Shown here: piece by piece, positions 1-64,000 of the stretch
Layout of the letters: the number at the start of each line of letters is the position of its first letter
Numbering within the stretch: the stretch's first letter is position 1
Virus record (IMG/VR): IMGVR_UViG_3300034104_003784
Span: 43,140-107,139 of that record
Source of the DNA: a virus
DNA length: 64,000 nucleotides
Strand: one strand, 5' to 3'
Made by a program: the position numbers and the translations under genes
The notes under the pieces: model-generated
The model's input: the letters and a program-made list of their open reading frames with translations, nothing else
Told to the model about the DNA's origin: nothing
The model's database searches: none

Positions 1-1
1 A

Positions 2-3000
2 ACTCAAAATGAATCTATTGAAATTTTAAATCCTTCAGAAGAACCTTTTGATTTACCAAAAACTGAAACAGGAGAACTTTATTATGAACCTATAACAACT
101 AAAGATCTTACAGATCAAGAAATAGATGATATATATGCATATAATGAAGAACAAGATAAACTAATAAAAGAACAAGAAAGATTACAAGCAATTGAAACGG
201 CTAAGGTAAATGAGCCTAAATATTATCAAGAAGGTTTAGAGTTTGTTGAAGGTTGGCATAATTCACCTATGTATAATCAAATGGTATTGAATAGTTTTCG
301 TGGTAATCAAAAAAATGCAGACTATTTAACTAGTGTAAGAAAAAAGAATTTAGCAGATTTACCAGGTTTAAATATACAAGAAAAAGATACAGAAAGTGAT
401 ACAACTGGTGGATCAGGTACTGCCGGATGGTCTTTTAATTCTACAGGTTTAGTTGAAGTATTTCCAGGAGGATATGAATATGGTCCATCATTATATGTAC
501 ATGAATTAACACACTCAGGTGATAGACCTAGAGAGTTATATAAATCTAGTCACCCCGCATATAATACTGGTGTACAACTTTCTAATGCATCACCTGAATT
601 AATAAATATGGCAGCTGGTACACAAGGTAGTTGGAATGTTAATTCTGATGGTACAATACAAAACTATCCAGATTGGATGTTATACAAAGATCCAAGATTT
701 CCACAAGATTCCCAAGTATGGCATGATAGAGTAATACCATCATCTGATTCAATGTATATTACTACACATAGAGGTTCTAATTGGAAAGATAATGAAGATT
801 ATAAAATAGCTCAAAAAGAAGGAAGGTATTTACCAAAAGGTGAAGAGCATTGGAAAAATCAAATGATTGAGTGGGGTGACAATCCTGAAGATCCTGAATT
901 TAATACAAAATTAAAAGAATGGGTAGATTGGGATACTGAACTGGCAAAAAATAGAAAGAAAAAAGCACCAGAAAGTTGGAAATCTTTTGCCCATGATTAT
1001 GTATCATCACCTCATGAAGTTAGAGCAAGACTTGCTGAAATTAGACACAGTGCAAAAAAAGAAGGTGTATATGATCCATTTACTGAACAGATAACTCCTG
1101 AAATATTTCAAAATTATATAAACAAAGAAAGAGATTCTGAAAATTGGCAACCAATGAAACCAATTGAAGAGTTAAGAAGAGATTTCAATGATGAAGAGAT
1201 TCTTTGGATGCTACAAAATATTTCTAAAAATAAACCTCAACAAGAAGGTGATGAGAATATACCACAGTATTCTAAAGTAGGTGGTGCTATATCTACATTG
1301 AATAAATTTGTAGGAGGTGGTACAATTTCTGAACAATGGGAAAACATTACAGGTACTCCATGGTCTCAAGCTAAAAAGAAAGGATTAACAGATGGTAGTT
1401 ATACTAAAAACATTGAACTACATAAAAGATTATTAGCTGGTGAATTTGGTGAACCAAAAACTTCTGTTGCTAAAGATGAGAATGATGATAAGAGATATAA
1501 TAAAATGGTTGGTGATCTAGTTGATAAAGGTTACAGTTTAGACCAACTAGTTAGAGAAAGGATAGGTACCAGAGAAGGTTTGATTTATAGATTTCCAGAA
1601 CTATTTGCAAATAAGAAAAGTCAAAGCAAACCTAGTCAACCTACTAAAAGATTATCTGCAAAATATGCAGCCGGTCCTGAAAAACCTAGTTCATCTTCTA
1701 ATTTAATGACAGGAGCTATTTGGAATACAAAAACATATGAAAGACCAAAGCCTCAAAAAACAACTCCTAAAAAAGAAACACCAAAAAAACAAAAACCAAA
1801 AGAAACAACTTTTGGTTTAAAAAATCCTATAACAGGAGAATTAATGTCATTTGATCCAAAAGCATATAATGTTGCTGCACCAGTAGTACAAACTAGTAAT
1901 GCACCTAAAGCAAATAAAAGTGATCTTAATCCTATGCTAGTTAATATGATGAAAGGTAACATTTATGAACAGTCTAATATACCTGCACCATCAATAACTA
2001 GAAAACCATCTTCTCAACCTATATCAAATAATGCAGCAAGTACATTTGCACAAGGTCAGAATATTAAAAAAGTTCAAGCTCAAAATAGAATGAACAGTTC
2101 TGGAAATTTAAATCTACCTATAGTAGAACCTAAATCAAATGTAAGATTAAAAGATTGGAAAGATACTGATTTAGGTCAATCATTAAATTACTTTACTAAA
2201 GGTTCAGATAATCCTCCTGTATATAACTTAGTTAATCCTGAATCACTAAATGAAAATCCTTATAAAAATATTCAAGGGCAGGGTGTTAATGATAAAGATG
2301 TTCTAAATAGACAGCTCAATGATTATACAAGATATAGACTATTCCCGGAGAGAGGTCAGGATATAATGAATAGAACAGATGTTAAAAGAAACAGAGACTC
2401 TGAATTATTCTTTGCAGATCATGCAGGAGCTAACTCTGTAATTATTGATATTGGTTCAGGTTTAGGAAACTCTAATCCTGCTTTAGCTGGTGTATCTACA
2501 TATGAACTTGCAAGTAATCCAAATATTAAAAAGAAAAATATTAAAGTAATTGCTACAGATATACCATCAGAAATTAAAACATTCAAGAAACATGGGAAAT
2601 CAGCATTACCATTAGATGTAGAATCTATACCAATGTCATTTGATTATGATATAGCAAATATGCTTAACAAAAGAAAATTAGGTGATGTAAATACAGTATA
2701 TTTAAGATCTGCAAATAGTATAGACTTATTAATGAGTCCTGCTGAAATGCAAACTCATTTTAAAAAGGTATCACAAAACTTATATGATAAAGAAGTTTTT
2801 TATGTCTTTAATAATGCTATACTAAAAAAACCACCATATAATACTGAATGGTTTAAAATAGGAAATATAAATAATGCTGCTTATAATCATCAAACACCTG
2901 AATGGGAAGAAAATCCAGATAGAGATCCATATGAACTATTATCTGATTATAAAAAGGGCGGTGTAGTAAATTATGAATTAGGTGATCAAGTAGATGAAGC

Positions 3001-3049
3001 TACTAAAAACTATTTAGAAAGTTTAGGTTATACATTTGAAGAAATTTAA
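2..3049 (+). CDS. Partial virion-associated protein with zincin and methyltransferase-like motifs
   Basis: The reading frame is open to the left edge, so the gene starts upstream. The ATG at 269 is internal, because in-frame coding (89 codons ending WHNSPMYNQM) precedes it. The visible 1,015 residues contain HELTH at about residues 167-171 and a downstream SPHEVRARLAEIR with Glu near 339, a plausible zincin site with its third ligand. Near 450-490 lies a TPWSQAKKKGLTDGS segment. Near 810-880, IIDIGSGLGNSNP followed by VIATDIP resembles motifs I and II of class I SAM methyltransferases. The C-terminus (YKKGG...GYTFEEI) matches the next two genes. Two bases separate it from the next start codon. 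I infer a virion structural or cargo protein; enzymatic activity is unproven. Confidence 0.7.
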   Translation, partial: TQNESIEILNPSEEPFDLPKTETGELYYEPITTKDLTDQEIDDIYAYNEEQDKLIKEQERLQAIETAKVNEPKYYQEGLEFVEGWHNSPMYNQMVLNSFRGNQKNADYLTSVRKKNLADLPGLNIQEKDTESDTTGGSGTAGWSFNSTGLVEVFPGGYEYGPSLYVHELTHSGDRPRELYKSSHPAYNTGVQLSNASPELINMAAGTQGSWNVNSDGTIQNYPDWMLYKDPRFPQDSQVWHDRVIPSSDSMYITTHRGSNWKDNEDYKIAQKEGRYLPKGEEHWKNQMIEWGDNPEDPEFNTKLKEWVDWDTELAKNRKKKAPESWKSFAHDYVSSPHEVRARLAEIRHSAKKEGVYDPFTEQITPEIFQNYINKERDSENWQPMKPIEELRRDFNDEEILWMLQNISKNKPQQEGDENIPQYSKVGGAISTLNKFVGGGTISEQWENITGTPWSQAKKKGLTDGSYTKNIELHKRLLAGEFGEPKTSVAKDENDDKRYNKMVGDLVDKGYSLDQLVRERIGTREGLIYRFPELFANKKSQSKPSQPTKRLSAKYAAGPEKPSSSSNLMTGAIWNTKTYERPKPQKTTPKKETPKKQKPKETTFGLKNPITGELMSFDPKAYNVAAPVVQTSNAPKANKSDLNPMLVNMMKGNIYEQSNIPAPSITRKPSSQPISNNAASTFAQGQNIKKVQAQNRMNSSGNLNLPIVEPKSNVRLKDWKDTDLGQSLNYFTKGSDNPPVYNLVNPESLNENPYKNIQGQGVNDKDVLNRQLNDYTRYRLFPERGQDIMNRTDVKRNRDSELFFADHAGANSVIIDIGSGLGNSNPALAGVSTYELASNPNIKKKNIKVIATDIPSEIKTFKKHGKSALPLDVESIPMSFDYDIANMLNKRKLGDVNTVYLRSANSIDLLMSPAEMQTHFKKVSQNLYDKEVFYVFNNAILKKPPYNTEWFKIGNINNAAYNHQTPEWEENPDRDPYELLSDYKKGGVVNYELGDQVDEATKNYLESLGYTFEEI

Positions 3050-3051
3050 TT

Positions 3052-5670
3052 ATGAAAAAGTATAGAATAACAAGTATACCATCATTAAATAAATTTGCAA
3101 AAGGGGGTGATAAAAAAAGTTGTCCTACTGGAACTTATTGGAACGGAACTAAATGTACTAAGTTATATACATTAAAAAATGATAAAAAATATATTGATGG
3201 TGTAGCTGCTTGGGACATGCATGTTACAAATAATGAAGTACGTAATTTAATAACTCCAGAATACAATGATCAAATAAAAGATAGATTATATAGTGGTAAA
3301 TGGGGATTTGATCCAGAATCAGGAGCTTTAATTAGACTAGATAAAATTCAACCACAATCAGTAACCAAACTAGATGATAAAACTAAAGCATCAAGAGAAA
3401 AAGAAAAAAAACAACAGGAAGCACTGAGAAATAAATGGGAGTCTGAAGATACATATAGACAATCAATTATAGATGCAGGATTTGATCCAGCAACTTTTGG
3501 TAAAGCTAAAGGTACTAATGTAATTACAGGTGAACCTATATATGCATCTAGCAAAGAAGAGGCTGATAGAATAAATCAAGAGGCAATCAATCAAGCTGCT
3601 ATAGAAGGAAATGCTGCAGTAGTTAATAATCCAGTATTTAAAGCTGCTGCTTACATGACTCCGGTTGGAATGGCAATAGGAGCTATGGAAGGTGCAGCAA
3701 GATTAGCTCCTGATGTATATGATTTTGCTAAAGATCCATCTTGGAGTGGTGCAGGACAAATAGGAATGGATGTTTTACAAACAGCACCATTTGCAGGAGC
3801 AGCTATAAAAAATGCTTATAAAATAAATCCGTGGGCATTTAAAGAAGATCCAAACAAATTTTATAGACAGATTGGTAATAAAGGTTTAGAAGATGCATTA
3901 AATACAGGAGTTATTAAAAGTGCTGACCAAGCAACATATCCAAGACCTTATTTTGTTGAAGGTAAAGATATATCAATGTTAGAACAAACTGGTTCTGGTG
4001 CACATGGTAGACCAACTGTTATGTTTGAAACATCAGGTGTAAATAAAGAAGGTATGCCATTTGTATCACCAGCTAATGCATCTGGTGAATATACACCATG
4101 GATAGCAGACATGGCTGAAGTACCTGTATCTGAAGGAAGATTATTAAAACAACATTGGTTAAAAGGATATAAAGAAGTACCAACTGAATTACCAGGTTCT
4201 CCTAATACATCTATAACTAATAGATTAAAGCAATTTTTTGATAGACCTCCTGGACCACTCATGTTAGGTATGCCTACTGGTAGTAGTGGTAATATGGTTA
4301 AGAAAAACATGAATTACTATAAGCAACTATTAGATAGTTATGATGGTAAAAAAATGTCTATTAGTGATAGAAAGTTTTATAACAGTTTAATTGAGACAGG
4401 TAAAAAACAAGATGGTATGGTTACTGAAGCTCAATTTAATGAACTTAAAAGACTTGAGACAGGTAATTTTGATTTTGGTAAAAGAGGTTATAATAAAGAA
4501 TCACTTATTCAAGTTCCTAATACGGGTGTTGTACCACCACCTAAACAAGCAGGTTTTATTAATTTTAAAGGAGCTTTTCAAAAATATCCAAAAGGTCCTT
4601 TAACAGAAGAAGAAATTATTGCATATAAAAATTCACCACAGTATAAAGAATGGACCAAACAACATGAAGAGTTAGTAAATAAATATGGAGATAGTTGGAC
4701 ATCACCTAACTTTATGGAAGAAAATTTACAAAAAGCTATTGCTACAGGTGACAGAACTCAAGTAAATCCAATAATTCATGGAGGAAGAAACTGGAATGCT
4801 ACTGATTATACTATTGCCGGTTTAGCAGGATTAGCTTATCCTGGAGCTGCTGCAGTTTTTGGAACAGCCTTTTCACCACCACCAGTTAAAAGTAAAGTTT
4901 TAAAAACTGCTGGAATTACTGGTGTGCCTGGAGGTTTAAGTTCTAAAGATACAATTATTGATATAACTAATGCTCCTATGGATTTTGCTAAAGTTAATCA
5001 GACAAAAGATGGTAAAATTATTATTGGAGGTGAATTTATAGAAAATGCTAATAATAGTGTTAGAACAGCTAAGGATTGGTTAAATGCTAATGATACTTAT
5101 TCTGATAAAAAATACCCATCTAAAAGTATTCAATCTTTTTATGGTGTAGAGAATGGTAAATTTAAAGTAGGTAAGGCAAGTGATTTTGATCCAAATACTG
5201 AAATAGTACCAAGAAGATTTGGAGCTAAGAATATAAGTAAAGCTGTAATGAATGATGGAGAAATGAGAATTATTGATAAGAATGGAGATCCTATTTATCA
5301 GAATACTCCTAACACTGGTAAGTTTATATTGTATTCACCATCTACTAAAAAAGCTCAGTTTACTTATATAAACTCTGGTAAAAGTGGTGTGGCTAAAGTC
5401 AATGACTTTTTAAAGAAAAATAAAGATGCTCAGTATATTCATTTAGATAATGGTAGGTATGAGTATTATGGGTTAAATCCAGAAGGTCTTACTAAACAAG
5501 ACTTTGAAAGTTATTATCATCAAGATTTAGGAAGAGAAGGAACTCCTGGATATAATTTAATAATTAAAAAAGAAGGTGGAGCTACTAATAACTATATAGA
5601 ACTTGACATACCTAAAAGTAAAATAAAAGAATATATAGATCAAGGTTACATAGTAGAAGAATTAGATTAA
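3052..5670 (+). CDS. Large virion-associated protein with N- and C-terminal tag motifs
   Basis: An 872-residue protein starting two bases after the previous stop, so translation is probably coupled. The N-terminus (MKKYRITSIPSLNKFAKGG) resembles the starts of the neighbouring virion genes and is followed by a short two-Cys segment (CPTGTYWNGTKC). Glycine/alanine-rich hydrophobic stretches occur near residues 195-220 and 588-606. A central region contains YRQIG and PYFVEG elements that I cannot assign to a family. The C-terminal 150 residues hold an aromatic/Gly-rich unit ending GYNLIIKKEGG, then a YIELDIPKSKIKEYI-type tail ending GYIVEELD. The shared tail and the operon position argue for a structural or ejected protein. 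No catalytic function can be assigned. Confidence 0.65.
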   Translation: MKKYRITSIPSLNKFAKGGDKKSCPTGTYWNGTKCTKLYTLKNDKKYIDGVAAWDMHVTNNEVRNLITPEYNDQIKDRLYSGKWGFDPESGALIRLDKIQPQSVTKLDDKTKASREKEKKQQEALRNKWESEDTYRQSIIDAGFDPATFGKAKGTNVITGEPIYASSKEEADRINQEAINQAAIEGNAAVVNNPVFKAAAYMTPVGMAIGAMEGAARLAPDVYDFAKDPSWSGAGQIGMDVLQTAPFAGAAIKNAYKINPWAFKEDPNKFYRQIGNKGLEDALNTGVIKSADQATYPRPYFVEGKDISMLEQTGSGAHGRPTVMFETSGVNKEGMPFVSPANASGEYTPWIADMAEVPVSEGRLLKQHWLKGYKEVPTELPGSPNTSITNRLKQFFDRPPGPLMLGMPTGSSGNMVKKNMNYYKQLLDSYDGKKMSISDRKFYNSLIETGKKQDGMVTEAQFNELKRLETGNFDFGKRGYNKESLIQVPNTGVVPPPKQAGFINFKGAFQKYPKGPLTEEEIIAYKNSPQYKEWTKQHEELVNKYGDSWTSPNFMEENLQKAIATGDRTQVNPIIHGGRNWNATDYTIAGLAGLAYPGAAAVFGTAFSPPPVKSKVLKTAGITGVPGGLSSKDTIIDITNAPMDFAKVNQTKDGKIIIGGEFIENANNSVRTAKDWLNANDTYSDKKYPSKSIQSFYGVENGKFKVGKASDFDPNTEIVPRRFGAKNISKAVMNDGEMRIIDKNGDPIYQNTPNTGKFILYSPSTKKAQFTYINSGKSGVAKVNDFLKKNKDAQYIHLDNGRYEYYGLNPEGLTKQDFESYYHQDLGREGTPGYNLIIKKEGGATNNYIELDIPKSKIKEYIDQGYIVEELD

Positions 5671-5728
5671 ACTTAGTAAGTTTATCAATTAAATTAAAAT
5701 TTAGTATATTAGTATATAATGCATTATT
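5671..5728 (+). other. AT-rich gap in the structural operon, possible late control site
   Basis: A 58-base gap between two giant genes. It contains TTAGTAAGTTTA, which matches the element TTAGTAAACTTA in the gap at 12,531-12,585 at 10 of 12 positions. No Bacteroidota -7 box (TAnnTTTG) is present. It could hold a phage-specific promoter, but in such AT-rich DNA the match may be chance. Confidence 0.2.
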
Positions 5729-8700
5729 ATGAAAGTTAGAATTTACAAAGCTGGCGGAAGTACTGGTAAGTTTATTAGCAAACTAAACAAGTTTACTGGT
5801 TTACCAAAAGCACGGTATGGGATGCAGATGAAAATGAATGAGTATGACATTGAGGAAACTATAATGAATGAGCTCGGTGCTAATAAAGACAACTCAGATA
5901 TTATTGACACTCTACAAAATGAATATGACTTAGATCCATTAGAAGCTTTAGATAAGATTGAAGAAGTTAGAAGTTTTATCATGGATCAAACTCTTGACAC
6001 TGGTGAAAATATAATCAATCAAGAAACTGAAGATCAAGAAGTAGAACCTGTAAAAAGAGAACCTTTATATAACATAAATGAACCTTGGGTAAGTGAGAAT
6101 GATCCTTATGCAGATTATGAAGAAGAAGATGAAGATACAGAAGCTGAAGATACTGAAGAGGAAGTAACTGCAGAGGATGAAGAGTTAGATAAAGAAAAAA
6201 AAGGAGGAACTGTGAATAAAAGAAAATTTGTAAAAAATATTGTAAAAGGTTTAAGAAAAGCTAGTGAAGGCCTTGAACAAGATCAATCAAATCAATCCTC
6301 TACTCTAGATAGCACAATAGATGGTAGACAAGCATTTGTTAATGCATTTAGAAGAGGTGTAAAAGATTTAGGAAATGAGGGTATTGCTAAAAAATTATTT
6401 ACCACAATGAATAATTTAAAGCAACAATCTGGAATACCTATGGGTCAAGATGGTATGCAAGTACAAACGGGAGACCCTGAAGCGGGTGAACATCATCTTA
6501 AAGCTTATTCTGATACAGTATCAAATATATTTAAACAACCTATGAATCAAATACACGGTGCTGGTTTTGAAAATATACCAGAAGCAAGAAGAGGTAGAGA
6601 AATGAAAAGAGCTCAAAAAGATTTCCAAAATATGTTTGGAGATGTAGCTGCTGGTTATTTCGGTGTCCCAGGAATGCCTAACTATTTACAAGTTATTAGT
6701 CCAAATATTATACAAAATCCTCAAGCATCTGGTCAAGGTACAGGTCAAACAACACAAGGTCAAACAGGACCTTTGATTGATTTAACATATAAAAAAGGAC
6801 CATGGTGGACAGGAAAAAGAGAATGGACTGCTAAAGGAGTTCCTATGAGTATGTTTGGAAGTCCTTCTTATGGTTATATGCCGGGAAGTTATCCGGGTGG
6901 TTATAGTTCATCTTGGAGTACATCAAGAAGTTATCCTGGTGAAATCATAAGAACTAAATCTAGAGTAATAAATAATGCAGCAGATCCTGCAAAAAATAAT
7001 AATGTTACTCTTAATAATAATGCTAATAGTACTAAATCATATCCTGGTTATATGGAATTAAATCCTGCTCCTGCTGGAACAGAAATGGTTTATGATGCAC
7101 AAGGTAATGAAGTAGAAGCTATCTCACCAGATGAAGCTGCAAGAAGAAAAGCTGAAACTTCTCAGTATCCATGGATGAAAGGTTCTGTAATTAACCCTGG
7201 AGAATTTAATGCAACTGCGGATCCAAATGCTGGAGTAATTAGAGAATTTCCTGAAGAACAAGTAGATTATTTAACAGGTCTATGGACACCTCAAGATGCA
7301 CAAGTTGATGCTTTAGATCCTAATGCTGCTTCTCCTGATAATACTGATCCTAATCTTTATGATTCTGAATTTAAATCTAGATTTCCTAATCCAGATGAAG
7401 AAGTATTATATGAACTTATAAAAAATAATCCAGCTATAATGGATGCTCCTGGTATTGAAGAAGAATATTTAAAACTAGGATACTCATTAGATAGTTGGAA
7501 TAAAGCTAAACAAAGATTTATTTCAGGTAAAGAATTTGGGGGACCTGTGGCTAATCCTCAGATGGATCCTTATGGTAATCTTCAGAAGTTTGTCTATGGA
7601 GGTAATGAAATGCCGATATCTCCAATTGTTGCATATGACAATGCATATGCTGATGACTCTAAAAATGTAATGGATCCTTATTTTAGGAATGGTGGTTTAT
7701 ATAGATTTGCTGGTCCTAATGATAGTCAAGTAAATACAGCAAATACTAATCCTGGAGCAACTACTTGGAAAGATCTTACAGAAGATGAGTATAAAAAAAG
7801 ACTTGAAACAGAAAAGAAAACTTGGGAAGCTGACTGGCTTAAAAAACAAAATGAAATAAATAACCAAAATAAAACTACTACTCAAACACAAAATACTACA
7901 CAAGGTGGAGGATCATATGCATATCCAACTGCTCCATCTGTTGGACAACAGTTATTAGATATGTTTAACCCAATAAAAAAAGATTTTAGATGGGCAAGAC
8001 AAATTGATTTTCCTAGAGATGCTAAAGGAAATATAGTTAAAGTTCCTGGAGGATATATCCCAGGACAATCAGGTCAACCACAACCGGGACAACCAAGACA
8101 AGGTTCAACAGCGTCTGGTCCTGCACCAGGTTATATGCCTAGTGAATGGAAATATGAAAAAGGTCCATGGTGGTCTGGTAAAAAAACATTAACAGTTAAA
8201 AATAGTTGGTTTGATCCTAACAATCCTAATGCAACTGTAACAACGCAACCAAATGCTAATGCAACAACAACTACTAATACTGCAAATACAAATACAGCAA
8301 ATACTAATACTAATACAAGTAATTGGCATGCACCAATGGTATTACCAGGTGATGAAAATAAAGGAGCTACTAATACCGCAACAACCGCATCTGATGCAAG
8401 TGCAACTAGTTCTACAGCACCAGAACAACCAAGAAAAACACAAGCAGAAAGATACGGATTTGATCAAGAAACATGGGAGAACATGAGTTGGAGAGATCAG
8501 ACTGATGCAATGAATGCAATTGAAGATCAAACTCCAGCTCCTACAAGACCAATAACAGTAGGTGCTGGTAATAATGCTTTACAAGGTACAACAGGAAATA
8601 AAGGTGCTGTTAATGCTAATCCAGCAACTGGAACATCTAATTCAGAAACTAATTTACAACCTTCTCAGTTTTGGCAGAATTCGCAATCTTTTTCTAATAC

Positions 8701-10069
8701 TCCTGATTTATCAAATGCAAATCCGTCACAAAATAAAATGACATTTGCTGAAGCTGAAAATTTATTAGCAGGTATTCCTGGTATGCCAGGGTATAGATCT
8801 CCACAAGCAATTGCAAAAGAAAATGCAAACTTAATAGAGCAAGGTCAAATTGCACCTAGACCAGGGGCATCACCTGATGCTGCAATGAATCAAAATGTTG
8901 GAAATGAATTCAATCAGGCTACAGGTAATAATAGTATTTATCCTAATCAAACTGACTTAAAAAGATTTACAGAAGGTTTGTATGAAAATCCTGGTAGTTT
9001 ACCTGCAAGAGGTATGCAAGAGATTCCTACTCAGCAACCAGAAATGGCAAGAAATTTTCAAGAATATTATGATCCTTGGGAAGGTGCAGCTACCAATGAT
9101 GATATGAATTTGATGGGTACTATGGATGGTATGTCAGAAGGTTCTTATAGAGATAAACAAGTAGCTGACAAAAAAGCTTATGATATTCAACAAGCTAAAA
9201 TTGCAGAACAACAAAGAATGGCTGAAGCTCAAAGACAACAACAATTACAGCAACAAAGAAACAGTAATGGTTTTGGTATGAGTGGTGCAGGTGTACAAGA
9301 AATTGCAGGTAGAGTACAAAATACAAAGGATCTTGGAAATAGAGAACTTGTAGCTGCAGGTAATGTATATAAAATGTGGGAAAATGAACCTAACAAAAAA
9401 CAATATGGGTCATTTGATAACTGGGCAAAACAAAAAGGCTATAGTAATCTTGTACAAAAAGAAGGTGGTTATGTACCAGCCTATATGGCTTATGGAGGTT
9501 ATATGCCTTCATTTGATCCAGGTGGGCAATTTAGCGGGTCAGGACCTTTTGATCCTAATGCAGGTGGTGTTACAAATATTGGTGCTGGTCCGTGTACAGA
9601 AGAACAAGTGCTAAATGCAAGACCGGGTGATATATGTTATAATGAAAATTATACTAAACAAGTTCAAGGAACACCACAAGATTTTACTACAAAGTATGAA
9701 ATTGAAACTGCAAGAACACTTAGACCAAAAGCAATTGGTAATCTTAAACAATTAGGATCAGGACTTTTAATTGGTGGAGGAAATAGAAGAAAAAATCAAT
9801 ATGCTCAAAATTGGATGGGTGATTTAACTACTTCTGATGATAGAGTAAATCCTACACAAACAGATGTAGGTGGCGGATATGAAGAACAAGGTAAAGAAGG
9901 TTCAAAAGGAGCTGGTGAAGGTTCAACTGCTTTTATTGGTAATGTAGGTGAGTCAGCATTTTTTAGAAGAGGTGGGCAATCTCAATATAGGAAAGGTGGA
10001 GTATATGATCTTACTCAAGAAGAGATAGGAAAAATACTTGCTGCTGGTGGTCAAATAAAATTTATATAA
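5729..10069 (+). CDS. Low-complexity virion protein, Gly/Asn/Gln-rich, with duplicated GPWW module
   Basis: A 1,446-residue protein. It starts MKVRIYKAGG, like its neighbours, then has a strongly acidic segment near residues 120-160. Much of the rest is Asn/Gln/Thr/Pro/Gly-rich, as in tail or fibre-like structural proteins. A module KKGPWWTGKREWTAKG near residue 354 recurs as YEKGPWWSGKKTLTVKN near 809, indicating an internal duplication. A Thr/Asn tract lies near residues 840-865. Repeated GG islands (YGG, NGG, KGG) punctuate the chain. The C-terminus, RKGGVYDLTQEEIGKILAAG followed by GQIKFI, belongs to the shared tail family. No enzyme motif was seen. The next gene begins four bases after the stop. 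Confidence 0.65.
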   Translation: MKVRIYKAGGSTGKFISKLNKFTGLPKARYGMQMKMNEYDIEETIMNELGANKDNSDIIDTLQNEYDLDPLEALDKIEEVRSFIMDQTLDTGENIINQETEDQEVEPVKREPLYNINEPWVSENDPYADYEEEDEDTEAEDTEEEVTAEDEELDKEKKGGTVNKRKFVKNIVKGLRKASEGLEQDQSNQSSTLDSTIDGRQAFVNAFRRGVKDLGNEGIAKKLFTTMNNLKQQSGIPMGQDGMQVQTGDPEAGEHHLKAYSDTVSNIFKQPMNQIHGAGFENIPEARRGREMKRAQKDFQNMFGDVAAGYFGVPGMPNYLQVISPNIIQNPQASGQGTGQTTQGQTGPLIDLTYKKGPWWTGKREWTAKGVPMSMFGSPSYGYMPGSYPGGYSSSWSTSRSYPGEIIRTKSRVINNAADPAKNNNVTLNNNANSTKSYPGYMELNPAPAGTEMVYDAQGNEVEAISPDEAARRKAETSQYPWMKGSVINPGEFNATADPNAGVIREFPEEQVDYLTGLWTPQDAQVDALDPNAASPDNTDPNLYDSEFKSRFPNPDEEVLYELIKNNPAIMDAPGIEEEYLKLGYSLDSWNKAKQRFISGKEFGGPVANPQMDPYGNLQKFVYGGNEMPISPIVAYDNAYADDSKNVMDPYFRNGGLYRFAGPNDSQVNTANTNPGATTWKDLTEDEYKKRLETEKKTWEADWLKKQNEINNQNKTTTQTQNTTQGGGSYAYPTAPSVGQQLLDMFNPIKKDFRWARQIDFPRDAKGNIVKVPGGYIPGQSGQPQPGQPRQGSTASGPAPGYMPSEWKYEKGPWWSGKKTLTVKNSWFDPNNPNATVTTQPNANATTTTNTANTNTANTNTNTSNWHAPMVLPGDENKGATNTATTASDASATSSTAPEQPRKTQAERYGFDQETWENMSWRDQTDAMNAIEDQTPAPTRPITVGAGNNALQGTTGNKGAVNANPATGTSNSETNLQPSQFWQNSQSFSNTPDLSNANPSQNKMTFAEAENLLAGIPGMPGYRSPQAIAKENANLIEQGQIAPRPGASPDAAMNQNVGNEFNQATGNNSIYPNQTDLKRFTEGLYENPGSLPARGMQEIPTQQPEMARNFQEYYDPWEGAATNDDMNLMGTMDGMSEGSYRDKQVADKKAYDIQQAKIAEQQRMAEAQRQQQLQQQRNSNGFGMSGAGVQEIAGRVQNTKDLGNRELVAAGNVYKMWENEPNKKQYGSFDNWAKQKGYSNLVQKEGGYVPAYMAYGGYMPSFDPGGQFSGSGPFDPNAGGVTNIGAGPCTEEQVLNARPGDICYNENYTKQVQGTPQDFTTKYEIETARTLRPKAIGNLKQLGSGLLIGGGNRRKNQYAQNWMGDLTTSDDRVNPTQTDVGGGYEEQGKEGSKGAGEGSTAFIGNVGESAFFRRGGQSQYRKGGVYDLTQEEIGKILAAGGQIKFI
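8220..8325 (+). repeat. Low-complexity ACA/AAT-rich tract in coding DNA
   Basis: Short imperfect repeats of aca, act and aat codons encode alternating Asn, Thr and Ala. The tract lies inside the 1,446-residue virion gene and keeps the reading frame. Such tracts are prone to length change by slippage in multiples of three. Confidence 0.6.
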
Positions 10070-10073
10070 ACAC

Positions 10074-12530
10074 ATGAGAGTTCAAATAACAAAATTACCT
10101 TTAGATAAGGCTGCTTACGGAAAGCAGGTTGATGGTTCATTGTCTTTAAAACCAGGTGCCTTCGGTGGAGCTGATTATAGAAAATTAGATGGTAGATCTT
10201 ATGAAGGAGTTAAAGATACACTAAGTGCTGTACCAAGAGATAAAGCAAATCTAGAAGCTGAAGGTGGGGAAACTGCATTTGGTCCTATAAGTGGTCAATC
10301 AATTCCTGATCATTTAAAGATTGTTGGTAAAAGACATCATGAAGGAGGCGTTCCTTTAAATCTTCCTGATGATACTTTTATCTTTAGTGACACAGCTTCA
10401 TTAAAAATAAATGATGCAAATGTTCTTGCTATGTTTAATAAAACACCTAAGAAAGGTGGTTATACTCCAGCAGAACTTGCAAAGCCTTATAACATAAATA
10501 AATATAAGTCTATATTATTAGATCCTGATAGTGGTAAACTAGAAAGAGATACTGCTACTATAATGATCAAAAACTTTATCATGAAGTTAGGTGCTTTAGC
10601 TTTAGTTCAAGAATCAATGAAAGGTTTTCCTCAAGGTATTCCAGCTATGTCTAAACCTTATATGGAAGTTAATGGAATTTCTGAACAAGATTTAATGCCT
10701 GAGTTAAAAGAACAAGCTGATCAATTAGCCCAATCAATGAATCAAGGTGTTAATCCTGAAATGCCGCAAGAACAAAATCCAATGTTAGCAGAAGAAATGC
10801 AACAAGCTAATCCTATGCAAGCTATGGAAGCAGATCAAGCAATGATGAATCAAGGAGCACAACAAGCTCCGGCTGCACCACAACAAATGCCTAGTGGAGC
10901 TCCAGTAGCTTCACCAGAATCAATGGCTCAAATGCAAGGTGGTATGCCTCCTCCAGAAATGATGCAACAACCTGGTATGATGGCTTATGGAGGAATACCA
11001 TATGCGGCTTATGGAATGCAAATGGGAGGTTATGACTTTCCTTATCATCCTGAACAAATGGCTTACGGTGGTATGCCTAAGTTTGGTGGTCCCGGAGATA
11101 GTCAAGTTACTGTAAATAACATTGGTTCAAAACAAGTTAGTTCACTTTCTTCTGGTTCAGATTGGATTCCTTCTACATCTTCAATAGGAACAAAAGGTCA
11201 ATACAAAATTGTTAAAGGTCAAGCAGTTACTTGGCATGGTGGTGGTGGTGGAGGATCTGCAGATCCAGTAGCTACTGCAAAGGGTGTTTGTAAAAAAATA
11301 CAAGCATCATTAGATATTGATGATATGTTAGTAAGTGTTTTTCCAGGTCATTTAAATGGTCAAAGACCATTTTTAGATACACCTGCAAATACAAAACCAA
11401 ATCCTAACTGGGAAGAAGCAAAACAAAAAGCAATAAACGCAATAATTAGTGATCCTGCTGCTGGTGGTATATATAAAGATTGTATTGAAGGTGTAAAAGG
11501 TAAATCACAAATTGCTGAACATATAGTTAATGAACCTAATGATGAACCATGTTACTGTAAAGATAAAAATGGAAATACAATAAACAATGAAGATGGTACA
11601 CCAAAAGTTGCAAAAAAAGATGAAAATGGAAACTGTATAACTGATGATCCATCATGTGGTGGAGAAACAGAATCTCTTATTTGTAGATGTACTGATCCTG
11701 TGACAGGAGAAGTAAAAGAATTTCCTATTGAAAATGAAGAGCAATGTGTTTGTCAAGATGGAAGTCAAGGACAAGTTGCTGATAAACCACGTTGGAGTGT
11801 TAATGCAAAACTTAATGTTTTAACTAATGCTTTAGCTAATACAGGTGTAGCACGTACAAATGTTGTTCTTCCTCCTGATGCAAAAACATCTGGTGCTTAT
11901 GAATCATTTGATGCAAAATTACATGCTGCAAATTCAGCAGCTAATAATATGAAAAATGCAATCATGTATTCACAAGCAGGTTCTACAGCTGATAAACAAA
12001 AACAAATGGGTGACTTACTAGATAAAGCATTAAATGCTGGAGTAGGTGCAGTAGCTGATGTACAAGCAAGAAATGTAAATACTCAAAATTCAGTCAATGC
12101 AAGAAAGGGACAAATGGATATGGCTGTAAATGAAGCTAGAACTAACATATTGAATCAAGGATTAGCAAATCAAGCTAGAGACCAAAATTTAAGTAGTGCT
12201 CTTAAAACTAAAAGAAACTTTAATACAACAAGAGCTGTAATGGAGGCTAATGATCAAATGGCTAACGTGTATAATAGAAATCAAGTTACTCCACAGTTTA
12301 ATACAGAATATGATTATGGAATGATGTATCATACTGGAGTTGAAAAACCATTGACTGGAGCAACTGGTCCTACCAAAGAAGATATAGTTAGAGAACATAT
12401 GAGAAATGGTATGACTTATGAGAAGGCAAATTACTTAGCACTTAAAGAATTAAAAGGTAAGTTTGGAGGCCAGCTTTATGCAAATGGAGGTTATGTTTAT
12501 GTAGATTCATGGAATCCTTTTATCATGTAA
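10074..12530 (+). CDS. Virion protein with GKRHHEGG module and Cys-rich insert
   Basis: An 818-residue protein. Its N-terminus (MRVQITKLP) resembles the preceding genes. Residues 60-115 contain EGGETAFG, KRHHEGGVPLNLP and FIFSDT, a block I associate with a conserved hypothetical protein of Bacteroidota phages. Residues 205-340 are Gln/Met/Pro-rich with repeated AYGG and MAYGG islands. Residues 490-565 form an unusual Cys-rich segment (CYCKDKNGN, CRCTDP, CVCQDG) that could be disulfide- or metal-stabilised. The C-terminal third is helical and Ala/Asn-rich and ends in LYANGGYVYVDSWNPFIM. The operon position and composition suggest a tail or capsid-associated structural protein. The exact role is unknown. 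Confidence 0.65.
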   Translation: MRVQITKLPLDKAAYGKQVDGSLSLKPGAFGGADYRKLDGRSYEGVKDTLSAVPRDKANLEAEGGETAFGPISGQSIPDHLKIVGKRHHEGGVPLNLPDDTFIFSDTASLKINDANVLAMFNKTPKKGGYTPAELAKPYNINKYKSILLDPDSGKLERDTATIMIKNFIMKLGALALVQESMKGFPQGIPAMSKPYMEVNGISEQDLMPELKEQADQLAQSMNQGVNPEMPQEQNPMLAEEMQQANPMQAMEADQAMMNQGAQQAPAAPQQMPSGAPVASPESMAQMQGGMPPPEMMQQPGMMAYGGIPYAAYGMQMGGYDFPYHPEQMAYGGMPKFGGPGDSQVTVNNIGSKQVSSLSSGSDWIPSTSSIGTKGQYKIVKGQAVTWHGGGGGGSADPVATAKGVCKKIQASLDIDDMLVSVFPGHLNGQRPFLDTPANTKPNPNWEEAKQKAINAIISDPAAGGIYKDCIEGVKGKSQIAEHIVNEPNDEPCYCKDKNGNTINNEDGTPKVAKKDENGNCITDDPSCGGETESLICRCTDPVTGEVKEFPIENEEQCVCQDGSQGQVADKPRWSVNAKLNVLTNALANTGVARTNVVLPPDAKTSGAYESFDAKLHAANSAANNMKNAIMYSQAGSTADKQKQMGDLLDKALNAGVGAVADVQARNVNTQNSVNARKGQMDMAVNEARTNILNQGLANQARDQNLSSALKTKRNFNTTRAVMEANDQMANVYNRNQVTPQFNTEYDYGMMYHTGVEKPLTGATGPTKEDIVREHMRNGMTYEKANYLALKELKGKFGGQLYANGGYVYVDSWNPFIM

Positions 12531-12585
12531 ACTTTCTATGTTTAGTAAACTTAAAAAATTTTAATAGTTTTATAATTAAAAAATT
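12531..12585 (+). other. AT-rich gap before cargo genes, possible late control site
   Basis: A 55-base noncoding gap containing TTAGTAAACTTA, the closest match to the element in the gap at 5,671-5,728, then an A/T run up to the ATG. No host -7 box is visible. These are the only two gaps longer than 15 bases in the structural operon, which is the main reason to suspect a shared signal. Confidence 0.2.
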
Positions 12586-15500
12586 ATGGCACAGTATCCA
12601 CTAGGAGTAACAGATTTTATACCGGATTATCAACCTTACCAACCTGATTTTAATTTTACTACAAATGTTTTACAATTAAAACAAAGTCAGTATGATCAAA
12701 ATTGGAGTAAGCTTAATAACATGTATGGTCAGATTTTAAATGCTCCATTGACACATGATGAAAGTGTAAAAAAAAGAGACAATACATTTAAGAAAATTGA
12801 TTTTAATTTAAAAAGAGTTACAGGTTTGGATCTCTCATTAGATCAAAATGTTCAACAAGCAACTCAGCTTTTTAGACCTTTTTATGAAGATGCTAATCTT
12901 ATGAAAGATATGGCATGGACAAAAAATACTTCAAATGAAAAAGCTATAGGTGAGGGTAAAAGATATTCAACTGATGAAAAAACAAATGATGAATATTGGG
13001 GAGATGGATTAAGATTAATTGATTATAAAATTCAAGAATTTAAGAATACTCCATATGAGCAATTAACAAGTTTTGGTGATGTAAAGTATACACCATATGT
13101 TAATATGGATAAAAAAGCTGCAGAGTTAGCAAAACAATTAAACTATAAAATTAAAAAGACTACACCTCAAGGAGACTGGATTATAACTGAACAAAACGGG
13201 GAGCAAATCATTCCCCCTCTACAGAGTTTGTTTTATTCTATCCTAGGTAAAGATCCTAAGATACAAGAAGTATATGCAGCAAAAGCATATCTAAAAAGAA
13301 AAGATGAAGCAATGGCTAATAAAGATAGGCCAGAGTTTGGTGGTAATGCTGATCTTGCTGAAAAAGCATATCTTAATGAAGCTTTGAATGTATTAAAAAA
13401 ACAAACTGAGTTAACTAAAAGTGATTTAATAAATCAAAAGAAAGTTAATGATAATATGATATCTTCAATTGAGCAATCTATTAAAAATGGTACTGCTCAT
13501 TATACAGCTGAAAGTGCATTAGAAAAATATAAAGATGCCAATGAAAAAATTGGTGAGATGCTAAGTCAAACTGAAAGTGATGAGAAACTTATAACTGATA
13601 ATGTAAATAAGACATTATTAACTGAAGGTGGAGATAAACTATCATTTGATGATTTAAATCAAATGAGAGGTAGAGTTGATGCTGTTATGGCTTCATCATT
13701 ATTACAGACTGATTTAGATGCTGCTATTAGATCCCATGCATTTAATAACTATGAATTAAGTTATGATCCAAATCCATTTGCTGTACAAAGACAAAAGTAT
13801 CAGTATGATTCTGCCTTGATTTCACAAAGACATGCTGGTCAAATGGAATTAGCAGGATACAAGCATCAGTTAGCAATGGAAAAAATTCAGTATCAAGCTG
13901 CATTAAAATCCGGATTATATACAACTGATGGTAAAGGAAACTTAGTAGAGAAAAAAGAACTTACTGAAGTTTTTAATTTAGGTGACTTAGATGGTTTTAC
14001 AAATATGGAAGAAAAGGATAGAGTAAAAATAGATCCTGAAGTTGTAAGAAAAAGTATTGATGATATGTATGCTCAAGAAGGTTCTAATGCTAAAAATCTT
14101 GCTGTTAACCTTTTAAGAGATCTCTATAATGAAAAAACTATAAGTGATGATGATATAAATTATATTATTGATTCTGGTACAATTCCTAATGTAGGTAATG
14201 CTGATATCTTTAAAACTAATAAAGCAGAACTTATTAAATTTATAAAAGGTAATCCTAGAACACAACTTGGAAAAGGTACTAATAATGCACTAGAACATAG
14301 TGATGGTACACCATTAAATGATCAAGAAATCGGAGCTTTATTAAATCAAGGTCAATATGAAACTTCTCTTGAAAAAGAAGATAAAGCTTATTGGAATGAA
14401 GGTACTTATTCAAAGACTGCAAAAGATGGACAAAATAAAATTCAATCTAAAACAGTTTTTACAGACCCTATTACTAAAAAACCATATAGAGCTACTTTTA
14501 ATATACCTACAGCAGAAGAAAAACTTTCTGGTTATAGCAGTACAATAGAACCTGGAAAAACAGATCCTTCTAAAATTACTGACATGACAAAAAGAATGAT
14601 GTTAGTTATGGAAAAAAGAAGAGATAATCCTTATGTATATTATAGCAAAAGTTTTGAACAATTAAGAAATTATAGTAAAACTTTAGATGATTATGCTGGT
14701 GCACAAGCCGCTATAATTGCAAATAAAAAACAAGCTGCTGAAGAAACTATTCAGAAATTAAAAGCACAAGGTTATAACTATGCAGAATATATGTATGATC
14801 ATAATTATAATCCAATTCAAGATGCTGATCAATTTTATAAAAATATTGCAAGAAAAAATCCTGATGCCTTAATACGTGATGATGGTTTTAGTTTTACACA
14901 ATTAGCAAGTGAAGCATTATTAGGTTTTGGAACAGGAGCAGCCGTAGGTGCTCCTACAGGACCAGGTGCTGCATTTACAGGTGGTGTAGGTGCATTATTA
15001 GCTGGAGGAACATACTTAGCAGCTTCAGGAATAGAAGGTATTTATAATATGTTTAGTAGTAATCCTGTTGAAACTATGCGTCTTGTTAATGCTCAAACAG
15101 GTACATTTGGTGAAGAAATGGATCTTGGAGATGAGTTTAATGCAATGAAAGATTCTAAAGTTAAACTTATTGAAAGTTTACAAACTCCTGTTACAGGCGC
15201 ATTTGGAGGAGCTGGTGGTGGTTTAATGAATAAAGGTGCGGCTGCTGTTCAAATTGAACCTGGTGTATATTCACCATCATATGAACATTTTTTACAAGTA
15301 AAAGGTGCTTTAAATAATTTATCATTTAAAGATACTGAAAACAATAGGGTATCATTTTCAGGTGTAAATACTCCTTGGTCAGATCTTAAGGATGGTGCAG
15401 AGGAAAATAACAGAGCATTTGCAGCAATATATTCTGATTTAATGATGAAAGCTGGAGGTAAAATAGATGAGAATTTAAAATCTTTCATTACAGCTGTTGG

Positions 15501-16026
15501 ATCAGTTGGTGGTGGTAGATCTGATAAAGCATCTGTTACATTTAAATTACCAGCAGAATATTTAAAAAAATGGGAACCTACAAGTGATGATAATAAAATT
15601 TGGAAAGACAAGGATGATTATAATAATGTATTAAAGAATGGTATTACTTTAATTACGGATGCTAAAAATTTATTGAATGTTGAGTTATATAAAAACTCAT
15701 TTAAAACCGTAGAACAAATTAGAATTGAAGCTGCTGGTGATAAAGGTGTAGAATATAAAGATCCATTATTTCCTAATTTTAGTCTTAAGTATACAAGAAA
15801 TAAAATGGATCCTTCAACAATGACTGTTCAAGCGCAATGGCCAGAATATGTAGGTCCTGGTAAAGAACCTGAAATGATGACATTAACAAAATCACTTTCT
15901 AATCAAGGAACAAATATTAGAAAATTTAGAGATGAGTTTTTTAGTACAGAGGTTGCAGATGGAAAACTTACAGCCGGTAGTATCATGGTTCAAAATACAC
16001 AATTAATGAAACAATATGGAAAATAA
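12586..16026 (+). CDS. Conserved tail or ejected protein with glycine-zipper hydrophobic segment
   Basis: A 1,146-residue protein starting MAQYPLGVTDFIPDYQPYQP. The N-terminal 100 residues (LQLKQSQYDQNWSKLNNMYG, then VTGLDLSLDQN) match my recollection of a widespread hypothetical protein in crAss-like and related Bacteroidota phages. Residues about 775-822 form a long Gly/Ala-rich hydrophobic stretch (FGTGAAVGAPTGPGAA, GGVGALLAGG) that could insert in a membrane. The remainder looks mostly helical. Its last 11 bases overlap the start of the next gene, so the two are probably translated together. I infer a tail-tube or ejection protein that travels with the giant cargo proteins. No catalytic residues were recognised. 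Confidence 0.6.
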   Translation: MAQYPLGVTDFIPDYQPYQPDFNFTTNVLQLKQSQYDQNWSKLNNMYGQILNAPLTHDESVKKRDNTFKKIDFNLKRVTGLDLSLDQNVQQATQLFRPFYEDANLMKDMAWTKNTSNEKAIGEGKRYSTDEKTNDEYWGDGLRLIDYKIQEFKNTPYEQLTSFGDVKYTPYVNMDKKAAELAKQLNYKIKKTTPQGDWIITEQNGEQIIPPLQSLFYSILGKDPKIQEVYAAKAYLKRKDEAMANKDRPEFGGNADLAEKAYLNEALNVLKKQTELTKSDLINQKKVNDNMISSIEQSIKNGTAHYTAESALEKYKDANEKIGEMLSQTESDEKLITDNVNKTLLTEGGDKLSFDDLNQMRGRVDAVMASSLLQTDLDAAIRSHAFNNYELSYDPNPFAVQRQKYQYDSALISQRHAGQMELAGYKHQLAMEKIQYQAALKSGLYTTDGKGNLVEKKELTEVFNLGDLDGFTNMEEKDRVKIDPEVVRKSIDDMYAQEGSNAKNLAVNLLRDLYNEKTISDDDINYIIDSGTIPNVGNADIFKTNKAELIKFIKGNPRTQLGKGTNNALEHSDGTPLNDQEIGALLNQGQYETSLEKEDKAYWNEGTYSKTAKDGQNKIQSKTVFTDPITKKPYRATFNIPTAEEKLSGYSSTIEPGKTDPSKITDMTKRMMLVMEKRRDNPYVYYSKSFEQLRNYSKTLDDYAGAQAAIIANKKQAAEETIQKLKAQGYNYAEYMYDHNYNPIQDADQFYKNIARKNPDALIRDDGFSFTQLASEALLGFGTGAAVGAPTGPGAAFTGGVGALLAGGTYLAASGIEGIYNMFSSNPVETMRLVNAQTGTFGEEMDLGDEFNAMKDSKVKLIESLQTPVTGAFGGAGGGLMNKGAAAVQIEPGVYSPSYEHFLQVKGALNNLSFKDTENNRVSFSGVNTPWSDLKDGAEENNRAFAAIYSDLMMKAGGKIDENLKSFITAVGSVGGGRSDKASVTFKLPAEYLKKWEPTSDDNKIWKDKDDYNNVLKNGITLITDAKNLLNVELYKNSFKTVEQIRIEAAGDKGVEYKDPLFPNFSLKYTRNKMDPSTMTVQAQWPEYVGPGKEPEMMTLTKSLSNQGTNIRKFRDEFFSTEVADGKLTAGSIMVQNTQLMKQYGK

Positions 16027-19000
16027 CTCTAACAGTTTAGAAAAAAGTGTTGATGATTTATATTCAGGAAAAACATCATTATATGAACCAACTCAATCAT
16101 CTATAACAGGCAAGTTACCTAATCCTTATCAAGTTAAGGAAAGAATAACAGGTTCTTTTCCTGGACCACTACCTTCACAAAGACCCCCTGGTCCACCTAA
16201 TACGTTTGATCCACAAGCTAGAAAACAAGCTTTACAGGATATGTGGGATAGTCAGGTAATGGCTAATGAAGATAAAAACCAATGGGCAAAAGTTTATCAG
16301 TATGATGATGGACCAAAAGGAACTTTTGCTGAAAGATATCATGACTTTAATCAGTGGGGTAAGTCTGAATTTCATCCTAGATATCTTAATAATGAAAATA
16401 AGTTAAATGATAATACTTCATTTTTAGGTGATCTATATAGAACAACTACAGGTGCCGTACTTCCATTAGCATGGAATGGTATTAAAAGTGTATATGCAAG
16501 TCAAACTAAACTTATATCAGATTGGGATTTTTTTAGTGAAGACCAACGTACAGCAGAAGAGTATGATAGAATAACAGCAAGATATCATTCTAGTAAAGAT
16601 AATATAGGTTCATTTATAAATAATTTAACCATGAACCTAGGTTATACAGCAGGTATTATTTCTACAGCTATGTTTGAAAATATTGCTGGTGCTGCATTAG
16701 GAGGACTCATGGGTGCTAAAACAATTGCACCTAGATCTGCTAAAGAATTATGGAATGCCTATAAAGCAGGTGAAGCAGTTGATGGTATAAACACATATAG
16801 TCAATTACTTGATAAATTAGGAAATATAGATGAAGTAAGAAAAGTATGGGAAAAAACTAATGGTATAGGAACAATGCAAAAAGTTCTTACATCAAAAGCA
16901 GGACAAGTTTTAAATCCTTTCAGTAATATGACTGAAGCTTGGTATTCTACTTTAAATAACGCTGATGATTTTACAGGATTTTTTAAAACTGGAAATAAAA
17001 TTGCAAGAACAGCAGGTGCTGCTTATAGAGATTTAAGAAATATAAACTTAGCAGTTTCAGAAGGAAGATTAGAAGCTGGTATGGTTTATAATAATTTATT
17101 TAATGAGTTATATTCAGAGCATTTCACAAGAACAGGTGCACCACCAAGTGAAGAAGAATTAAAAAATATTATTGCACAAGCTAAACAAGCTGGTTATGAA
17201 ACAGCAGCAATGAACTCAGGTTTAATATTTCTTACAAATAAAGTAAGTTTTGATAATATTCTTAATCCACGAATTGGAGCTAAAGGATTTTTACAACAAA
17301 GAATATTAGATTGGAAATCAGTAGGAGGCGGAAGATTTGGAGAACTTGGTAATGTAGTATTTGATGTTGCCGCAAATGAATGGAAGTTTGCTGAGAAAGG
17401 ATTTAAGACTTGGTGGAATGGTTGGAAAACTGATCCTTTCCATAAGTCTGCTTGGGGAACAATTGGTTATTTTAAAAGAAATCTTTTAGAAGGTGCTCAG
17501 GAAGTTTCACAGGAAGCTATTGCATATGCTAATGAAAAATATTATAAAGATACTTTCTATACTAAACCGGTAAGACAAAATCTTATTTCTAAAGCTGCAT
17601 TTGGTGAAGGAACAACACCTTGGACTTTTTATAAAAAAGGTTTGGGTCAACAAATGTCAGGTGAAGGTCTTTCAGTTTTTGCATCTGGTTTATTTATGGG
17701 GGCATTAGCTGGTGGTTTAAATAAAACAATGACTTTTCTATATGAGAAAGCCAATCAGATATTTGATCCAACAAATTATGAATCATACAAAACTAAAAAA
17801 AGTAAAATAGTTGATGATCTTGTAACTGAAATGAATGCATTTGGTGTAGAAGAAATGGTTAACAGTAGACTATTTAATGCAGGTGCTCAAGATATTTTAA
17901 ATAGAGTACAGGAGACAGGGAATAAAAAAGAAAATATGGATGCTGAGTCAGAAGCATTAGCAAATCATATGATGATGCTTAATGAATACGGTGTTCTTGA
18001 TCCATATCTTAATGCAATTGAAAGTTATACAAAAATGACTGATGCTGAGTTTAAAGAAACATTTCCAAAACTAGGTGATAAAGATATTGAAGCTTACAAA
18101 AATAGAATAGGAGAGGTAGTTGCTAAATCAAGGGAAATTAAAAAATCAATAGATACATATAAAAAGATATTTCCAAACCCTATTGATCTATCTAGATATA
18201 GTAAAGATGATCCATTTTATGATGATGCATACATTATGCATAAAGCATGGAATGACAATATTAAATCTGCAGTTTTCTTTAACCAGACATTTAATAATGT
18301 TAGAGAAAGAATGGTTGGTATAATGGATAAACATTATGAAGAAAGACCATTACAAGGAATGACCAAAAGACAATCTGATCTTATACTTAGACCAGAAGAC
18401 ATGTATAATGAAATATCATTATTAAAAAATGAAGCTGATAATCTTATAGCTGTAGGTGATCCTGAATCTAAAAAATTAGCTAAAGCAAAATTAAAAGAAG
18501 CTCAGGCTCTTGAAAATTATTATGTTGCTTATAGTGAGTTTGCAGATTATTATTCTAGAGACAGATATTTTGCAAGAGCAAAAGATAAATTACAGACTCA
18601 GAAGGGTCAAGAAGTTACAGATGAAGAAGTTAATGACTATTTAGATGCAACATTTGGACCTAAAGATGAAGATACTGAAGCAGAAGTTTTATTAAACTTA
18701 GAGAAAGCTTACAATGATGTATTAAAAACTATTTCTGGAAAACCAGATGATTATTTATTTACAGATAAAGTTGATGAAGCATTTGAACTTGTTCTTGATT
18801 TCTATAAATTAAATGATGAGTCTAGAGGTTTAGTAGATGCAATAAACATGCTCAATGATCCACAAGGGTTCATGGATGTTTATAATAGAAATGTAGAGTG
18901 GATGACTGATATCTGGAATAAAAGAGGAGAGTATTATAAAGATATTGTACAGCAAGAACTATCTGACATTGAAGATAATGGTTTACTAAACTGGTTGGCC

Positions 19001-22000
19001 AACCAGGGGATATATATGAGTGTAAATGATTTCCTTCTATGGAGAGATCAAGGTATTCCGCCAACAGAGTTCTATGATGAAAAAAAGAAAATGGGTATTC
19101 CTCAAGGAAGTTTAGCCTATGATACTTACTTAATGAAACTTTTTGAACATAGAAAACTTAAAGATACCACTAAAGAAACTGATAATGAAGCTATAAAACA
19201 AGAAACTGAAACTGCAGTAAATGCTTTATTAAAAAAGAAAGAAAAAGAATTAGCCAACTTAAAAGCTCAGTTTGAAGAAAACTTAGTTAATGAAACGGGT
19301 CAAACCTATGAGGAATGGGAAAAGAAAACTCCAGAAAAACCTGAAGGTAGAACCAAAGAACAAATAGCTGAAGAAATTGATTATCTTAAAAAAGAAATCA
19401 ATGACTTAGAAAGTATTTCAAATGATGAGCTTCTTGGTAAATATGATGCCTATATACAATTAGATCCACCATTATTTACAGAAGAAGAATATCTTTCTGT
19501 TGTAGATGAAATATTAGCTGATCCGGTAGAAGGTAAAAAATTAAAGAAGTATGCTAGAAAATTGTTTAATGAAAGTGATACTGATCCAAATGATCTTGAG
19601 TCAGTAAGACTAGCACAAAACATTTCTTTAACTACTGCTCAAAATAAATATGCATTACCAATATTACTCAATAGAAGGTTATTGCAATTACAAAATGAAA
19701 CTCCAGCGGCAGACTTTGATCCAACACCACCTGTTCAAAAAACAAAATCTTGGGAAGATTATCAAAAACAAATTGAAATCACTGAGAAGAAATATGAAGG
19801 ATTAATAGAGGCTGTAGAGAATAAAATTAAAGAGCCTAGTAAATCTCCTAGAACACCTAAGACAGCTGCTAAAAAACAAACTGAATCTGAAGTAAGTATT
19901 GATACACCTTGGGATGAATTACCAAATGATTTAAAAGCTGAGTTACAGGAAGAATTTGATATATTTTTAACTGCCCCTGAACCAGAAGGTTTGGGTAAAC
20001 GAGCTGATCTAAAAGATATTAACTCATTTGAATATGAGAAATTAAGAAATAGTTGGTTTGCAACAAAAGGTGATAGGATCAAAATGTACAATGAAAGACC
20101 TGTAGATTTTGAATCAGCTCTTCCTAATCTTAAATATATTGAGTTAACTAAAGCTATTACTGAATATAGTTTGACATCATTAAAAATGACAAGAGATCAA
20201 CTTGAAAAAATGCTTGATGCAAACAAAGACAGTGATGGTAATAAATTAAATAACAGTACTAGAACTGCAATTAAAAATGATATAGCTGAATTAAATAAAT
20301 ACATTAAATATTTAAGATCTAATTATATTACAGAAAAAAATAATCAAGCTATTACTTTCACAATCTTCAATGAAATGGTTGTCAATAGACAAAATGAAGT
20401 TGAAAGAATAATGGATGGTAAAAATGTAATAGGTTATAAATTTACTGATAAAGAGGAAAGACCAGAAAGAGTTACAAAAATTACATCTAGAATTAAGAGT
20501 GATATAAAAAATGAACCTGAATTTCCTGGTTATGATCCTGTTAATGAAGATGAAAAAACAAGTAAAAAAGGACCTACACTTTTAAATCTATTTGATGAAA
20601 TCATTAAAAATGATGAGATAAAATCTGAAGAGAAATTGAATTATTTCATGACCTCATTAGAGAATGAGATTAAAAGAGGTAGTTATGCTCAGTTAAATAG
20701 TCAAAGAAAACTTGATATCATTAGAGGAGCTTTATCAAGTAATCTTACAAGAGAGTCTTTGAAAGAAGCAGTGCAAAAAGTGGCATATGATGAGTCTACA
20801 ATAGCAGGTAATACTGTTGATGATATGACTAGAGAGTCATTTAGAATTGGTCCTGATGGTAAATTTATGAAGCCTGAAAAGTCTTCTAAAATAAATCAAT
20901 TATCTTATGATAACCTATTTGGTGATAATGGAATAATTACTGAGCTTCAAGATTCTGTTATAGACGGCAAATACAAAATCTTATCAAGTGATGTTTTAAT
21001 ATTTGATAAAACTTTACTTAACTCATTGGGGTTAGTAGGAGCCATGGACTTAATAGCATTCAATAGAGAAACCGGTGACTTGGTTATTATAGATGTTAAA
21101 ACAAGTAAGAACTGGACTAACTTTAGTGATGAAGATAATAAGTATAGTAAAAAATTAGACTATAGGATTCAGTTATCTATTTATAGAACATTGTTATATA
21201 ACATGACTGGTATCTTAGCTAAGACTATATCTATACTTCCTGTAGAAACTAAAACTGATATGGACGGTAATATAAGTTACGCTGTCTCAGCTGCAAATCA
21301 GGTAAATGCCCCTCTAATTAGAAATCTACAATCTAAGTTGTCTACACTTGAGAAAGCCAAAACTAAAGATACTAAAGCTATCAGTGCACTTGAGAATGAA
21401 CTTAAAAATCTTAAGAAAAGTGTATTAGCACCATTAGAGCCAGTAGCACCAGAGGTACTTGCAAAGTATGGTATTGAAATGATTGAACCAAATTTACCTG
21501 AAGAATTAAAACAAGAAGGTAAAGCAAAACCGGGACCTGTAAAACCAATACCATCTGATCCAAAAATTGAAGCTAAGAAAGCAGAAATAGAGCAATTAAA
21601 AGCTGAAAGAAGTGCTTTAGAACAACTAGAGCAAGAAGATTCTAATGCAGTACAAAGTGTTTTAAATAATGCAATTGATAAAATAAAAAACAAAGTTACT
21701 GCGTTTAATTATCAAACAAACAGTTTAGCTCAAGGAGAATTTGTAACATTAAATAATAATTCAAATTTTGGTCCATTTACAAAAGAAGATATATCTAAAG
21801 ATTTAATAAATTATTTAGATAGAGAGAATACAGGTTATGTTTTTGGGAAAGCAAATGATGGTTCTTATCTATTAGAAATTAGAGCAAATCTAGGTAAAGG
21901 TTTAGCTACTGATAGACCTGGAAATACTTTTAGAATTTATATGAACATTAATGCAAATGAAAAAGAAGTTAAAGACTTTGCTGAAAAAGTATTAAGTGTT

Positions 22001-23500
22001 CTTAAACCTATAAAACCTATTGAAAATTTTACACCAGAAGAAAATATTAGAATAAGAAAAGATTTATTAAATATTATAGATCCTTTTATTCAATTTGATA
22101 ATTATAAAAAGAAAGACTCATTAAAAGCATATACATTACAATCATTAAAAGAAGAATTTGAAGATTATATAAAAAAGAATGAACCATTAACTACTCAGCC
22201 TACTGCAGATACACAAGCTAAGCAAGCTGATATAGAAAGAAGAAGGCGAGAAGCTACCACTTTTACATCAAGCAGAAGATTTATTAAAGGAATAAACCAT
22301 GAAGTTAGCATAGCAAAAAAATTTGGTTTAGAAGGGTTTGATGTAGATGTATCTACTAAAGCTAATACTTCTACAGGATTCTTATATGATAATAGTTTAT
22401 CAGAACATTTTGATACTATTGAAGAAGCAATAGAATATGCAAATCAAATTATACAAGGAGATAAAGAGTATATTAAAAAAGTTGATGCAGAACTAGCTAC
22501 AACTACAACACCTACTGCTAAAGTAGATACAACAGAAATTGATGCTAAGATTACCAAAGCAGAACAAGAACTAGCAGATTTAGAATCAAAATTTAATGAA
22601 AAAGAAAATAAAAATTCTCAGGTAAAAATTAAAAAGTTAAAAACTGATATTGCAAAACTTAAAAAGAATATTGAGAAAGTTTCTAAAACTGCTTATACAA
22701 CTGTAAAAGGAGCTATACAAGAAAATCCAGAGCTTAAAAAATTAAATCAAAAGCTAGAACAATTAGAAAATGAACTTGCTACTTTAGAAGGAACTCCTGT
22801 TAAAGAAGGAACACCTCCTGTTAAATTTGATATTGATGCTGAGATAGATGCTTTATTAAAAGGTACATCTGCAGCTATATTCAATACTGAAGCAGAAACA
22901 TTTACAAAAGAAGAGTTTAAAAATATTATCAAAAAAATGAATTCTGCTACAAACTTAGAAGATTTAAAAGAAGCTTACATGGATGGACTTATCTTAATAA
23001 GTGAAGAACCAAATCTAGCATTTGCTGATGTAATTACAAGACTTAATAAAAATAAAAAACAAGAGTTAAATACTAGTGTATCTGAAGATATTTTACAACC
23101 AGGGGACACATTGATCAGTAAAAATCCTATCTTTGGAATTGAAAATAATGAACCTGTAAAAGTGAAACAAGTTAAAGACGGTAAGATTGTTATTGAGCAA
23201 ATTGTTAATAGAACTAAAGGTAAGAAAGCTTCTGTAAAAACAATTACAGAGGATAAAATAAAATCAGATTTTATTAAGAATACGGAAGAGGCCATTAAAC
23301 AAGAAACAGAAAAAACAATAGTTTCAGATGTAGATAAGTCTACTGCAGATTTAGCTAAAAGTAGTATTGAAAATTTAGCTCAAAATCAAGAACTTTTAAA
23401 AGCTGCCAAACAACAAGCGGCTGGTGATAAGAAGAGTAGATTTGCTGCAGCAAAGAATATCATTAAAAATAATAATATTGATAATTGTACCACTCCTTAA
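16016..23500 (+). CDS. Giant cargo protein with embedded PD-(D/E)XK nuclease domain
   Basis: A 2,494-residue protein. Hydrophobic Gly/Ala-rich segments lie near residues 205-240 (NIAGAALGGLMGAK) and 551-571. Coiled-coil-like charged stretches occur near 1073-1140 and 2170-2260. Residues about 1600-1770 carry a RecB/Cas4-type nuclease signature: GAMDL (Asp1678), VIIDVKTSK (Asp1693, Lys1695) and YRIQLSIYRTLLY with the QxxxY helix. The rest is unassigned. The C-terminus ends IDNCTTP, and the next ORF starts MACQ. Position just upstream of the virion RNA polymerase suggests co-packaging and ejection; the nuclease might act on host DNA or process incoming DNA. The nuclease call is fairly secure, the biological role inferred. 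Confidence 0.7.
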   Translation: MENNSNSLEKSVDDLYSGKTSLYEPTQSSITGKLPNPYQVKERITGSFPGPLPSQRPPGPPNTFDPQARKQALQDMWDSQVMANEDKNQWAKVYQYDDGPKGTFAERYHDFNQWGKSEFHPRYLNNENKLNDNTSFLGDLYRTTTGAVLPLAWNGIKSVYASQTKLISDWDFFSEDQRTAEEYDRITARYHSSKDNIGSFINNLTMNLGYTAGIISTAMFENIAGAALGGLMGAKTIAPRSAKELWNAYKAGEAVDGINTYSQLLDKLGNIDEVRKVWEKTNGIGTMQKVLTSKAGQVLNPFSNMTEAWYSTLNNADDFTGFFKTGNKIARTAGAAYRDLRNINLAVSEGRLEAGMVYNNLFNELYSEHFTRTGAPPSEEELKNIIAQAKQAGYETAAMNSGLIFLTNKVSFDNILNPRIGAKGFLQQRILDWKSVGGGRFGELGNVVFDVAANEWKFAEKGFKTWWNGWKTDPFHKSAWGTIGYFKRNLLEGAQEVSQEAIAYANEKYYKDTFYTKPVRQNLISKAAFGEGTTPWTFYKKGLGQQMSGEGLSVFASGLFMGALAGGLNKTMTFLYEKANQIFDPTNYESYKTKKSKIVDDLVTEMNAFGVEEMVNSRLFNAGAQDILNRVQETGNKKENMDAESEALANHMMMLNEYGVLDPYLNAIESYTKMTDAEFKETFPKLGDKDIEAYKNRIGEVVAKSREIKKSIDTYKKIFPNPIDLSRYSKDDPFYDDAYIMHKAWNDNIKSAVFFNQTFNNVRERMVGIMDKHYEERPLQGMTKRQSDLILRPEDMYNEISLLKNEADNLIAVGDPESKKLAKAKLKEAQALENYYVAYSEFADYYSRDRYFARAKDKLQTQKGQEVTDEEVNDYLDATFGPKDEDTEAEVLLNLEKAYNDVLKTISGKPDDYLFTDKVDEAFELVLDFYKLNDESRGLVDAINMLNDPQGFMDVYNRNVEWMTDIWNKRGEYYKDIVQQELSDIEDNGLLNWLANQGIYMSVNDFLLWRDQGIPPTEFYDEKKKMGIPQGSLAYDTYLMKLFEHRKLKDTTKETDNEAIKQETETAVNALLKKKEKELANLKAQFEENLVNETGQTYEEWEKKTPEKPEGRTKEQIAEEIDYLKKEINDLESISNDELLGKYDAYIQLDPPLFTEEEYLSVVDEILADPVEGKKLKKYARKLFNESDTDPNDLESVRLAQNISLTTAQNKYALPILLNRRLLQLQNETPAADFDPTPPVQKTKSWEDYQKQIEITEKKYEGLIEAVENKIKEPSKSPRTPKTAAKKQTESEVSIDTPWDELPNDLKAELQEEFDIFLTAPEPEGLGKRADLKDINSFEYEKLRNSWFATKGDRIKMYNERPVDFESALPNLKYIELTKAITEYSLTSLKMTRDQLEKMLDANKDSDGNKLNNSTRTAIKNDIAELNKYIKYLRSNYITEKNNQAITFTIFNEMVVNRQNEVERIMDGKNVIGYKFTDKEERPERVTKITSRIKSDIKNEPEFPGYDPVNEDEKTSKKGPTLLNLFDEIIKNDEIKSEEKLNYFMTSLENEIKRGSYAQLNSQRKLDIIRGALSSNLTRESLKEAVQKVAYDESTIAGNTVDDMTRESFRIGPDGKFMKPEKSSKINQLSYDNLFGDNGIITELQDSVIDGKYKILSSDVLIFDKTLLNSLGLVGAMDLIAFNRETGDLVIIDVKTSKNWTNFSDEDNKYSKKLDYRIQLSIYRTLLYNMTGILAKTISILPVETKTDMDGNISYAVSAANQVNAPLIRNLQSKLSTLEKAKTKDTKAISALENELKNLKKSVLAPLEPVAPEVLAKYGIEMIEPNLPEELKQEGKAKPGPVKPIPSDPKIEAKKAEIEQLKAERSALEQLEQEDSNAVQSVLNNAIDKIKNKVTAFNYQTNSLAQGEFVTLNNNSNFGPFTKEDISKDLINYLDRENTGYVFGKANDGSYLLEIRANLGKGLATDRPGNTFRIYMNINANEKEVKDFAEKVLSVLKPIKPIENFTPEENIRIRKDLLNIIDPFIQFDNYKKKDSLKAYTLQSLKEEFEDYIKKNEPLTTQPTADTQAKQADIERRRREATTFTSSRRFIKGINHEVSIAKKFGLEGFDVDVSTKANTSTGFLYDNSLSEHFDTIEEAIEYANQIIQGDKEYIKKVDAELATTTTPTAKVDTTEIDAKITKAEQELADLESKFNEKENKNSQVKIKKLKTDIAKLKKNIEKVSKTAYTTVKGAIQENPELKKLNQKLEQLENELATLEGTPVKEGTPPVKFDIDAEIDALLKGTSAAIFNTEAETFTKEEFKNIIKKMNSATNLEDLKEAYMDGLILISEEPNLAFADVITRLNKNKKQELNTSVSEDILQPGDTLISKNPIFGIENNEPVKVKQVKDGKIVIEQIVNRTKGKKASVKTITEDKIKSDFIKNTEEAIKQETEKTIVSDVDKSTADLAKSSIENLAQNQELLKAAKQQAAGDKKSRFAAAKNIIKNNNIDNCTTP

Positions 23501-23510
23501 ATAATTAAAA

Positions 23511-26500
23511 ATGGCCTGTCAACTGTATGCTGAAAATGATTTAGTAGCATTATATAGTATTGTCTATGGAGAAATAAAAGATCGGATGGATAATCCAGAT
23601 CTTGCTCCATTTAATAATATTGAATTTAATAAATTCATAAAAGAAGTATATAAAGAATTTAAAGATGAGCCAAATGGTTTACTGTATGCGCAAGCTGTTC
23701 CGGATATCTTAATAGAGGTAGCTAAGGATCCAGAAGTCAGAACTTATTTAAAAAGTAAAGCAGTAGATTTTAAGTTTGATCCTGTATATGATTTATCTGT
23801 TGAATGGGATAATATTGACAAGGTATTAGAATTTGTTCAACCCAAAAGAATTAAAACTAATAAAAAACAAATTGATTCTAAAATCAAACAAAGTAATAGA
23901 GAATCTAAAGCAATTCCTCAAAAAAATGATAATGGTGATATAGTACCTTGGTCATCAGTACAGGAAAAAGCTAAAGTAGATAATCCATTAAAACTCTCTG
24001 GTCAAATTGCAGTTGCAAAGAATCCAGAGACAATGACTGAACAAGAAAGAAATGAGATTGACAATGAGAAAGTCTTGTTTGACAAAGTCATTAAGAATGT
24101 TGTATGGCTTTCTAGAAATAAAACTGAGACAGATAAAGTAATGTTAGGAGATACTCCTATAATGCTTAAAGCTCAGTCTATCAGAAGTTTAGACAAAGAA
24201 GATCTAACAGAATATGATACTACATTCTTAACAAAGAATAAAACCTACAATATAAATGTTGGTATTATTTCAGATAGAGCTGGTAATCCTATAAGATTTG
24301 ATGATGCTGGTAATGTAACTGAAACCGGTGGAAGAATTGTTTATCAATATATAAGACCTGTAGTAAATTATAATAGTAAACTTTATCTAGGAAATAGAGC
24401 AGGTTATCTATATAGTTTGATTTCTCCACAAGACTTAGTTAAGCAAGATATTAAAAATGCTTTAGATAACGGTAAAATATATAGTCAAGAAGAAAGAGAT
24501 GCTGCATATGCAGATTATAAAAACATGCAGACACAAAACATGAATGATCTTCAAAGACTAAATGAAGCTTTAGAACTTGAAAAAGATGCATATGTTTTAT
24601 TACCTATTGTTGGCGGTAGTTATGGTATTGTAGAAAAAAAATCCGAACTACTTTCAAATACTGACTTTAAAGATGATGTAGAAATGATTTATATCCATGA
24701 TACTGGTATGGAGGGTGTAAGTTATTTTATGACAAGTAAAATTAGTTCAGGAGTAGCAATAGATAATAAAATCTATTTACAAAGAATGGACATAGATGAA
24801 AAAATTGCTAGAAACATTGCAAAAATTCTAACTACTGATTTATTATCAGATGGTGAGCCTTTGAGCCCTCAAGCAAAATTAGAGTACTATGAAACATTCT
24901 TATCTAATCAGACTTCTGGTAATGGTATTACTGTTGAGTTAATACAAGTTCTAAATCAGAATAAACTTTCTGTATCATTATATGATAGAAAAACAAAACA
25001 ATCTGAATCTATAGATTTAGAATCAGAAGATGCTGAGAATAAAATATTTAATCATTTGATGAAAGTAAAAGAATTTACTGATTCTCAAGGAAATATAACA
25101 GCTCAGTATCCTGCTAGTATGAGTTACATGAGAAAGTTTGCTGTTGATGGAGCCATACAAAAAGGAGTAACTTTTACTGATTATGAGTTTACAACTAATA
25201 GATCTGGTAATCCTATCATTAGAAAAGTTGAGAAAGATTATTTTGATTTCATTAAACCATATATGAAAGTTGATTATTCAAAACCTGACATGAATTATTT
25301 TGCAGGTTTGAATTCATATCTTCAATTTGCAGTACCTTATGATTTTACTACACAAGCTAATGATTTTATTGAATTAGGAATGCCTTATGATGATTCTTTA
25401 GTCTCAGATGAAGTTGATGCTAAACCAATCAAAAAAGCAAAAGAAACTGAAGAAGGAGAAGAAGAAGAAAAAGGATTTAAACTTTCAGCTTTTGCAAGTA
25501 AGTTGCCTAATGGAAAAGTGCTTGTTTCAAATATGAATAAAGCTGATATTGTTTTAGGTCTAGGTACAGACTTTACAATGGGTGATGAAAAAATAATCCA
25601 ACAAAGAGCAAGTAAAGAAAAAAAATGGCATAGTGTAATTCTTGGTTCTAAGAAAGATGCACCTAAAGGATTTAATCCTTCAGATGAAGCTATTGATTTA
25701 ATTGTAAAAAATCTTTCTGCAATCCGTGGGAACATAATAAATGTTGTAGGTAATGATATTGCAGCCTTATATAAAAAAGGATATACTCAAGAAGATGTAG
25801 ATAAATATATCTATAACATATTAAGTAAAGTTTCAGAAAAATATCCAATTAGTAAAATCATTAGTAATGGTCAAACTGGTATAGCTGAAGCATCAATCAA
25901 AGCTGCAAAAAAACTAGGTATTCCTGTAGACATAATTGCATTTAAAGACTATGCATTAAAAACTTCTGCTCCTTATTTAACTAAAGGATATCAGAATTCA
26001 CCCAATACTAAATCAAAATTCTTAAGTAGATTTTATAATAAAAAGTCAGCTGAGTTTAAAAGAAAAACAACTAAGGTTGAGAAACCGGTTGATACTTCTA
26101 CAAAGATTGCTAAAGTAGTAAAACCTAAGTTAACAAAAGAAGAAATAAAAGTAGTAGATGCTAAGATCAATAAAATGAATATTGATAATCTACTTGATGG
26201 TCTTGATCTAAGCATGGATTTTCCAGATGTAACTCTGGATAGAAATAAAAGACAAACTGCTTTAATGACTCAGATATATGGTGATAAAGCATCATGGAAT
26301 GAAGTATTAAAGTGGTGGGAGTCTAGTCCACTTAAGAATGAAGTCTCTGTAGAAAGATTATCTTTAATTTATAACTCTGATGCATATGGTACATTTATAG
26401 CATCTGCTTCTAAATTATCAGAAGTAATCAGTCCTTCACGTAAAAAAGGTTTTCTTGCTAAGATTGAATTATATGGAGATGCATTACCTATTACATTGTA

Positions 26501-29500
26501 TCATGAATCATGGCATGCATTTTCTCAATTAGTATTAACTAGAGAAGAAAAAACAAAGCTTTATGATGAAGTACGTAATTATCCTAAATGGGAAACATTA
26601 AGTTATAAAGAGGTTGAGGAAGAATTAGCTGAAGGTTTTATTGAGTATCTTGTAGATGGAAAAAAAGCAAAAGGTTTTATTCAAAGAGTATATGATAAAT
26701 TCAAAAAAATACTTGAGTTCTTCTTTGGTAAAACATCTAACAGAGATATAACTAGACTATATGATATTCCTTTAGTTAAAGAATATTATGACAAGCTACA
26801 TACCGGTAACTTTACTATTGACACTGAGAATGCGGCAAATAATCTAATGCCTGGATTTGAAAGATTAAATAGTGCAAAAAATACGGTAACTCCATTAGAT
26901 GATGCTTATGCTGGTTATAATGAAATAACAGATAGTGAATCAAGTAAAATTGTTGATTTGTTAGATGTATTAATGGCTAGAACATTTCAGCAATATAATA
27001 CTAGGTATAATACAACAAGTGGTGCAGTTAAGTTATTGAGTAATGTTACTAACAGACAATCGTTATATACAACACTTGAAAAACAAGTAAAAGCCTTACT
27101 TGAAAAACAACATGAGGTTACTAGAGAAATTGCTCAAAAAAATGTATTGAGTAATGATCCAGATTATATCTTAGAACAAAAACATTTTGATAGACTTAAT
27201 TTGCTCACTAAAATTGTACAGAACTACGGTGTGATAGGTGAAGCATTAAGTAAAAAAACTGATAAAGGGGTTGTAGCTTTTCATATGAAACGGTCAAGAT
27301 TTAGTGTCCTTAAAGATGCTTATGTTGATGAAACAGAAGATCCTACAACAACTTTATTTTCAACAAAAGAAGGTAATAGTATTTCTGCCAAACAGTTAGC
27401 TACAGATGATACAACTATGATGTTGTCTGGTATTTTCAAACTCAAAAGAAAAAATAATGAGGATTACTTATTAGAGAAAGATGCCAATGGTGTTGAGAAT
27501 TATGTATATGATACTGATGAGTTTGGTTTGCCAATTCTTGAGCCTATGAGTGATATGTGGAATAGAGTTGCAAGAACTTTACAAGGTTCTTTTGACTATC
27601 AAGACATGCATGATAGGCTAACTCAAGGAATACCAAATAATCCTGAATTTATACAAATACTAAATATGCTTCCTAATCCATATGTTATGGGACCTGGTGC
27701 ATATAATAATAAAACAGAATTTCAGTCTGAGACAAACTTCTGGCAAGATCTTAAAAAACCTGTCATACCTTACATACAGTTAAACATCAACAAAACTATA
27801 ATAGAAAAACAAAAGTATGTTGACGGTAAAAGAATACCAGAAAAATCAAAATTTGAATCAAGATTGGCAGCTGCTAATTTTGATGTATATAAGATTATAA
27901 ATGATTGGACTACAAATTTTAATATTGCTGACACAGCAACAAATTCATATATAGTTAAAGATAAAAAGTATGGATTTAATATATTGGATGTAGATAAAAT
28001 CATAAATGATTTTTCATTAAATAAACAACTGGATCCAACTAAAGCTGTTGATTTTCTAGCTGCTTTAGGTATTCAAATGGATATGACAAGTGCAGAAATT
28101 AGAGCTGTTGTTAGAGATAAGAAAAAACCATTTGCTGCTAAATATAATATTGATTTCATATATAACAATATTAGATTAGTTTACTTATCAGCTAAGTCAA
28201 ATGATATATCTTTAAATGCTGCAGCAAATGATTTCAAGAAAGACCCTATGTATTACTTACTTAATGGTCTTCCATCAGCAATTGAAAAAGCAGCTGGTGA
28301 TAAATCAAGAGATGTAAAAAATAAAGTAACAAGATTAGCTGAATTACAAAACAGATTTTCTGATGGATATTCAAACTTCAGTGTATTAACACCGGAGAAA
28401 AATAAAGTTTGGGAACAATTTGTAGATAACACTATTACAAGAGTAGTTACCTCTATAAAGAAAGCTAAGAACTGGCAAGAATTAACCTCATATAGTGCTG
28501 ATCCAAATGGTAGATTCCAGCATATGAAATGGTTAAATGAAGTAAATAATCCAGCATCTCCATTCTCTATGATATTAAATTCAATCTTTGATTTAAATCA
28601 AATGTCTGAAACATATGGAGAAAAGTTACCAGGAGCAGAATTATTACTAGAGAATATAGGTGGTACCCAAATTATAAATAGAGAGACAAATGATTCTACT
28701 GGAACTTCAACAGCAAGTACTGATGTAACAAGTAAGTTTTTACAAGAATTACATACAATGCTGCAGTCTGGAGTACAAGAGTTCATGAGACATGCTTCTA
28801 AACAAACTGCAATGAACATAAGAGCTAAAAAGCTTAAAACATATGCAGGTAAAAAATCAAGTAATCTCTATGTAGATGTAATGGCCTTTAGTCCTAAAAA
28901 TACTGTGGCTGATAATAATCAAGGAGAAACTGAAAGTTTTAATATCATTCTTGGTTATATTGCTGCAGAAGCAGGTAGAATTTTCAGATTTAAATCTTCA
29001 CCTAATTACTTTAAAAACTTTACTGCATATAACAGAGATGTAGTAAGGAAAGATACAGGTAACACTGTGATGGCTGGTGAAGCATTTACTGCATTTGATG
29101 ATGTATTAACACCAGAAACTCAAGGTTTACTATATGATATAATAGATAAGAATATAGAGGAGGTTAATAATGAAGCTTTAAATACAGGATATTATAATAC
29201 TCAAGACTTTAATTTAAAAGAAATTATAAATGAGAATCCTGATTTAAGAAAAAAAGTAAAAGCTGATGTTATTAAATACTTTAATACTTTATCAGAAGCA
29301 AATTATTCTAGACTTGAAGATGCAAAATATGTAGATCAAAGTCTTTATGATATGGTTAAAGATCCTCAAATAAGTAAAGATCTTATTGATAAGATGCTTG
29401 TTAAAGCCTATACATATAATTCTTGGATTCATAACTTTGAAACAACTATTCTTGCATATGGTGATACAGTACAGTATAATCATGATAAAGAAGAGTTCCA

Positions 29501-32500
29501 TAAAAGAAATGCTGGTTTAGGTTCCGGAGGTAGAAGTTTTAGAGCTGACTTAAGAGCAAGGATGTATATAAACAGTCCTTTATTTGAAAAGATGTATGCT
29601 GCTAAACAAGGTTATCAGTTAGAAGCTTACAATGGTACTTTAAATACTGCTATTATTAAAGAAGAAGTTATTAAAGAATCAAAGTATAAACCGGAATATT
29701 CTGAAGCTTTAATTGAAGATTATACAAAAAGATATATTGCAGCGGGTAAATCTAAAAAAGAAGCTACAAGATTAGCAAAAGAACTTTCAGAAACTGTATT
29801 AAAAGACTATAGTAATATGAAAATTGCTGATGGTCAAGGTTGGATTAACTTTGAAGCATATAGAATGCTTAAAAATTTAGAAGGTAACTGGACGTATCAA
29901 CAAGAAGATCTGTATAAAAAAATTGTAAAAGGTGATATTATTACTGGATCAGATATTCAACAATTCTTTCCACCATATAAATTACAGTACTATGGTAATA
30001 TAAAAACAGAAGGTCTTCCTGTTGTATCTTTTCATAAATTTTCATTAGCTCCAATAATCCCAACAGTACATACTGCTGATACTAAATTAGGTCAGATACA
30101 TGACATGATGCTTAAGCAAAATGTACATTATGTTTTAATGGAAACTGGTGAAAAAGTTGGACACATAGGTAACGGTGATGAGATTATTGATAAAAATGGT
30201 AATATAGACACTTCAGTTGAATTTACTAAGAATGTAGTCTTTGCGGAATTTTTAAAGAACCAAACTGAAGTAAATTCAAAATACAAAGAAAAATCAATAT
30301 TCTCTACTCAGATGAGAAAGATGATTTTAGAAGGTTTATATGAAAATGGTGAGATTACATCTAAGGATCCTAAAGTTATAGCACTTGTTAATAATTATGT
30401 AGATAGAGTAAGTGCATATACTGAGTTACTTAAAAATGAACTTACGGATGAACTTGGTTTTAAAGTTAATGAAGCTGGTGAATACATTCCGGTTGATAAA
30501 GATAGTATTGCCAAATTAGCTAAAATGATCAGAGACACTCTCACTAGAGATGATGTTTATAGTGATAAGTTAATTGATATTATTGATGTAACTGAAGAAG
30601 GTGAATTAAGATTTGATTTGTCTTTACATCCTGAAGCTGCTAAAATTGAAAAACTTTTATTATCAGTTATTAATAAAAGAATCATTAAACAAAAAGTAAA
30701 AGGAGAACCTTTAGTGCAAAAGTCTTCAGGATTCTATGATGGATTAATTAATTTAGAATTAGATCTTGATAAAATGAATCCTGCAGCAAGAGATGCTGCT
30801 GTCAAGAAGTACATGGGTTCAAACTTCTTACCTACATATCATAAAGGAGCTGATGGTAAAACAACAGCAATGAAAGTTGCTATTTCACTTCAGGGAGATT
30901 ATGAGAATTTGCTTAACCTAGAATACAAAGGTGAACCTATCTCTACTTTAGATAGACTAAATGAAGCTATAAAAGATGATGAATGGTTAAATGATAATGA
31001 CGCTAATAACAGAAAGGCAATAACAATGGTGGGTGTTAGGATTCCAGTACAGGGTCTTAACTCTATGGAGTTCATGGAAGTATACCACTTCCTTCCACCA
31101 CAAGCTGGTAATATTATTATTCCTCCACCAGAAATTGTTGCTAAGTCCGGAGCTGACTTTGATATTGATAAGTTATCAATCTTTATGACAAGTATTGATC
31201 CTGAGGGTAATATCAAAAAATCAATGTTTGAAAAATCTGAAGATTTTTATGAAGCATTAAAGGATCCTTCAAAGTATGATATGACTAAAGAAGAGATGTA
31301 TGCTACACAAAAAGCAGGTCTTGAGAATGAACTTATTAATGATATCAGAAGTATTCTTGAATTACCACAGAATTTTGTTTCACTTATTACTCCTAATGGT
31401 ACTTACTTGGTTAAACCTATAGCAGATGAATTAGCTGAATATGTAATGGATTATAATCCTTTACAAAATATAATGTCTAATACTCCAAATTTAAGTGCTC
31501 CAGATAAAAATGGTAAACAAAAAGAAGTTATTAGTCCTACAAGAATATTTGAGGCTGGCTACAACTTATACAAACATGAGTCAAATGTAGTTGGTAAGAG
31601 AACATTAGGACTTGGAGCCATTGAAAATACATTCAATGTTATCTTTAACTCACTGGGTGCTGTTATGCCAGCGGTATATATGCATTCAAATGAAAAAGAA
31701 TTTAGAAAATCATTCTTAGGATTAAGACATCATAAAACTACTAAAAATGGTGAAGATGTTATATCTATTTCTAACATTTATGATGTAGATGGTAATAATA
31801 AAGTAGCTGATATTATATCTCAATTAATGAATGGGTGGGTGGATGTTGAAAAAGATGCTTGGGTATTCTTTGTTCAAGGTAACTATGAAGTTGCACCTAT
31901 ACTTCTTTACTTGCTTAAGACTGGTGTTCCTGTAAGAGAAGCAATATATTTTGTATCTCAACCACTTGTAAGACAGTATGTTAAAGAAAGAAGATTGATT
32001 AATAGTACTTTTGCTGAACCTTTAAGAAAATCTGCAAAAGATGTTGGTGTACCTTTCAAAGCAGCAACAAATGTTATAGCTAGAAACTTTGATAAAATGC
32101 TTCCGGATGAGTTATCTAGATATACGGCTGGTGAAAAAATGCTTAATATTTATTTTGATGCTAATGAGAGAGAAGGGGATGATAGACATTTTACAGAAGA
32201 AGAAATGCTTAACTTAATCAAGGATAGTAAAGATAATCCTGAAAAAGCAATGAGCTCTCTATCTAGAACAATGTTCTTACATTATCTGACTATTGAAAAA
32301 CAAATTGAAGGTATTACCAGACTTAAGATAGCAGCTAATCCAGATACAGCTCTTGATACTGATATAGGTCAAGTAATTCAAGCTGAATCTAACATAGATG
32401 AATTAGCAGCAGAAACAAAAATAGATCCGGATTTAAGAACCGGAATGCTATATGACTCTATCATTAGTTCATTCTTTAATACAAAAATGGTAAAAGGCTT

Positions 32501-35500
32501 AGCTAAACCATTGTTTAAGTTTAGATATGATGAAGACATACAAGATTATATACAAAATTATTTATCTGATTTTACTAATACGGCAGCTTTAAAAACTGTA
32601 TTTGGTAAAATGTATAGAGAAAAGTTTCCTATAGTATTTAGAAATGATATTTTAAGTTATTTATTTCAAAATGCTGTAAGAAAGTATAGTCTTGATAAAG
32701 AATATAGTTCATATAATTTAAAAGATTCTATTTCAGTAACTCCTGCTGCAGGTCTTAAGTTTGGTGCATTTGTTACTGAAGAAAAAGGTGTACCTACAGT
32801 AGTAGTAGATAAAGTACAAATTGAAAAAGAATTCTTTGATAAAGCTTACTTGGAAGGATCAGAAGCTCAAAACAGCTATGAGTCCCGTGGTTTATTCCCA
32901 CTTAAACCAGGACATTTTGGTAAAAATACTCCATCAAATAAAGAAGAGTATCTACGGTTTGTAATTGAGAGAGAATATCTTAGACATGTTATGCCAATGG
33001 CTGAGATAGTTAAAAGTCAAGAATTCAAAAAAGAACTTATAAATACTAAAAAGACTAGTGTTATATCAGATGAATCAAAAAACAGAAGATATACTTATGA
33101 GAAAATCTTAACTTCAAGAGCCCTAGATAATACATTAAATCCATATCACTTATTCTATGATAATGATCAAGCTTATTCTATAAGACTTGATAGAATAAAA
33201 ACTATGTATAAAAATGATTTTGTAGGTGACTATCCTGTACTATCTAGAATGATCCCGGATATCAATAACAACAAAACAATGTTTAATTTCTACCTAGATG
33301 ACAAAGATATGAACTCCTTTAAGTCTAACACTTATACACAGAACTTAAAGGATCTAGGAGATAGAAATGTTATTAAAGTAAAAGACAAAACTGAGAATGA
33401 TAGAATCAGTGATTTCTTCTCTAATATTACTTATGTTGCAATGATGCAATCTGGTACAAATAAGAGTAAGTATAACATGATAAACATAACTGATTTTGAT
33501 AAGTTCTTAGAAATTATGAATCAGGAAACTGCTAAGTTTTTAACTTCACCTAACAAGATTCAATTGCTAGTTGATTTTAAAAATAAGTTTGAAAAAACTA
33601 ATAGTCAAGCAAACAGAGACAGATACAGATTTAAAAATTATCTTACTGGATTAAATGTAGATAAGAGTCTTAATTCAAATGAAGTTTTACCATTACCTCC
33701 AACAGAATCTGATGAAACAGGTGATCAATTAGAAGAACCAATGTTCCAATTAAAAGATGCTAGAAATGCTAGTAAAGCTATTAAGGAATTAGATGATTAC
33801 TTATTGAAGTTTGTAAAACAATTTGGTGTACAAAGCAAAGAGTTTGAAACACTAAAAGATAAATTAGGAGTTGATGCTTTAGGTGCAACTGATGTGCTTA
33901 ATAAACTTATCTGGTATACAAAAGATAGAAATGCAGAGACTATACCTGAAGAAGTAGGTCATATGCTTGTGATGTTAATGGGCCCTAATCATAAGGCAAT
34001 TAAACAATTATCAAGAAATATTACAACTTGGGATGAGTATGATTCTGTATATGCGGAATATATGCCTTTATATAAAAATGAAGAGCAAGTTAAGATTGAA
34101 GCAATGGGTAAATTAATATCCAAATCTCTTGTATCAAATTATGAAGCTGCTGGATTAGACAAATCACTTATTAAAACTTTAATAAAAGCTATTGAAGATT
34201 TAATACTTAAGATGTTAAAAAACTTTGCATTTTTTCAAACTATGAATTATAATGCAAGAATTGCAGATCATATTGCACTGAATGTACTTGCTGGTAATAC
34301 TGAATACATAGCAGATATAACTGAAAAAAGACCAAAATTAAACTATGATGAGGCTGTTAAAAATAATCCTTTAGCTAAAAAGATTATTGATACTTTTGCT
34401 AAAGATCTTAAGTTTCCTCTTGTAGGTTCATTAGCAATAGCAGGTCAAGGTGAGGTTATATATAGACCAAGTGATGAGCCTATTCACGATCTTGATTTTC
34501 TTGTTGATGGTACAAATCAGCAAAATTTAGAAAATTTAGAAGAAGCTCTTAGCTTATTAAATGCCGTACCGGTACATTTTGGTTGGTCAAATACTAATAA
34601 AGGATTCACAACCTATGCTTATTATATACCTAAACCTGGGTATACTGTAGAAGTAACTGCCAGAAATAAACAAGGATGGGCATTACAAGGAGCCGTTATA
34701 GTAAAAGATTCAAAAGGAAATAAAGTTGATATTACAGCAGATACTGTAATACCAGTTGACTTTTTCACATATGAAAATTCAAAACCAAATGAAAATACAA
34801 TAAATATATTCAGTTCTTGGAATGATATTTACAAAGGTAAATCTGCTTTATCACCTCTAGGAGATAAAGAAAGATGGTTCCGAAGAGAAAAAGATCAGAA
34901 AGATTATATAAATCTAAATCCTTTTAACCGTAGTATTAAATCTGATCCTGCATTTATTTATTATCAATTAGCAGAAGAACAAAATGAACTTTCTAAACCA
35001 GCTTCAGAAAACTTGGTAGAAAGGAAAAATCTTATCTCTACTATCAATCCAAAGGTATTTGTTTATAATGATCTTTCAGGAACTGAAAAAGCATATAAGT
35101 ATATTGTAGATAATAATCCGGATGTAACTTTTGTATATCAATTTAGTCTTGGGCAAAGACAAAATTTTGAAAAACTTACAGAGAAAGAATTTAATTCTAA
35201 AAAACTAACTGGACAAGTACAATTGAAAAAACTTGCTAATAGTGCTTCTATAGGTATAATAACTGGTCAAAATAATATTGATGATGCTTTTAGTAAAACA
35301 GATCCTAAATACTACAAAGCTCTACAAAATGAGATTGAAAAAGCTATTGCTGAAATCAATCAAGTTATTCAAGATGGTGGTAATGTTGCATTTTCTATTA
35401 ATGGTTATGGTGATCCTTCTTTGATGCCTCAAGAATTATTTGTATATTTAAGTAAGAGATTATTTGAAGAATTTCAGTATCTGAATCCTGGTTCAGAGTT

Positions 35501-35603
35501 TAGTAAAGAAGTTAGTTCTCAAGTTGCTAAATATCAGCCAATTACAGATGCAGAAATTTTAGCTAAATTTGAAGGAGAAAATAACCCATTAAACTGTATA
35601 TAA
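23511..35603 (+). CDS. Virion DNA-dependent RNA polymerase, crAss-like, giant multidomain form
   Basis: A 4,030-residue protein. Residues 2549-2553 are DFDID within EIVAKSGADFDIDKLSIFM, preceded by RIPVQGLNSMEF and FLPPQAGN. This is the double-psi beta-barrel active-site region of the crAss-like virion RNA polymerase (studied in phage phi14:2), with three Mg-binding Asp. The enzyme is ejected with the DNA and transcribes early genes. Other segments: SLOG-like Rossmann unit near 705-840 (ISNGQTGIAEASIKAAKKLG); HESWH at 998-1002; EEVGH at 3480-3484, a zincin-like variant; nucleotidyltransferase-like GS...HDLDF near 3635-3662; C-terminal module near 3911-4000 (GYGDPSLMPQELFVYLSKRL). It is far longer than the roughly 2,200 residues known for phi14:2. 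Its stop overlaps the next start as TAATG. Confidence 0.88.
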   Translation: MACQLYAENDLVALYSIVYGEIKDRMDNPDLAPFNNIEFNKFIKEVYKEFKDEPNGLLYAQAVPDILIEVAKDPEVRTYLKSKAVDFKFDPVYDLSVEWDNIDKVLEFVQPKRIKTNKKQIDSKIKQSNRESKAIPQKNDNGDIVPWSSVQEKAKVDNPLKLSGQIAVAKNPETMTEQERNEIDNEKVLFDKVIKNVVWLSRNKTETDKVMLGDTPIMLKAQSIRSLDKEDLTEYDTTFLTKNKTYNINVGIISDRAGNPIRFDDAGNVTETGGRIVYQYIRPVVNYNSKLYLGNRAGYLYSLISPQDLVKQDIKNALDNGKIYSQEERDAAYADYKNMQTQNMNDLQRLNEALELEKDAYVLLPIVGGSYGIVEKKSELLSNTDFKDDVEMIYIHDTGMEGVSYFMTSKISSGVAIDNKIYLQRMDIDEKIARNIAKILTTDLLSDGEPLSPQAKLEYYETFLSNQTSGNGITVELIQVLNQNKLSVSLYDRKTKQSESIDLESEDAENKIFNHLMKVKEFTDSQGNITAQYPASMSYMRKFAVDGAIQKGVTFTDYEFTTNRSGNPIIRKVEKDYFDFIKPYMKVDYSKPDMNYFAGLNSYLQFAVPYDFTTQANDFIELGMPYDDSLVSDEVDAKPIKKAKETEEGEEEEKGFKLSAFASKLPNGKVLVSNMNKADIVLGLGTDFTMGDEKIIQQRASKEKKWHSVILGSKKDAPKGFNPSDEAIDLIVKNLSAIRGNIINVVGNDIAALYKKGYTQEDVDKYIYNILSKVSEKYPISKIISNGQTGIAEASIKAAKKLGIPVDIIAFKDYALKTSAPYLTKGYQNSPNTKSKFLSRFYNKKSAEFKRKTTKVEKPVDTSTKIAKVVKPKLTKEEIKVVDAKINKMNIDNLLDGLDLSMDFPDVTLDRNKRQTALMTQIYGDKASWNEVLKWWESSPLKNEVSVERLSLIYNSDAYGTFIASASKLSEVISPSRKKGFLAKIELYGDALPITLYHESWHAFSQLVLTREEKTKLYDEVRNYPKWETLSYKEVEEELAEGFIEYLVDGKKAKGFIQRVYDKFKKILEFFFGKTSNRDITRLYDIPLVKEYYDKLHTGNFTIDTENAANNLMPGFERLNSAKNTVTPLDDAYAGYNEITDSESSKIVDLLDVLMARTFQQYNTRYNTTSGAVKLLSNVTNRQSLYTTLEKQVKALLEKQHEVTREIAQKNVLSNDPDYILEQKHFDRLNLLTKIVQNYGVIGEALSKKTDKGVVAFHMKRSRFSVLKDAYVDETEDPTTTLFSTKEGNSISAKQLATDDTTMMLSGIFKLKRKNNEDYLLEKDANGVENYVYDTDEFGLPILEPMSDMWNRVARTLQGSFDYQDMHDRLTQGIPNNPEFIQILNMLPNPYVMGPGAYNNKTEFQSETNFWQDLKKPVIPYIQLNINKTIIEKQKYVDGKRIPEKSKFESRLAAANFDVYKIINDWTTNFNIADTATNSYIVKDKKYGFNILDVDKIINDFSLNKQLDPTKAVDFLAALGIQMDMTSAEIRAVVRDKKKPFAAKYNIDFIYNNIRLVYLSAKSNDISLNAAANDFKKDPMYYLLNGLPSAIEKAAGDKSRDVKNKVTRLAELQNRFSDGYSNFSVLTPEKNKVWEQFVDNTITRVVTSIKKAKNWQELTSYSADPNGRFQHMKWLNEVNNPASPFSMILNSIFDLNQMSETYGEKLPGAELLLENIGGTQIINRETNDSTGTSTASTDVTSKFLQELHTMLQSGVQEFMRHASKQTAMNIRAKKLKTYAGKKSSNLYVDVMAFSPKNTVADNNQGETESFNIILGYIAAEAGRIFRFKSSPNYFKNFTAYNRDVVRKDTGNTVMAGEAFTAFDDVLTPETQGLLYDIIDKNIEEVNNEALNTGYYNTQDFNLKEIINENPDLRKKVKADVIKYFNTLSEANYSRLEDAKYVDQSLYDMVKDPQISKDLIDKMLVKAYTYNSWIHNFETTILAYGDTVQYNHDKEEFHKRNAGLGSGGRSFRADLRARMYINSPLFEKMYAAKQGYQLEAYNGTLNTAIIKEEVIKESKYKPEYSEALIEDYTKRYIAAGKSKKEATRLAKELSETVLKDYSNMKIADGQGWINFEAYRMLKNLEGNWTYQQEDLYKKIVKGDIITGSDIQQFFPPYKLQYYGNIKTEGLPVVSFHKFSLAPIIPTVHTADTKLGQIHDMMLKQNVHYVLMETGEKVGHIGNGDEIIDKNGNIDTSVEFTKNVVFAEFLKNQTEVNSKYKEKSIFSTQMRKMILEGLYENGEITSKDPKVIALVNNYVDRVSAYTELLKNELTDELGFKVNEAGEYIPVDKDSIAKLAKMIRDTLTRDDVYSDKLIDIIDVTEEGELRFDLSLHPEAAKIEKLLLSVINKRIIKQKVKGEPLVQKSSGFYDGLINLELDLDKMNPAARDAAVKKYMGSNFLPTYHKGADGKTTAMKVAISLQGDYENLLNLEYKGEPISTLDRLNEAIKDDEWLNDNDANNRKAITMVGVRIPVQGLNSMEFMEVYHFLPPQAGNIIIPPPEIVAKSGADFDIDKLSIFMTSIDPEGNIKKSMFEKSEDFYEALKDPSKYDMTKEEMYATQKAGLENELINDIRSILELPQNFVSLITPNGTYLVKPIADELAEYVMDYNPLQNIMSNTPNLSAPDKNGKQKEVISPTRIFEAGYNLYKHESNVVGKRTLGLGAIENTFNVIFNSLGAVMPAVYMHSNEKEFRKSFLGLRHHKTTKNGEDVISISNIYDVDGNNKVADIISQLMNGWVDVEKDAWVFFVQGNYEVAPILLYLLKTGVPVREAIYFVSQPLVRQYVKERRLINSTFAEPLRKSAKDVGVPFKAATNVIARNFDKMLPDELSRYTAGEKMLNIYFDANEREGDDRHFTEEEMLNLIKDSKDNPEKAMSSLSRTMFLHYLTIEKQIEGITRLKIAANPDTALDTDIGQVIQAESNIDELAAETKIDPDLRTGMLYDSIISSFFNTKMVKGLAKPLFKFRYDEDIQDYIQNYLSDFTNTAALKTVFGKMYREKFPIVFRNDILSYLFQNAVRKYSLDKEYSSYNLKDSISVTPAAGLKFGAFVTEEKGVPTVVVDKVQIEKEFFDKAYLEGSEAQNSYESRGLFPLKPGHFGKNTPSNKEEYLRFVIEREYLRHVMPMAEIVKSQEFKKELINTKKTSVISDESKNRRYTYEKILTSRALDNTLNPYHLFYDNDQAYSIRLDRIKTMYKNDFVGDYPVLSRMIPDINNNKTMFNFYLDDKDMNSFKSNTYTQNLKDLGDRNVIKVKDKTENDRISDFFSNITYVAMMQSGTNKSKYNMINITDFDKFLEIMNQETAKFLTSPNKIQLLVDFKNKFEKTNSQANRDRYRFKNYLTGLNVDKSLNSNEVLPLPPTESDETGDQLEEPMFQLKDARNASKAIKELDDYLLKFVKQFGVQSKEFETLKDKLGVDALGATDVLNKLIWYTKDRNAETIPEEVGHMLVMLMGPNHKAIKQLSRNITTWDEYDSVYAEYMPLYKNEEQVKIEAMGKLISKSLVSNYEAAGLDKSLIKTLIKAIEDLILKMLKNFAFFQTMNYNARIADHIALNVLAGNTEYIADITEKRPKLNYDEAVKNNPLAKKIIDTFAKDLKFPLVGSLAIAGQGEVIYRPSDEPIHDLDFLVDGTNQQNLENLEEALSLLNAVPVHFGWSNTNKGFTTYAYYIPKPGYTVEVTARNKQGWALQGAVIVKDSKGNKVDITADTVIPVDFFTYENSKPNENTINIFSSWNDIYKGKSALSPLGDKERWFRREKDQKDYINLNPFNRSIKSDPAFIYYQLAEEQNELSKPASENLVERKNLISTINPKVFVYNDLSGTEKAYKYIVDNNPDVTFVYQFSLGQRQNFEKLTEKEFNSKKLTGQVQLKKLANSASIGIITGQNNIDDAFSKTDPKYYKALQNEIEKAIAEINQVIQDGGNVAFSINGYGDPSLMPQELFVYLSKRLFEEFQYLNPGSEFSKEVSSQVAKYQPITDAEILAKFEGENNPLNCI

Positions 35604-38600
35604 TGTTTTGTGAATCTAAATCCACTGTACTAGAAGACTTAAGAAAAAAAGGTATAATTGGTCAATATAATGAGATCTTAGATAAAGCTGAGTTTGATAA
35701 ATTCAATAAAGAATTTACAAGATTTATAGAATTGACATATCCAAATATTAAACTTGGAGCCGGTGATTATTTTTTTAATACACCATATGAAATTGAAACT
35801 TCATATCCTTATTCTTCTAGATATTGGAGAGATGATGTAGCTTCAAAATTATATATACAACCTAATGATGCTTTATTTGAAGTACTGGATGATGAAAGAA
35901 TGCGGGCTGATATAAAGGAGGAATTACAAGACTATGATATTCTAAATGAACCTGATTCAGTATTTCCTGAAGATGAAAGTTTGGATCCTATGTTTATGAG
36001 AGCTCCTCAAGTAGATTATTCACTAAAAGTAGTTGAAGCATTGATGAATCTTTCTGCGCCAAAGGAAGACAAAAGAACAAGAAAGTATGGTGAAAAGAAT
36101 GAACCTGAGAGAGTTACTATAAGACTTAACACAAAAGAAAGACCAAATTTAGAAGATAATATTAGAAAACTTTTAAATAACAAAGGTGTAAAAAATCAAC
36201 AAATAGATTTCATATTTGATTATATGAAATTTAACAATATAACAGAAATAAAAACTGATGAACTAGCAGCAGTTCTTGCTTCTAATTATAGCTATCCTAT
36301 TGAAATCAATACGGCTATGGCTTCTGTTTTTAATCTTTATGAAGATGTAGAAGAAGAAGATGAAGATGCCTATGAAATGAGTTTAATGGATACCATAAAT
36401 GATCCAGGAACACCATATCATATAAGAGAAGATGCTCAAACAGAACTTGATCATTTCAATAGAAATAGAGAAATTAAACGCTCTGGACCATCTCCAAGTA
36501 AAATATATGCTAAACTAACAGTTCCGGGTGGTGTTAACTATACAGAGAATGAAATAGCAACACCTGATATTACACCAGCTATAAAAGGACATGCTCAGTT
36601 TGCTACAACTGAAGGTATTGGATGGTTTAGAAGTGATGATAAACAAACTGTTATTGGTGAAGAAAATACAGGTGAAAAAACATTTGATGGTTATGATAAT
36701 AACGGTAAAGAAATATGGATAAATGATACTCAATCTATTTTTGATAATACTAAAACTCGTAGAATACTAGAAGTACAATCTGATTTATTTCAGAAAGGTA
36801 GAGATAAAAAAGATTTAACTGCCATTACAAAAAGTGAAGAACTGCCAAATTATTTTGAATCTATAGATGATACTGTAACAATAATAACTAGTAAAGAAAA
36901 AGGCAAGTGGTATGATGAAGTTATAGAATATAAAAATTCAGAATTTGAACAAATTATAATTCCTAAAAAAGAAATAACTTCTGAAAAAGCTTTAAAAAAT
37001 TACTATAATATAACTGTAGAAAAAGATTTAAATAAAAAAGAATCAAGAGAAAATCAATTCCTACAACTTCTAAACAAAGACAACAACTGGGTTACATTCT
37101 TTATTAAATCTATTATTCAAGATAGTGCTAAGAAAGGATATGAAAAAGTTTTATTTCCTAGTGGTAATACAGCTAGTAAAGTTGAAGGTCATACCACTTT
37201 AGAAGAATTTAAAAAACAAAAAGAGGATAGGATTAAAGAACTTGAGAAAAAACAATTATTTATCCTTGCTGATGATGGTTATATTTATGAAAGATTTAAA
37301 AATAAAGAAGAGTTAGAAGATTTTTTTAAATGGGAACCTGATATTAAAGAAATTGTTGACAAAGGTATTTATAAAATATTTGAAGGAGGTTTGTCAGAAA
37401 CACTAGATGGAAAAGATGAATATGTTCAACTTAAAAAAGAACTTCAAGATATTGAAGGTCCTCAAGGAATTGGTGCTTTTAAACCTATCTATAACTTCTA
37501 TGAAAATATTGTAGCTAATATTCTTAAAAAACAAGGCTATAGCCCTAAACAAATTACAGATGAGTATGGTAATGTTTGGAATGAAGTTACATTAACTGAA
37601 AAAGATTATACTCCAATTGTTTTTATGAGACAATCTGGATATGTATCACCAATCAATCAAGATAGTGCAACAAAGCCAATGATGGATTATAGTAGCAGAA
37701 TAGAAAAAAATATTGATGAAGCTACTATAAGAAATGCAAGAGCAAAAGAAGCTGCTATAGGTCTTGCTAAAAAAATGTCAGAAAAATTAAATGTAGGTTT
37801 TATAAATATTACAGCTGATGAAGCTACAAAAATACTAAGTATACGAAAGAAACAATATAGAGGTGAACCTGCATTTTATTTTGGAAAAACTGTTTATGTT
37901 GTTGGAGATAATGTCAATTTTGATACTGTACTCCATGAGTTTGCTCATCCATTTTTGAGAGCACTTTATAATGAAAATAAAGACTTATTTGAAAATCTTT
38001 ATTCATTATTAATGACTACTGAAGAAGGGAAAATAATAAAAAATCATTTGATAAATGAATATCCTGAGTTGTCAGAAGGTGATTATTTATTTAAAGAGGA
38101 AGCTCTTGTTTATGCATTACAAGCAAAAGCAGTAACTAAAGTTACTGATGATTTTGAAACAAGTGATTTTAAATCATTTATGAATAAATTATTATTGGCT
38201 TTAAAGGATATACTTAAAAAAATATTTGGCGGAAAAAAACTAAGCAAACTAGATGTAGATACTACTATTGATGAATTAGCTGATATGTTTTTGGATGAAA
38301 CTTTTGAGTTTGAAAATGGGAAAATAACCAATGATGACTTACTAGGTTTTCTCAGGGACTATAAACAAATGGCTGTTCAACTTACTAAAGATGTACAAGG
38401 AGATAAAATACAGGAATCTTTAAATAATGTTTTTGCTGCAAGTAGATTGATAGATGAAAAAGCTAGAAACTTTAGAACAAGATCACCAATGTATCAAAAA
38501 ATGCTTAAAGAAGCATTATTTCAAAAAGGGTCTAATGAATTATTACCAAGAGTTTTAAGAAGCTTAGGTGATTATCAAACAGTAACCAATACTAAAAACA

Positions 38601-41600
38601 TGTCTGTTGATGAGGTATTGGATAATGTTATTGATGCTGAGGAAAGAAGAATTACTGACTTAACTAATAAGTCTAGAAGTTTTATTAATACTTTATCTGT
38701 TATTAATAACATATCTAAAAACATGTATAAGGATTTAGATGCTTTGCAAAAGACAAATAGTTATGATTCTAGAGATGCAATAGCACTTTTATTTCTATAT
38801 AGAAATAGTATCCGGTCATGGAATGATACCTTTGAATCCTTTGATGAACTACTCCGAAGTGAAGAAGACTTTGATATAGATAAAGAGAATGATCTAGTAA
38901 CTTTTGTCAATGATGTAAAAAATAATTTATTAAGAGCTGATAAAAAAATACGAGATATATATAAAGAAAATGCAGTTAATTTCTATGTAGAGGTAACTGG
39001 TTATATGAATGATTTCTTAGCTGAAGAACTGGGTAAAAATCTTAAAAATGCTTTAACTAATAAACTTTCAGATACTGAAGTTAAAGACTTATATGATAAG
39101 GCAATTTCTCAAAAAATGCTAGATCCTAAAGTAGCTAATGAAGTATATAACAATCTTCAAAAAAAGGGGATTGAAGCAAAATATGTTAAGAAATTTATTG
39201 ATGAGTATAATAACTTTCTACTTAATCAAGATGTGATTACGGATGGTCTTTCTGGAAAACTAAAAGATGTTAGTTGGTTTAATAGATTCTTTGAGTCATA
39301 TACTTCTAGTAATGATCCTATAGTAGGTGGATTAGCTATATTCATTAATAACCAAAGAACAGAAGCTAATAACAGGGCCCTAGAAAAATCATACATGTTC
39401 AGAAGGAAGCTTGTTCCTTTATTAGAAAGTGTAGGTTATAGTACTCTAGATCCTAGAAAGTTATTAAAAATGATGACTTTTGAAGATAGTGTATTGTATA
39501 TAGATCCTAAAACAAAAGAAGCTAAAGAAAGAAAAGTGAATTCTTTCTTAGATAAATTTGGTAATGGTTGGAGATATGAGCAATCTTTATTAGAATATAA
39601 TCTGGAGAAAGCATGGTCTTCTGAAAATAAAGATGATATACGGAAGGCAGTTGATGAGTATAGACAGTTTCAAAAAGATTACATGCATAATGATTATGTA
39701 CCTGAGGTATATGAAAAGGATAATGTTTTTGATAAATACGGTGAGGTAGGTAAAATGGCTTGGCTTGCTAGAAAAATGGCTCTTGATGCTTATAATAATG
39801 AAGTAAATGAACTTACAGATGAGTTAGAGAGATATCAGAAATACTCAACTCTTCAAGCTTTGTGGGAAGATTATAAAAATCTATACTCATTAAAATATGC
39901 AGATGGTTCTTCAAAAGTTGATGATCCAGAAAATGGTATCTATGATCTTAGCATTACCAATATTTTACTAGAATATAGAGATTCTACTAAAGATTTCTAT
40001 GAATTTTTACCAAGAACAGGATCCCTACAAACATCATTTAATGAGTTTCTATCTTTACAAGATGCTAATAATGTTACTGGAGATGACTTAGAACAAGCTA
40101 AAAAAGATTGGGTTAAACAAAATATTAAAACAGCTTATGATGAGAAGTTTTATGAATCCAGAACAAATCTCATTAAACAGCTAAAAGAGTTACAAGGAAA
40201 AATAACTAATGTAATTGGTGAAGAGTTTGATATGGCTAATGCATATAATGATATATTTAATTTAATGTATGCATACAAAGATGAACAAGGTCAACCTATT
40301 CCTGAAAACTTAGGAGAAGACAAAATAAAAACAATCAAAGAGCTTAATCAAAAAATAATTGATTATAAAGCTAAATTTGATACCAGAACCGGCCTTTCTA
40401 CCGAGGAAACTGAGGAGTTAAACATCTATATGGCTGCTATTAAAAAAGATCCAACTAGATTAACTAAAGATCAGAAATCAAGATATGTAGATCTTCTAGA
40501 AAAACAGGCCAAGTCAGGATTATCAATAGGTGAAATAAGTAGTATTCAAGCTATATACGCAGAGTTATCTTCATTAACACAAAAGATACCAACTGAATAC
40601 TATGTGGATTCTCTTAATGAGCATTTACAAAGATTGGATGTTGCACCGGTTACAGCAGATACTGTTACAGATTTTATTAATAGTTCTGAAATGAAGAACT
40701 TATTAGCTGAAGATGCAAAAATTTCTGAATGGTTTAAAAATAATCATGTATATAGAAAGGTAAAAAATAGAAAGACCCGTAAGATGGAAATCAAATGGGA
40801 AAGATCTATGGTAAATTCAATTTCTGTTCCTAAAAATCCGGAGTATTACAAAACAGTAGAACTCTATAATGAAATGACTGGTAAAACAGAAACTTTTAAT
40901 GGTGTTCCTAATGCAAGGCATTCTATATATAGAATAAAAGATAAGTATAGAACTGGTTATAATCCATCAACAGAAGAAGTAGTACTGGAAGTAGGAACTC
41001 ATATTGATAATAAGGGTCAGTTTTTACCAAGAATGTATGAACCGGGAACAAAAAATTCTGCTAAAAGTGGTAAATTCATGAATCAAGACTACTTGAGATT
41101 AATGAATCAACCTAATGATCCTAGATTTAAATTATTAGAATTTCTTAAAGAAGCACATTTATCATTTCAAGAAGATAAGTCTAATAATTCTAAATTATAT
41201 CTTGATGTTCCTAGATATGTTCTCAGAGACACTTTATCAAGAATAAGAGGTGGTAATTCAAAAGAAAGAGCATCTCAAATAGGAGCGGGATTTGTTCAAT
41301 ATTTAAAAGATACTTTTGCAGAATCTGTAGATGAGGTAGAAAATGAACATAACTATCAGAGAGATAATAATCTTGAAGAATACAGATTAGTAAATACTGA
41401 TTTAAATGCTGAGGAGATATCATATATCCCAGTAACTGGTACTTATAATATGGAAATTAATAATACAGATCCTGATATTATTAGAGGTATGTTTAAGTAT
41501 TTGCTTTCATTAGAGAACCAAAGTCAGTTATTACAATCTTTACCTCTAGTTAACTCTATACTAGAAACATTAGAAGATCCTAAGAATGCACCTAAGAACC

Positions 41601-43294
41601 CTAATACATATAGTAAGAACATTAAGAAAATAAATGGTAAGCTTGTACAAAGTGTATTAAAAGGAGCTGCTAATAATAGAGCTGGTCAGATTAGATCTTT
41701 AATAGATAGAGAATATCACGGTGTACAATATAGTGGCCAAGGTAGTTCTGTCTATCTAGATAAATTTGTTGGTCTAATACAAAAGATATCATCAAGAGCA
41801 TCTCTTGCTATAAATATCCCTTCTGACTTAAAAAACAGATATGGACAGATAGTACAGAACATGATTGAAGCTGCCGGTGGAGAAAATGTATCAGTAAAAG
41901 ATTTAGCTAAAGCTAGAATATGGGCTGCACAAAGTATGCTTGAATGGTCTGCTAATAGTATTTACACTAAAGGTGTTCCTGCATTATCATCACAGTTGAT
42001 TGAAATGTTTGACTCAGCATTTAAATTCAAAGATGATTTTGGTAGATCTGTTTCTAGAAACTTTGTAAAAGACATGATGAATGGTGAGTGGATGATGAGC
42101 ATTAGAAAGAACTTAGAAATGGAGGCAACACTGCAACTTTTTGGAGGCTTTCTTAATGGTCAAAAAGTAGAGCAAAAACTTTCTAATGGTAAAACAATTA
42201 CAATTAATTATAAAGATGCTTGGCAACTTAATAAGGATACTGGAATAGCTGAGTTATTACCGGGTGTAGATCCGGCATGGAGTAATAAAACAATCTATCA
42301 TACCTACATCCAAGGTGAAACTTTAGAAGATATAGCAAAGACTTATGGTGTCACTGTTGAAGAATTAAAAACTAGAAATAAAGTAGTTAATGCTATAGAA
42401 TTTGAAGGAGGTCAAGAAATTATAATTGCTAAATCAGAAAAATTCAAACAATTTAGAAATAAATTTCAAGGTGTCTCTCATAGATTATATGGTGCTTATG
42501 ATGACTTTGCTCAAGCAGAAGGTAACTTATATCTACCATTCAGAATGTTTACTTTCATGAGAAAGTGGTTTATTCCTATGCTTACTAACAGATGGGGAGC
42601 TAGAGTTGAAATTGAAGATGGTAAGTTTTGGAAACCTAAATTTCAAAAAAGATATGATTGGATGACAGGTAAACCAACTATAGGTTTTTATCTTAATGCA
42701 TATCTTGGTATGAAAGAATTAGTTACCAGTAAAGGTAAATACTGGGCCTATATGGATGAGCAGCAAAAAGCTGATATGATAAGAGCATTAAGTGAATCAT
42801 TAGCAATTATAACTTTTGCTTTGTTAGCATCAATGGTATTTGGTTATGATCCTGATGACAAAGATAGGTTTGAAAAAATGAGAGAGAGATCAGGAGCTTT
42901 AGGTACAGATGACTTTAAAACTTTTGGTTTTATACAAAATCATACACTACTTTTACTTTTGGGTACTCAAATGGAAACCTCAGCATTTGTACCATTACCG
43001 TCACTTGCTGGAGTAAATCTTGGTGGTGATGATTATATCAAAATGGCAAGTACAACTACTTCAGCATTTGGAAATACAATAAGCCTATATGCAAAAATCT
43101 ATCAAGATCTTGGTAGATTACTTGTAGGAAATGAGAAAGCATTCTATAGTAGAAAAGAAGGTGAGTACTGGTGGGAGCAAAAAGGTAGACCAAAAGTTAT
43201 AGGACATTTACTTAAAACAGTTGGTGTTACAGGATCTAGTGGTCAGGTAGATAAAGCTATAGAAGGTCTAGAAAATGCAGGTAAAATCAAATAA
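35603..43294 (+). CDS. Giant cargo protein with EVQSD domain, zincin motif and LysM repeat
   Basis: A 2,563-residue protein whose ATG overlaps the polymerase stop. Residues about 290-540 contain GHAQFATTEGIGWFRSDD, EVQSDLFQKGR (390-400) and a W-x(n)-A/GYEKVLFPSGN element, a pattern I associate with phage polyvalent proteins. HEFAH at 778-782 within TVLHEFAHPFLRAL is a good zincin motif. A long helical region follows. Residues about 2232-2276 form a LysM-like unit (GETLEDIAKTYGVTVEELK), usually a peptidoglycan-binding fold. A hydrophobic helix near 2395-2415 (LAIITFALLASMVFGYD) follows. The combination fits an ejected protein that contacts the cell wall during entry, with the polymerase as neighbour. 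Activities are inferred from motifs only. Confidence 0.68.
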   Translation: MFCESKSTVLEDLRKKGIIGQYNEILDKAEFDKFNKEFTRFIELTYPNIKLGAGDYFFNTPYEIETSYPYSSRYWRDDVASKLYIQPNDALFEVLDDERMRADIKEELQDYDILNEPDSVFPEDESLDPMFMRAPQVDYSLKVVEALMNLSAPKEDKRTRKYGEKNEPERVTIRLNTKERPNLEDNIRKLLNNKGVKNQQIDFIFDYMKFNNITEIKTDELAAVLASNYSYPIEINTAMASVFNLYEDVEEEDEDAYEMSLMDTINDPGTPYHIREDAQTELDHFNRNREIKRSGPSPSKIYAKLTVPGGVNYTENEIATPDITPAIKGHAQFATTEGIGWFRSDDKQTVIGEENTGEKTFDGYDNNGKEIWINDTQSIFDNTKTRRILEVQSDLFQKGRDKKDLTAITKSEELPNYFESIDDTVTIITSKEKGKWYDEVIEYKNSEFEQIIIPKKEITSEKALKNYYNITVEKDLNKKESRENQFLQLLNKDNNWVTFFIKSIIQDSAKKGYEKVLFPSGNTASKVEGHTTLEEFKKQKEDRIKELEKKQLFILADDGYIYERFKNKEELEDFFKWEPDIKEIVDKGIYKIFEGGLSETLDGKDEYVQLKKELQDIEGPQGIGAFKPIYNFYENIVANILKKQGYSPKQITDEYGNVWNEVTLTEKDYTPIVFMRQSGYVSPINQDSATKPMMDYSSRIEKNIDEATIRNARAKEAAIGLAKKMSEKLNVGFINITADEATKILSIRKKQYRGEPAFYFGKTVYVVGDNVNFDTVLHEFAHPFLRALYNENKDLFENLYSLLMTTEEGKIIKNHLINEYPELSEGDYLFKEEALVYALQAKAVTKVTDDFETSDFKSFMNKLLLALKDILKKIFGGKKLSKLDVDTTIDELADMFLDETFEFENGKITNDDLLGFLRDYKQMAVQLTKDVQGDKIQESLNNVFAASRLIDEKARNFRTRSPMYQKMLKEALFQKGSNELLPRVLRSLGDYQTVTNTKNMSVDEVLDNVIDAEERRITDLTNKSRSFINTLSVINNISKNMYKDLDALQKTNSYDSRDAIALLFLYRNSIRSWNDTFESFDELLRSEEDFDIDKENDLVTFVNDVKNNLLRADKKIRDIYKENAVNFYVEVTGYMNDFLAEELGKNLKNALTNKLSDTEVKDLYDKAISQKMLDPKVANEVYNNLQKKGIEAKYVKKFIDEYNNFLLNQDVITDGLSGKLKDVSWFNRFFESYTSSNDPIVGGLAIFINNQRTEANNRALEKSYMFRRKLVPLLESVGYSTLDPRKLLKMMTFEDSVLYIDPKTKEAKERKVNSFLDKFGNGWRYEQSLLEYNLEKAWSSENKDDIRKAVDEYRQFQKDYMHNDYVPEVYEKDNVFDKYGEVGKMAWLARKMALDAYNNEVNELTDELERYQKYSTLQALWEDYKNLYSLKYADGSSKVDDPENGIYDLSITNILLEYRDSTKDFYEFLPRTGSLQTSFNEFLSLQDANNVTGDDLEQAKKDWVKQNIKTAYDEKFYESRTNLIKQLKELQGKITNVIGEEFDMANAYNDIFNLMYAYKDEQGQPIPENLGEDKIKTIKELNQKIIDYKAKFDTRTGLSTEETEELNIYMAAIKKDPTRLTKDQKSRYVDLLEKQAKSGLSIGEISSIQAIYAELSSLTQKIPTEYYVDSLNEHLQRLDVAPVTADTVTDFINSSEMKNLLAEDAKISEWFKNNHVYRKVKNRKTRKMEIKWERSMVNSISVPKNPEYYKTVELYNEMTGKTETFNGVPNARHSIYRIKDKYRTGYNPSTEEVVLEVGTHIDNKGQFLPRMYEPGTKNSAKSGKFMNQDYLRLMNQPNDPRFKLLEFLKEAHLSFQEDKSNNSKLYLDVPRYVLRDTLSRIRGGNSKERASQIGAGFVQYLKDTFAESVDEVENEHNYQRDNNLEEYRLVNTDLNAEEISYIPVTGTYNMEINNTDPDIIRGMFKYLLSLENQSQLLQSLPLVNSILETLEDPKNAPKNPNTYSKNIKKINGKLVQSVLKGAANNRAGQIRSLIDREYHGVQYSGQGSSVYLDKFVGLIQKISSRASLAINIPSDLKNRYGQIVQNMIEAAGGENVSVKDLAKARIWAAQSMLEWSANSIYTKGVPALSSQLIEMFDSAFKFKDDFGRSVSRNFVKDMMNGEWMMSIRKNLEMEATLQLFGGFLNGQKVEQKLSNGKTITINYKDAWQLNKDTGIAELLPGVDPAWSNKTIYHTYIQGETLEDIAKTYGVTVEELKTRNKVVNAIEFEGGQEIIIAKSEKFKQFRNKFQGVSHRLYGAYDDFAQAEGNLYLPFRMFTFMRKWFIPMLTNRWGARVEIEDGKFWKPKFQKRYDWMTGKPTIGFYLNAYLGMKELVTSKGKYWAYMDEQQKADMIRALSESLAIITFALLASMVFGYDPDDKDRFEKMRERSGALGTDDFKTFGFIQNHTLLLLLGTQMETSAFVPLPSLAGVNLGGDDYIKMASTTTSAFGNTISLYAKIYQDLGRLLVGNEKAFYSRKEGEYWWEQKGRPKVIGHLLKTVGVTGSSGQVDKAIEGLENAGKIK

Positions 43295-43302
43295 TAAATA
43301 AT

Positions 43303-43440
43303 ATGGCAAAGGCAACAACAACAGTAAAAGCATACATTAAACCAAAGGTTTCTAGACCTGGTGTCCATGCTAAAACAAAGACTTCAAGATCTAAGAAGTC
43401 AAGAAACTACAAAAAAGCTTATAGAGCCCAAGGTAGATAG
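43303..43440 (+). CDS. Small basic conserved phage protein, 45 residues
   Basis: A short gene starting eight bases after the giant cargo gene and ending with TAG just before the terminator hairpin. The product is strongly basic (Lys/Arg-rich, almost no acidic residues) with the core VSRPGVHAKTKTSRSKKSRN and the end YKKAYRAQGR. I recall closely similar small proteins at the end of structural operons in crAss-like phages, which supports it being real despite its length. The charge suggests nucleic-acid binding, for example in virion DNA packing or with the polymerase, but its function is not known to me. Confidence 0.75.
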   Translation: MAKATTTVKAYIKPKVSRPGVHAKTKTSRSKKSRNYKKAYRAQGR

Positions 43441-43449
43441 GAAAAAAAA

Positions 43450-43472
43450 GGGAGAGCCATTACAGCTCTCCC
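43450..43472. terminator. Bidirectional terminator between convergent arms
   Basis: A perfect 8-bp stem (GGGAGAGC / GCTCTCCC) with a 7-base loop. On the minus strand it is followed by eight U residues, a strong intrinsic terminator. On the plus strand it is followed only by CCTTCATTAT, so stopping there may be weaker. The stop codon of the last minus-strand gene lies inside the loop. Confidence 0.85.
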
Positions 43473-43711
43473 CCTTCATTATAATAGAAGTCTAAGACTT
43501 CATACTTGTTATTAAAGTTTATTACCTTAAACTTATTTTCTTCAAAATCAAATCTGACCACAGATAGTTTATCTAGTGCATTATGAAAAGAGCATGCTTT
43601 ACAAACCATGCATTTACCCTTGTAGCTTTTTATCTGATATTTTCTAGTGTTGTCCTTATATTTTTCTAGTGGTTTATCTACACCACATTGAAAGCACTTA
43701 AGAGTCTCCAT
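43460..43711 (-). CDS. Small zinc-ribbon protein
   Basis: An 83-residue product from the ATG at 43,711 (METLKCFQCGVDKP). An upstream in-frame ATG at 43,741 would add ten residues but deepen the overlap with the preceding gene, so the shorter form is preferred. Cys6-x2-Cys9 and Cys34-x2-Cys37-x2-Cys40 look like a zinc ribbon of the type often found near HNH proteins, but no HNH residues are present. It is the last gene of the minus-strand block and ends inside the terminator loop. Role unknown; nucleic-acid binding is possible. Confidence 0.6.
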   Translation of the reverse strand: METLKCFQCGVDKPLEKYKDNTRKYQIKSYKGKCMVCKACSFHNALDKLSVVRFDFEENKFKVINFNNKYEVLDFYYNEGGEL

Positions 43712-43883
43712 CTTCATCTTCACAGCAGTCACAAACCTCATCAGTGTCTAATACACCATACTCATTGTCATACCAGTCTCTGGCATCTTTTTTATTTGGT
43801 TCATCAATATCTCCACTTGCCATAGCTTCAGCTCCGGCCATATAAGCTTCAATCATTTTCTTTCTAAATGTCACTGGATGCAT
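43698..43883 (-). CDS. Small acidic hypothetical protein
   Basis: A 61-residue product from the ATG at 43,883 (MHPVTFRKKMIEAYMAG). The longer in-frame extension would begin with GTG deep inside the preceding pyrophosphohydrolase gene and is unlikely. Another ATG at 43,856 lies eight bases after the preceding stop and is an equally possible start. The C-terminus is very acidic with CDCCEDEDGDS. The core (IEAYMAGAEAM, DARDWYDNEYG) resembles short hypothetical proteins of Bacteroidota phages. No function can be assigned. Confidence 0.5.
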   Translation of the reverse strand: MHPVTFRKKMIEAYMAGAEAMASGDIDEPNKKDARDWYDNEYGVLDTDEVCDCCEDEDGDS

Positions 43884-44271
43884 CTGTGTCAACTTTAATA
43901 AACTTACTAATGTCTGGACGGTAATATCCGGGCCCTTTAAGAATCTTTCCATCTTCTCTAAGTAGAGGTTTACCATCATCACCCAACTTACTCATATTAC
44001 TAGACTGTATTTCATTAAATACATCTTCTATAATATGTTGCATACCATGTTTAAGAATAGTACCGCATAAAATATACAGCTGATCACCTAGAGCATCAGC
44101 AATCTCCACTAAAGATTTACTATAACATGCTTCAAGGTATTCATCATTCTCTTCTTTCATTAGAGTATGTCTTAAATCATACTCTGCATTAGATAATAAT
44201 TGTGGCCATTTACCATCTTTTTGACCAAATGCTTTGTGGAACTCTGCCACTGCTTTTAATTGTTTTTCCAT
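43864..44271 (-). CDS. MazG/PRA-PH-like nucleotide pyrophosphohydrolase
   Basis: A 135-residue protein from the ATG at 44,271; a TTG two codons upstream is less likely. It has the all-alpha NTP pyrophosphohydrolase signature: KEENDEYLEA (the EExxE helix) followed by EIADALGDQLYIL (the ExxD helix), together binding Mg. The family hydrolyses nucleoside triphosphates to monophosphates and pyrophosphate; phage members can adjust dNTP pools or remove unusual nucleotides, which fits a replication block that also carries uracil-DNA glycosylase. The start codon lies only about 19 bases after the stem of a terminator-like hairpin, so its own promoter or read-through is needed. Confidence 0.72.
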   Translation of the reverse strand: MEKQLKAVAEFHKAFGQKDGKWPQLLSNAEYDLRHTLMKEENDEYLEACYSKSLVEIADALGDQLYILCGTILKHGMQHIIEDVFNEIQSSNMSKLGDDGKPLLREDGKILKGPGYYRPDISKFIKVDTDASSDI

Positions 44272-44289
44272 ATTCAAATTTAAAAAAAA

Positions 44290-44316
44290 AAGGGGATAGC
44301 TGAAAGCTACCCCCTT
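44290..44316 (-). terminator. Terminator-like hairpin upstream of the pyrophosphohydrolase gene
   Basis: On the minus strand an AAGGGGGTAGCT stem pairs with AGCTATCCCCTT (one bulged base), then about ten U residues. A second small hairpin (ATCCTTA / TAAGGAT, 44,332-44,351) lies directly after the stop of the 407-residue gene. The U tract ends close to the next start codon, so this site may be a partial terminator or a 3'-end stabiliser. Confidence 0.7.
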
Positions 44317-44352
44317 AATTGTTAACCAATAATCCTTATTATGCTAAGGATA

Positions 44353-45576
44353 TCAAAAGAAATCTGAAATATTATTATCTTCAGATTCATTCTCATCAAA
44401 ATTCAAATCAAAATCATCATCAAATGAATTGTTTGAATTTTCTTCAATAACTACTGCCATTTTAGTATTTTCATTAAGTTCAATTGTATCAATTACGACA
44501 GGAGCCTGAAATACATTACCAATAGGATCTGTATAAACTACAGTTTCATCTTGGGGAAAAATGTCCTCAGAATTTTCGGGACTAATTTCCATAACATCTT
44601 CATGTGTATCCGGTTTTTCTATTGGAACTAGTAATGAACCTAACACAGCATCATCATCCTCATCAATATCAAATGGAACTTCTACATCTTCATCAGCAGC
44701 ATATCTAATATCCTCATCTATTTGCTCTGCTTCTAAATCAGCCTCAGCTTCAGCCTCAGCAATAGCATCTAGTAGATTTATCTGATTAGGATCTGTTTCA
44801 GTTTCTATGACTTCATTAACAGTGTTAATAGGTTGAACTACCTGTGCAGGTGTACTGCACTGCTGAAAGTTTCCGATTGTAGAGATGAAATAATGAAGAA
44901 TTCTCTGATCTTCCATCCAAGTTTTTGGATGAGATAACTGTAATGCATTAGTTACATAGTTATAGAAAGCCCATAAACTATCACTACTTGCAAATACATG
45001 CTGTGGTCTCTTCATCTGATCACGGATAAAACTAGCTTGTTCTGTAGTAAGAATCTCATACTCTGCAAACAATACTCCCAATAACTGAGACTGTTTTCTT
45101 TTATTAAGCATAACAGTTTCCATAGTAGCTTTGTCAGAACACAATTGGGTATAATACATATGAGCATTAGCAATGTAAGAATCAATTGTATCTTGTGTTT
45201 CTTTATCTGCAGTTCCAGTGTGTTTTCTAACCCATGAACCAACTTCTCCAGAAATCATTACTGATCCTGTTTGATTTATGTAAGCACCAACTACACATTT
45301 AAACTTTACTTGTTTATTATAACTGTTTGTCCAGGCAAACATCATAGACAATTCTGGGTCATTATTAAAATTTAGTTTATAAATTCCCTGAGCAATTTGT
45401 CCGTCAGCAGTACATCTGTACTCCTCATCTACAATACCAAACCCTGCATTAGCAAGGGCTTGATAAGCATAATCAATTACAAACTGGTGAGTGATCACAG
45501 TATAAGTGGCACCATGTGTTGGTAGTGCTACACTTATTAAGTTTGCTTTTGTTGTGTTCTGTATTTTCTTTGGCAT
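44353..45576 (-). CDS. DUF932-like protein with acidic C-terminal tail
   Basis: A 407-residue protein starting one base after the polymerase stop. The N-terminal 230 residues (for example YAYQALANAGFGI, AWTNSYNKQVKFKCVVGAY, SWVRKHTG) resemble the DUF932 / phage-plasmid family, whose biochemical role is unknown. The C-terminal 150 residues are disordered-looking and very acidic and end in NNISDFF. An acidic tail with a terminal hydrophobic tip recalls bacterial SSB tails, which recruit replication partners, so I infer a role in the replication machinery. The DUF932 assignment is from remembered motif pattern only. Confidence 0.5.
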   Translation of the reverse strand: MPKKIQNTTKANLISVALPTHGATYTVITHQFVIDYAYQALANAGFGIVDEEYRCTADGQIAQGIYKLNFNNDPELSMMFAWTNSYNKQVKFKCVVGAYINQTGSVMISGEVGSWVRKHTGTADKETQDTIDSYIANAHMYYTQLCSDKATMETVMLNKRKQSQLLGVLFAEYEILTTEQASFIRDQMKRPQHVFASSDSLWAFYNYVTNALQLSHPKTWMEDQRILHYFISTIGNFQQCSTPAQVVQPINTVNEVIETETDPNQINLLDAIAEAEAEADLEAEQIDEDIRYAADEDVEVPFDIDEDDDAVLGSLLVPIEKPDTHEDVMEISPENSEDIFPQDETVVYTDPIGNVFQAPVVIDTIELNENTKMAVVIEENSNNSFDDDFDLNFDENESEDNNISDFF

Positions 45577-45577
45577 A

Positions 45578-47476
45578 TTAAAATAAACTTAATTGATTTG
45601 TACTAGGGTCAAGAGATTCTATCTCTTTCCTTACTTTATTTACATAGTAATCATAATTAATATTATAATCAGAAATTGGCTTTTCTTCATGGTCAATATA
45701 CAATGTCTGGAGCCACTTACCGGCTTCTACTTGTATATCTCTACCATCTGAATTATTTCTCTTCATAATTTTACTACCTGTCTTGGATACATAGTATCTA
45801 ATAGTATGCTGTAAAGGTTTTTCTTTATATACTCCATCTTCCAATAAGCGTTCTTCAAATCTCCAATCACCTTTAATCTTAACACCACCACAAAAATCAA
45901 ATATATTTGTGTGAGATTTAATAAACTCTTCCGGATCTTTTCCCTCTACAAAGTATGCATGTACTGCTTTAGGAATAATCAAGAAACTTTTGTTTTTATG
46001 AAGAGCTAGATTATCATATTCAAATCTACCTTTACATTTAGACTTACCTTTCTCGTCCACAGCAATATAATTATTTACATCACCTAGTACAAGTTTAGAA
46101 TAAGTGTTATGTTCTAGTTCAAGACTAGTCATCTTCTCCCATATCTTACAGATCTCCATGTATTTGTCTACATATTCTCTAGGAATCATAGTCTCAAGAC
46201 CATCTGTGTTTTGCATTAATGGTATTGCACCTGGTATACCTTCACAAATCATCTCATACAACATAGTCAAACTTAGCTGACCATTAATAGTAATACTCAT
46301 TGTAAACTGCGGGTCATATAGGAAACTATTCTCATCATTACTTAACCCATAGGTTGAGTTTAGAATAATCTTATAGACATAGTTTCTTGGATCACTCTTA
46401 GGTATTATTCTTCTTTCATCAAAGAACCATTCATACTGTTCACAGAATTCTGCTTTAGGTAAATGTGCCGGAGCCCAACCATTTCTAATAGCTAGATTAG
46501 GATAATAACTAACAACATCTGAAGTCATGATAACCATATCAGCATTAGAGTTGTATACTTTACTAGTTCTAGCACCATGCATACCACCAAGACCGTAATC
46601 AGTCTTTACTCCTTTGTATTGTACAGAATACTTAAAACTACCTTTAGTTTCTCCAGGATAGAGAACTACTTCTTGAAATTTTGCTAAAAGTCTTTGAAAT
46701 GTAGCTGTCTCAAAACTAATATAAGGAAGAATGATATCCTTAAATATGATCTGATTTCTATGAGTTCTCATATTTCTCAAATCATATTTTTTAATTCCCG
46801 ACTTTTTACTCAAGAAATGTAGAAATAATTCTTTTGCAATTCTTGGCTCAGAAGCTGAGAATAAATTAATACTATATTCTTCAGTCAATTTTCTTCTAAG
46901 TTCAATCTGTTCTTTACTAAGAAACATAATTGCTTTAGTAGACTTGACATCATTAATACAATATTTAATAATATCTGGAATCTGTTCTTGAGTTATCTCA
47001 GTAGAGTGATGGATGGGCATATCAATTATGTTCTTCCAGTCCATAGTATACTGAATCCACTTTAATGAACTTCTCTTAGCTGGATTATCCCAATGGTTAA
47101 GCTTGAATACATCTACCTGGTTTATATGCATATCCCGGGCAGAAAACTCTGCAAATTCTCCATTACTTTGTCTATTAATAGTTTCTTGTGCTCTATTATA
47201 TAAAAACTTTGCAACAGTCTCCCCGTCATGCATTATCAGTGTTTCACTATTCCGGATGATATGTTCAGTAATCTGACTGTCAAAGCTCAGACCATTAAAA
47301 CTAACATGCCATTCATTATTAAGTGAATTACTCTTTAGAAATAAGACCAAGTCTTCTATATCATTTCTTGATTTGTGACAGACAAATATTCTCTGTTCTT
47401 CAGATTTTATGTCTTCAAATACTCCTATGAAACAATTACTAAGAGTTTCATAGTCCATTACCCAATGTGTTCTCAT
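45578..47476 (-). CDS. Family B DNA polymerase with 3'-5' exonuclease
   Basis: A 632-residue replicative polymerase. Exonuclease motifs: DYE (Asp8, Glu10), FNGLSFD (Asn61, Asp66) and YCIND (Tyr172, Asp176). Polymerase motifs: A, SDVVSYYPNLAIRNG (Asp320); B, KIILNSTYG (369-377); C, QNTDG (423-425), in which Asn replaces the first Asp of the usual DTD while the second Asp is kept. The exonuclease begins almost at residue 1, so there is no extra N-terminal domain, and the enzyme is short for the family. The last residues, NQLSLF, match the bacterial sliding-clamp-binding consensus QLxLF, as at the end of E. coli Pol II, suggesting use of the host clamp. It follows the 119-residue gene behind a hairpin. 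Confidence 0.92.
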   Translation of the reverse strand: MRTHWVMDYETLSNCFIGVFEDIKSEEQRIFVCHKSRNDIEDLVLFLKSNSLNNEWHVSFNGLSFDSQITEHIIRNSETLIMHDGETVAKFLYNRAQETINRQSNGEFAEFSARDMHINQVDVFKLNHWDNPAKRSSLKWIQYTMDWKNIIDMPIHHSTEITQEQIPDIIKYCINDVKSTKAIMFLSKEQIELRRKLTEEYSINLFSASEPRIAKELFLHFLSKKSGIKKYDLRNMRTHRNQIIFKDIILPYISFETATFQRLLAKFQEVVLYPGETKGSFKYSVQYKGVKTDYGLGGMHGARTSKVYNSNADMVIMTSDVVSYYPNLAIRNGWAPAHLPKAEFCEQYEWFFDERRIIPKSDPRNYVYKIILNSTYGLSNDENSFLYDPQFTMSITINGQLSLTMLYEMICEGIPGAIPLMQNTDGLETMIPREYVDKYMEICKIWEKMTSLELEHNTYSKLVLGDVNNYIAVDEKGKSKCKGRFEYDNLALHKNKSFLIIPKAVHAYFVEGKDPEEFIKSHTNIFDFCGGVKIKGDWRFEERLLEDGVYKEKPLQHTIRYYVSKTGSKIMKRNNSDGRDIQVEAGKWLQTLYIDHEEKPISDYNINYDYYVNKVRKEIESLDPSTNQLSLF

Positions 47477-47522
47477 AGGCTTAGTTCAGTTAAGCTGTTC
47501 CCCCATTTAAGTTAATAAAAAA

Positions 47523-47547
47523 AGAGGGTGCTTGGTACCCACCCTCT
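47523..47547 (-). terminator. Terminator hairpin between the 119-residue gene and the polymerase
   Basis: A perfect 8-bp stem (AGAGGGTG / CACCCTCT) with a 9-base loop. On the minus strand it is followed by seven consecutive U residues, on the plus strand by TTTCATTT. It lies 22 bases beyond the stop of the 119-residue gene and 47 bases before the polymerase start. Confidence 0.8.
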
Positions 47548-47568
47548 TTTCATTTAGGTTTTGATTAG

Positions 47569-47928
47569 TTATGCCTCAGTTGCAGCTGCAGTCATAAACT
47601 TCTTGTAATCAAACTTTGGATTAACACTTACAAGTTTGATTAACTCTTCAATTGCAGTAGCATCTTCTACATAGAATTCTTGAAACACTTCTATTTTATG
47701 TCTTTCTTGCTTCATGCCTTTGGCTCCTGTAATAGGTTGACCATAATCATCAAGCTTAGGTAACATGTGTAAAGAAGTTTTTCTAATTTTTGAAATGACT
47801 ACAAATACTTTAGTCTCTGGATCAAAAATACATTCTACATAGGGACATGATTCTACTACAGGAATCAATCTAAAAGTTTTCTTGTCTTGCCATGTGGCTT
47901 CAACAAGCATCATTGATTTTTCACTCAT
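47569..47928 (-). CDS. Conserved hypothetical replication-block protein, 119 residues
   Basis: The product MSEKSMMLVEATWQDKKTF... has alternating beta-type hydrophobic residues in its first half (TFRLIPVV, VFVVISKI) and a helical Lys-rich C-terminal end. No catalytic motif was recognised. It is the only gene in the window with a complete host-type promoter directly upstream, and it is followed by a strong hairpin, so it may be made in larger amounts than its neighbours. Such isolated expression would fit a stoichiometric DNA-binding or regulatory protein, but that is inference. Confidence 0.6.
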   Translation of the reverse strand: MSEKSMMLVEATWQDKKTFRLIPVVESCPYVECIFDPETKVFVVISKIRKTSLHMLPKLDDYGQPITGAKGMKQERHKIEVFQEFYVEDATAIEELIKLVSVNPKFDYKKFMTAAATEA

Positions 47929-47949
47929 TTTTTGTTGGTTTTAATTTGA

Positions 47950-47982
47950 CAAAGTTATTTAATAATTTTAATGTTTTCCAAA
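47950..47982 (-). promoter_or_regulatory. Bacteroidota-type promoter (TTTG-N21-TAACTTTG)
   Basis: On the minus strand TTTG (47,982-47,979), a 21-base spacer and TAACTTTG (47,957-47,950) match the primary sigma consensus of Bacteroidota, TTTG-N19-21-TAnnTTTG. Transcription would start near 47,943, leaving a leader of about 15 bases before the ATG at 47,928. The -7 box overlaps the stop codon of the upstream gene. Confidence 0.7.
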
Positions 47983-48521
47983 TCTGCAACCTCAATAACT
48001 AACATTTCTTTATTTAAGTCTGGTTTATCACATAATTCACCAACAGATTGGAGCATATCAATGTCTACTTGAAGAATTCTTGCATATGTTTCAAAATGTT
48101 TTTCAGGAAACAAATAACTCTCTACATAGGCATAGTTGCCACTTCTCTTATCAAAAAATTCTAAAATTTTGCGCTTTGTTTTAATATTAATTTTACTGTA
48201 TTTTCCATTTATAAAATTCATCCAATCATCCTCTAAATCAGAAAAATTAAATACTACAACTAGATTTTCATCATCCACCTTTACAAAATCTACCAATCTA
48301 TTATGTTGGAGAAGAACATTTTTTTCAAATTGTAAATATTCTAAATCTGTTCTAGGTGTATAAATACATACTAGTTTCATATCCTCAGAGTTAACTTTTT
48401 CATTCCAAGACAAATAAGTCTCTCTTGGAATTACACTTGTTCCTCTTTTAATGCCCAAGAGCGGATATAAAAATATCTTGGACTTCTGAAAGTACTTCTT
48501 ATAAAGCGCATCAATTACCAT
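47955..48521 (-). CDS. Conserved hypothetical protein, 188 residues
   Basis: Starts MVIDALYKKYFQKSKIFLYP and lies five bases after the nuclease gene. It contains beta-rich stretches (MKLVCIYTPR, NLVVVFNFSDL) and a C-terminal acidic helix region ending LENIKIIK. It is soluble-looking, with no signal peptide, membrane helix or Cys motif. Its place between the nuclease and polymerase genes suggests a DNA-replication accessory role. I do not recognise the family. The 3' end carries the promoter of the next gene. Confidence 0.6.
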   Translation of the reverse strand: MVIDALYKKYFQKSKIFLYPLLGIKRGTSVIPRETYLSWNEKVNSEDMKLVCIYTPRTDLEYLQFEKNVLLQHNRLVDFVKVDDENLVVVFNFSDLEDDWMNFINGKYSKINIKTKRKILEFFDKRSGNYAYVESYLFPEKHFETYARILQVDIDMLQSVGELCDKPDLNKEMLVIEVADLENIKIIK

Positions 48522-48526
48522 AAGTT

Positions 48527-49546
48527 CTACAATTTTATGTTACCAACTGCTAGGTCATATGGTAGGTCATATCTTTTCTGTATATAATGCCATTTGGCAA
48601 TTTCTAATACAGATTTAAAATTACTTCTCCATTGTGACATAGATTCCTCAGACACTTGGAATGGGTAAACTAAATTGTATTTGTCAATTACAATGAAAGT
48701 TACTTGTATATTCCATTCATGTCTGTCTGGTACATCTTTCAAAAACTTTTCTGCAGCTAGTACAAAATATATAACAGCTTGTATCCAATATTTGTAGTAT
48801 TCCACAGCTTCAGGAAAATCCTGAATAGATTTACCAGTTGTTTTTAAATCATTGATAAAAATTGTTTTACTACTTTTATCAATAACTACATTGTCAAGAA
48901 ACCCATGAAGGCCAAAAGGTAATCTCTCATGATCCATTTTAATGTACAACTCTTGAAACACTTCAATGTGATCATCTTCCTCAGTTTTGTCTAACTGTAA
49001 TAAAGCTCTGATGTCTTTGTTACTTTTTAGTATCTCTACCTGTGCTTTGCAGCCATCCAAAGTAGGTTGATCTACTATTGTTTTATCTAAACTTGCTTTG
49101 AGGAATTCAAAATACTCCTTGTTCTCTTCAGTGAGAATCTTTTCCAATCTTTGAGCATCTGTTTTAAGTGCTTGATAAAGATTTGCTGTAAGTAGTTGTG
49201 TGAGTATATCTGGTGAGTAGTCCTCCAAAAGTAATGAATTATTTCCAATACTACAGTGAATTCTAAAAATATTATCAATAATTTTTCTTTGACTGTCTGT
49301 AGGAAATTTACCCGGCATGGTTATAAACTTGTCATTATATGCATCTGGTTCAAACAAGAGACAGTGTAGGACGCTCCCTCCTACGAGGTGAGCATCCTTA
49401 CTATCTTCTCTTTGGTTGAGCACATAATGATTGTAAAATAATGCAGGAGAATAAAGTAACTTATTCAACCCACTGTAGCTAAAGTAAAACTTCTGTTTGT
49501 AAAATCTCTCTAGTTCATCAGAACCACTCAAAGTCATCTGTGTCAT
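48527..49546 (-). CDS. PD-(D/E)XK nuclease, RecB/Cas4-like
   Basis: A 339-residue protein. An N-terminal GGSVLHCLLF helix (His61) is followed by HGFLDNVVID (Asp218), TIFINDLKTTGK (Asp233, Lys235) and YWIQAVIY (Gln256, Tyr260). This order, H-D-DxK-QxxxY, is the RecB/Cas4-type exonuclease core. In phages such enzymes resect or degrade DNA for recombination together with a RecA-like annealing factor, and a Sak4-like ATPase is encoded at 56,957-57,676. Its first 29 bases overlap the end of the preceding gene. There is no four-Cys iron-sulfur signature of Cas4. Confidence 0.8.
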   Translation of the reverse strand: MTQMTLSGSDELERFYKQKFYFSYSGLNKLLYSPALFYNHYVLNQREDSKDAHLVGGSVLHCLLFEPDAYNDKFITMPGKFPTDSQRKIIDNIFRIHCSIGNNSLLLEDYSPDILTQLLTANLYQALKTDAQRLEKILTEENKEYFEFLKASLDKTIVDQPTLDGCKAQVEILKSNKDIRALLQLDKTEEDDHIEVFQELYIKMDHERLPFGLHGFLDNVVIDKSSKTIFINDLKTTGKSIQDFPEAVEYYKYWIQAVIYFVLAAEKFLKDVPDRHEWNIQVTFIVIDKYNLVYPFQVSEESMSQWRSNFKSVLEIAKWHYIQKRYDLPYDLAVGNIKL

Positions 49547-50891
49547 TTGTCTCTTCTGTTTGATTGTTATTTAATTCTTCTTCAGGGTCCTCAGGAATTT
49601 CATTTAACTCAGATTCGGAAACATTTTCTGACTGTTCTAATTCTATTAACTCTGACTTAAGTTCATTTCTCTCAATTCTTTCAAATGCAGTTTCTATGTC
49701 ATCATCAGAGAAATCAAGGTCACTTTCAACCCCTTCAACCCCTGAAGCAACCCCCGCAACCCCTGGCACTGAATTTAGGTCCTCTAAATTAGCATGTAAT
49801 TCAACAACCTCTTCTTCAACTTGACCCTCTGGTACAAAGTCTTCTAGTTTGTTATATACATAGTTTGCATTCAACAAAGCAAGAGTTTCTTCATTAACTG
49901 TCACGGATTTTACTTTAAAGAAATCAGTACTACCATGCTTCTCAATTTCATGAGCATACCTGTCCATGATTACATTTATTTTCTCTGTATCAAGAACACC
50001 CTTGTCAATTAGAGATTTCATAATATCATCTATCTTTGTACTCATGTAACTATCTTTATTTAGATATCCTAGCAAAGACTTAAAGTTAACATGCTTTTTA
50101 GTATGACAGTTGTACATTGCACCAGAATACTCTTTAAATAATAACTCTAAATAGAGTAAGCTATCTATGTAGTTAGAATTAGCCATAATCTCCATTGCCA
50201 AGATATGATTGTCATTATCTGAGCTCTTAAACATGTCAGATAATTGATCAAACATTACTGAATCTATGATAACTGCATCTGCACCATTAATATGTTTAAG
50301 TAATGCAGCCTCTGTTAAAATAGTAGTATTTAATACTTTAGGAAAATATTCAGCATAGTTATTACTTACTTGATAAAAAGTATTAGAACTTCTCAATTCC
50401 ATAGTTACTTCTGGAATTTTCATAGCTTCAGTAAATACTTTTTCATTTCTAATTTCACTAGAAGAACCATAATCCATATAAACTCTGTCCTCAGTATAAA
50501 ATTCAAGTGCTGTATCTACATTCTCTACATAATAATCATCCATTTTGTCTCTAACAGTTTCATAAACCTGTCTAAACATTTCTGTAGGCATGCTGTATAA
50601 CCATTTTGTGTCACACATCTTATGAACTGTTGCAGTACCTGCAAATATATGTGTTGCATCATTTATATCTCTGACAGATTTAATACCATATTGTATAGTT
50701 AAATCTTTTAGTTTTACCCTAGGAATATTCACTCCTGGTAAAAAATATAATTTGTCTCCTTTTGTAGGGACATAATCTCCATTGGATACTTGTAAATCAG
50801 CCATTGAATCAGGAGAACCAAAAAGTGGTTCAACATTCATCTTGACCTCATCTGAAACTGCTTCAATGTCAAAAAACAAATAATTTTTCAT
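49518..50891 (-). CDS. Conserved replication-block protein with acidic C-terminal tail
   Basis: A 457-residue protein starting MKNYLFFDIEAVSDEV. The DIE near the N-terminus recalls the DxE of DEDD exonucleases, but the other exonuclease motifs are not evident. Residues near 225-275 contain LSDMFKSSDNDNHILAMEIM, a motif shared with two small proteins in this block. The last 110 residues are disordered-looking and acidic and end in NDTDDFEWF, an SSB-like tip. The nuclease gene overlaps its end by 29 bases, suggesting coupled translation and possibly a working partnership. Function unknown. Confidence 0.6.
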   Translation of the reverse strand: MKNYLFFDIEAVSDEVKMNVEPLFGSPDSMADLQVSNGDYVPTKGDKLYFLPGVNIPRVKLKDLTIQYGIKSVRDINDATHIFAGTATVHKMCDTKWLYSMPTEMFRQVYETVRDKMDDYYVENVDTALEFYTEDRVYMDYGSSSEIRNEKVFTEAMKIPEVTMELRSSNTFYQVSNNYAEYFPKVLNTTILTEAALLKHINGADAVIIDSVMFDQLSDMFKSSDNDNHILAMEIMANSNYIDSLLYLELLFKEYSGAMYNCHTKKHVNFKSLLGYLNKDSYMSTKIDDIMKSLIDKGVLDTEKINVIMDRYAHEIEKHGSTDFFKVKSVTVNEETLALLNANYVYNKLEDFVPEGQVEEEVVELHANLEDLNSVPGVAGVASGVEGVESDLDFSDDDIETAFERIERNELKSELIELEQSENVSESELNEIPEDPEEELNNNQTEETNDTDDFEWF

Positions 50892-50907
50892 TGTCTTAAG
50901 TTTAATA

Positions 50908-50928
50908 AGGGGAGTTTTACCTCCCCCT
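50908..50928 (-). terminator. GC-rich hairpin in the leader of the 457-residue gene
   Basis: AGGGGAG pairs with CTCCCCCT (one extra C) around a 6-base loop. On the minus strand it ends 17 bases before the ATG at 50,891 and is followed by UUAUUAAACUU, a poor U tract. It may act on translation or RNA stability rather than as a terminator. Confidence 0.5.
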
Positions 50929-50961
50929 ATGTTTGTTTTTAATTATAAGTATGTTAAATTA

Positions 50962-50978
50962 AAAGGGGAAAACCCTTT
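50962..50978 (-). terminator. Terminator-like hairpin after the AAA+ gene
   Basis: AAAGGG pairs with CCCTTT around a 5-base loop. On the minus strand it is followed by UUAAUUUAA. It lies ten bases beyond the AAA+ ATPase stop. The stem is short, so termination is probably partial. Confidence 0.5.
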
Positions 50979-50987
50979 ATGTTTCAA

Positions 50988-52157
50988 TTACTTGACAGCC
51001 ATCTTCACCACGTCTGAATTCATCATCAACTGACTAAACTTAACTTTATTACCGTTAACAATCTCTTTGACCATGTAATATCTAAGGTCATTAGTAAATG
51101 CTTCACAGTCAGTAGTAAGTTTAGCTATCCTATCAATGATTGGTTTACCTACTGCTCCTTTGTCAGCTAAAGTAAGAGAATAGTTAATCACCCTGGTAGC
51201 AATAACACTAGATATATCAGCACGGAAATCATCATCCTTACCAACTGCATTGGTTAGAGAGTTCATTACATACTGCTCATCTTTAGTTAGAATATCTGCA
51301 GGACTAATTATTCTATCAAGTTTGTTATTGATGAACATAGTAAACATTGAACTAAAATCTACACCAACAGAACCCTCACCAATCATTTGGATCAATGGAA
51401 GATTATCTTCAAACTTAGGTACAGAACTAATAGCATTGAAGAAAGTAGTAATAGATCTTGGATTAACTCTTTGAGTTACCAACTCTGGGTGCATCAACAT
51501 AAAGTTAATACATCTACCATCTATGTTTGCTTTCTCTGCCCATTTAGCCCATACATCAGCATCATATTTCAACTCAACAGAGATAAATCTAGTCTTCTGA
51601 GCAACATCTAAAGAAGTTACATTATAATCACCATTGTCTGGATTAGTAGTCAAGATAACATGCCAATTCTTTGGTAACTTCCAAGAAACATATTCTTGTC
51701 TATCTAAGATTTCCATGGTAGCCTGCATAAATCTTGCATCAGCTCTTGTATAATCATCAAGAATTAAGAAACCACCTTCTCCTTTACCCTGAATCCACTC
51801 AGGAGCAGCATGTGACATTCTCTTGCCCACAACTTTGAATTTATTTGCAGTAGCTGCAGCTATCTGAGATTCATTAATCCAACCTTCTTTACCTTCTGCA
51901 TTTCTAATTTGAAATTCTTTTACAGGAAACCCAACCAAGTCACCTAATTCTTCTAACTGAGATAAATTCAGCTTTACAACATCCATTTGTAATTCTTTAC
52001 CCAACTGCATGATAGCAGAAGTTTTACCCAAACCAGCATCACCTTCAATATTAATAGCCACAGGAACTTTTCCTTCAGACTGAATGTGTTGGTTATTTTT
52101 AACCATGTGCTTAATAAAACTCTTTAACTCTTCAACATTTAATTGTACTTGACTCAT
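50988..52157 (-). CDS. MoxR-type AAA+ ATPase
   Basis: A 389-residue protein with Walker A GDAGLGKT (39-46), Walker B GGFLILDDYTRAD near residue 130 and a sensor-like VILTTNPDNGDY segment. The layout is that of MoxR-family AAA+ proteins, which act as chaperone-like remodellers with a VWA-domain partner that they deliver or activate. The expected partner is the gene immediately before it in transcription order, ten bases away. Such MoxR-VWA pairs occur in bacteria and some phages; the phage target is unknown. It probably works in the host cytoplasm during assembly or replication. Confidence 0.8.
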   Translation of the reverse strand: MSQVQLNVEELKSFIKHMVKNNQHIQSEGKVPVAINIEGDAGLGKTSAIMQLGKELQMDVVKLNLSQLEELGDLVGFPVKEFQIRNAEGKEGWINESQIAAATANKFKVVGKRMSHAAPEWIQGKGEGGFLILDDYTRADARFMQATMEILDRQEYVSWKLPKNWHVILTTNPDNGDYNVTSLDVAQKTRFISVELKYDADVWAKWAEKANIDGRCINFMLMHPELVTQRVNPRSITTFFNAISSVPKFEDNLPLIQMIGEGSVGVDFSSMFTMFINNKLDRIISPADILTKDEQYVMNSLTNAVGKDDDFRADISSVIATRVINYSLTLADKGAVGKPIIDRIAKLTTDCEAFTNDLRYYMVKEIVNGNKVKFSQLMMNSDVVKMAVK

Positions 52158-52167
52158 ACTCTTTTTT

Positions 52168-53349
52168 TTATAGTTCTAATTTAATTACTTTTCCTGGTAA
52201 ACTGTCATTCATATGGGATCTTTCTGACAAGACCCATAGAACATTTCCTTTAGGTCTTACACTTGTCCAACATTCACCGTCAGTAAAATACACCAGGCTT
52301 GTATATTTCTTTTGGTTTTCATTAAAGTACTCTAGGACAGGATCAAACTCAGTCCCACCTCTTCCAAATGCACTCATCTCAAATTTACCTTTGTAAGGTT
52401 CAATTGATCTGATATTTGTATCACACTGTATTACAGTTACATCAACACCACATTTATAAATATGGTAAATTTCACTCATAAACTCTTTAAGTTCTGAATC
52501 ACTTACAGAACCTGAAGTATCTATGGCTAACAACATATGTTGTCTCATTTTTACTTTAAGACCCGGATTAGCATCAAACCTTCTATTCTCTTTTCTTCTG
52601 ATCTTCTTAGTAAATACTTTGGTACTAACACCAGTAAATCTCCTAATGAATCCTCTCCAGTCAAACTTAGGTTTAACAATCTCTTCAATTTTGATCAATC
52701 CTTCTATCTCCCCAGGAATATTACCTTTCTTCTTTTCTGTCTGCTCTTTAGCATCAGAAAGAACCTTTTGTAACTGTTTCTCTATAAGTTTCTGTTCTGC
52801 CTCTGTAAGATCTTCAAAGTCTTCCCAAGTACTATGATCAGGTATGTCACCATTCTCTATATCCTCAAGAAGTTTATCCATATTGGAGTCTCCACAAGTA
52901 CCATTCTTATCTTTTTCATCCTGAAGTTGATTCAGTTTGTCATAATAATACCTAGCACCGGCCTTTCTATCTAGTTCTATATCAGTATAGTTATCTATAT
53001 CAATACCACCTTCCGGTAGATACTGTTTACTTATATACTGATTTATCTCCATATCCATTGCTACATTAGCTAGTTTCTTGTTAGAAAACTTAAAGAATGT
53101 AGTAAGATGTCCAAAAGCAATATGTAGTAACTCATGCTTCAATAATCCATATCTGTGGTCTTCACTAAGACTTTCCCAGAACTCTGGATTAATAGTAAGC
53201 TGATAATTAATTCCATTCTTGCTCACACCAGCTGTAGGAACTCTTTTACTGTCCCATAGCTTATTCAACATAATGAGAAAGAACCCATAATAGGGCTCTT
53301 TCAACATTAGTTCTTTACCTGTTTTACTTAGACTCTGTTGTTTGTCCAT
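52168..53349 (-). CDS. VWA domain protein with metallopeptidase-like N-terminus (DUF2201-type)
   Basis: A 393-residue protein. The N-terminal part has HELLHIAFGH (His72, Glu73, His76, His81), a zincin motif. The C-terminal part has LLAIDTSGSVSDSEL near residue 275, the MIDAS DxSGS of a von Willebrand A domain, and ends in a Ser/Lys/Leu tail. This two-part layout is that of DUF2201-type proteins usually encoded beside a MoxR ATPase, as here. I infer a metal-dependent adaptor or peptidase loaded by the ATPase. Its first 26 bases overlap the preceding gene, so the set is likely co-translated. Peptidase activity is not proven. Confidence 0.82.
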   Translation of the reverse strand: MDKQQSLSKTGKELMLKEPYYGFFLIMLNKLWDSKRVPTAGVSKNGINYQLTINPEFWESLSEDHRYGLLKHELLHIAFGHLTTFFKFSNKKLANVAMDMEINQYISKQYLPEGGIDIDNYTDIELDRKAGARYYYDKLNQLQDEKDKNGTCGDSNMDKLLEDIENGDIPDHSTWEDFEDLTEAEQKLIEKQLQKVLSDAKEQTEKKKGNIPGEIEGLIKIEEIVKPKFDWRGFIRRFTGVSTKVFTKKIRRKENRRFDANPGLKVKMRQHMLLAIDTSGSVSDSELKEFMSEIYHIYKCGVDVTVIQCDTNIRSIEPYKGKFEMSAFGRGGTEFDPVLEYFNENQKKYTSLVYFTDGECWTSVRPKGNVLWVLSERSHMNDSLPGKVIKLEL

Positions 53350-53734
53350 TGTCTTTTAGTTTAATGTTTATTTCAAAACTATCTGTTGGGTACCCAATTT
53401 GCTCCAACATACTTGTCATATCCCTAATAAAGAATTCCATAAATAGCTCTACTGAAGTCTTAGAACCCTTCTGAGCTGTAATAAGACTAAGAGTTCTTGG
53501 ACTACTAAGATTACTTTCTCCAACTATACTCACTAATTTGCTGTGTATTTTCTTCCCAGCCTCAGACCAGTCAGACTTTGGTACACCAGAAAACTTGTAC
53601 ATTACAAGTAACTCTCCTATGTATTTATTTACATCAACATTCTTCAATGCCTGAAATGCTACAATATGATTCTCTTTATCAGAGGATTGTAACATGTTTA
53701 ATAAATTTCTTGTTTCTTCTTTGTCAAAAATCAT
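53324..53734 (-). CDS. Small helical protein with SSDxxNHIVA motif
   Basis: A 136-residue helical protein starting MIFDKEETRNLLNMLQSSDKEN. This segment resembles one in the 457-residue protein (DMFKSSDNDNHILA) and one in the 134-residue protein at 61,848-62,252 (AMFLSSDDDNAYLTA). I associate such motifs with HEAT-like helical hairpins in Bacteroidota proteins. The gene sits upstream of, and overlaps, the VWA gene. It may be an interaction module for the MoxR-VWA machine, but this is inference. Confidence 0.55.
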   Translation of the reverse strand: MIFDKEETRNLLNMLQSSDKENHIVAFQALKNVDVNKYIGELLVMYKFSGVPKSDWSEAGKKIHSKLVSIVGESNLSSPRTLSLITAQKGSKTSVELFMEFFIRDMTSMLEQIGYPTDSFEINIKLKDNGQTTESK

Positions 53735-53745
53735 TAGTCTTCAAT

Positions 53746-54033
53746 TTAATAATTTATCAATAGTCTTTTAATTAAACCTACAGCACTTACTTTATGAAAT
53801 AAATGAGCAAGTCCTCTTAAATCATTAATAGTTAAACAGTTTATATTTAAACTTACAGTTTCTCCAATATCCGGAGCTGATAATAACTTTATCATATAGT
53901 TGTTATCAATACCATAATCCTTAGTCAGAAATAATATTATATCTGGATAAAAAGCATGGTTATATTTTTGATTTTTTACATCAGAACATTTCCAGTCATT
54001 TTCTAACAAACTTTCATGTGTTATTTTTTCCAT
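53746..54033 (-). CDS. Small hypothetical protein, 95 residues
   Basis: The product starts MEKITHESLLENDWKCSDVK and contains PDIILFLTKDYGIDNNYMIKL and NINCLTINDLRGLAHLFHKV. The start pattern (LLENDW followed by short beta segments) is common in small Bacteroidota phage proteins and is seen loosely in the 89-residue protein at 62,249-62,518. Its ATG overlaps the preceding stop as ATGA. No function assigned. Confidence 0.55.
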   Translation of the reverse strand: MEKITHESLLENDWKCSDVKNQKYNHAFYPDIILFLTKDYGIDNNYMIKLLSAPDIGETVSLNINCLTINDLRGLAHLFHKVSAVGLIKRLLINY

Positions 54034-54380
54034 CAGTCTTCAATTTTTAAAGTTTTAATTGCCCATTTCTCAGGTTTACCACTTGCAATCATATCTACCC
54101 ATTCCTTTGCAGTAGGGATATAGTTGTTGCAATCCTCTTTGACATGTTGTTCTCCTACATATCTTACATATACATCTTTACCGTCAGAGTTGGTAATAGT
54201 CATACCAAATCTTTGTTCACATTCAAATATACCCTCACTGTGGTGTCTGAATATTCTATGCATACTGTGTCCAATCCATCCTTTAGTTTCATCAAACCAT
54301 TTATGGATTTCTAAATAATCTACAGGAGATCCTCCAAACTTTTTAGCTGAGGATTTTGCATGTTGCCAAGGATGTGCCAT
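54033..54380 (-). CDS. DUF6915-like protein
   Basis: A 115-residue protein with the pattern MAHPWQHAKSSAKKFGG, DYLEIHKWFDETK, HRIFRHHSEGI and GEQHVKEDCNNYIPT. These His/Trp-rich blocks match what I recall of DUF6915, a small domain spread widely in phages and mobile elements with no known function. Several His (His3, His7, His27 and the RHH pair) could bind a metal. It overlaps the neighbouring genes on both sides (ATGA and TAATG), so it is part of a coupled cassette of small accessory genes. Confidence 0.6.
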   Translation of the reverse strand: MAHPWQHAKSSAKKFGGSPVDYLEIHKWFDETKGWIGHSMHRIFRHHSEGIFECEQRFGMTITNSDGKDVYVRYVGEQHVKEDCNNYIPTAKEWVDMIASGKPEKWAIKTLKIED

Positions 54381-54787
54381 TAGTCTTCTTCTGTTTTACT
54401 TAATAAATCTCCATCATGAAAGAAATCTTCAGTCTCAGTGATTCTTACATGATTATTAATAATATATTTTCCTGAAGGAACACATATACATAAATCTCCA
54501 AAACCACCTTCATTATTCCACCAGTCTTCTATATCATTAAGAAGTTTTTCATCAGCAAATGATTCAATTTGGTAATAAAGATTTCCATCAATACTTGCTA
54601 AGTTAGATTCAGTTTCCCAGTCTTCAACTTTATCATTTACATCTTCTGGAGTTTCACAATGTTCTCTTGTAACACCTATCCATTCTATGGCACCTGAGTC
54701 TCCTCCACCATCATATTTTACTTTAACACCTGTAATACCTAAATCAGCCAACTTAAATAAGAGGCTTGTCAATTCTACTTCAGTCAT
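54380..54787 (-). CDS. DUF6878-like acidic protein
   Basis: A 135-residue acidic protein with GVKVKYDGGGDSGAIEWI near residues 20-37 and WWNNEGGFGDLCICVPSG near the middle-to-end. The YDGGGDSG block resembles DUF6878, a small domain of unknown function in mobile DNA. There is no membrane segment and no clear catalytic set, although the Gly/Asp clusters could bind a cation. The stop overlaps the next ATG. The family name is remembered from motif pattern and is moderately certain. Confidence 0.5.
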   Translation of the reverse strand: MTEVELTSLLFKLADLGITGVKVKYDGGGDSGAIEWIGVTREHCETPEDVNDKVEDWETESNLASIDGNLYYQIESFADEKLLNDIEDWWNNEGGFGDLCICVPSGKYIINNHVRITETEDFFHDGDLLSKTEED

Positions 54788-54789
54788 AA

Positions 54790-55215
54790 TTATTTAATTT
54801 TGTAAAACCTACCTAATATATTTCCATTTAGGTATTCTTCTTTTTCAAGAACCTCTCTAAGAAATTGAAACTTAGTCTCATAATATGTTAGTTCCATTTT
54901 AGAAAAGCATATCTTGACCATATACCTTTTGATTGGTATTTTATTCTTGTGAGCTTCTTTAAGAACTTCATTACTACTGTAATAGTTTTGGTAACTGGGT
55001 TTAGAAACAGTCTCATATTTTTTGTTTCTTTTGTCTGTCATTTTAGCAACAGCCTTTTTACCAAACTTCTTCTTTGTAACTGAATAAAAGTTCTTTTTAC
55101 CTACATATCTTATAGACTTTCCATCAATAATAGCTTCCATCTCATACACAAATCCTACCGCACCTTCTGGAATCATGCCATCATTAAAAGGTCTTCCTTG
55201 ATATAACCAACTCAT
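54790..55215 (-). CDS. SegE-like GIY-YIG endonuclease-fold protein
   Basis: A 141-residue protein. GFVYEMEAIIDGKSIRYVGKKNFYS has the spacing of a GIY-YIG core in the SegE-like variant (GFVY...YVGKK). Further blocks are YQNYYSSNEVLKEA and LTYYETKFQFLREVL, with a conserved-looking NGNILGRFYK end. Single-domain members are common in phages; some are homing nucleases, others may do repair or have lost activity. It overlaps the primase gene as ATGA, so it is a fixed member of the operon rather than an obvious insertion. Confidence 0.65.
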   Translation of the reverse strand: MSWLYQGRPFNDGMIPEGAVGFVYEMEAIIDGKSIRYVGKKNFYSVTKKKFGKKAVAKMTDKRNKKYETVSKPSYQNYYSSNEVLKEAHKNKIPIKRYMVKICFSKMELTYYETKFQFLREVLEKEEYLNGNILGRFYKIK

Positions 55216-56192
55216 AATGCTTGTTTTAATAAAGGTAGTAATACTTTTCTTACAGCATCTACACCATGGAGTTTTAATGAATCAGATAAATCTTTCTCCA
55301 TAGGGAGATTGATTGATTCTACTCCATAAGTTTTCTTATATTTTTCTGCAGACATTTTACCTGGATCATCATTGTCAAATAAAACAAACACCTTCTTATA
55401 ATGCTTAATTGCTTTTTGCATATAATTAGGATGAATCATTGAATTTTCACTGTCTGGAGCAATTGATTCAGCATCAGTGATTTTTAGCTTTGTAAATGCC
55501 ATCAAATCTTTTAATGATGAAGTAATTATAAGAAATTTCTTATCTCCTCTAAGTTGCTCACTACCTTGGACATAATCTTGAACTTTAATAAACTTATTAT
55601 CTTTTATCTTAGGCTGATATATTTTATACAAGGTTCCGTCTTTTTTAAAATAACCATAGATATAGTTATTTGAAATTCTCATAGTACTTTGTATTCCTAA
55701 ATTATCTTCTTTTGCCATTTCATAAAATGATAACGGAGCTACATTATAAAACTCAAGCATTTTTGATCCAATTCCAAAACCACTCCAATAATTTTGATCT
55801 AAGTTATTCCAATGTCTAATCTCATAATCAAAAACTCTGAATTTACTATGTGGTTTTATGCTTACAATAGGAGGTGGCTCATGAGTTTTTATATAGTCAT
55901 TATAATCATCAATAATTTTAAAAGAGGCTCTATTCCTTTCAGGAAGATTAAATAAGTTTTTTACAAGATCTAATGCATCACCACCATGTCCGGAGGAAAA
56001 ATCCTTATACTTGTAAGTGTTCTTATTATCTACATAGATATACATAGACGGTACTTTATCAGAACTATTAAAAATAGATTTGATCTTGAGACTCTGTCCA
56101 GTAAGTTTTTCAGTAAGACCCAGATAAAACTCAAAAACCCATTCTTTGGGTATATCTTCTAATCTGGCTATTAAGTTTTTAGTAGATAGCAT
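55212..56192 (-). CDS. DnaG-type primase-like protein with Toprim fold and altered active site
   Basis: A 326-residue protein. Residues 35-80 (FNSSDKVPSMYIY, YKYKDFSSGHGGDALDLV) resemble the CHC2 N-terminal fold but lack its zinc-binding Cys/His. Residues 218-285 form the Toprim core: FLIITSSLKDLMAF replaces the usual TEGxxD element with Ser-Ser, while VLFDNDDPG (Asp273, Asp275) keeps the DxD pair. The usual catalytic Glu therefore appears absent, so the protein may prime poorly, use another residue, or serve a structural role. Operon position between the SSB-like and accessory genes supports a replication role. A hairpin lies 15 bases upstream of the ATG. Confidence 0.75.
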   Translation of the reverse strand: MLSTKNLIARLEDIPKEWVFEFYLGLTEKLTGQSLKIKSIFNSSDKVPSMYIYVDNKNTYKYKDFSSGHGGDALDLVKNLFNLPERNRASFKIIDDYNDYIKTHEPPPIVSIKPHSKFRVFDYEIRHWNNLDQNYWSGFGIGSKMLEFYNVAPLSFYEMAKEDNLGIQSTMRISNNYIYGYFKKDGTLYKIYQPKIKDNKFIKVQDYVQGSEQLRGDKKFLIITSSLKDLMAFTKLKITDAESIAPDSENSMIHPNYMQKAIKHYKKVFVLFDNDDPGKMSAEKYKKTYGVESINLPMEKDLSDSLKLHGVDAVRKVLLPLLKQAL

Positions 56193-56207
56193 CTCTATAA
56201 AATAAAA

Positions 56208-56232
56208 ATAGGGGGAACTGAATTCCCCCTAT
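56208..56232 (-). terminator. Terminator hairpin between the SSB-like and primase genes
   Basis: A perfect 10-bp stem (ATAGGGGGAA / TTCCCCCTAT) with a 5-base loop. On the minus strand it is followed by UUUUAUUUUAUAG. It lies 14 bases beyond the SSB-like stop and only 15 bases before the primase start codon. Confidence 0.8.
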
Positions 56233-56246
56233 TATTGTTACAATAA

Positions 56247-56936
56247 CTAGTCTAGGTTGAAATCAGTAGAAAGATTACTTGGAGATGAAAAATCATCATC
56301 ATCACCAAATTTATTTACATCCTTAACTTCTAATTTTTTAAGATGCTTAGTTTCATCATAAGGAATAACTTTACCGCCTTCAACTTCACCAAAACTATAT
56401 TTTTTATTTTCTGCTTTAGGAAGCCACATGTCATAGTTAGTATAGTCATTCTTGTTAAGATATTCTTTACCTGCTACACAAAATTCAAGATACTTATCTT
56501 TGAATGGAGCATTTTTGCTAAATGCTACAACAAAATCTTCAATAGTTTCATGTTGACCATCTTGCTCAATAAACCAATCATTTATTCCAAGAGTTTTAGA
56601 CAAACTCTGTAGAAAAATTAGAATTGATCTATCTCTCTGAATTTTAATACCAGACTTAGTTTCACCATCTGAATATGCATACTGACTTGCTTTGATTCTA
56701 CCTATTTGACCGGCATAGTGACCAGCTTCTGGATTGTCTTTATCTAACATAAATCCTTCAAAACCTTCTATTGGTTCAGTTTCTACATGAAGAATCAAAT
56801 GTTTAGCTCCTTCAATAAATCTAAAATCTTCTAGCTCTATGCTATTAATTTTTAATACATGATTGCCTGGAGCAATTGTTTTTGGTAAAGATGAGCTGCT
56901 ACTTCCTGCACCCAAATCTGTTGTACTTAATCCCAT
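56247..56936 (-). CDS. Putative single-stranded DNA-binding protein
   Basis: A 229-residue protein: a Ser-rich N-terminus, a beta-rich core (NHVLKINSIELEDF, HLILHVETEPI, DRSILIFLQSL) and an acidic C-terminus (FGDDDDFSSPSNLSTDFNLD). The core and acidic tail fit an OB-fold SSB of the DUF669-like kind often placed next to Sak4-type recombinases, as here (20 bases from the ATPase gene). I do not see a definitive OB motif, so the assignment rests on layout and context. A strong hairpin after the gene could give it its own transcript end, as expected for an abundant protein. Confidence 0.5.
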   Translation of the reverse strand: MGLSTTDLGAGSSSSSLPKTIAPGNHVLKINSIELEDFRFIEGAKHLILHVETEPIEGFEGFMLDKDNPEAGHYAGQIGRIKASQYAYSDGETKSGIKIQRDRSILIFLQSLSKTLGINDWFIEQDGQHETIEDFVVAFSKNAPFKDKYLEFCVAGKEYLNKNDYTNYDMWLPKAENKKYSFGEVEGGKVIPYDETKHLKKLEVKDVNKFGDDDDFSSPSNLSTDFNLD

Positions 56937-56956
56937 TGTTTTTTATTTTTTAATTA

Positions 56957-57676
56957 TTAAATGAATACTTTTTCCCATGAGGTTTTTAATTCCCCATCAA
57001 TCAGTTCTGTAACTACTATCTCTTCATTACGTAAATGCTCTGGTCTTGCACCACAAGTAACCTCTTCATTAGTCTTAAAAGACAAAATAGTTTTGTTACC
57101 TTTTCTATACATATACCCAATGGCATCTGCATTAGCACAAATTAGAGTTTTTATTTTACCTGTCAAATCAATGTTTGCAGACATTACCATCTCCCCTTTA
57201 TCATCTACCTGTTTGTCTTTAATGTGACCAGATAAAATAATTGTGGGTGCTAATGTATCAATAAAATCTAAAACTTGAAAGAATGCTTGACGAATATATA
57301 AATATCCTGCACCATTTGGTAATGTAATTACAGTATCACCATCAAAGTTTTTACCCATTGGTGTTGCTCTATAAAGTTTAACAGCCAAAGGCATAATCAT
57401 CTCTTCTAATGCAGTTACCGTATCTACAGTAATAAACTTATAAGGCTTGCCTGCTTCTTTAATAGCTTTACCTGCTTCTAAAAGTTCTTGAAGATTAGTA
57501 ATTTTTACTTTTAAAGCTTCTACATACTCAGTACCATTTTCCAAATCTAATATTAGATTGTCTTCAAGTCCCGCATATGCAGTTGTTTTACCTGTTTTAG
57601 GTTTAGAATAGATTACAATTCTTTTAGGATTTACTCTTTCTGCTTTTACTTTTTTAGTTGGAAGTACTATACTCAT
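56957..57676 (-). CDS. Sak4-like RecA-fold ATPase (AAA_24)
   Basis: A 239-residue ATPase. Walker A is YSKPKTGKTT (Lys30, Thr31), followed by NLILDLENGTEYV, a Walker B-like FITVDTVTALEEM near 95 and IILSGHIKDK near 150, as in phage Sak4 / AAA_24 proteins. Sak4 promotes single-strand annealing with an SSB partner. The first Walker Gly is Ser here. The gene overlaps the previous one as ATGA and is followed by the SSB-like gene. With the PD-(D/E)XK nuclease it could form a phage recombination module. Confidence 0.8.
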   Translation of the reverse strand: MSIVLPTKKVKAERVNPKRIVIYSKPKTGKTTAYAGLEDNLILDLENGTEYVEALKVKITNLQELLEAGKAIKEAGKPYKFITVDTVTALEEMIMPLAVKLYRATPMGKNFDGDTVITLPNGAGYLYIRQAFFQVLDFIDTLAPTIILSGHIKDKQVDDKGEMVMSANIDLTGKIKTLICANADAIGYMYRKGNKTILSFKTNEEVTCGARPEHLRNEEIVVTELIDGELKTSWEKVFI

Positions 57677-58320
57677 ATCTCACTTTTTGTTTGTTTAATC
57701 AGATCATTTAACCAAGGCTTTGCACTTACTGGTTTCATCAGCATTATAGATGCAAAATCTAAAATTGTCATTTCAGATAATGGTGCATCTGCAATTTCAT
57801 TATTTTGAATGTCAAGTTCTACTTCTGTTTTAGGAGCAAACTCTTCTTCAAAATCAGGAAATACACTAAGTGTTTTCTGTAATTGAGGTAGTTTGTTTTT
57901 CTCTCTTTTTTCTTCCTCTTTTCTTTTTTCATAAAGAGCATAAGAGATTTCATTACCATCAGGTAATACAACTAATAACTCACTTACTGACACAATATAC
58001 ACTGAATATGAACTTCTTTCTCTAAGTTCATATTCTTCAGCATAAAAAGGATTAGCTTTAAACTTGAATAAAGGTCTGTCTTCAAACATACTTACATAAT
58101 CTAATTCATTTCCTTTATCATCTCTGATAACATCAATAAATTCCATGTAAATGTCTTCATTCTTTTTAAGCTCTCCTTCATAGAGTTGAATGTTTCTTCC
58201 AGTACGTCCTTTCTCAAAAAATGCCATTTTTAGAGTAAAATAAGGATTGGGAAGAAGTAGTTTTTTAAAGGTATCTGCATGATATGCAAAGTACTCTTTT
58301 TCTTTTTGTTTTCTGTCCAT
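57673..58320 (-). CDS. Conserved hypothetical protein between helicase and Sak4
   Basis: A 215-residue protein starting MDRKQKEKEYFAYHADTFKK. A beta-rich central part (IYMEFIDVIRD, YSVYIVSVSELLVVLPDG) is followed by a charged helix (KRKEEEKREKNK) and a C-terminal unit (LDFASIMLMKPVSAKPWLND). There is no signal peptide or enzyme motif. Tight coupling on both sides, to the helicase and Sak4 genes, suggests a replication or recombination accessory factor. I do not recognise a family. Confidence 0.6.
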   Translation of the reverse strand: MDRKQKEKEYFAYHADTFKKLLLPNPYFTLKMAFFEKGRTGRNIQLYEGELKKNEDIYMEFIDVIRDDKGNELDYVSMFEDRPLFKFKANPFYAEEYELRERSSYSVYIVSVSELLVVLPDGNEISYALYEKRKEEEKREKNKLPQLQKTLSVFPDFEEEFAPKTEVELDIQNNEIADAPLSEMTILDFASIMLMKPVSAKPWLNDLIKQTKSEI

Positions 58321-58322
58321 TT

Positions 58323-59348
58323 TTATTTTGTATTTATACTTTTTGCTTGAGCAGGTGGATTTATTTCAATTATCCGCATATTTGTTCTATCAAGTTTAAA
58401 GAAACTCATCTTAGTAACACCATTTCTTGATTTTAAGAAATGAAAAACAAGAATATCATCATCTTCAATAATATACTTATCAGGACCATAATGTCTTATT
58501 TTTCTTATAGAAGGTTTATTTATACCCAATACAACATCAGCATGTTGTAACAAAGCATCTGCTCCAAATAAATCAGAATCTAATACATAGTTACCATATT
58601 CACCATCTCTCTGTCTGTCAGGGGAATCAATATTCCTATTCAACTGACTTAACACTACAAATGCTACGGGATAATGTTTCTTCATATAAGTGAGTGCTTC
58701 ACCTAATGCATAGAGCATCTCAAACTTATCCTTTTCTTGCCCTTTAGCTACTTTAAATAGTGCTGAGTGATCTATAGTGACAAGCATGTTAGTGTATTTT
58801 TTAACTGTGTTGCCATCTTTATCTTTCACCATTACTGCCCGCTTCTCCATTTCATTATGAATGGTAGCACACATTACATCTACTGTACATGGATCATAAA
58901 TAACTTCAACAATATCTCTATCCTTGGAGTTTTTATAAAGTTCAACACACTTATCAAATACGGCATCATCTAATGGTTCTGCCTTACTCATCAATGTATT
59001 GTAATCATAACCTGTATTTAGACTCAGCTTTCTGATACCATTGGTTTCATCAAGCATTTCAAACTGGAACTTAAGAACTGTAAATTCATGGTCTTTATTA
59101 AGTTTGATGATATCATCAATTAATTGCTCCATGAATAAAGTTTTTCCGGTACCAGGCCTAGCACCCACAACGGTGATAGTTCTCCACTCTAGTCCATCAC
59201 AAAAGGCATCATTAAATTTGGGCCATGCACTTTTCAATGATTTTAAACGTCCTTTTCTTCTAGCTTCAATCTTATAGATAGCTTTTTTGAGAGCATCTCT
59301 CTCACTGACCGGTATCAAAGGTGCCGCCCCATTAAATAAATTTGCCAT
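58323..59348 (-). CDS. DnaB-type replicative helicase
   Basis: A 341-residue RecA-fold helicase with Walker A GARPGTGKT (62-70), a VTIDHSALF Walker B-like element near residue 205 and FVVLSQLNRNID near 235, the DnaB-type motif H3 pattern. It has the C-terminal ATPase domain but only about 50 residues ahead of it, so the usual N-terminal primase-interacting domain is missing or reduced. It should unwind DNA ahead of the family B polymerase as a hexamer. The preceding gene may be its loader. Confidence 0.85.
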   Translation of the reverse strand: MANLFNGAAPLIPVSERDALKKAIYKIEARRKGRLKSLKSAWPKFNDAFCDGLEWRTITVVGARPGTGKTLFMEQLIDDIIKLNKDHEFTVLKFQFEMLDETNGIRKLSLNTGYDYNTLMSKAEPLDDAVFDKCVELYKNSKDRDIVEVIYDPCTVDVMCATIHNEMEKRAVMVKDKDGNTVKKYTNMLVTIDHSALFKVAKGQEKDKFEMLYALGEALTYMKKHYPVAFVVLSQLNRNIDSPDRQRDGEYGNYVLDSDLFGADALLQHADVVLGINKPSIRKIRHYGPDKYIIEDDDILVFHFLKSRNGVTKMSFFKLDRTNMRIIEINPPAQAKSINTK

Positions 59349-59352
59349 AATG

Positions 59353-59940
59353 TTAATCTACTATTTCTTTAAAATAATTTAATTCTGTGTCTTCAGAACT
59401 ATTTAAAAACTCACAATAAGTTGCTAAATCTGAATCCCAACTTTTGTCTACATTTTGTTTCCTTACAAAATATTGTGAAGTCCTCATGTAGTCATATCTT
59501 TGGATACTGTATTCATCAACATATCTTTGTGTTGCTTTTAAAATTGTTTCCCAAGTATAATTATAGTTTTCAAAAAACCATCTAAATGCATTTTCTAAAC
59601 TTTTAGGGTTTACTCTTGCATATTTGCCACTAGATAGTTTTTTGTTTGGAAATATTTCATTGTACTTTTGAATATTTTCAATGAAATTGTTACCCATTAT
59701 ACTAATTGATGTTTTTTTCTTAGTTTTCCTAAAATATCCATCAATTTCTGTCATAAAGATAATGCTTTTTGAAGTAAGTTCCAAGTTTTCTGTAAGCCAT
59801 TGATCCGTTTGCAGCTTTTTGCACTCAAGTGCTTTGTTGACAAAATTTCCAACAACAGTTTTTTCTTTTATACAATGTAAAACATAAAAAGAATTTGGAG
59901 TCAGTCCTTCTCTAATTAGTTTGCTAAATATTTCCGTCAT
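59353..59940 (-). CDS. Possible helicase loader or replication-initiation protein
   Basis: A 195-residue protein. The N-terminal 75 residues (GLTPNSFYVLHCIKEK, WLTENLELTSKSIIFM) look like a winged helix, and the C-terminal half is helical and ends with WDSDLATYCEFL, reminiscent of DnaD/DnaT-like units. Its place four bases ahead of the helicase gene is typical for loaders such as lambda P-type proteins. This is inference from fold-like pattern and context, since no family could be named from the sequence alone. Confidence 0.5.
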   Translation of the reverse strand: MTEIFSKLIREGLTPNSFYVLHCIKEKTVVGNFVNKALECKKLQTDQWLTENLELTSKSIIFMTEIDGYFRKTKKKTSISIMGNNFIENIQKYNEIFPNKKLSSGKYARVNPKSLENAFRWFFENYNYTWETILKATQRYVDEYSIQRYDYMRTSQYFVRKQNVDKSWDSDLATYCEFLNSSEDTELNYFKEIVD

Positions 59941-59941
59941 A

Positions 59942-60640
59942 TCACCAAGTTATTAAAGTTCCAGAGTTTGTTTCTACTATAGAAGATATTTTATTAAATA
60001 CATCCATACAATCCCATTTACCACCAGAATAAGCAGCAGAAGCAGGATGTTTAATATAAAACTTATAATTATTATCATTAGTAAGTTCAGACCATTCTTC
60101 AGCTTTCTTACCCATATAAACATAAATAAGTCCTGGGTTGTAGTTATTCAACCAGTCTAACAGATATGCTGTAAATTTCTGCCAAATATCATAATGAGTA
60201 CCAATCTTTCTAACTTCAACTGTAAGAGCAGTATTCAGCATAAGTATTCCTTGATTAGACCATCTTTTAAGATCTAAATCTTCACTTATAACATGATTAC
60301 CATATACAGTTCTATCAACTTCCTGTAGAATAAATTTAAGACTTGGCTGTAATTTATTTGTATTGCTGCAACTAAATGATATACCATCTGCTACACCTAA
60401 CTGTGGATACGGATCCTGACCAATAAACACAACTTGTAATTTACTGTATGGGCATTCTTCAAAAGCTCTGAATACTTGTTTTAGTGGCGGAGTCCATCTT
60501 CTATCAGACTGACTGAGATTCCATAACTGAGTAAGTATAGTATCAAAATCAGAACTAAATATAAAAGATTTAAAAACTCTATCCCAACCGCTAGGTTTAA
60601 GCTTTTCAAACATTTTTTGTTTAATTTCTTCTAATTCCAT
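59942..60640 (-). CDS. ung: Uracil-DNA glycosylase, family 1
   Basis: A 232-residue enzyme of normal family length. Motif A is VFIGQDPYPQLGVADGISFS with catalytic Asp76; motif B is KHPASAAYSGG with His198; GILMLNTALTVE lies between. In motif A, Pro79 stands where most Ung proteins have His (GQDPYH), and motif B has HPAS instead of the usual HPSP. The enzyme removes uracil from DNA. It is a regular member of crAss-like replication blocks. Its start lies 31 bases from the ATG of the oppositely oriented small gene. Confidence 0.9.
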   Translation of the reverse strand: MELEEIKQKMFEKLKPSGWDRVFKSFIFSSDFDTILTQLWNLSQSDRRWTPPLKQVFRAFEECPYSKLQVVFIGQDPYPQLGVADGISFSCSNTNKLQPSLKFILQEVDRTVYGNHVISEDLDLKRWSNQGILMLNTALTVEVRKIGTHYDIWQKFTAYLLDWLNNYNPGLIYVYMGKKAEEWSELTNDNNYKFYIKHPASAAYSGGKWDCMDVFNKISSIVETNSGTLITW

Positions 60641-60648
60641 TTTTTTGC

Positions 60649-60656
60649 TATTTTTG
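60649..60656 (+). promoter_or_regulatory. Possible -7 box (TATTTTTG) for the isolated plus-strand gene
   Basis: The only intergenic match to TAnnTTTG on the plus strand that I found near a start codon. It lies 15 bases before the ATG at 60,672, giving a very short leader. No TTTG occurs at the expected -33 distance, so the call rests on one box in an AT-rich gap. Confidence 0.35.
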
Positions 60657-60671
60657 ATAAAAATTTATATT

Positions 60672-60992
60672 ATGAGCACAGTCAAAGTTCAAGAAATGAA
60701 AAATGATGCAATCATTGAGATCAAAGTAAATAAAAATTACTATTTGATGGTTAAAGCTACACTTTTTGATTTGTTTACTATTTTAACTGAAAAAGGTTCT
60801 ACTGAAGAATCATTAAAAAGTATAGTTAATAGACCATATGCAGAATTAACTCCAAATGAAAGATCTTTTTACACAGTTACTTTACTTTTAGCTGAAATTG
60901 AAAAACAGGCAAAAGAAAATAATCTTTATGATGAAAAAGATTTTGATGCTGAAAAATTCTTAGAAGAACAAGAAAAATCTAGTGAAGATTAA
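60672..60992 (+). CDS. Isolated plus-strand conserved hypothetical protein, 106 residues
   Basis: The start is the ATG at 60,672 (MSTVKVQEMKNDAIIEIKVN); a TTG nine codons upstream is less likely because it begins in the short divergent promoter gap. The protein has a beta-type N-terminus, a helical middle (YYLMVKATLFDLFTIL, YTVTLLLAEIEKQ) and an acidic C-terminal end. I recall similar small proteins in crAss-like phages, possibly structural. It is the only plus-strand gene inside the minus-strand block, and its 3' end overlaps the convergent neighbour by 14 bases, so it may be switched on at a different time. Confidence 0.7.
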   Translation: MSTVKVQEMKNDAIIEIKVNKNYYLMVKATLFDLFTILTEKGSTEESLKSIVNRPYAELTPNERSFYTVTLLLAEIEKQAKENNLYDEKDFDAEKFLEEQEKSSED

Positions 60993-61332
60993 TATTATAA
61001 TTTTCACTACCTATTTGTATACAAGCTTCAATAGCTAACATCAAATCACTTTTACTACAATCCCCAAAAGACTTGCCGGCTAGACCGGCATGTTCTTTTA
61101 TAACCAGTTTCATTTCATCAAAAGTATAACCAGACTCTTTAGCTAACTCTCTAATACAAGCATGTACTTTTGCAAGTTGTGCTTTACTGTGATCAGTGCT
61201 GTATATTTCAATAAACATATCCACTTTCTCACCTTCTTTTAACTTCTCTACAAAGATCTCATATGCAAGTTTATCTTGAGGACTTGCAAATGTTAATTTA
61301 CCATTCTTTTTAATAAACTTTCCTGTATGCAT
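60979..61332 (-). CDS. Putative recombination-associated protein, NinB-like pattern
   Basis: A 117-residue product from the ATG at 61,332; the upstream TTG start is rejected because it would overlap the preceding gene for no gain. The core HSKAQLAKVHACIRELAKES followed by GYTFDEMKLVIKEHAGL resembles the Q-x-x-x-H/L-x-A-x-I-R-E and YT-E/D-M-K pattern of NinB-like phage recombination proteins. I hold this only weakly. The C-terminal SKSDLMLAIEACIQIG helix is well formed. Its end overlaps the convergent plus-strand gene. Confidence 0.5.
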   Translation of the reverse strand: MHTGKFIKKNGKLTFASPQDKLAYEIFVEKLKEGEKVDMFIEIYSTDHSKAQLAKVHACIRELAKESGYTFDEMKLVIKEHAGLAGKSFGDCSKSDLMLAIEACIQIGSENYNINLH

Positions 61333-61334
61333 AT

Positions 61335-61592
61335 CTAACAAATTATATTATTCATCACTTCTAAAAACTGTACATAATGATCTACACTTTTTATCTCTAT
61401 AGCAGGAATATCAAATGATTTTAAAACCCAATGATTATCTTCTACATCAATATTATCAGTGCTATGAAGTTCTACTCCACTACAAAGTTCTTTATGATAA
61501 TAATAATAATCATAGCCATTTTGACTATCATGATCTGTAATCTCAACTTTTTCAAAGCCAAGATCAATTAATTCTTGTTCTGTCATATACAT
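61335..61592 (-). CDS. Small hypothetical protein with LGFEKVEITDHDS start
   Basis: An 85-residue product (MYMTEQELIDLGFEKVEITDHDS, then YDYYYYHKELCSG). The opening EELxxLGFExV pattern followed by a Tyr-rich strand is common among short accessory proteins of Bacteroidota phages. The second Met (two codons in) is an alternative start. The C-terminal part (IEIKSVDHYVQFLEVMNNII) is a predicted helix. No function known. Confidence 0.6.
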   Translation of the reverse strand: MYMTEQELIDLGFEKVEITDHDSQNGYDYYYYHKELCSGVELHSTDNIDVEDNHWVLKSFDIPAIEIKSVDHYVQFLEVMNNIIC

Positions 61593-61631
61593 TTATTTAA
61601 GTCCACCACAATAAATCATAGCATTAATCTT

Positions 61632-61675
61632 TTCTTGATTTATAAACCCTATAAAATCAAGAATCTTTTTTAATT
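61632..61675 (+). terminator. Plus-strand terminator-like hairpin
   Basis: TTCTTGATTT (61,632-61,641) pairs perfectly with AAATCAAGAA (61,654-61,663), followed on the plus strand by TCTTTTTTAATTTTTTC. On the minus strand there is no U tract. It could end plus-strand transcripts that start near 60,660 and run antisense across two minus-strand genes. It overlaps the end of the 64-residue gene. Confidence 0.55.
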
Positions 61676-61851
61676 TTTTCATTCTTTAAATATTTTTTTT
61701 CAAACTTTTCCCAACCTTTTGGATCAAATTGTGTGATTAACAAATCAAGTTTTATTTCTTCTTCATGCTCATCACACATTCCAATCCCTTTAATATCTAA
61801 ATCAGGACTATACCTTTTGGTAGCCGGAGATCCACATTTAACACATGTCAT
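61657..61851 (-). CDS. Small zinc-finger-like protein
   Basis: A 64-residue protein with CVKCGSPATKRY (Cys3, Cys6) and MCDEHEEEI (Cys26, His29), a plausible CxxC...CxxH zinc site. The C-terminus is helical and Lys-rich. Its ATG overlaps the stop of the preceding gene as ATGA. Function unknown; similar short zinc proteins often bind nucleic acid or partner proteins. Confidence 0.6.
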   Translation of the reverse strand: MTCVKCGSPATKRYSPDLDIKGIGMCDEHEEEIKLDLLITQFDPKGWEKFEKKYLKNEKIKKDS

Positions 61852-62252
61852 AACTTATTATATAAAAATGTTTCAGGACTAATTATATCTGTAGTATAAT
61901 TAATATCCTTATACTTTTCATTGTTAAGGGTCCATAATCCCATTTCTTTTATTCTTTTATCTCTTAAAGTAATTATAGAATATGCAGTAAGATAAGCATT
62001 GTCATCATCTGAACTTAGGAACATTGCCAAGAGATTCTGTTTCTCATCTTCTGTAACATATCCTGTTTTTACTAATAAGTTTAACTCAGATAGAAAAATA
62101 AATGGTCTAAAACTCCCTTTCTTAGTACCATGTGTGTACATATACCATAAGTACCCCATATTACTGTCTTCTACTTTACATACCATATGATGTTCATGGC
62201 ATATATTTTCAATTAGGCTTGTAATCTTTTGGTCTTTAAAATATCTTATCAT
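61848..62252 (-). CDS. Hypothetical protein with SSDDDNAYLTA motif
   Basis: A 134-residue protein. MIRYFKDQKITSLIENICHE is followed by a Trp/Tyr/Gly-rich middle and then LLAMFLSSDDDNAYLTAYSI, a variant of the motif in the 136- and 457-residue proteins of this block. It overlaps its neighbours on both sides (ATGA), so it is a firmly embedded operon member. No catalytic signature was recognised. The repeated motif suggests a shared helical interaction unit. Confidence 0.6.
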   Translation of the reverse strand: MIRYFKDQKITSLIENICHEHHMVCKVEDSNMGYLWYMYTHGTKKGSFRPFIFLSELNLLVKTGYVTEDEKQNLLAMFLSSDDDNAYLTAYSIITLRDKRIKEMGLWTLNNEKYKDINYTTDIISPETFLYNKL

Positions 62253-62518
62253 GATCTTAAAAATTTAAATACTGCTACTAATTTATCATACTCTTCCATT
62301 ACCCACTGTGGAGTAAATACAGCTTCATGACCTTTAAGAAAAACAATAACATTATCAATTACAAACATTTTTATATCTGCATACCAGTTATTGTGATAAA
62401 GTAATACAAATTCAATGTTAATATCTTTATACACATACTTATGATGATTATTACTGTTTCTGTAAAACCCATACTTCACAAGCTCTTTACCTATTAATTC
62501 TGTATCTCTAAGTGTCAT
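62249..62518 (-). CDS. Small hypothetical protein, 89 residues
   Basis: Starts MTLRDTELIGKELVKYGFYR and continues with a compact alpha/beta pattern (HHKYVYKDINIEFVLLYHNN, then DIKMFVIDNVIVFLKGH). Weakly similar in layout to the 95-residue gene at 53,746-54,033. It sits two bases after the radical SAM gene stop and overlaps the next gene. Function unknown. Confidence 0.55.
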   Translation of the reverse strand: MTLRDTELIGKELVKYGFYRNSNNHHKYVYKDINIEFVLLYHNNWYADIKMFVIDNVIVFLKGHEAVFTPQWVMEEYDKLVAVFKFLRS

Positions 62519-62520
62519 AA

Positions 62521-63390
62521 CTAAAATATGTATCTAATTGTATTCCAAGGAATATGTTCATCATGTAATTTAGTCCATTTTTTAATATAATCAGCTTTTC
62601 TTTTGTGTTCATATCTAAGATTTGATCCACCATACTCAGAAGTTTTGCTTTCTTGTATTTTAGGTACCCAAAGTAATTCTTCTCCTGGAAGTTTATGCTG
62701 TAGATTATAAAAGTGCTTCTGTTCATTATGAGTAAGAAATATTACTTCAGCTTTTACATCATTAGTATTCCATTTATTAAAGGCAGAATGTCTGTTGATT
62801 ATATGAAACAAAAACTCATACTCTATAAGCCAATTATCATGAACTATTACTGGACTAAAATTTAAGTGAACTTCATATCCTGCTCTTAAAAACAAGTATA
62901 TAGCATTTAACCTTTCATCAAGAGAACTTGTATTAGGTTCAAGAACTTTTCTCCATTTCTCCGGCATAAGACTAAATCTTACTCTAATCTTACCTTCTGG
63001 ATTAAACTTCAATAAATCATGATTTACATACTTAGTAGCAAATGAACCCATAGCAAGTGGATGATCTCTGAAGAACTCAAATATCTTCTCCCATTCATGA
63101 AATTTAGCATGTAGAGCAAAGTCTTCATTACAGGATATATCATAAGTAATATACTCTCCTGTTTGATTAGGTTTCTCTACTGTAGAAAAATAAGCATGTG
63201 AATTAATCTCTGTCAGGATATCCATAGTATTAGTAGCTACAGAAAGTCCTTCCGGTTTGTGTCTTTTCATGTAACAGTAAGTACAATTATAAAGACAACC
63301 ATGTCCAAAACTTGGTGAAATAAAGTCAGTACTTCTTCCGGAAGGTCTAATAACCATAGACTTCCTAGTAACTTTTTCTACTACAGACAT
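62521..63390 (-). CDS. SPL-family radical SAM protein
   Basis: A 289-residue protein with GCLYNCTYCYM, that is Cys32-x3-Cys36-x2-Cys39, binding a 4Fe-4S cluster for radical S-adenosylmethionine chemistry. The opening (IRPSGRSTDFISPSFGHGC) and the later RVRFSLMPEKW and VHLNFSPVIVHDNWL match spore photoproduct lyase-like proteins. Members repair UV-induced thymine photoproducts, but many phage and bacterial relatives have unknown substrates. It is shorter than Bacillus SplB. Together with uracil-DNA glycosylase it suggests DNA damage reversal in the phage or host. There is a 69-base gap upstream with no clear promoter. Confidence 0.78.
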   Translation of the reverse strand: MSVVEKVTRKSMVIRPSGRSTDFISPSFGHGCLYNCTYCYMKRHKPEGLSVATNTMDILTEINSHAYFSTVEKPNQTGEYITYDISCNEDFALHAKFHEWEKIFEFFRDHPLAMGSFATKYVNHDLLKFNPEGKIRVRFSLMPEKWRKVLEPNTSSLDERLNAIYLFLRAGYEVHLNFSPVIVHDNWLIEYEFLFHIINRHSAFNKWNTNDVKAEVIFLTHNEQKHFYNLQHKLPGEELLWVPKIQESKTSEYGGSNLRYEHKRKADYIKKWTKLHDEHIPWNTIRYIF

Positions 63391-63459
63391 ATTATTCTAG
63401 ATTTTTATATATACAGCTGATTAGTGCTACATATATTAATTCAAATAGTATTCTCATGA

Positions 63460-63478
63460 CTATTCTGATTTAAAGGTT
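63460..63478. repeat. 19-bp direct repeat, copy 1
   Basis: CTATTCTGATTTAAAGGTT at the 3' end of the 70-residue gene; identical to 63,897-63,915. On the minus strand it encodes the last residues TFKSE plus the TAG stop. Confidence 0.8.
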
Positions 63479-63672
63479 TCATTGTAGTATTGTTCTGGTT
63501 GATAACATTGAGAACCATAATCATTGCTCCCTTGATTATAAGCATCCATTACCTGCTCTTCAAACATTTTATTGGCTTTTTTAAATACTTCTTCTTTTTG
63601 CCAAATGAACATTTCCTTCCAATGTTTAGATTTAATCTGGTCTTCTAACCATTTAACTGCACTCTGTTGCAT
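63460..63672 (-). CDS. Small hypothetical protein of Bacteroidota-phage type
   Basis: A 70-residue product MQQSAVKWLEDQIKSKHWKE... with NKMFEEQVMDAYNQGSND and a C-terminal YYNETFKSE. The AVxWLxxQI...ExQxxxAYxxG...YYxxTF pattern is very common among short genes in Bacteroidota phages, function unknown. Its last codons are part of a 19-base direct repeat shared with the gene two positions upstream. Confidence 0.65.
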   Translation of the reverse strand: MQQSAVKWLEDQIKSKHWKEMFIWQKEEVFKKANKMFEEQVMDAYNQGSNDYGSQCYQPEQYYNETFKSE

Positions 63673-63673
63673 C

Positions 63674-63895
63674 TTATTCCATTGTTAGGTTGCTATCAGA
63701 TAAAATCTCCCGGATCTTATCTCTTAAATTTTCATAAGCCTCTCCTACTTCAGAAGGAAGTTTCTCATTATACTTAACTTGATTTCTAAGATATTGATCT
63801 ATTTCCCATATAGCAGCTCTATACTTCCACCCATCTAATGCTACCTGAGCATCAGATGCAGCATCTTCATCTGTAAATTCAATTATTACTTTCAT
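63674..63895 (-). CDS. Small hypothetical protein, 73 residues
   Basis: The product is MKVIIEFTDEDAASDAQVAL..., with a beta strand followed by helices (YRAAIWEIDQYLRNQVKYNE and ENLRDKIREILSDSNL). The layout of a short strand, a helix with WxxDxxLR and a charged tail resembles small phage proteins often seen beside MazG or DNA metabolism genes. It starts two bases after the preceding stop. Function unknown. Confidence 0.6.
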   Translation of the reverse strand: MKVIIEFTDEDAASDAQVALDGWKYRAAIWEIDQYLRNQVKYNEKLPSEVGEAYENLRDKIREILSDSNLTME

Positions 63896-63896
63896 T

Positions 63897-63915
63897 CTAT
63901 TCTGATTTAAAGGTT
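63897..63915. repeat. 19-bp direct repeat, copy 2
   Basis: Identical to 63,460-63,478 and, like it, sits exactly at the 3' end of a minus-strand gene, encoding FKSE plus the TAG stop. Confidence 0.8.
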
Positions 63916-64000
63916 AATTCTTCTCCTGTCAGTGCAAAGTATAAGTTTTGTAGTTGGTGAACATATTTAATAGATTCCTCTAAAATAGCCCAAGAATTAA
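63897..64000 (-). CDS. Partial hypothetical protein at right edge
   Basis: The minus strand is open from the right edge to a TAG at 63,897-63,899. The last 34 residues are visible, including ILEESIKYVHQLQNLYFALT and GEELTFKSE. The gene's start lies outside the window. Spacing to the next ATG is one base, so it belongs to the same operon. Too little is visible to assign a family. Confidence 0.6.
   Translation of the reverse strand, partial: NSWAILEESIKYVHQLQNLYFALTGEELTFKSE

Follow-up and report, generated by a model that had tools for sequence, protein, structure and literature searches.

A phage protein of 289 residues, encoded in a replication block, is a homologue of spore photoproduct lyase (SPL), and all features examined place it in the Pfam SPL family; it falls outside both NCBI SPL equivalogs, and SplB itself is excluded as its identity. 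SPL is a textbook repair enzyme tied to endospores, and the phage enzyme would probably reverse a thymine–thymine lesion made by UV, either spore photoproduct or something closely similar, in phage DNA, early in infection and independently of light. Sequence comparison groups the gene with other short-form SPLs in a clade that is mainly viral. A sequence-only reading of this DNA had named the family and proposed repair of UV damage in partnership with uracil-DNA glycosylase (UDG); the family stands, UV repair is likely only, and the pairing with UDG is weaker than claimed. The short form, the altered hairpin, the many viral carriers and the exclusion of SplB proper had been missed.

The phage genome and its replication block

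The gene lies in IMG/VR virus record IMGVR_UViG_3300034104_003784, of 107,139 bases. The window, that is, the whole stretch of DNA analysed (64,000 nucleotides), is the right-hand 64 kb of this record, and positions are given from its first letter.

23511..35603, plus strand: ORF of 4030 aa with the ADFDIDK motif expected for crAss-like RNA polymerase; outside the SPL system
58323..59348, minus strand: DnaB-like helicase in the replication block, with its best relatives in crAss-like phages
59942..60640, minus strand: UDG, five small ORFs downstream of the SPL gene; Pfam UDG, 40.5 bits
61848..62252, minus strand: ORF of 134 aa, with a 4-bp overlap with the 89-aa gene; accompanies SPL in 75 of the 82 loci searched
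62249..62518, minus strand: ORF of 89 aa, 2 bp downstream of the SPL gene
62521..63390, minus strand: SPL-family radical SAM gene, ATG start, 289 aa, short form

The last of these is a real ORF with exactly the limits and strand first assigned to it. It heads a run of small genes separated by 2-bp gaps or joined by 4-bp overlaps, on the strand of the replication genes, and the 89-aa gene is probably cotranscribed with it. The replication-block setting described earlier is confirmed by genes for DnaB, a Toprim primase, a Sak4-like ATPase, a family B polymerase and UDG (best NCBIfam score 144.9 bits, under the cut-off of 162); an exonuclease gene also lies in this neighbourhood.

The helicase has 36 matches, and those with names among the matches listed are uncultured crAss-like gut phages such as cr10_1, names that we take to denote crAss-like phages. 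A DxDxD motif in the RNA polymerase is described as a signature of crAss-like phages (PMC7886860). Judged by its giant RNA polymerase ORF with DxDxD and by its DnaB relatives, the phage genome is crAss-like; terminase, portal and capsid genes of crAss-like type would be expected in the other 43 kb of the record. The same study gives Bacteroidetes as the hosts of crAss-like phages (PMC7886860), and a related phage contig (L082) was binned in a Bacteroidetes metagenome-assembled genome (MAG). It is from this kinship and this contig that we infer, for the phage of the window, the non-spore-forming host that had been claimed outright.

Two other features of the genome were noted. At 50988–53349, within the replication block, a gene for a MoxR-like AAA ATPase adjoins one for a DUF2201 metallopeptidase/VWA protein, and the same pair occurs near SPL in a second set of viral loci (described below). 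A second giant ORF (35603–43294, 2563 aa) contains DFDID, which may mark another RNA polymerase-like subunit or be a chance match, and has a LysM match near its end.

Family membership and predicted structure

The phage protein matches Pfam PF20903 (SPL) with 84.3 bits (gathering threshold 27; E 9.6e-24) and has a sub-threshold Radical_SAM match. Its best NCBIfam model is TIGR03886, the SPL family unconnected with sporulation, with 300.7 bits over profile positions 62–346 of 346, short of the cut-off of 437.55. This is well ahead, in bits, of the SplB equivalog TIGR04070, which gives 76.7 bits and whose cut-off of 400 is likewise not reached. None of the nine related records searched (eight phage records and one MAG) passed the TIGR03886 cut-off. 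Among sequences of solved structures, a single-sequence search gave only SPL below E 1; in a profile search, SPL chains had E values of 2e-17 or better and nothing else fell below 0.2.

An AlphaFold model built on a deep viral alignment (pLDDT 91.7, pTM 0.90) replaced an earlier one from 42 sequences, which had a pLDDT of 65.7 and was weak at residues 1–49. When the structure comparison that had been proposed was run, the SPL fold came out best and the next fold far behind (Z 30.8 versus 14.4). Six solved SPL entries superpose at Z 30.7–30.8 over 277 residues (2.1–2.2 Å); the fold is thus that of SplB from B. subtilis and G. thermodenitrificans (PDB 4FHC, 4FHD and 4FHF; Z 30.8). The next radical SAM folds, RlmN, PFL-activase and viperin, lie at about Z 14, and in Foldseek the E value was 5.7e-20 for SPL versus 5.1e-4 for the next fold. 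Radical SAM enzymes are versatile, and with RlmN, viperin and PFL-activase as the next-best folds the substrate might be RNA, protein or a small molecule; given that SPL scores 16 Z units higher and that SPL-specific residues are kept, such a substrate is very improbable.

Catalytic residues and altered regions

Three stretches of the gene were aligned with SplB.

63271..63297, minus strand: cluster motif CLYNCTYCY, codons 32–40; [4Fe-4S] ligands C32, C36 and C39, plus Y38 and Y40
63130..63132, minus strand: Cys codon 87, which aligns with C141, the H-atom donor in B. subtilis SplB
62611..62646, minus strand: region of the SplB C-terminal hairpin, codons 249–260

The reference was SplB of B. 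velezensis, which is numbered in agreement with the B. subtilis residues named in PMC3742179. The CxxxCxxC cluster reported earlier is present as C32-x3-C36-x2-C39, and its cysteines correspond to C91, C95 and C98 of SplB; Y38 corresponds to Y97, Y40 to Y99 and C87 to C141. All of these are found in each of 83 viral homologues spanning 41–94% identity to the window protein, except for Y40, which is found in 82. In a separate alignment of 81 rows, C87 is present in every row, one row has I/N at two catalytic positions, and three rows (L026, L058 and L065), in which ATG-only ORF calls began at M41, are gapped at the cluster. Active-site residues of a different radical SAM family had been named as the finding that would speak against SPL; this check was run, and the equivalents of SplB C141, Y97 and Y99 were all present. 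The assignment to the SPL family is therefore upheld by fold, by profile and by catalytic residues beyond the cluster.

Besides the cluster, both tyrosines and the H-donor cysteine, the phage protein shares with SplB K175, S196, K302, Y313 and Y340, which all 53 viral rows of another alignment retain. It is unlike SplB in being phage-borne, in its overall identity of about 22%, in the loss of N-terminal sequence and in three substituted residues. N198 is replaced by M in all 53 viral rows and K310 by N in 51 of them, and R305 is replaced by Q, E or S, with Q in most viral homologues. In the hairpin of the window protein K249, Y253 and Y260 are kept, R305 has become E252 and K310 has become N257; around SplB H273/R274 two alignments disagree by two columns. 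Residues R304/Y305 of G. thermodenitrificans SPL are presumably in the lesion-flipping hairpin. The phage protein begins at about SplB residue 60, so that some 60 N-terminal residues of SplB and of TIGR03886 proteins are missing. A passage of a review describes the lesion-flipping hairpin of SPL in general terms, with no residue numbers.

The TIGR03886 proteins are the closest bacterial long form (33–47% identity to the phage protein) and are carried by Bacteroidota, Deinococcus, Alphaproteobacteria and Streptomyces. They have the motifs FLTHN, (S/K)QxGGxNxRY and IRYxF in common with the phage protein; they are 343–386 aa long with the N-terminal region, and several have Glu at the H-donor position.

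Proposed reaction and the identity of the lesion

The preserved relay residues imply chemistry like that of SplB, for which the steps are established (PMC3742179): SAM cleavage, abstraction of the C6 proR hydrogen from a carbon of dihydrothymine type, fragmentation, return of hydrogen from Cys and a tyrosine relay. In SplB, the C141A variant yields a sulfinate adduct and is inactive in vivo (PMC3742179). By analogy, a 5′-deoxyadenosyl radical from SAM cleavage would abstract the C6 proR hydrogen of the lesion, and the methylene bridge would then break by C–C fragmentation. C87 would give a hydrogen back to the thymine methyl radical, and Y40 would relay the radical back, with SAM regenerated. 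The gene would be expressed with the replication operon, the target would be phage DNA and the electrons would be supplied by the host. Repair of UV damage in phage DNA, as the sequence-only reading had it, is likely: the catalytic residues, the SPL fold and purifying selection speak for it, as do the gene's place at the head of a tight run on the replication strand and several observations given below, namely the repair neighbours of bacterial relatives, the predicted SOS networks, the UVC-induced SPL gene and the lack of photolyase and pyrimidine-dimer glycosylase domains in SPL-bearing phage records.

The altered hairpin, common to the TIGR03886 proteins, leaves room for a variant lesion or DNA context. 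The TIGR03886-like proteins and the viral short clade could use the same chemistry on another lesion, either a thymine-derived adduct or a lesion of single-stranded or replicating DNA. The changes N198 to M, R305 to Q or E and K310 to N are common to both groups, the short clade has lost the N-terminal region, and TIGR03886 proteins occur in non-sporulating bacteria; however, the viral clade keeps the whole catalytic relay, an argument for the same leaving-group chemistry, and we regard another lesion as possible but unlikely.

SplB is spore-specific in sporulating bacteria, which counts against repair of UV damage by the phage enzyme, as do the loss of R305 and K310, the N198M change, the lack of a SOS-box excess, the dispensability of the gene and the presence of Glu at the C141 position in some bacterial relatives (see below). 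The nature of the lesion bears on this as well: spore photoproduct arises in DNA that is dry or in the A form, including that of desiccated bacteria that do not form spores; in hydrated B-DNA it is not the main lesion, which again counts against a UV-repair role (PMC12029717).

The enzyme might instead act on a modified base, in either phage DNA or host DNA, and serve in hypermodification, in its removal or in counter-defence, with no UV role. Phages often use enzymes of replication blocks for base modification, and the SPL gene is located in such a block. Thymine modification has been proposed for SplB-like and UDG-linked radical SAM proteins (PMC3765255). Against this, no thymidylate hydroxymethylase, glucosyltransferase or similar enzyme was found among most ORFs of 44353–63895, which were scanned (in the other 43 kb of the record, the search covered named families only), and a relay with an H-donor Cys is a repair-type design. 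A modified base is accordingly an improbable substrate.

Distribution of short-form SPLs

Two scans of viral sequences confirmed at least 598 relatives (599 candidate stretches listed) and at least 576 relatives (600 listed); the two sets may overlap, and 80 loci were fetched from each. Members of the second set (L138–L217) are about 50–54% identical to a bacterial short form, and Cys occupies the C141 position in every one of the 80; representatives of their commonest neighbour families include an SF2 helicase, a DnaB-like protein and a family A polymerase. In a tree of 70 rows, which sampled every second member of the second set (40 of 80), the crAss-like SPLs form one clade (SH-aLRT 99) inside the short-form clade (97), which also contains three chromosomal bacterial proteins near its base. 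The trees are rooted on a long branch, so that either viruses or bacteria may have had the short form first. The chromosomal short forms (L084, L116 and L131, from G187, G665 and G476) likewise have no N-terminal region and have Cys as H-donor, at 43–48% identity, but they differ from the phage protein in cluster spacing (CX3CX4C versus CX3CX2C) and lie on large bacterial contigs with no phage replication block. The unusual CX3CX4C spacing, due to a two-residue insert, was also seen in three of the 80 loci of the second viral set.

Among loci chosen by DnaB with at least 7 kb of upstream sequence, SPL is present in 20 of 24. The other four share the remaining listed genes in collinear order, and family searches of their whole records, which may be fragments, found no SPL. 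With SPL missing in 4 of 24 collinear relatives, the gene is common but dispensable. Its absence from some collinear relatives would suit a decayed or passenger gene with no function, a reading already contradicted by conservation: dN/dS (Nei–Gojobori) is 0.09–0.31 in all eight pairs computed, so selection on the phage SPL gene is purifying, and the active site is kept in the 83 viral sequences, the most distant of which are about 41% identical. That the gene is a mere passenger is thus hardly credible.

Other forms of the family were few in the viral scans. SplB proper was rejected as a viral gene: in a scan with SplB-like sequences one of 30 candidates was confirmed (L218), and this sole match, being 81% identical to Bacillus SplB, is most likely a bacterial flank. 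Long TIGR03886-like viral forms exist but were few in the scan for them: 56 candidates gave 23 loci, and these include some short forms.

The H-donor Cys is retained by the viral short forms sampled; L236 (41% identity) is the one exception seen. Bacterial relatives, counted as 27 distinct genes of long and short form after removal of duplicates (L132–L136 and L122) and of the phage row L082, have Cys in 19 and Glu in seven, and one broken gene is unparsed. Thus, SPL-like proteins can depart from SplB chemistry. The Glu-for-Cys change (GEN.D for GCN.D) is found in bacterial L096, L097, L098, L102, L126, L127 and L129 and, among viruses, in L221–L228, L236, L238 and L239, roughly half of a viral group made up mostly of long forms. 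Glu-type relatives keep the cluster and, in nearly all parsed rows, both tyrosines; judged from this replacement, they may run a different chemistry.

Several arrangements were seen in single genomes or contigs. In one Bacteroidota genome a TIGR03886 gene (L134:6895-7926, minus strand) and a SplB-like gene (L134:8130-9212, plus strand) are divergent with about 200 bp between them, and in genome G471 a TIGR03886 gene and a SplB-like gene lie within about 2 kb. The TIGR03886 gene of G551 (L115, L122 and L136) occupies two overlapping frames and is apparently broken. Gut phage contig MT835770.1 (L130:2070-3155) encodes an SPL-like protein of about 25% identity that has no Cys at the C141 position and groups with bacterial L087. 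On the short viral contig L038, ORFs at 3081 and 4040 both match the SPL query and are perhaps a partial duplicate.

Linkage to uracil-DNA glycosylase and other repair genes

UDG lies downstream of SPL on the same strand in all 42 loci with at least 4 kb of downstream sequence, drawn from 80 loci fetched by SPL similarity, and it is present in 23 of the 24 loci chosen by DnaB. Of the four loci that lack SPL, three keep UDG and one has neither; two of the three (L251 and L252) look like one lineage. The synteny supports the pairing of SPL and UDG as a damage-handling set, but the persistence of UDG in three of four collinear loci lacking SPL speaks against it. UDG as an obligate partner was therefore rejected, and the synteny may reflect shared ancestry. 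Of the 80 loci of the second viral set, 71 have at least 700 nt of downstream sequence; seven of the 80 contain UDG, which is directly adjacent in four. These four loci represent two lineages (SPLs 67–69% apart), with a divergent UDG immediately after SPL that in three cases scores just under the Pfam cut-off. The adjacent divergent UDGs are a weak but independent hint of linkage.

A comparable association is that of the UDG-linked radical SAM protein COG4277 with the UDG COG1573 in Bacteroidetes SOS networks, likewise a repair radical SAM protein with a UDG (PMC8565304). COG4277 is a different family from the phage SPL, and no NCBIfam model for it was among the seven families at E ≤ 1. We take the NCBIfam model for the UDG-linked radical SAM protein to be TIGR03916.

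Membership of Bacteroidetes SOS networks is predicted for both splB and UDG (PMC8565304), and SplB-like genes belong to the SOS networks found in alpha- and beta-Proteobacteria (PMC3323433). Two Bacteroidetes LexA motifs (CTAA-N5-TTAG and GGA-N5-TCC) and two others were counted in the 250 bp that precede the SPL gene; the loci covered were 81 crAss-like, 80 from other viruses and 35 bacterial. No enrichment was found, with counts at or near the shuffled expectation, and SOS control of the phage SPL gene was rejected for this reason.

A light-dependent partner was also rejected, since photolyase domains, and likewise pyrimidine-dimer glycosylase domains, are absent from the phage records searched: DNA_photolyase and Pyr_excise domains were not found in any of nine SPL-bearing records, nor the FAD-binding photolyase domain in any of five records searched, four of which lack SPL. 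In bacteria, the flanks of three plasmid-borne, annotated full-length relatives (43–49% identical to query L083) were inspected, and two showed a UV or repair context. A photolyase gene directly precedes the SPL relative of Streptomyces NBC_00184, and a DEAD/DEAH helicase gene and a DUF790 gene follow that of D. gobiensis, a pair that we presume to resemble XPB–Bax1. No repair neighbour was seen in the flanks of the Aureimonas relative, and a BLAST search with the Streptomyces photolyase found no further copy in the fetched flanks. In a non-spore-forming bacterium, UVC is reported to induce a gene named "SPL family protein" (PMC12029717).

SPLs outside spores

No report of a phage SPL was found among the listed results of searches of the open-licence literature or by a term search of the main paper on crAss-like phages, and the listed results also contained no statement that capsid DNA favours spore photoproduct. 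As a tentative and rather doubtful proposal, densely packed capsid DNA would resemble spore DNA in being prone to form spore photoproduct in sunlight, viral short SPLs would reverse the lesion in the dark when the genome enters the cell, and viruses rather than spores would be the commonest carriers of SPL in water. The viral clade would further predict that UV acting on virions produces lesions other than cyclobutane dimers, with consequences for virus survival in water. A mainly viral clade with the full SPL relay, located in replication blocks and under purifying selection, raises the question of which lesion SPLs repair outside spores, and a protein of 289 residues makes that question testable.
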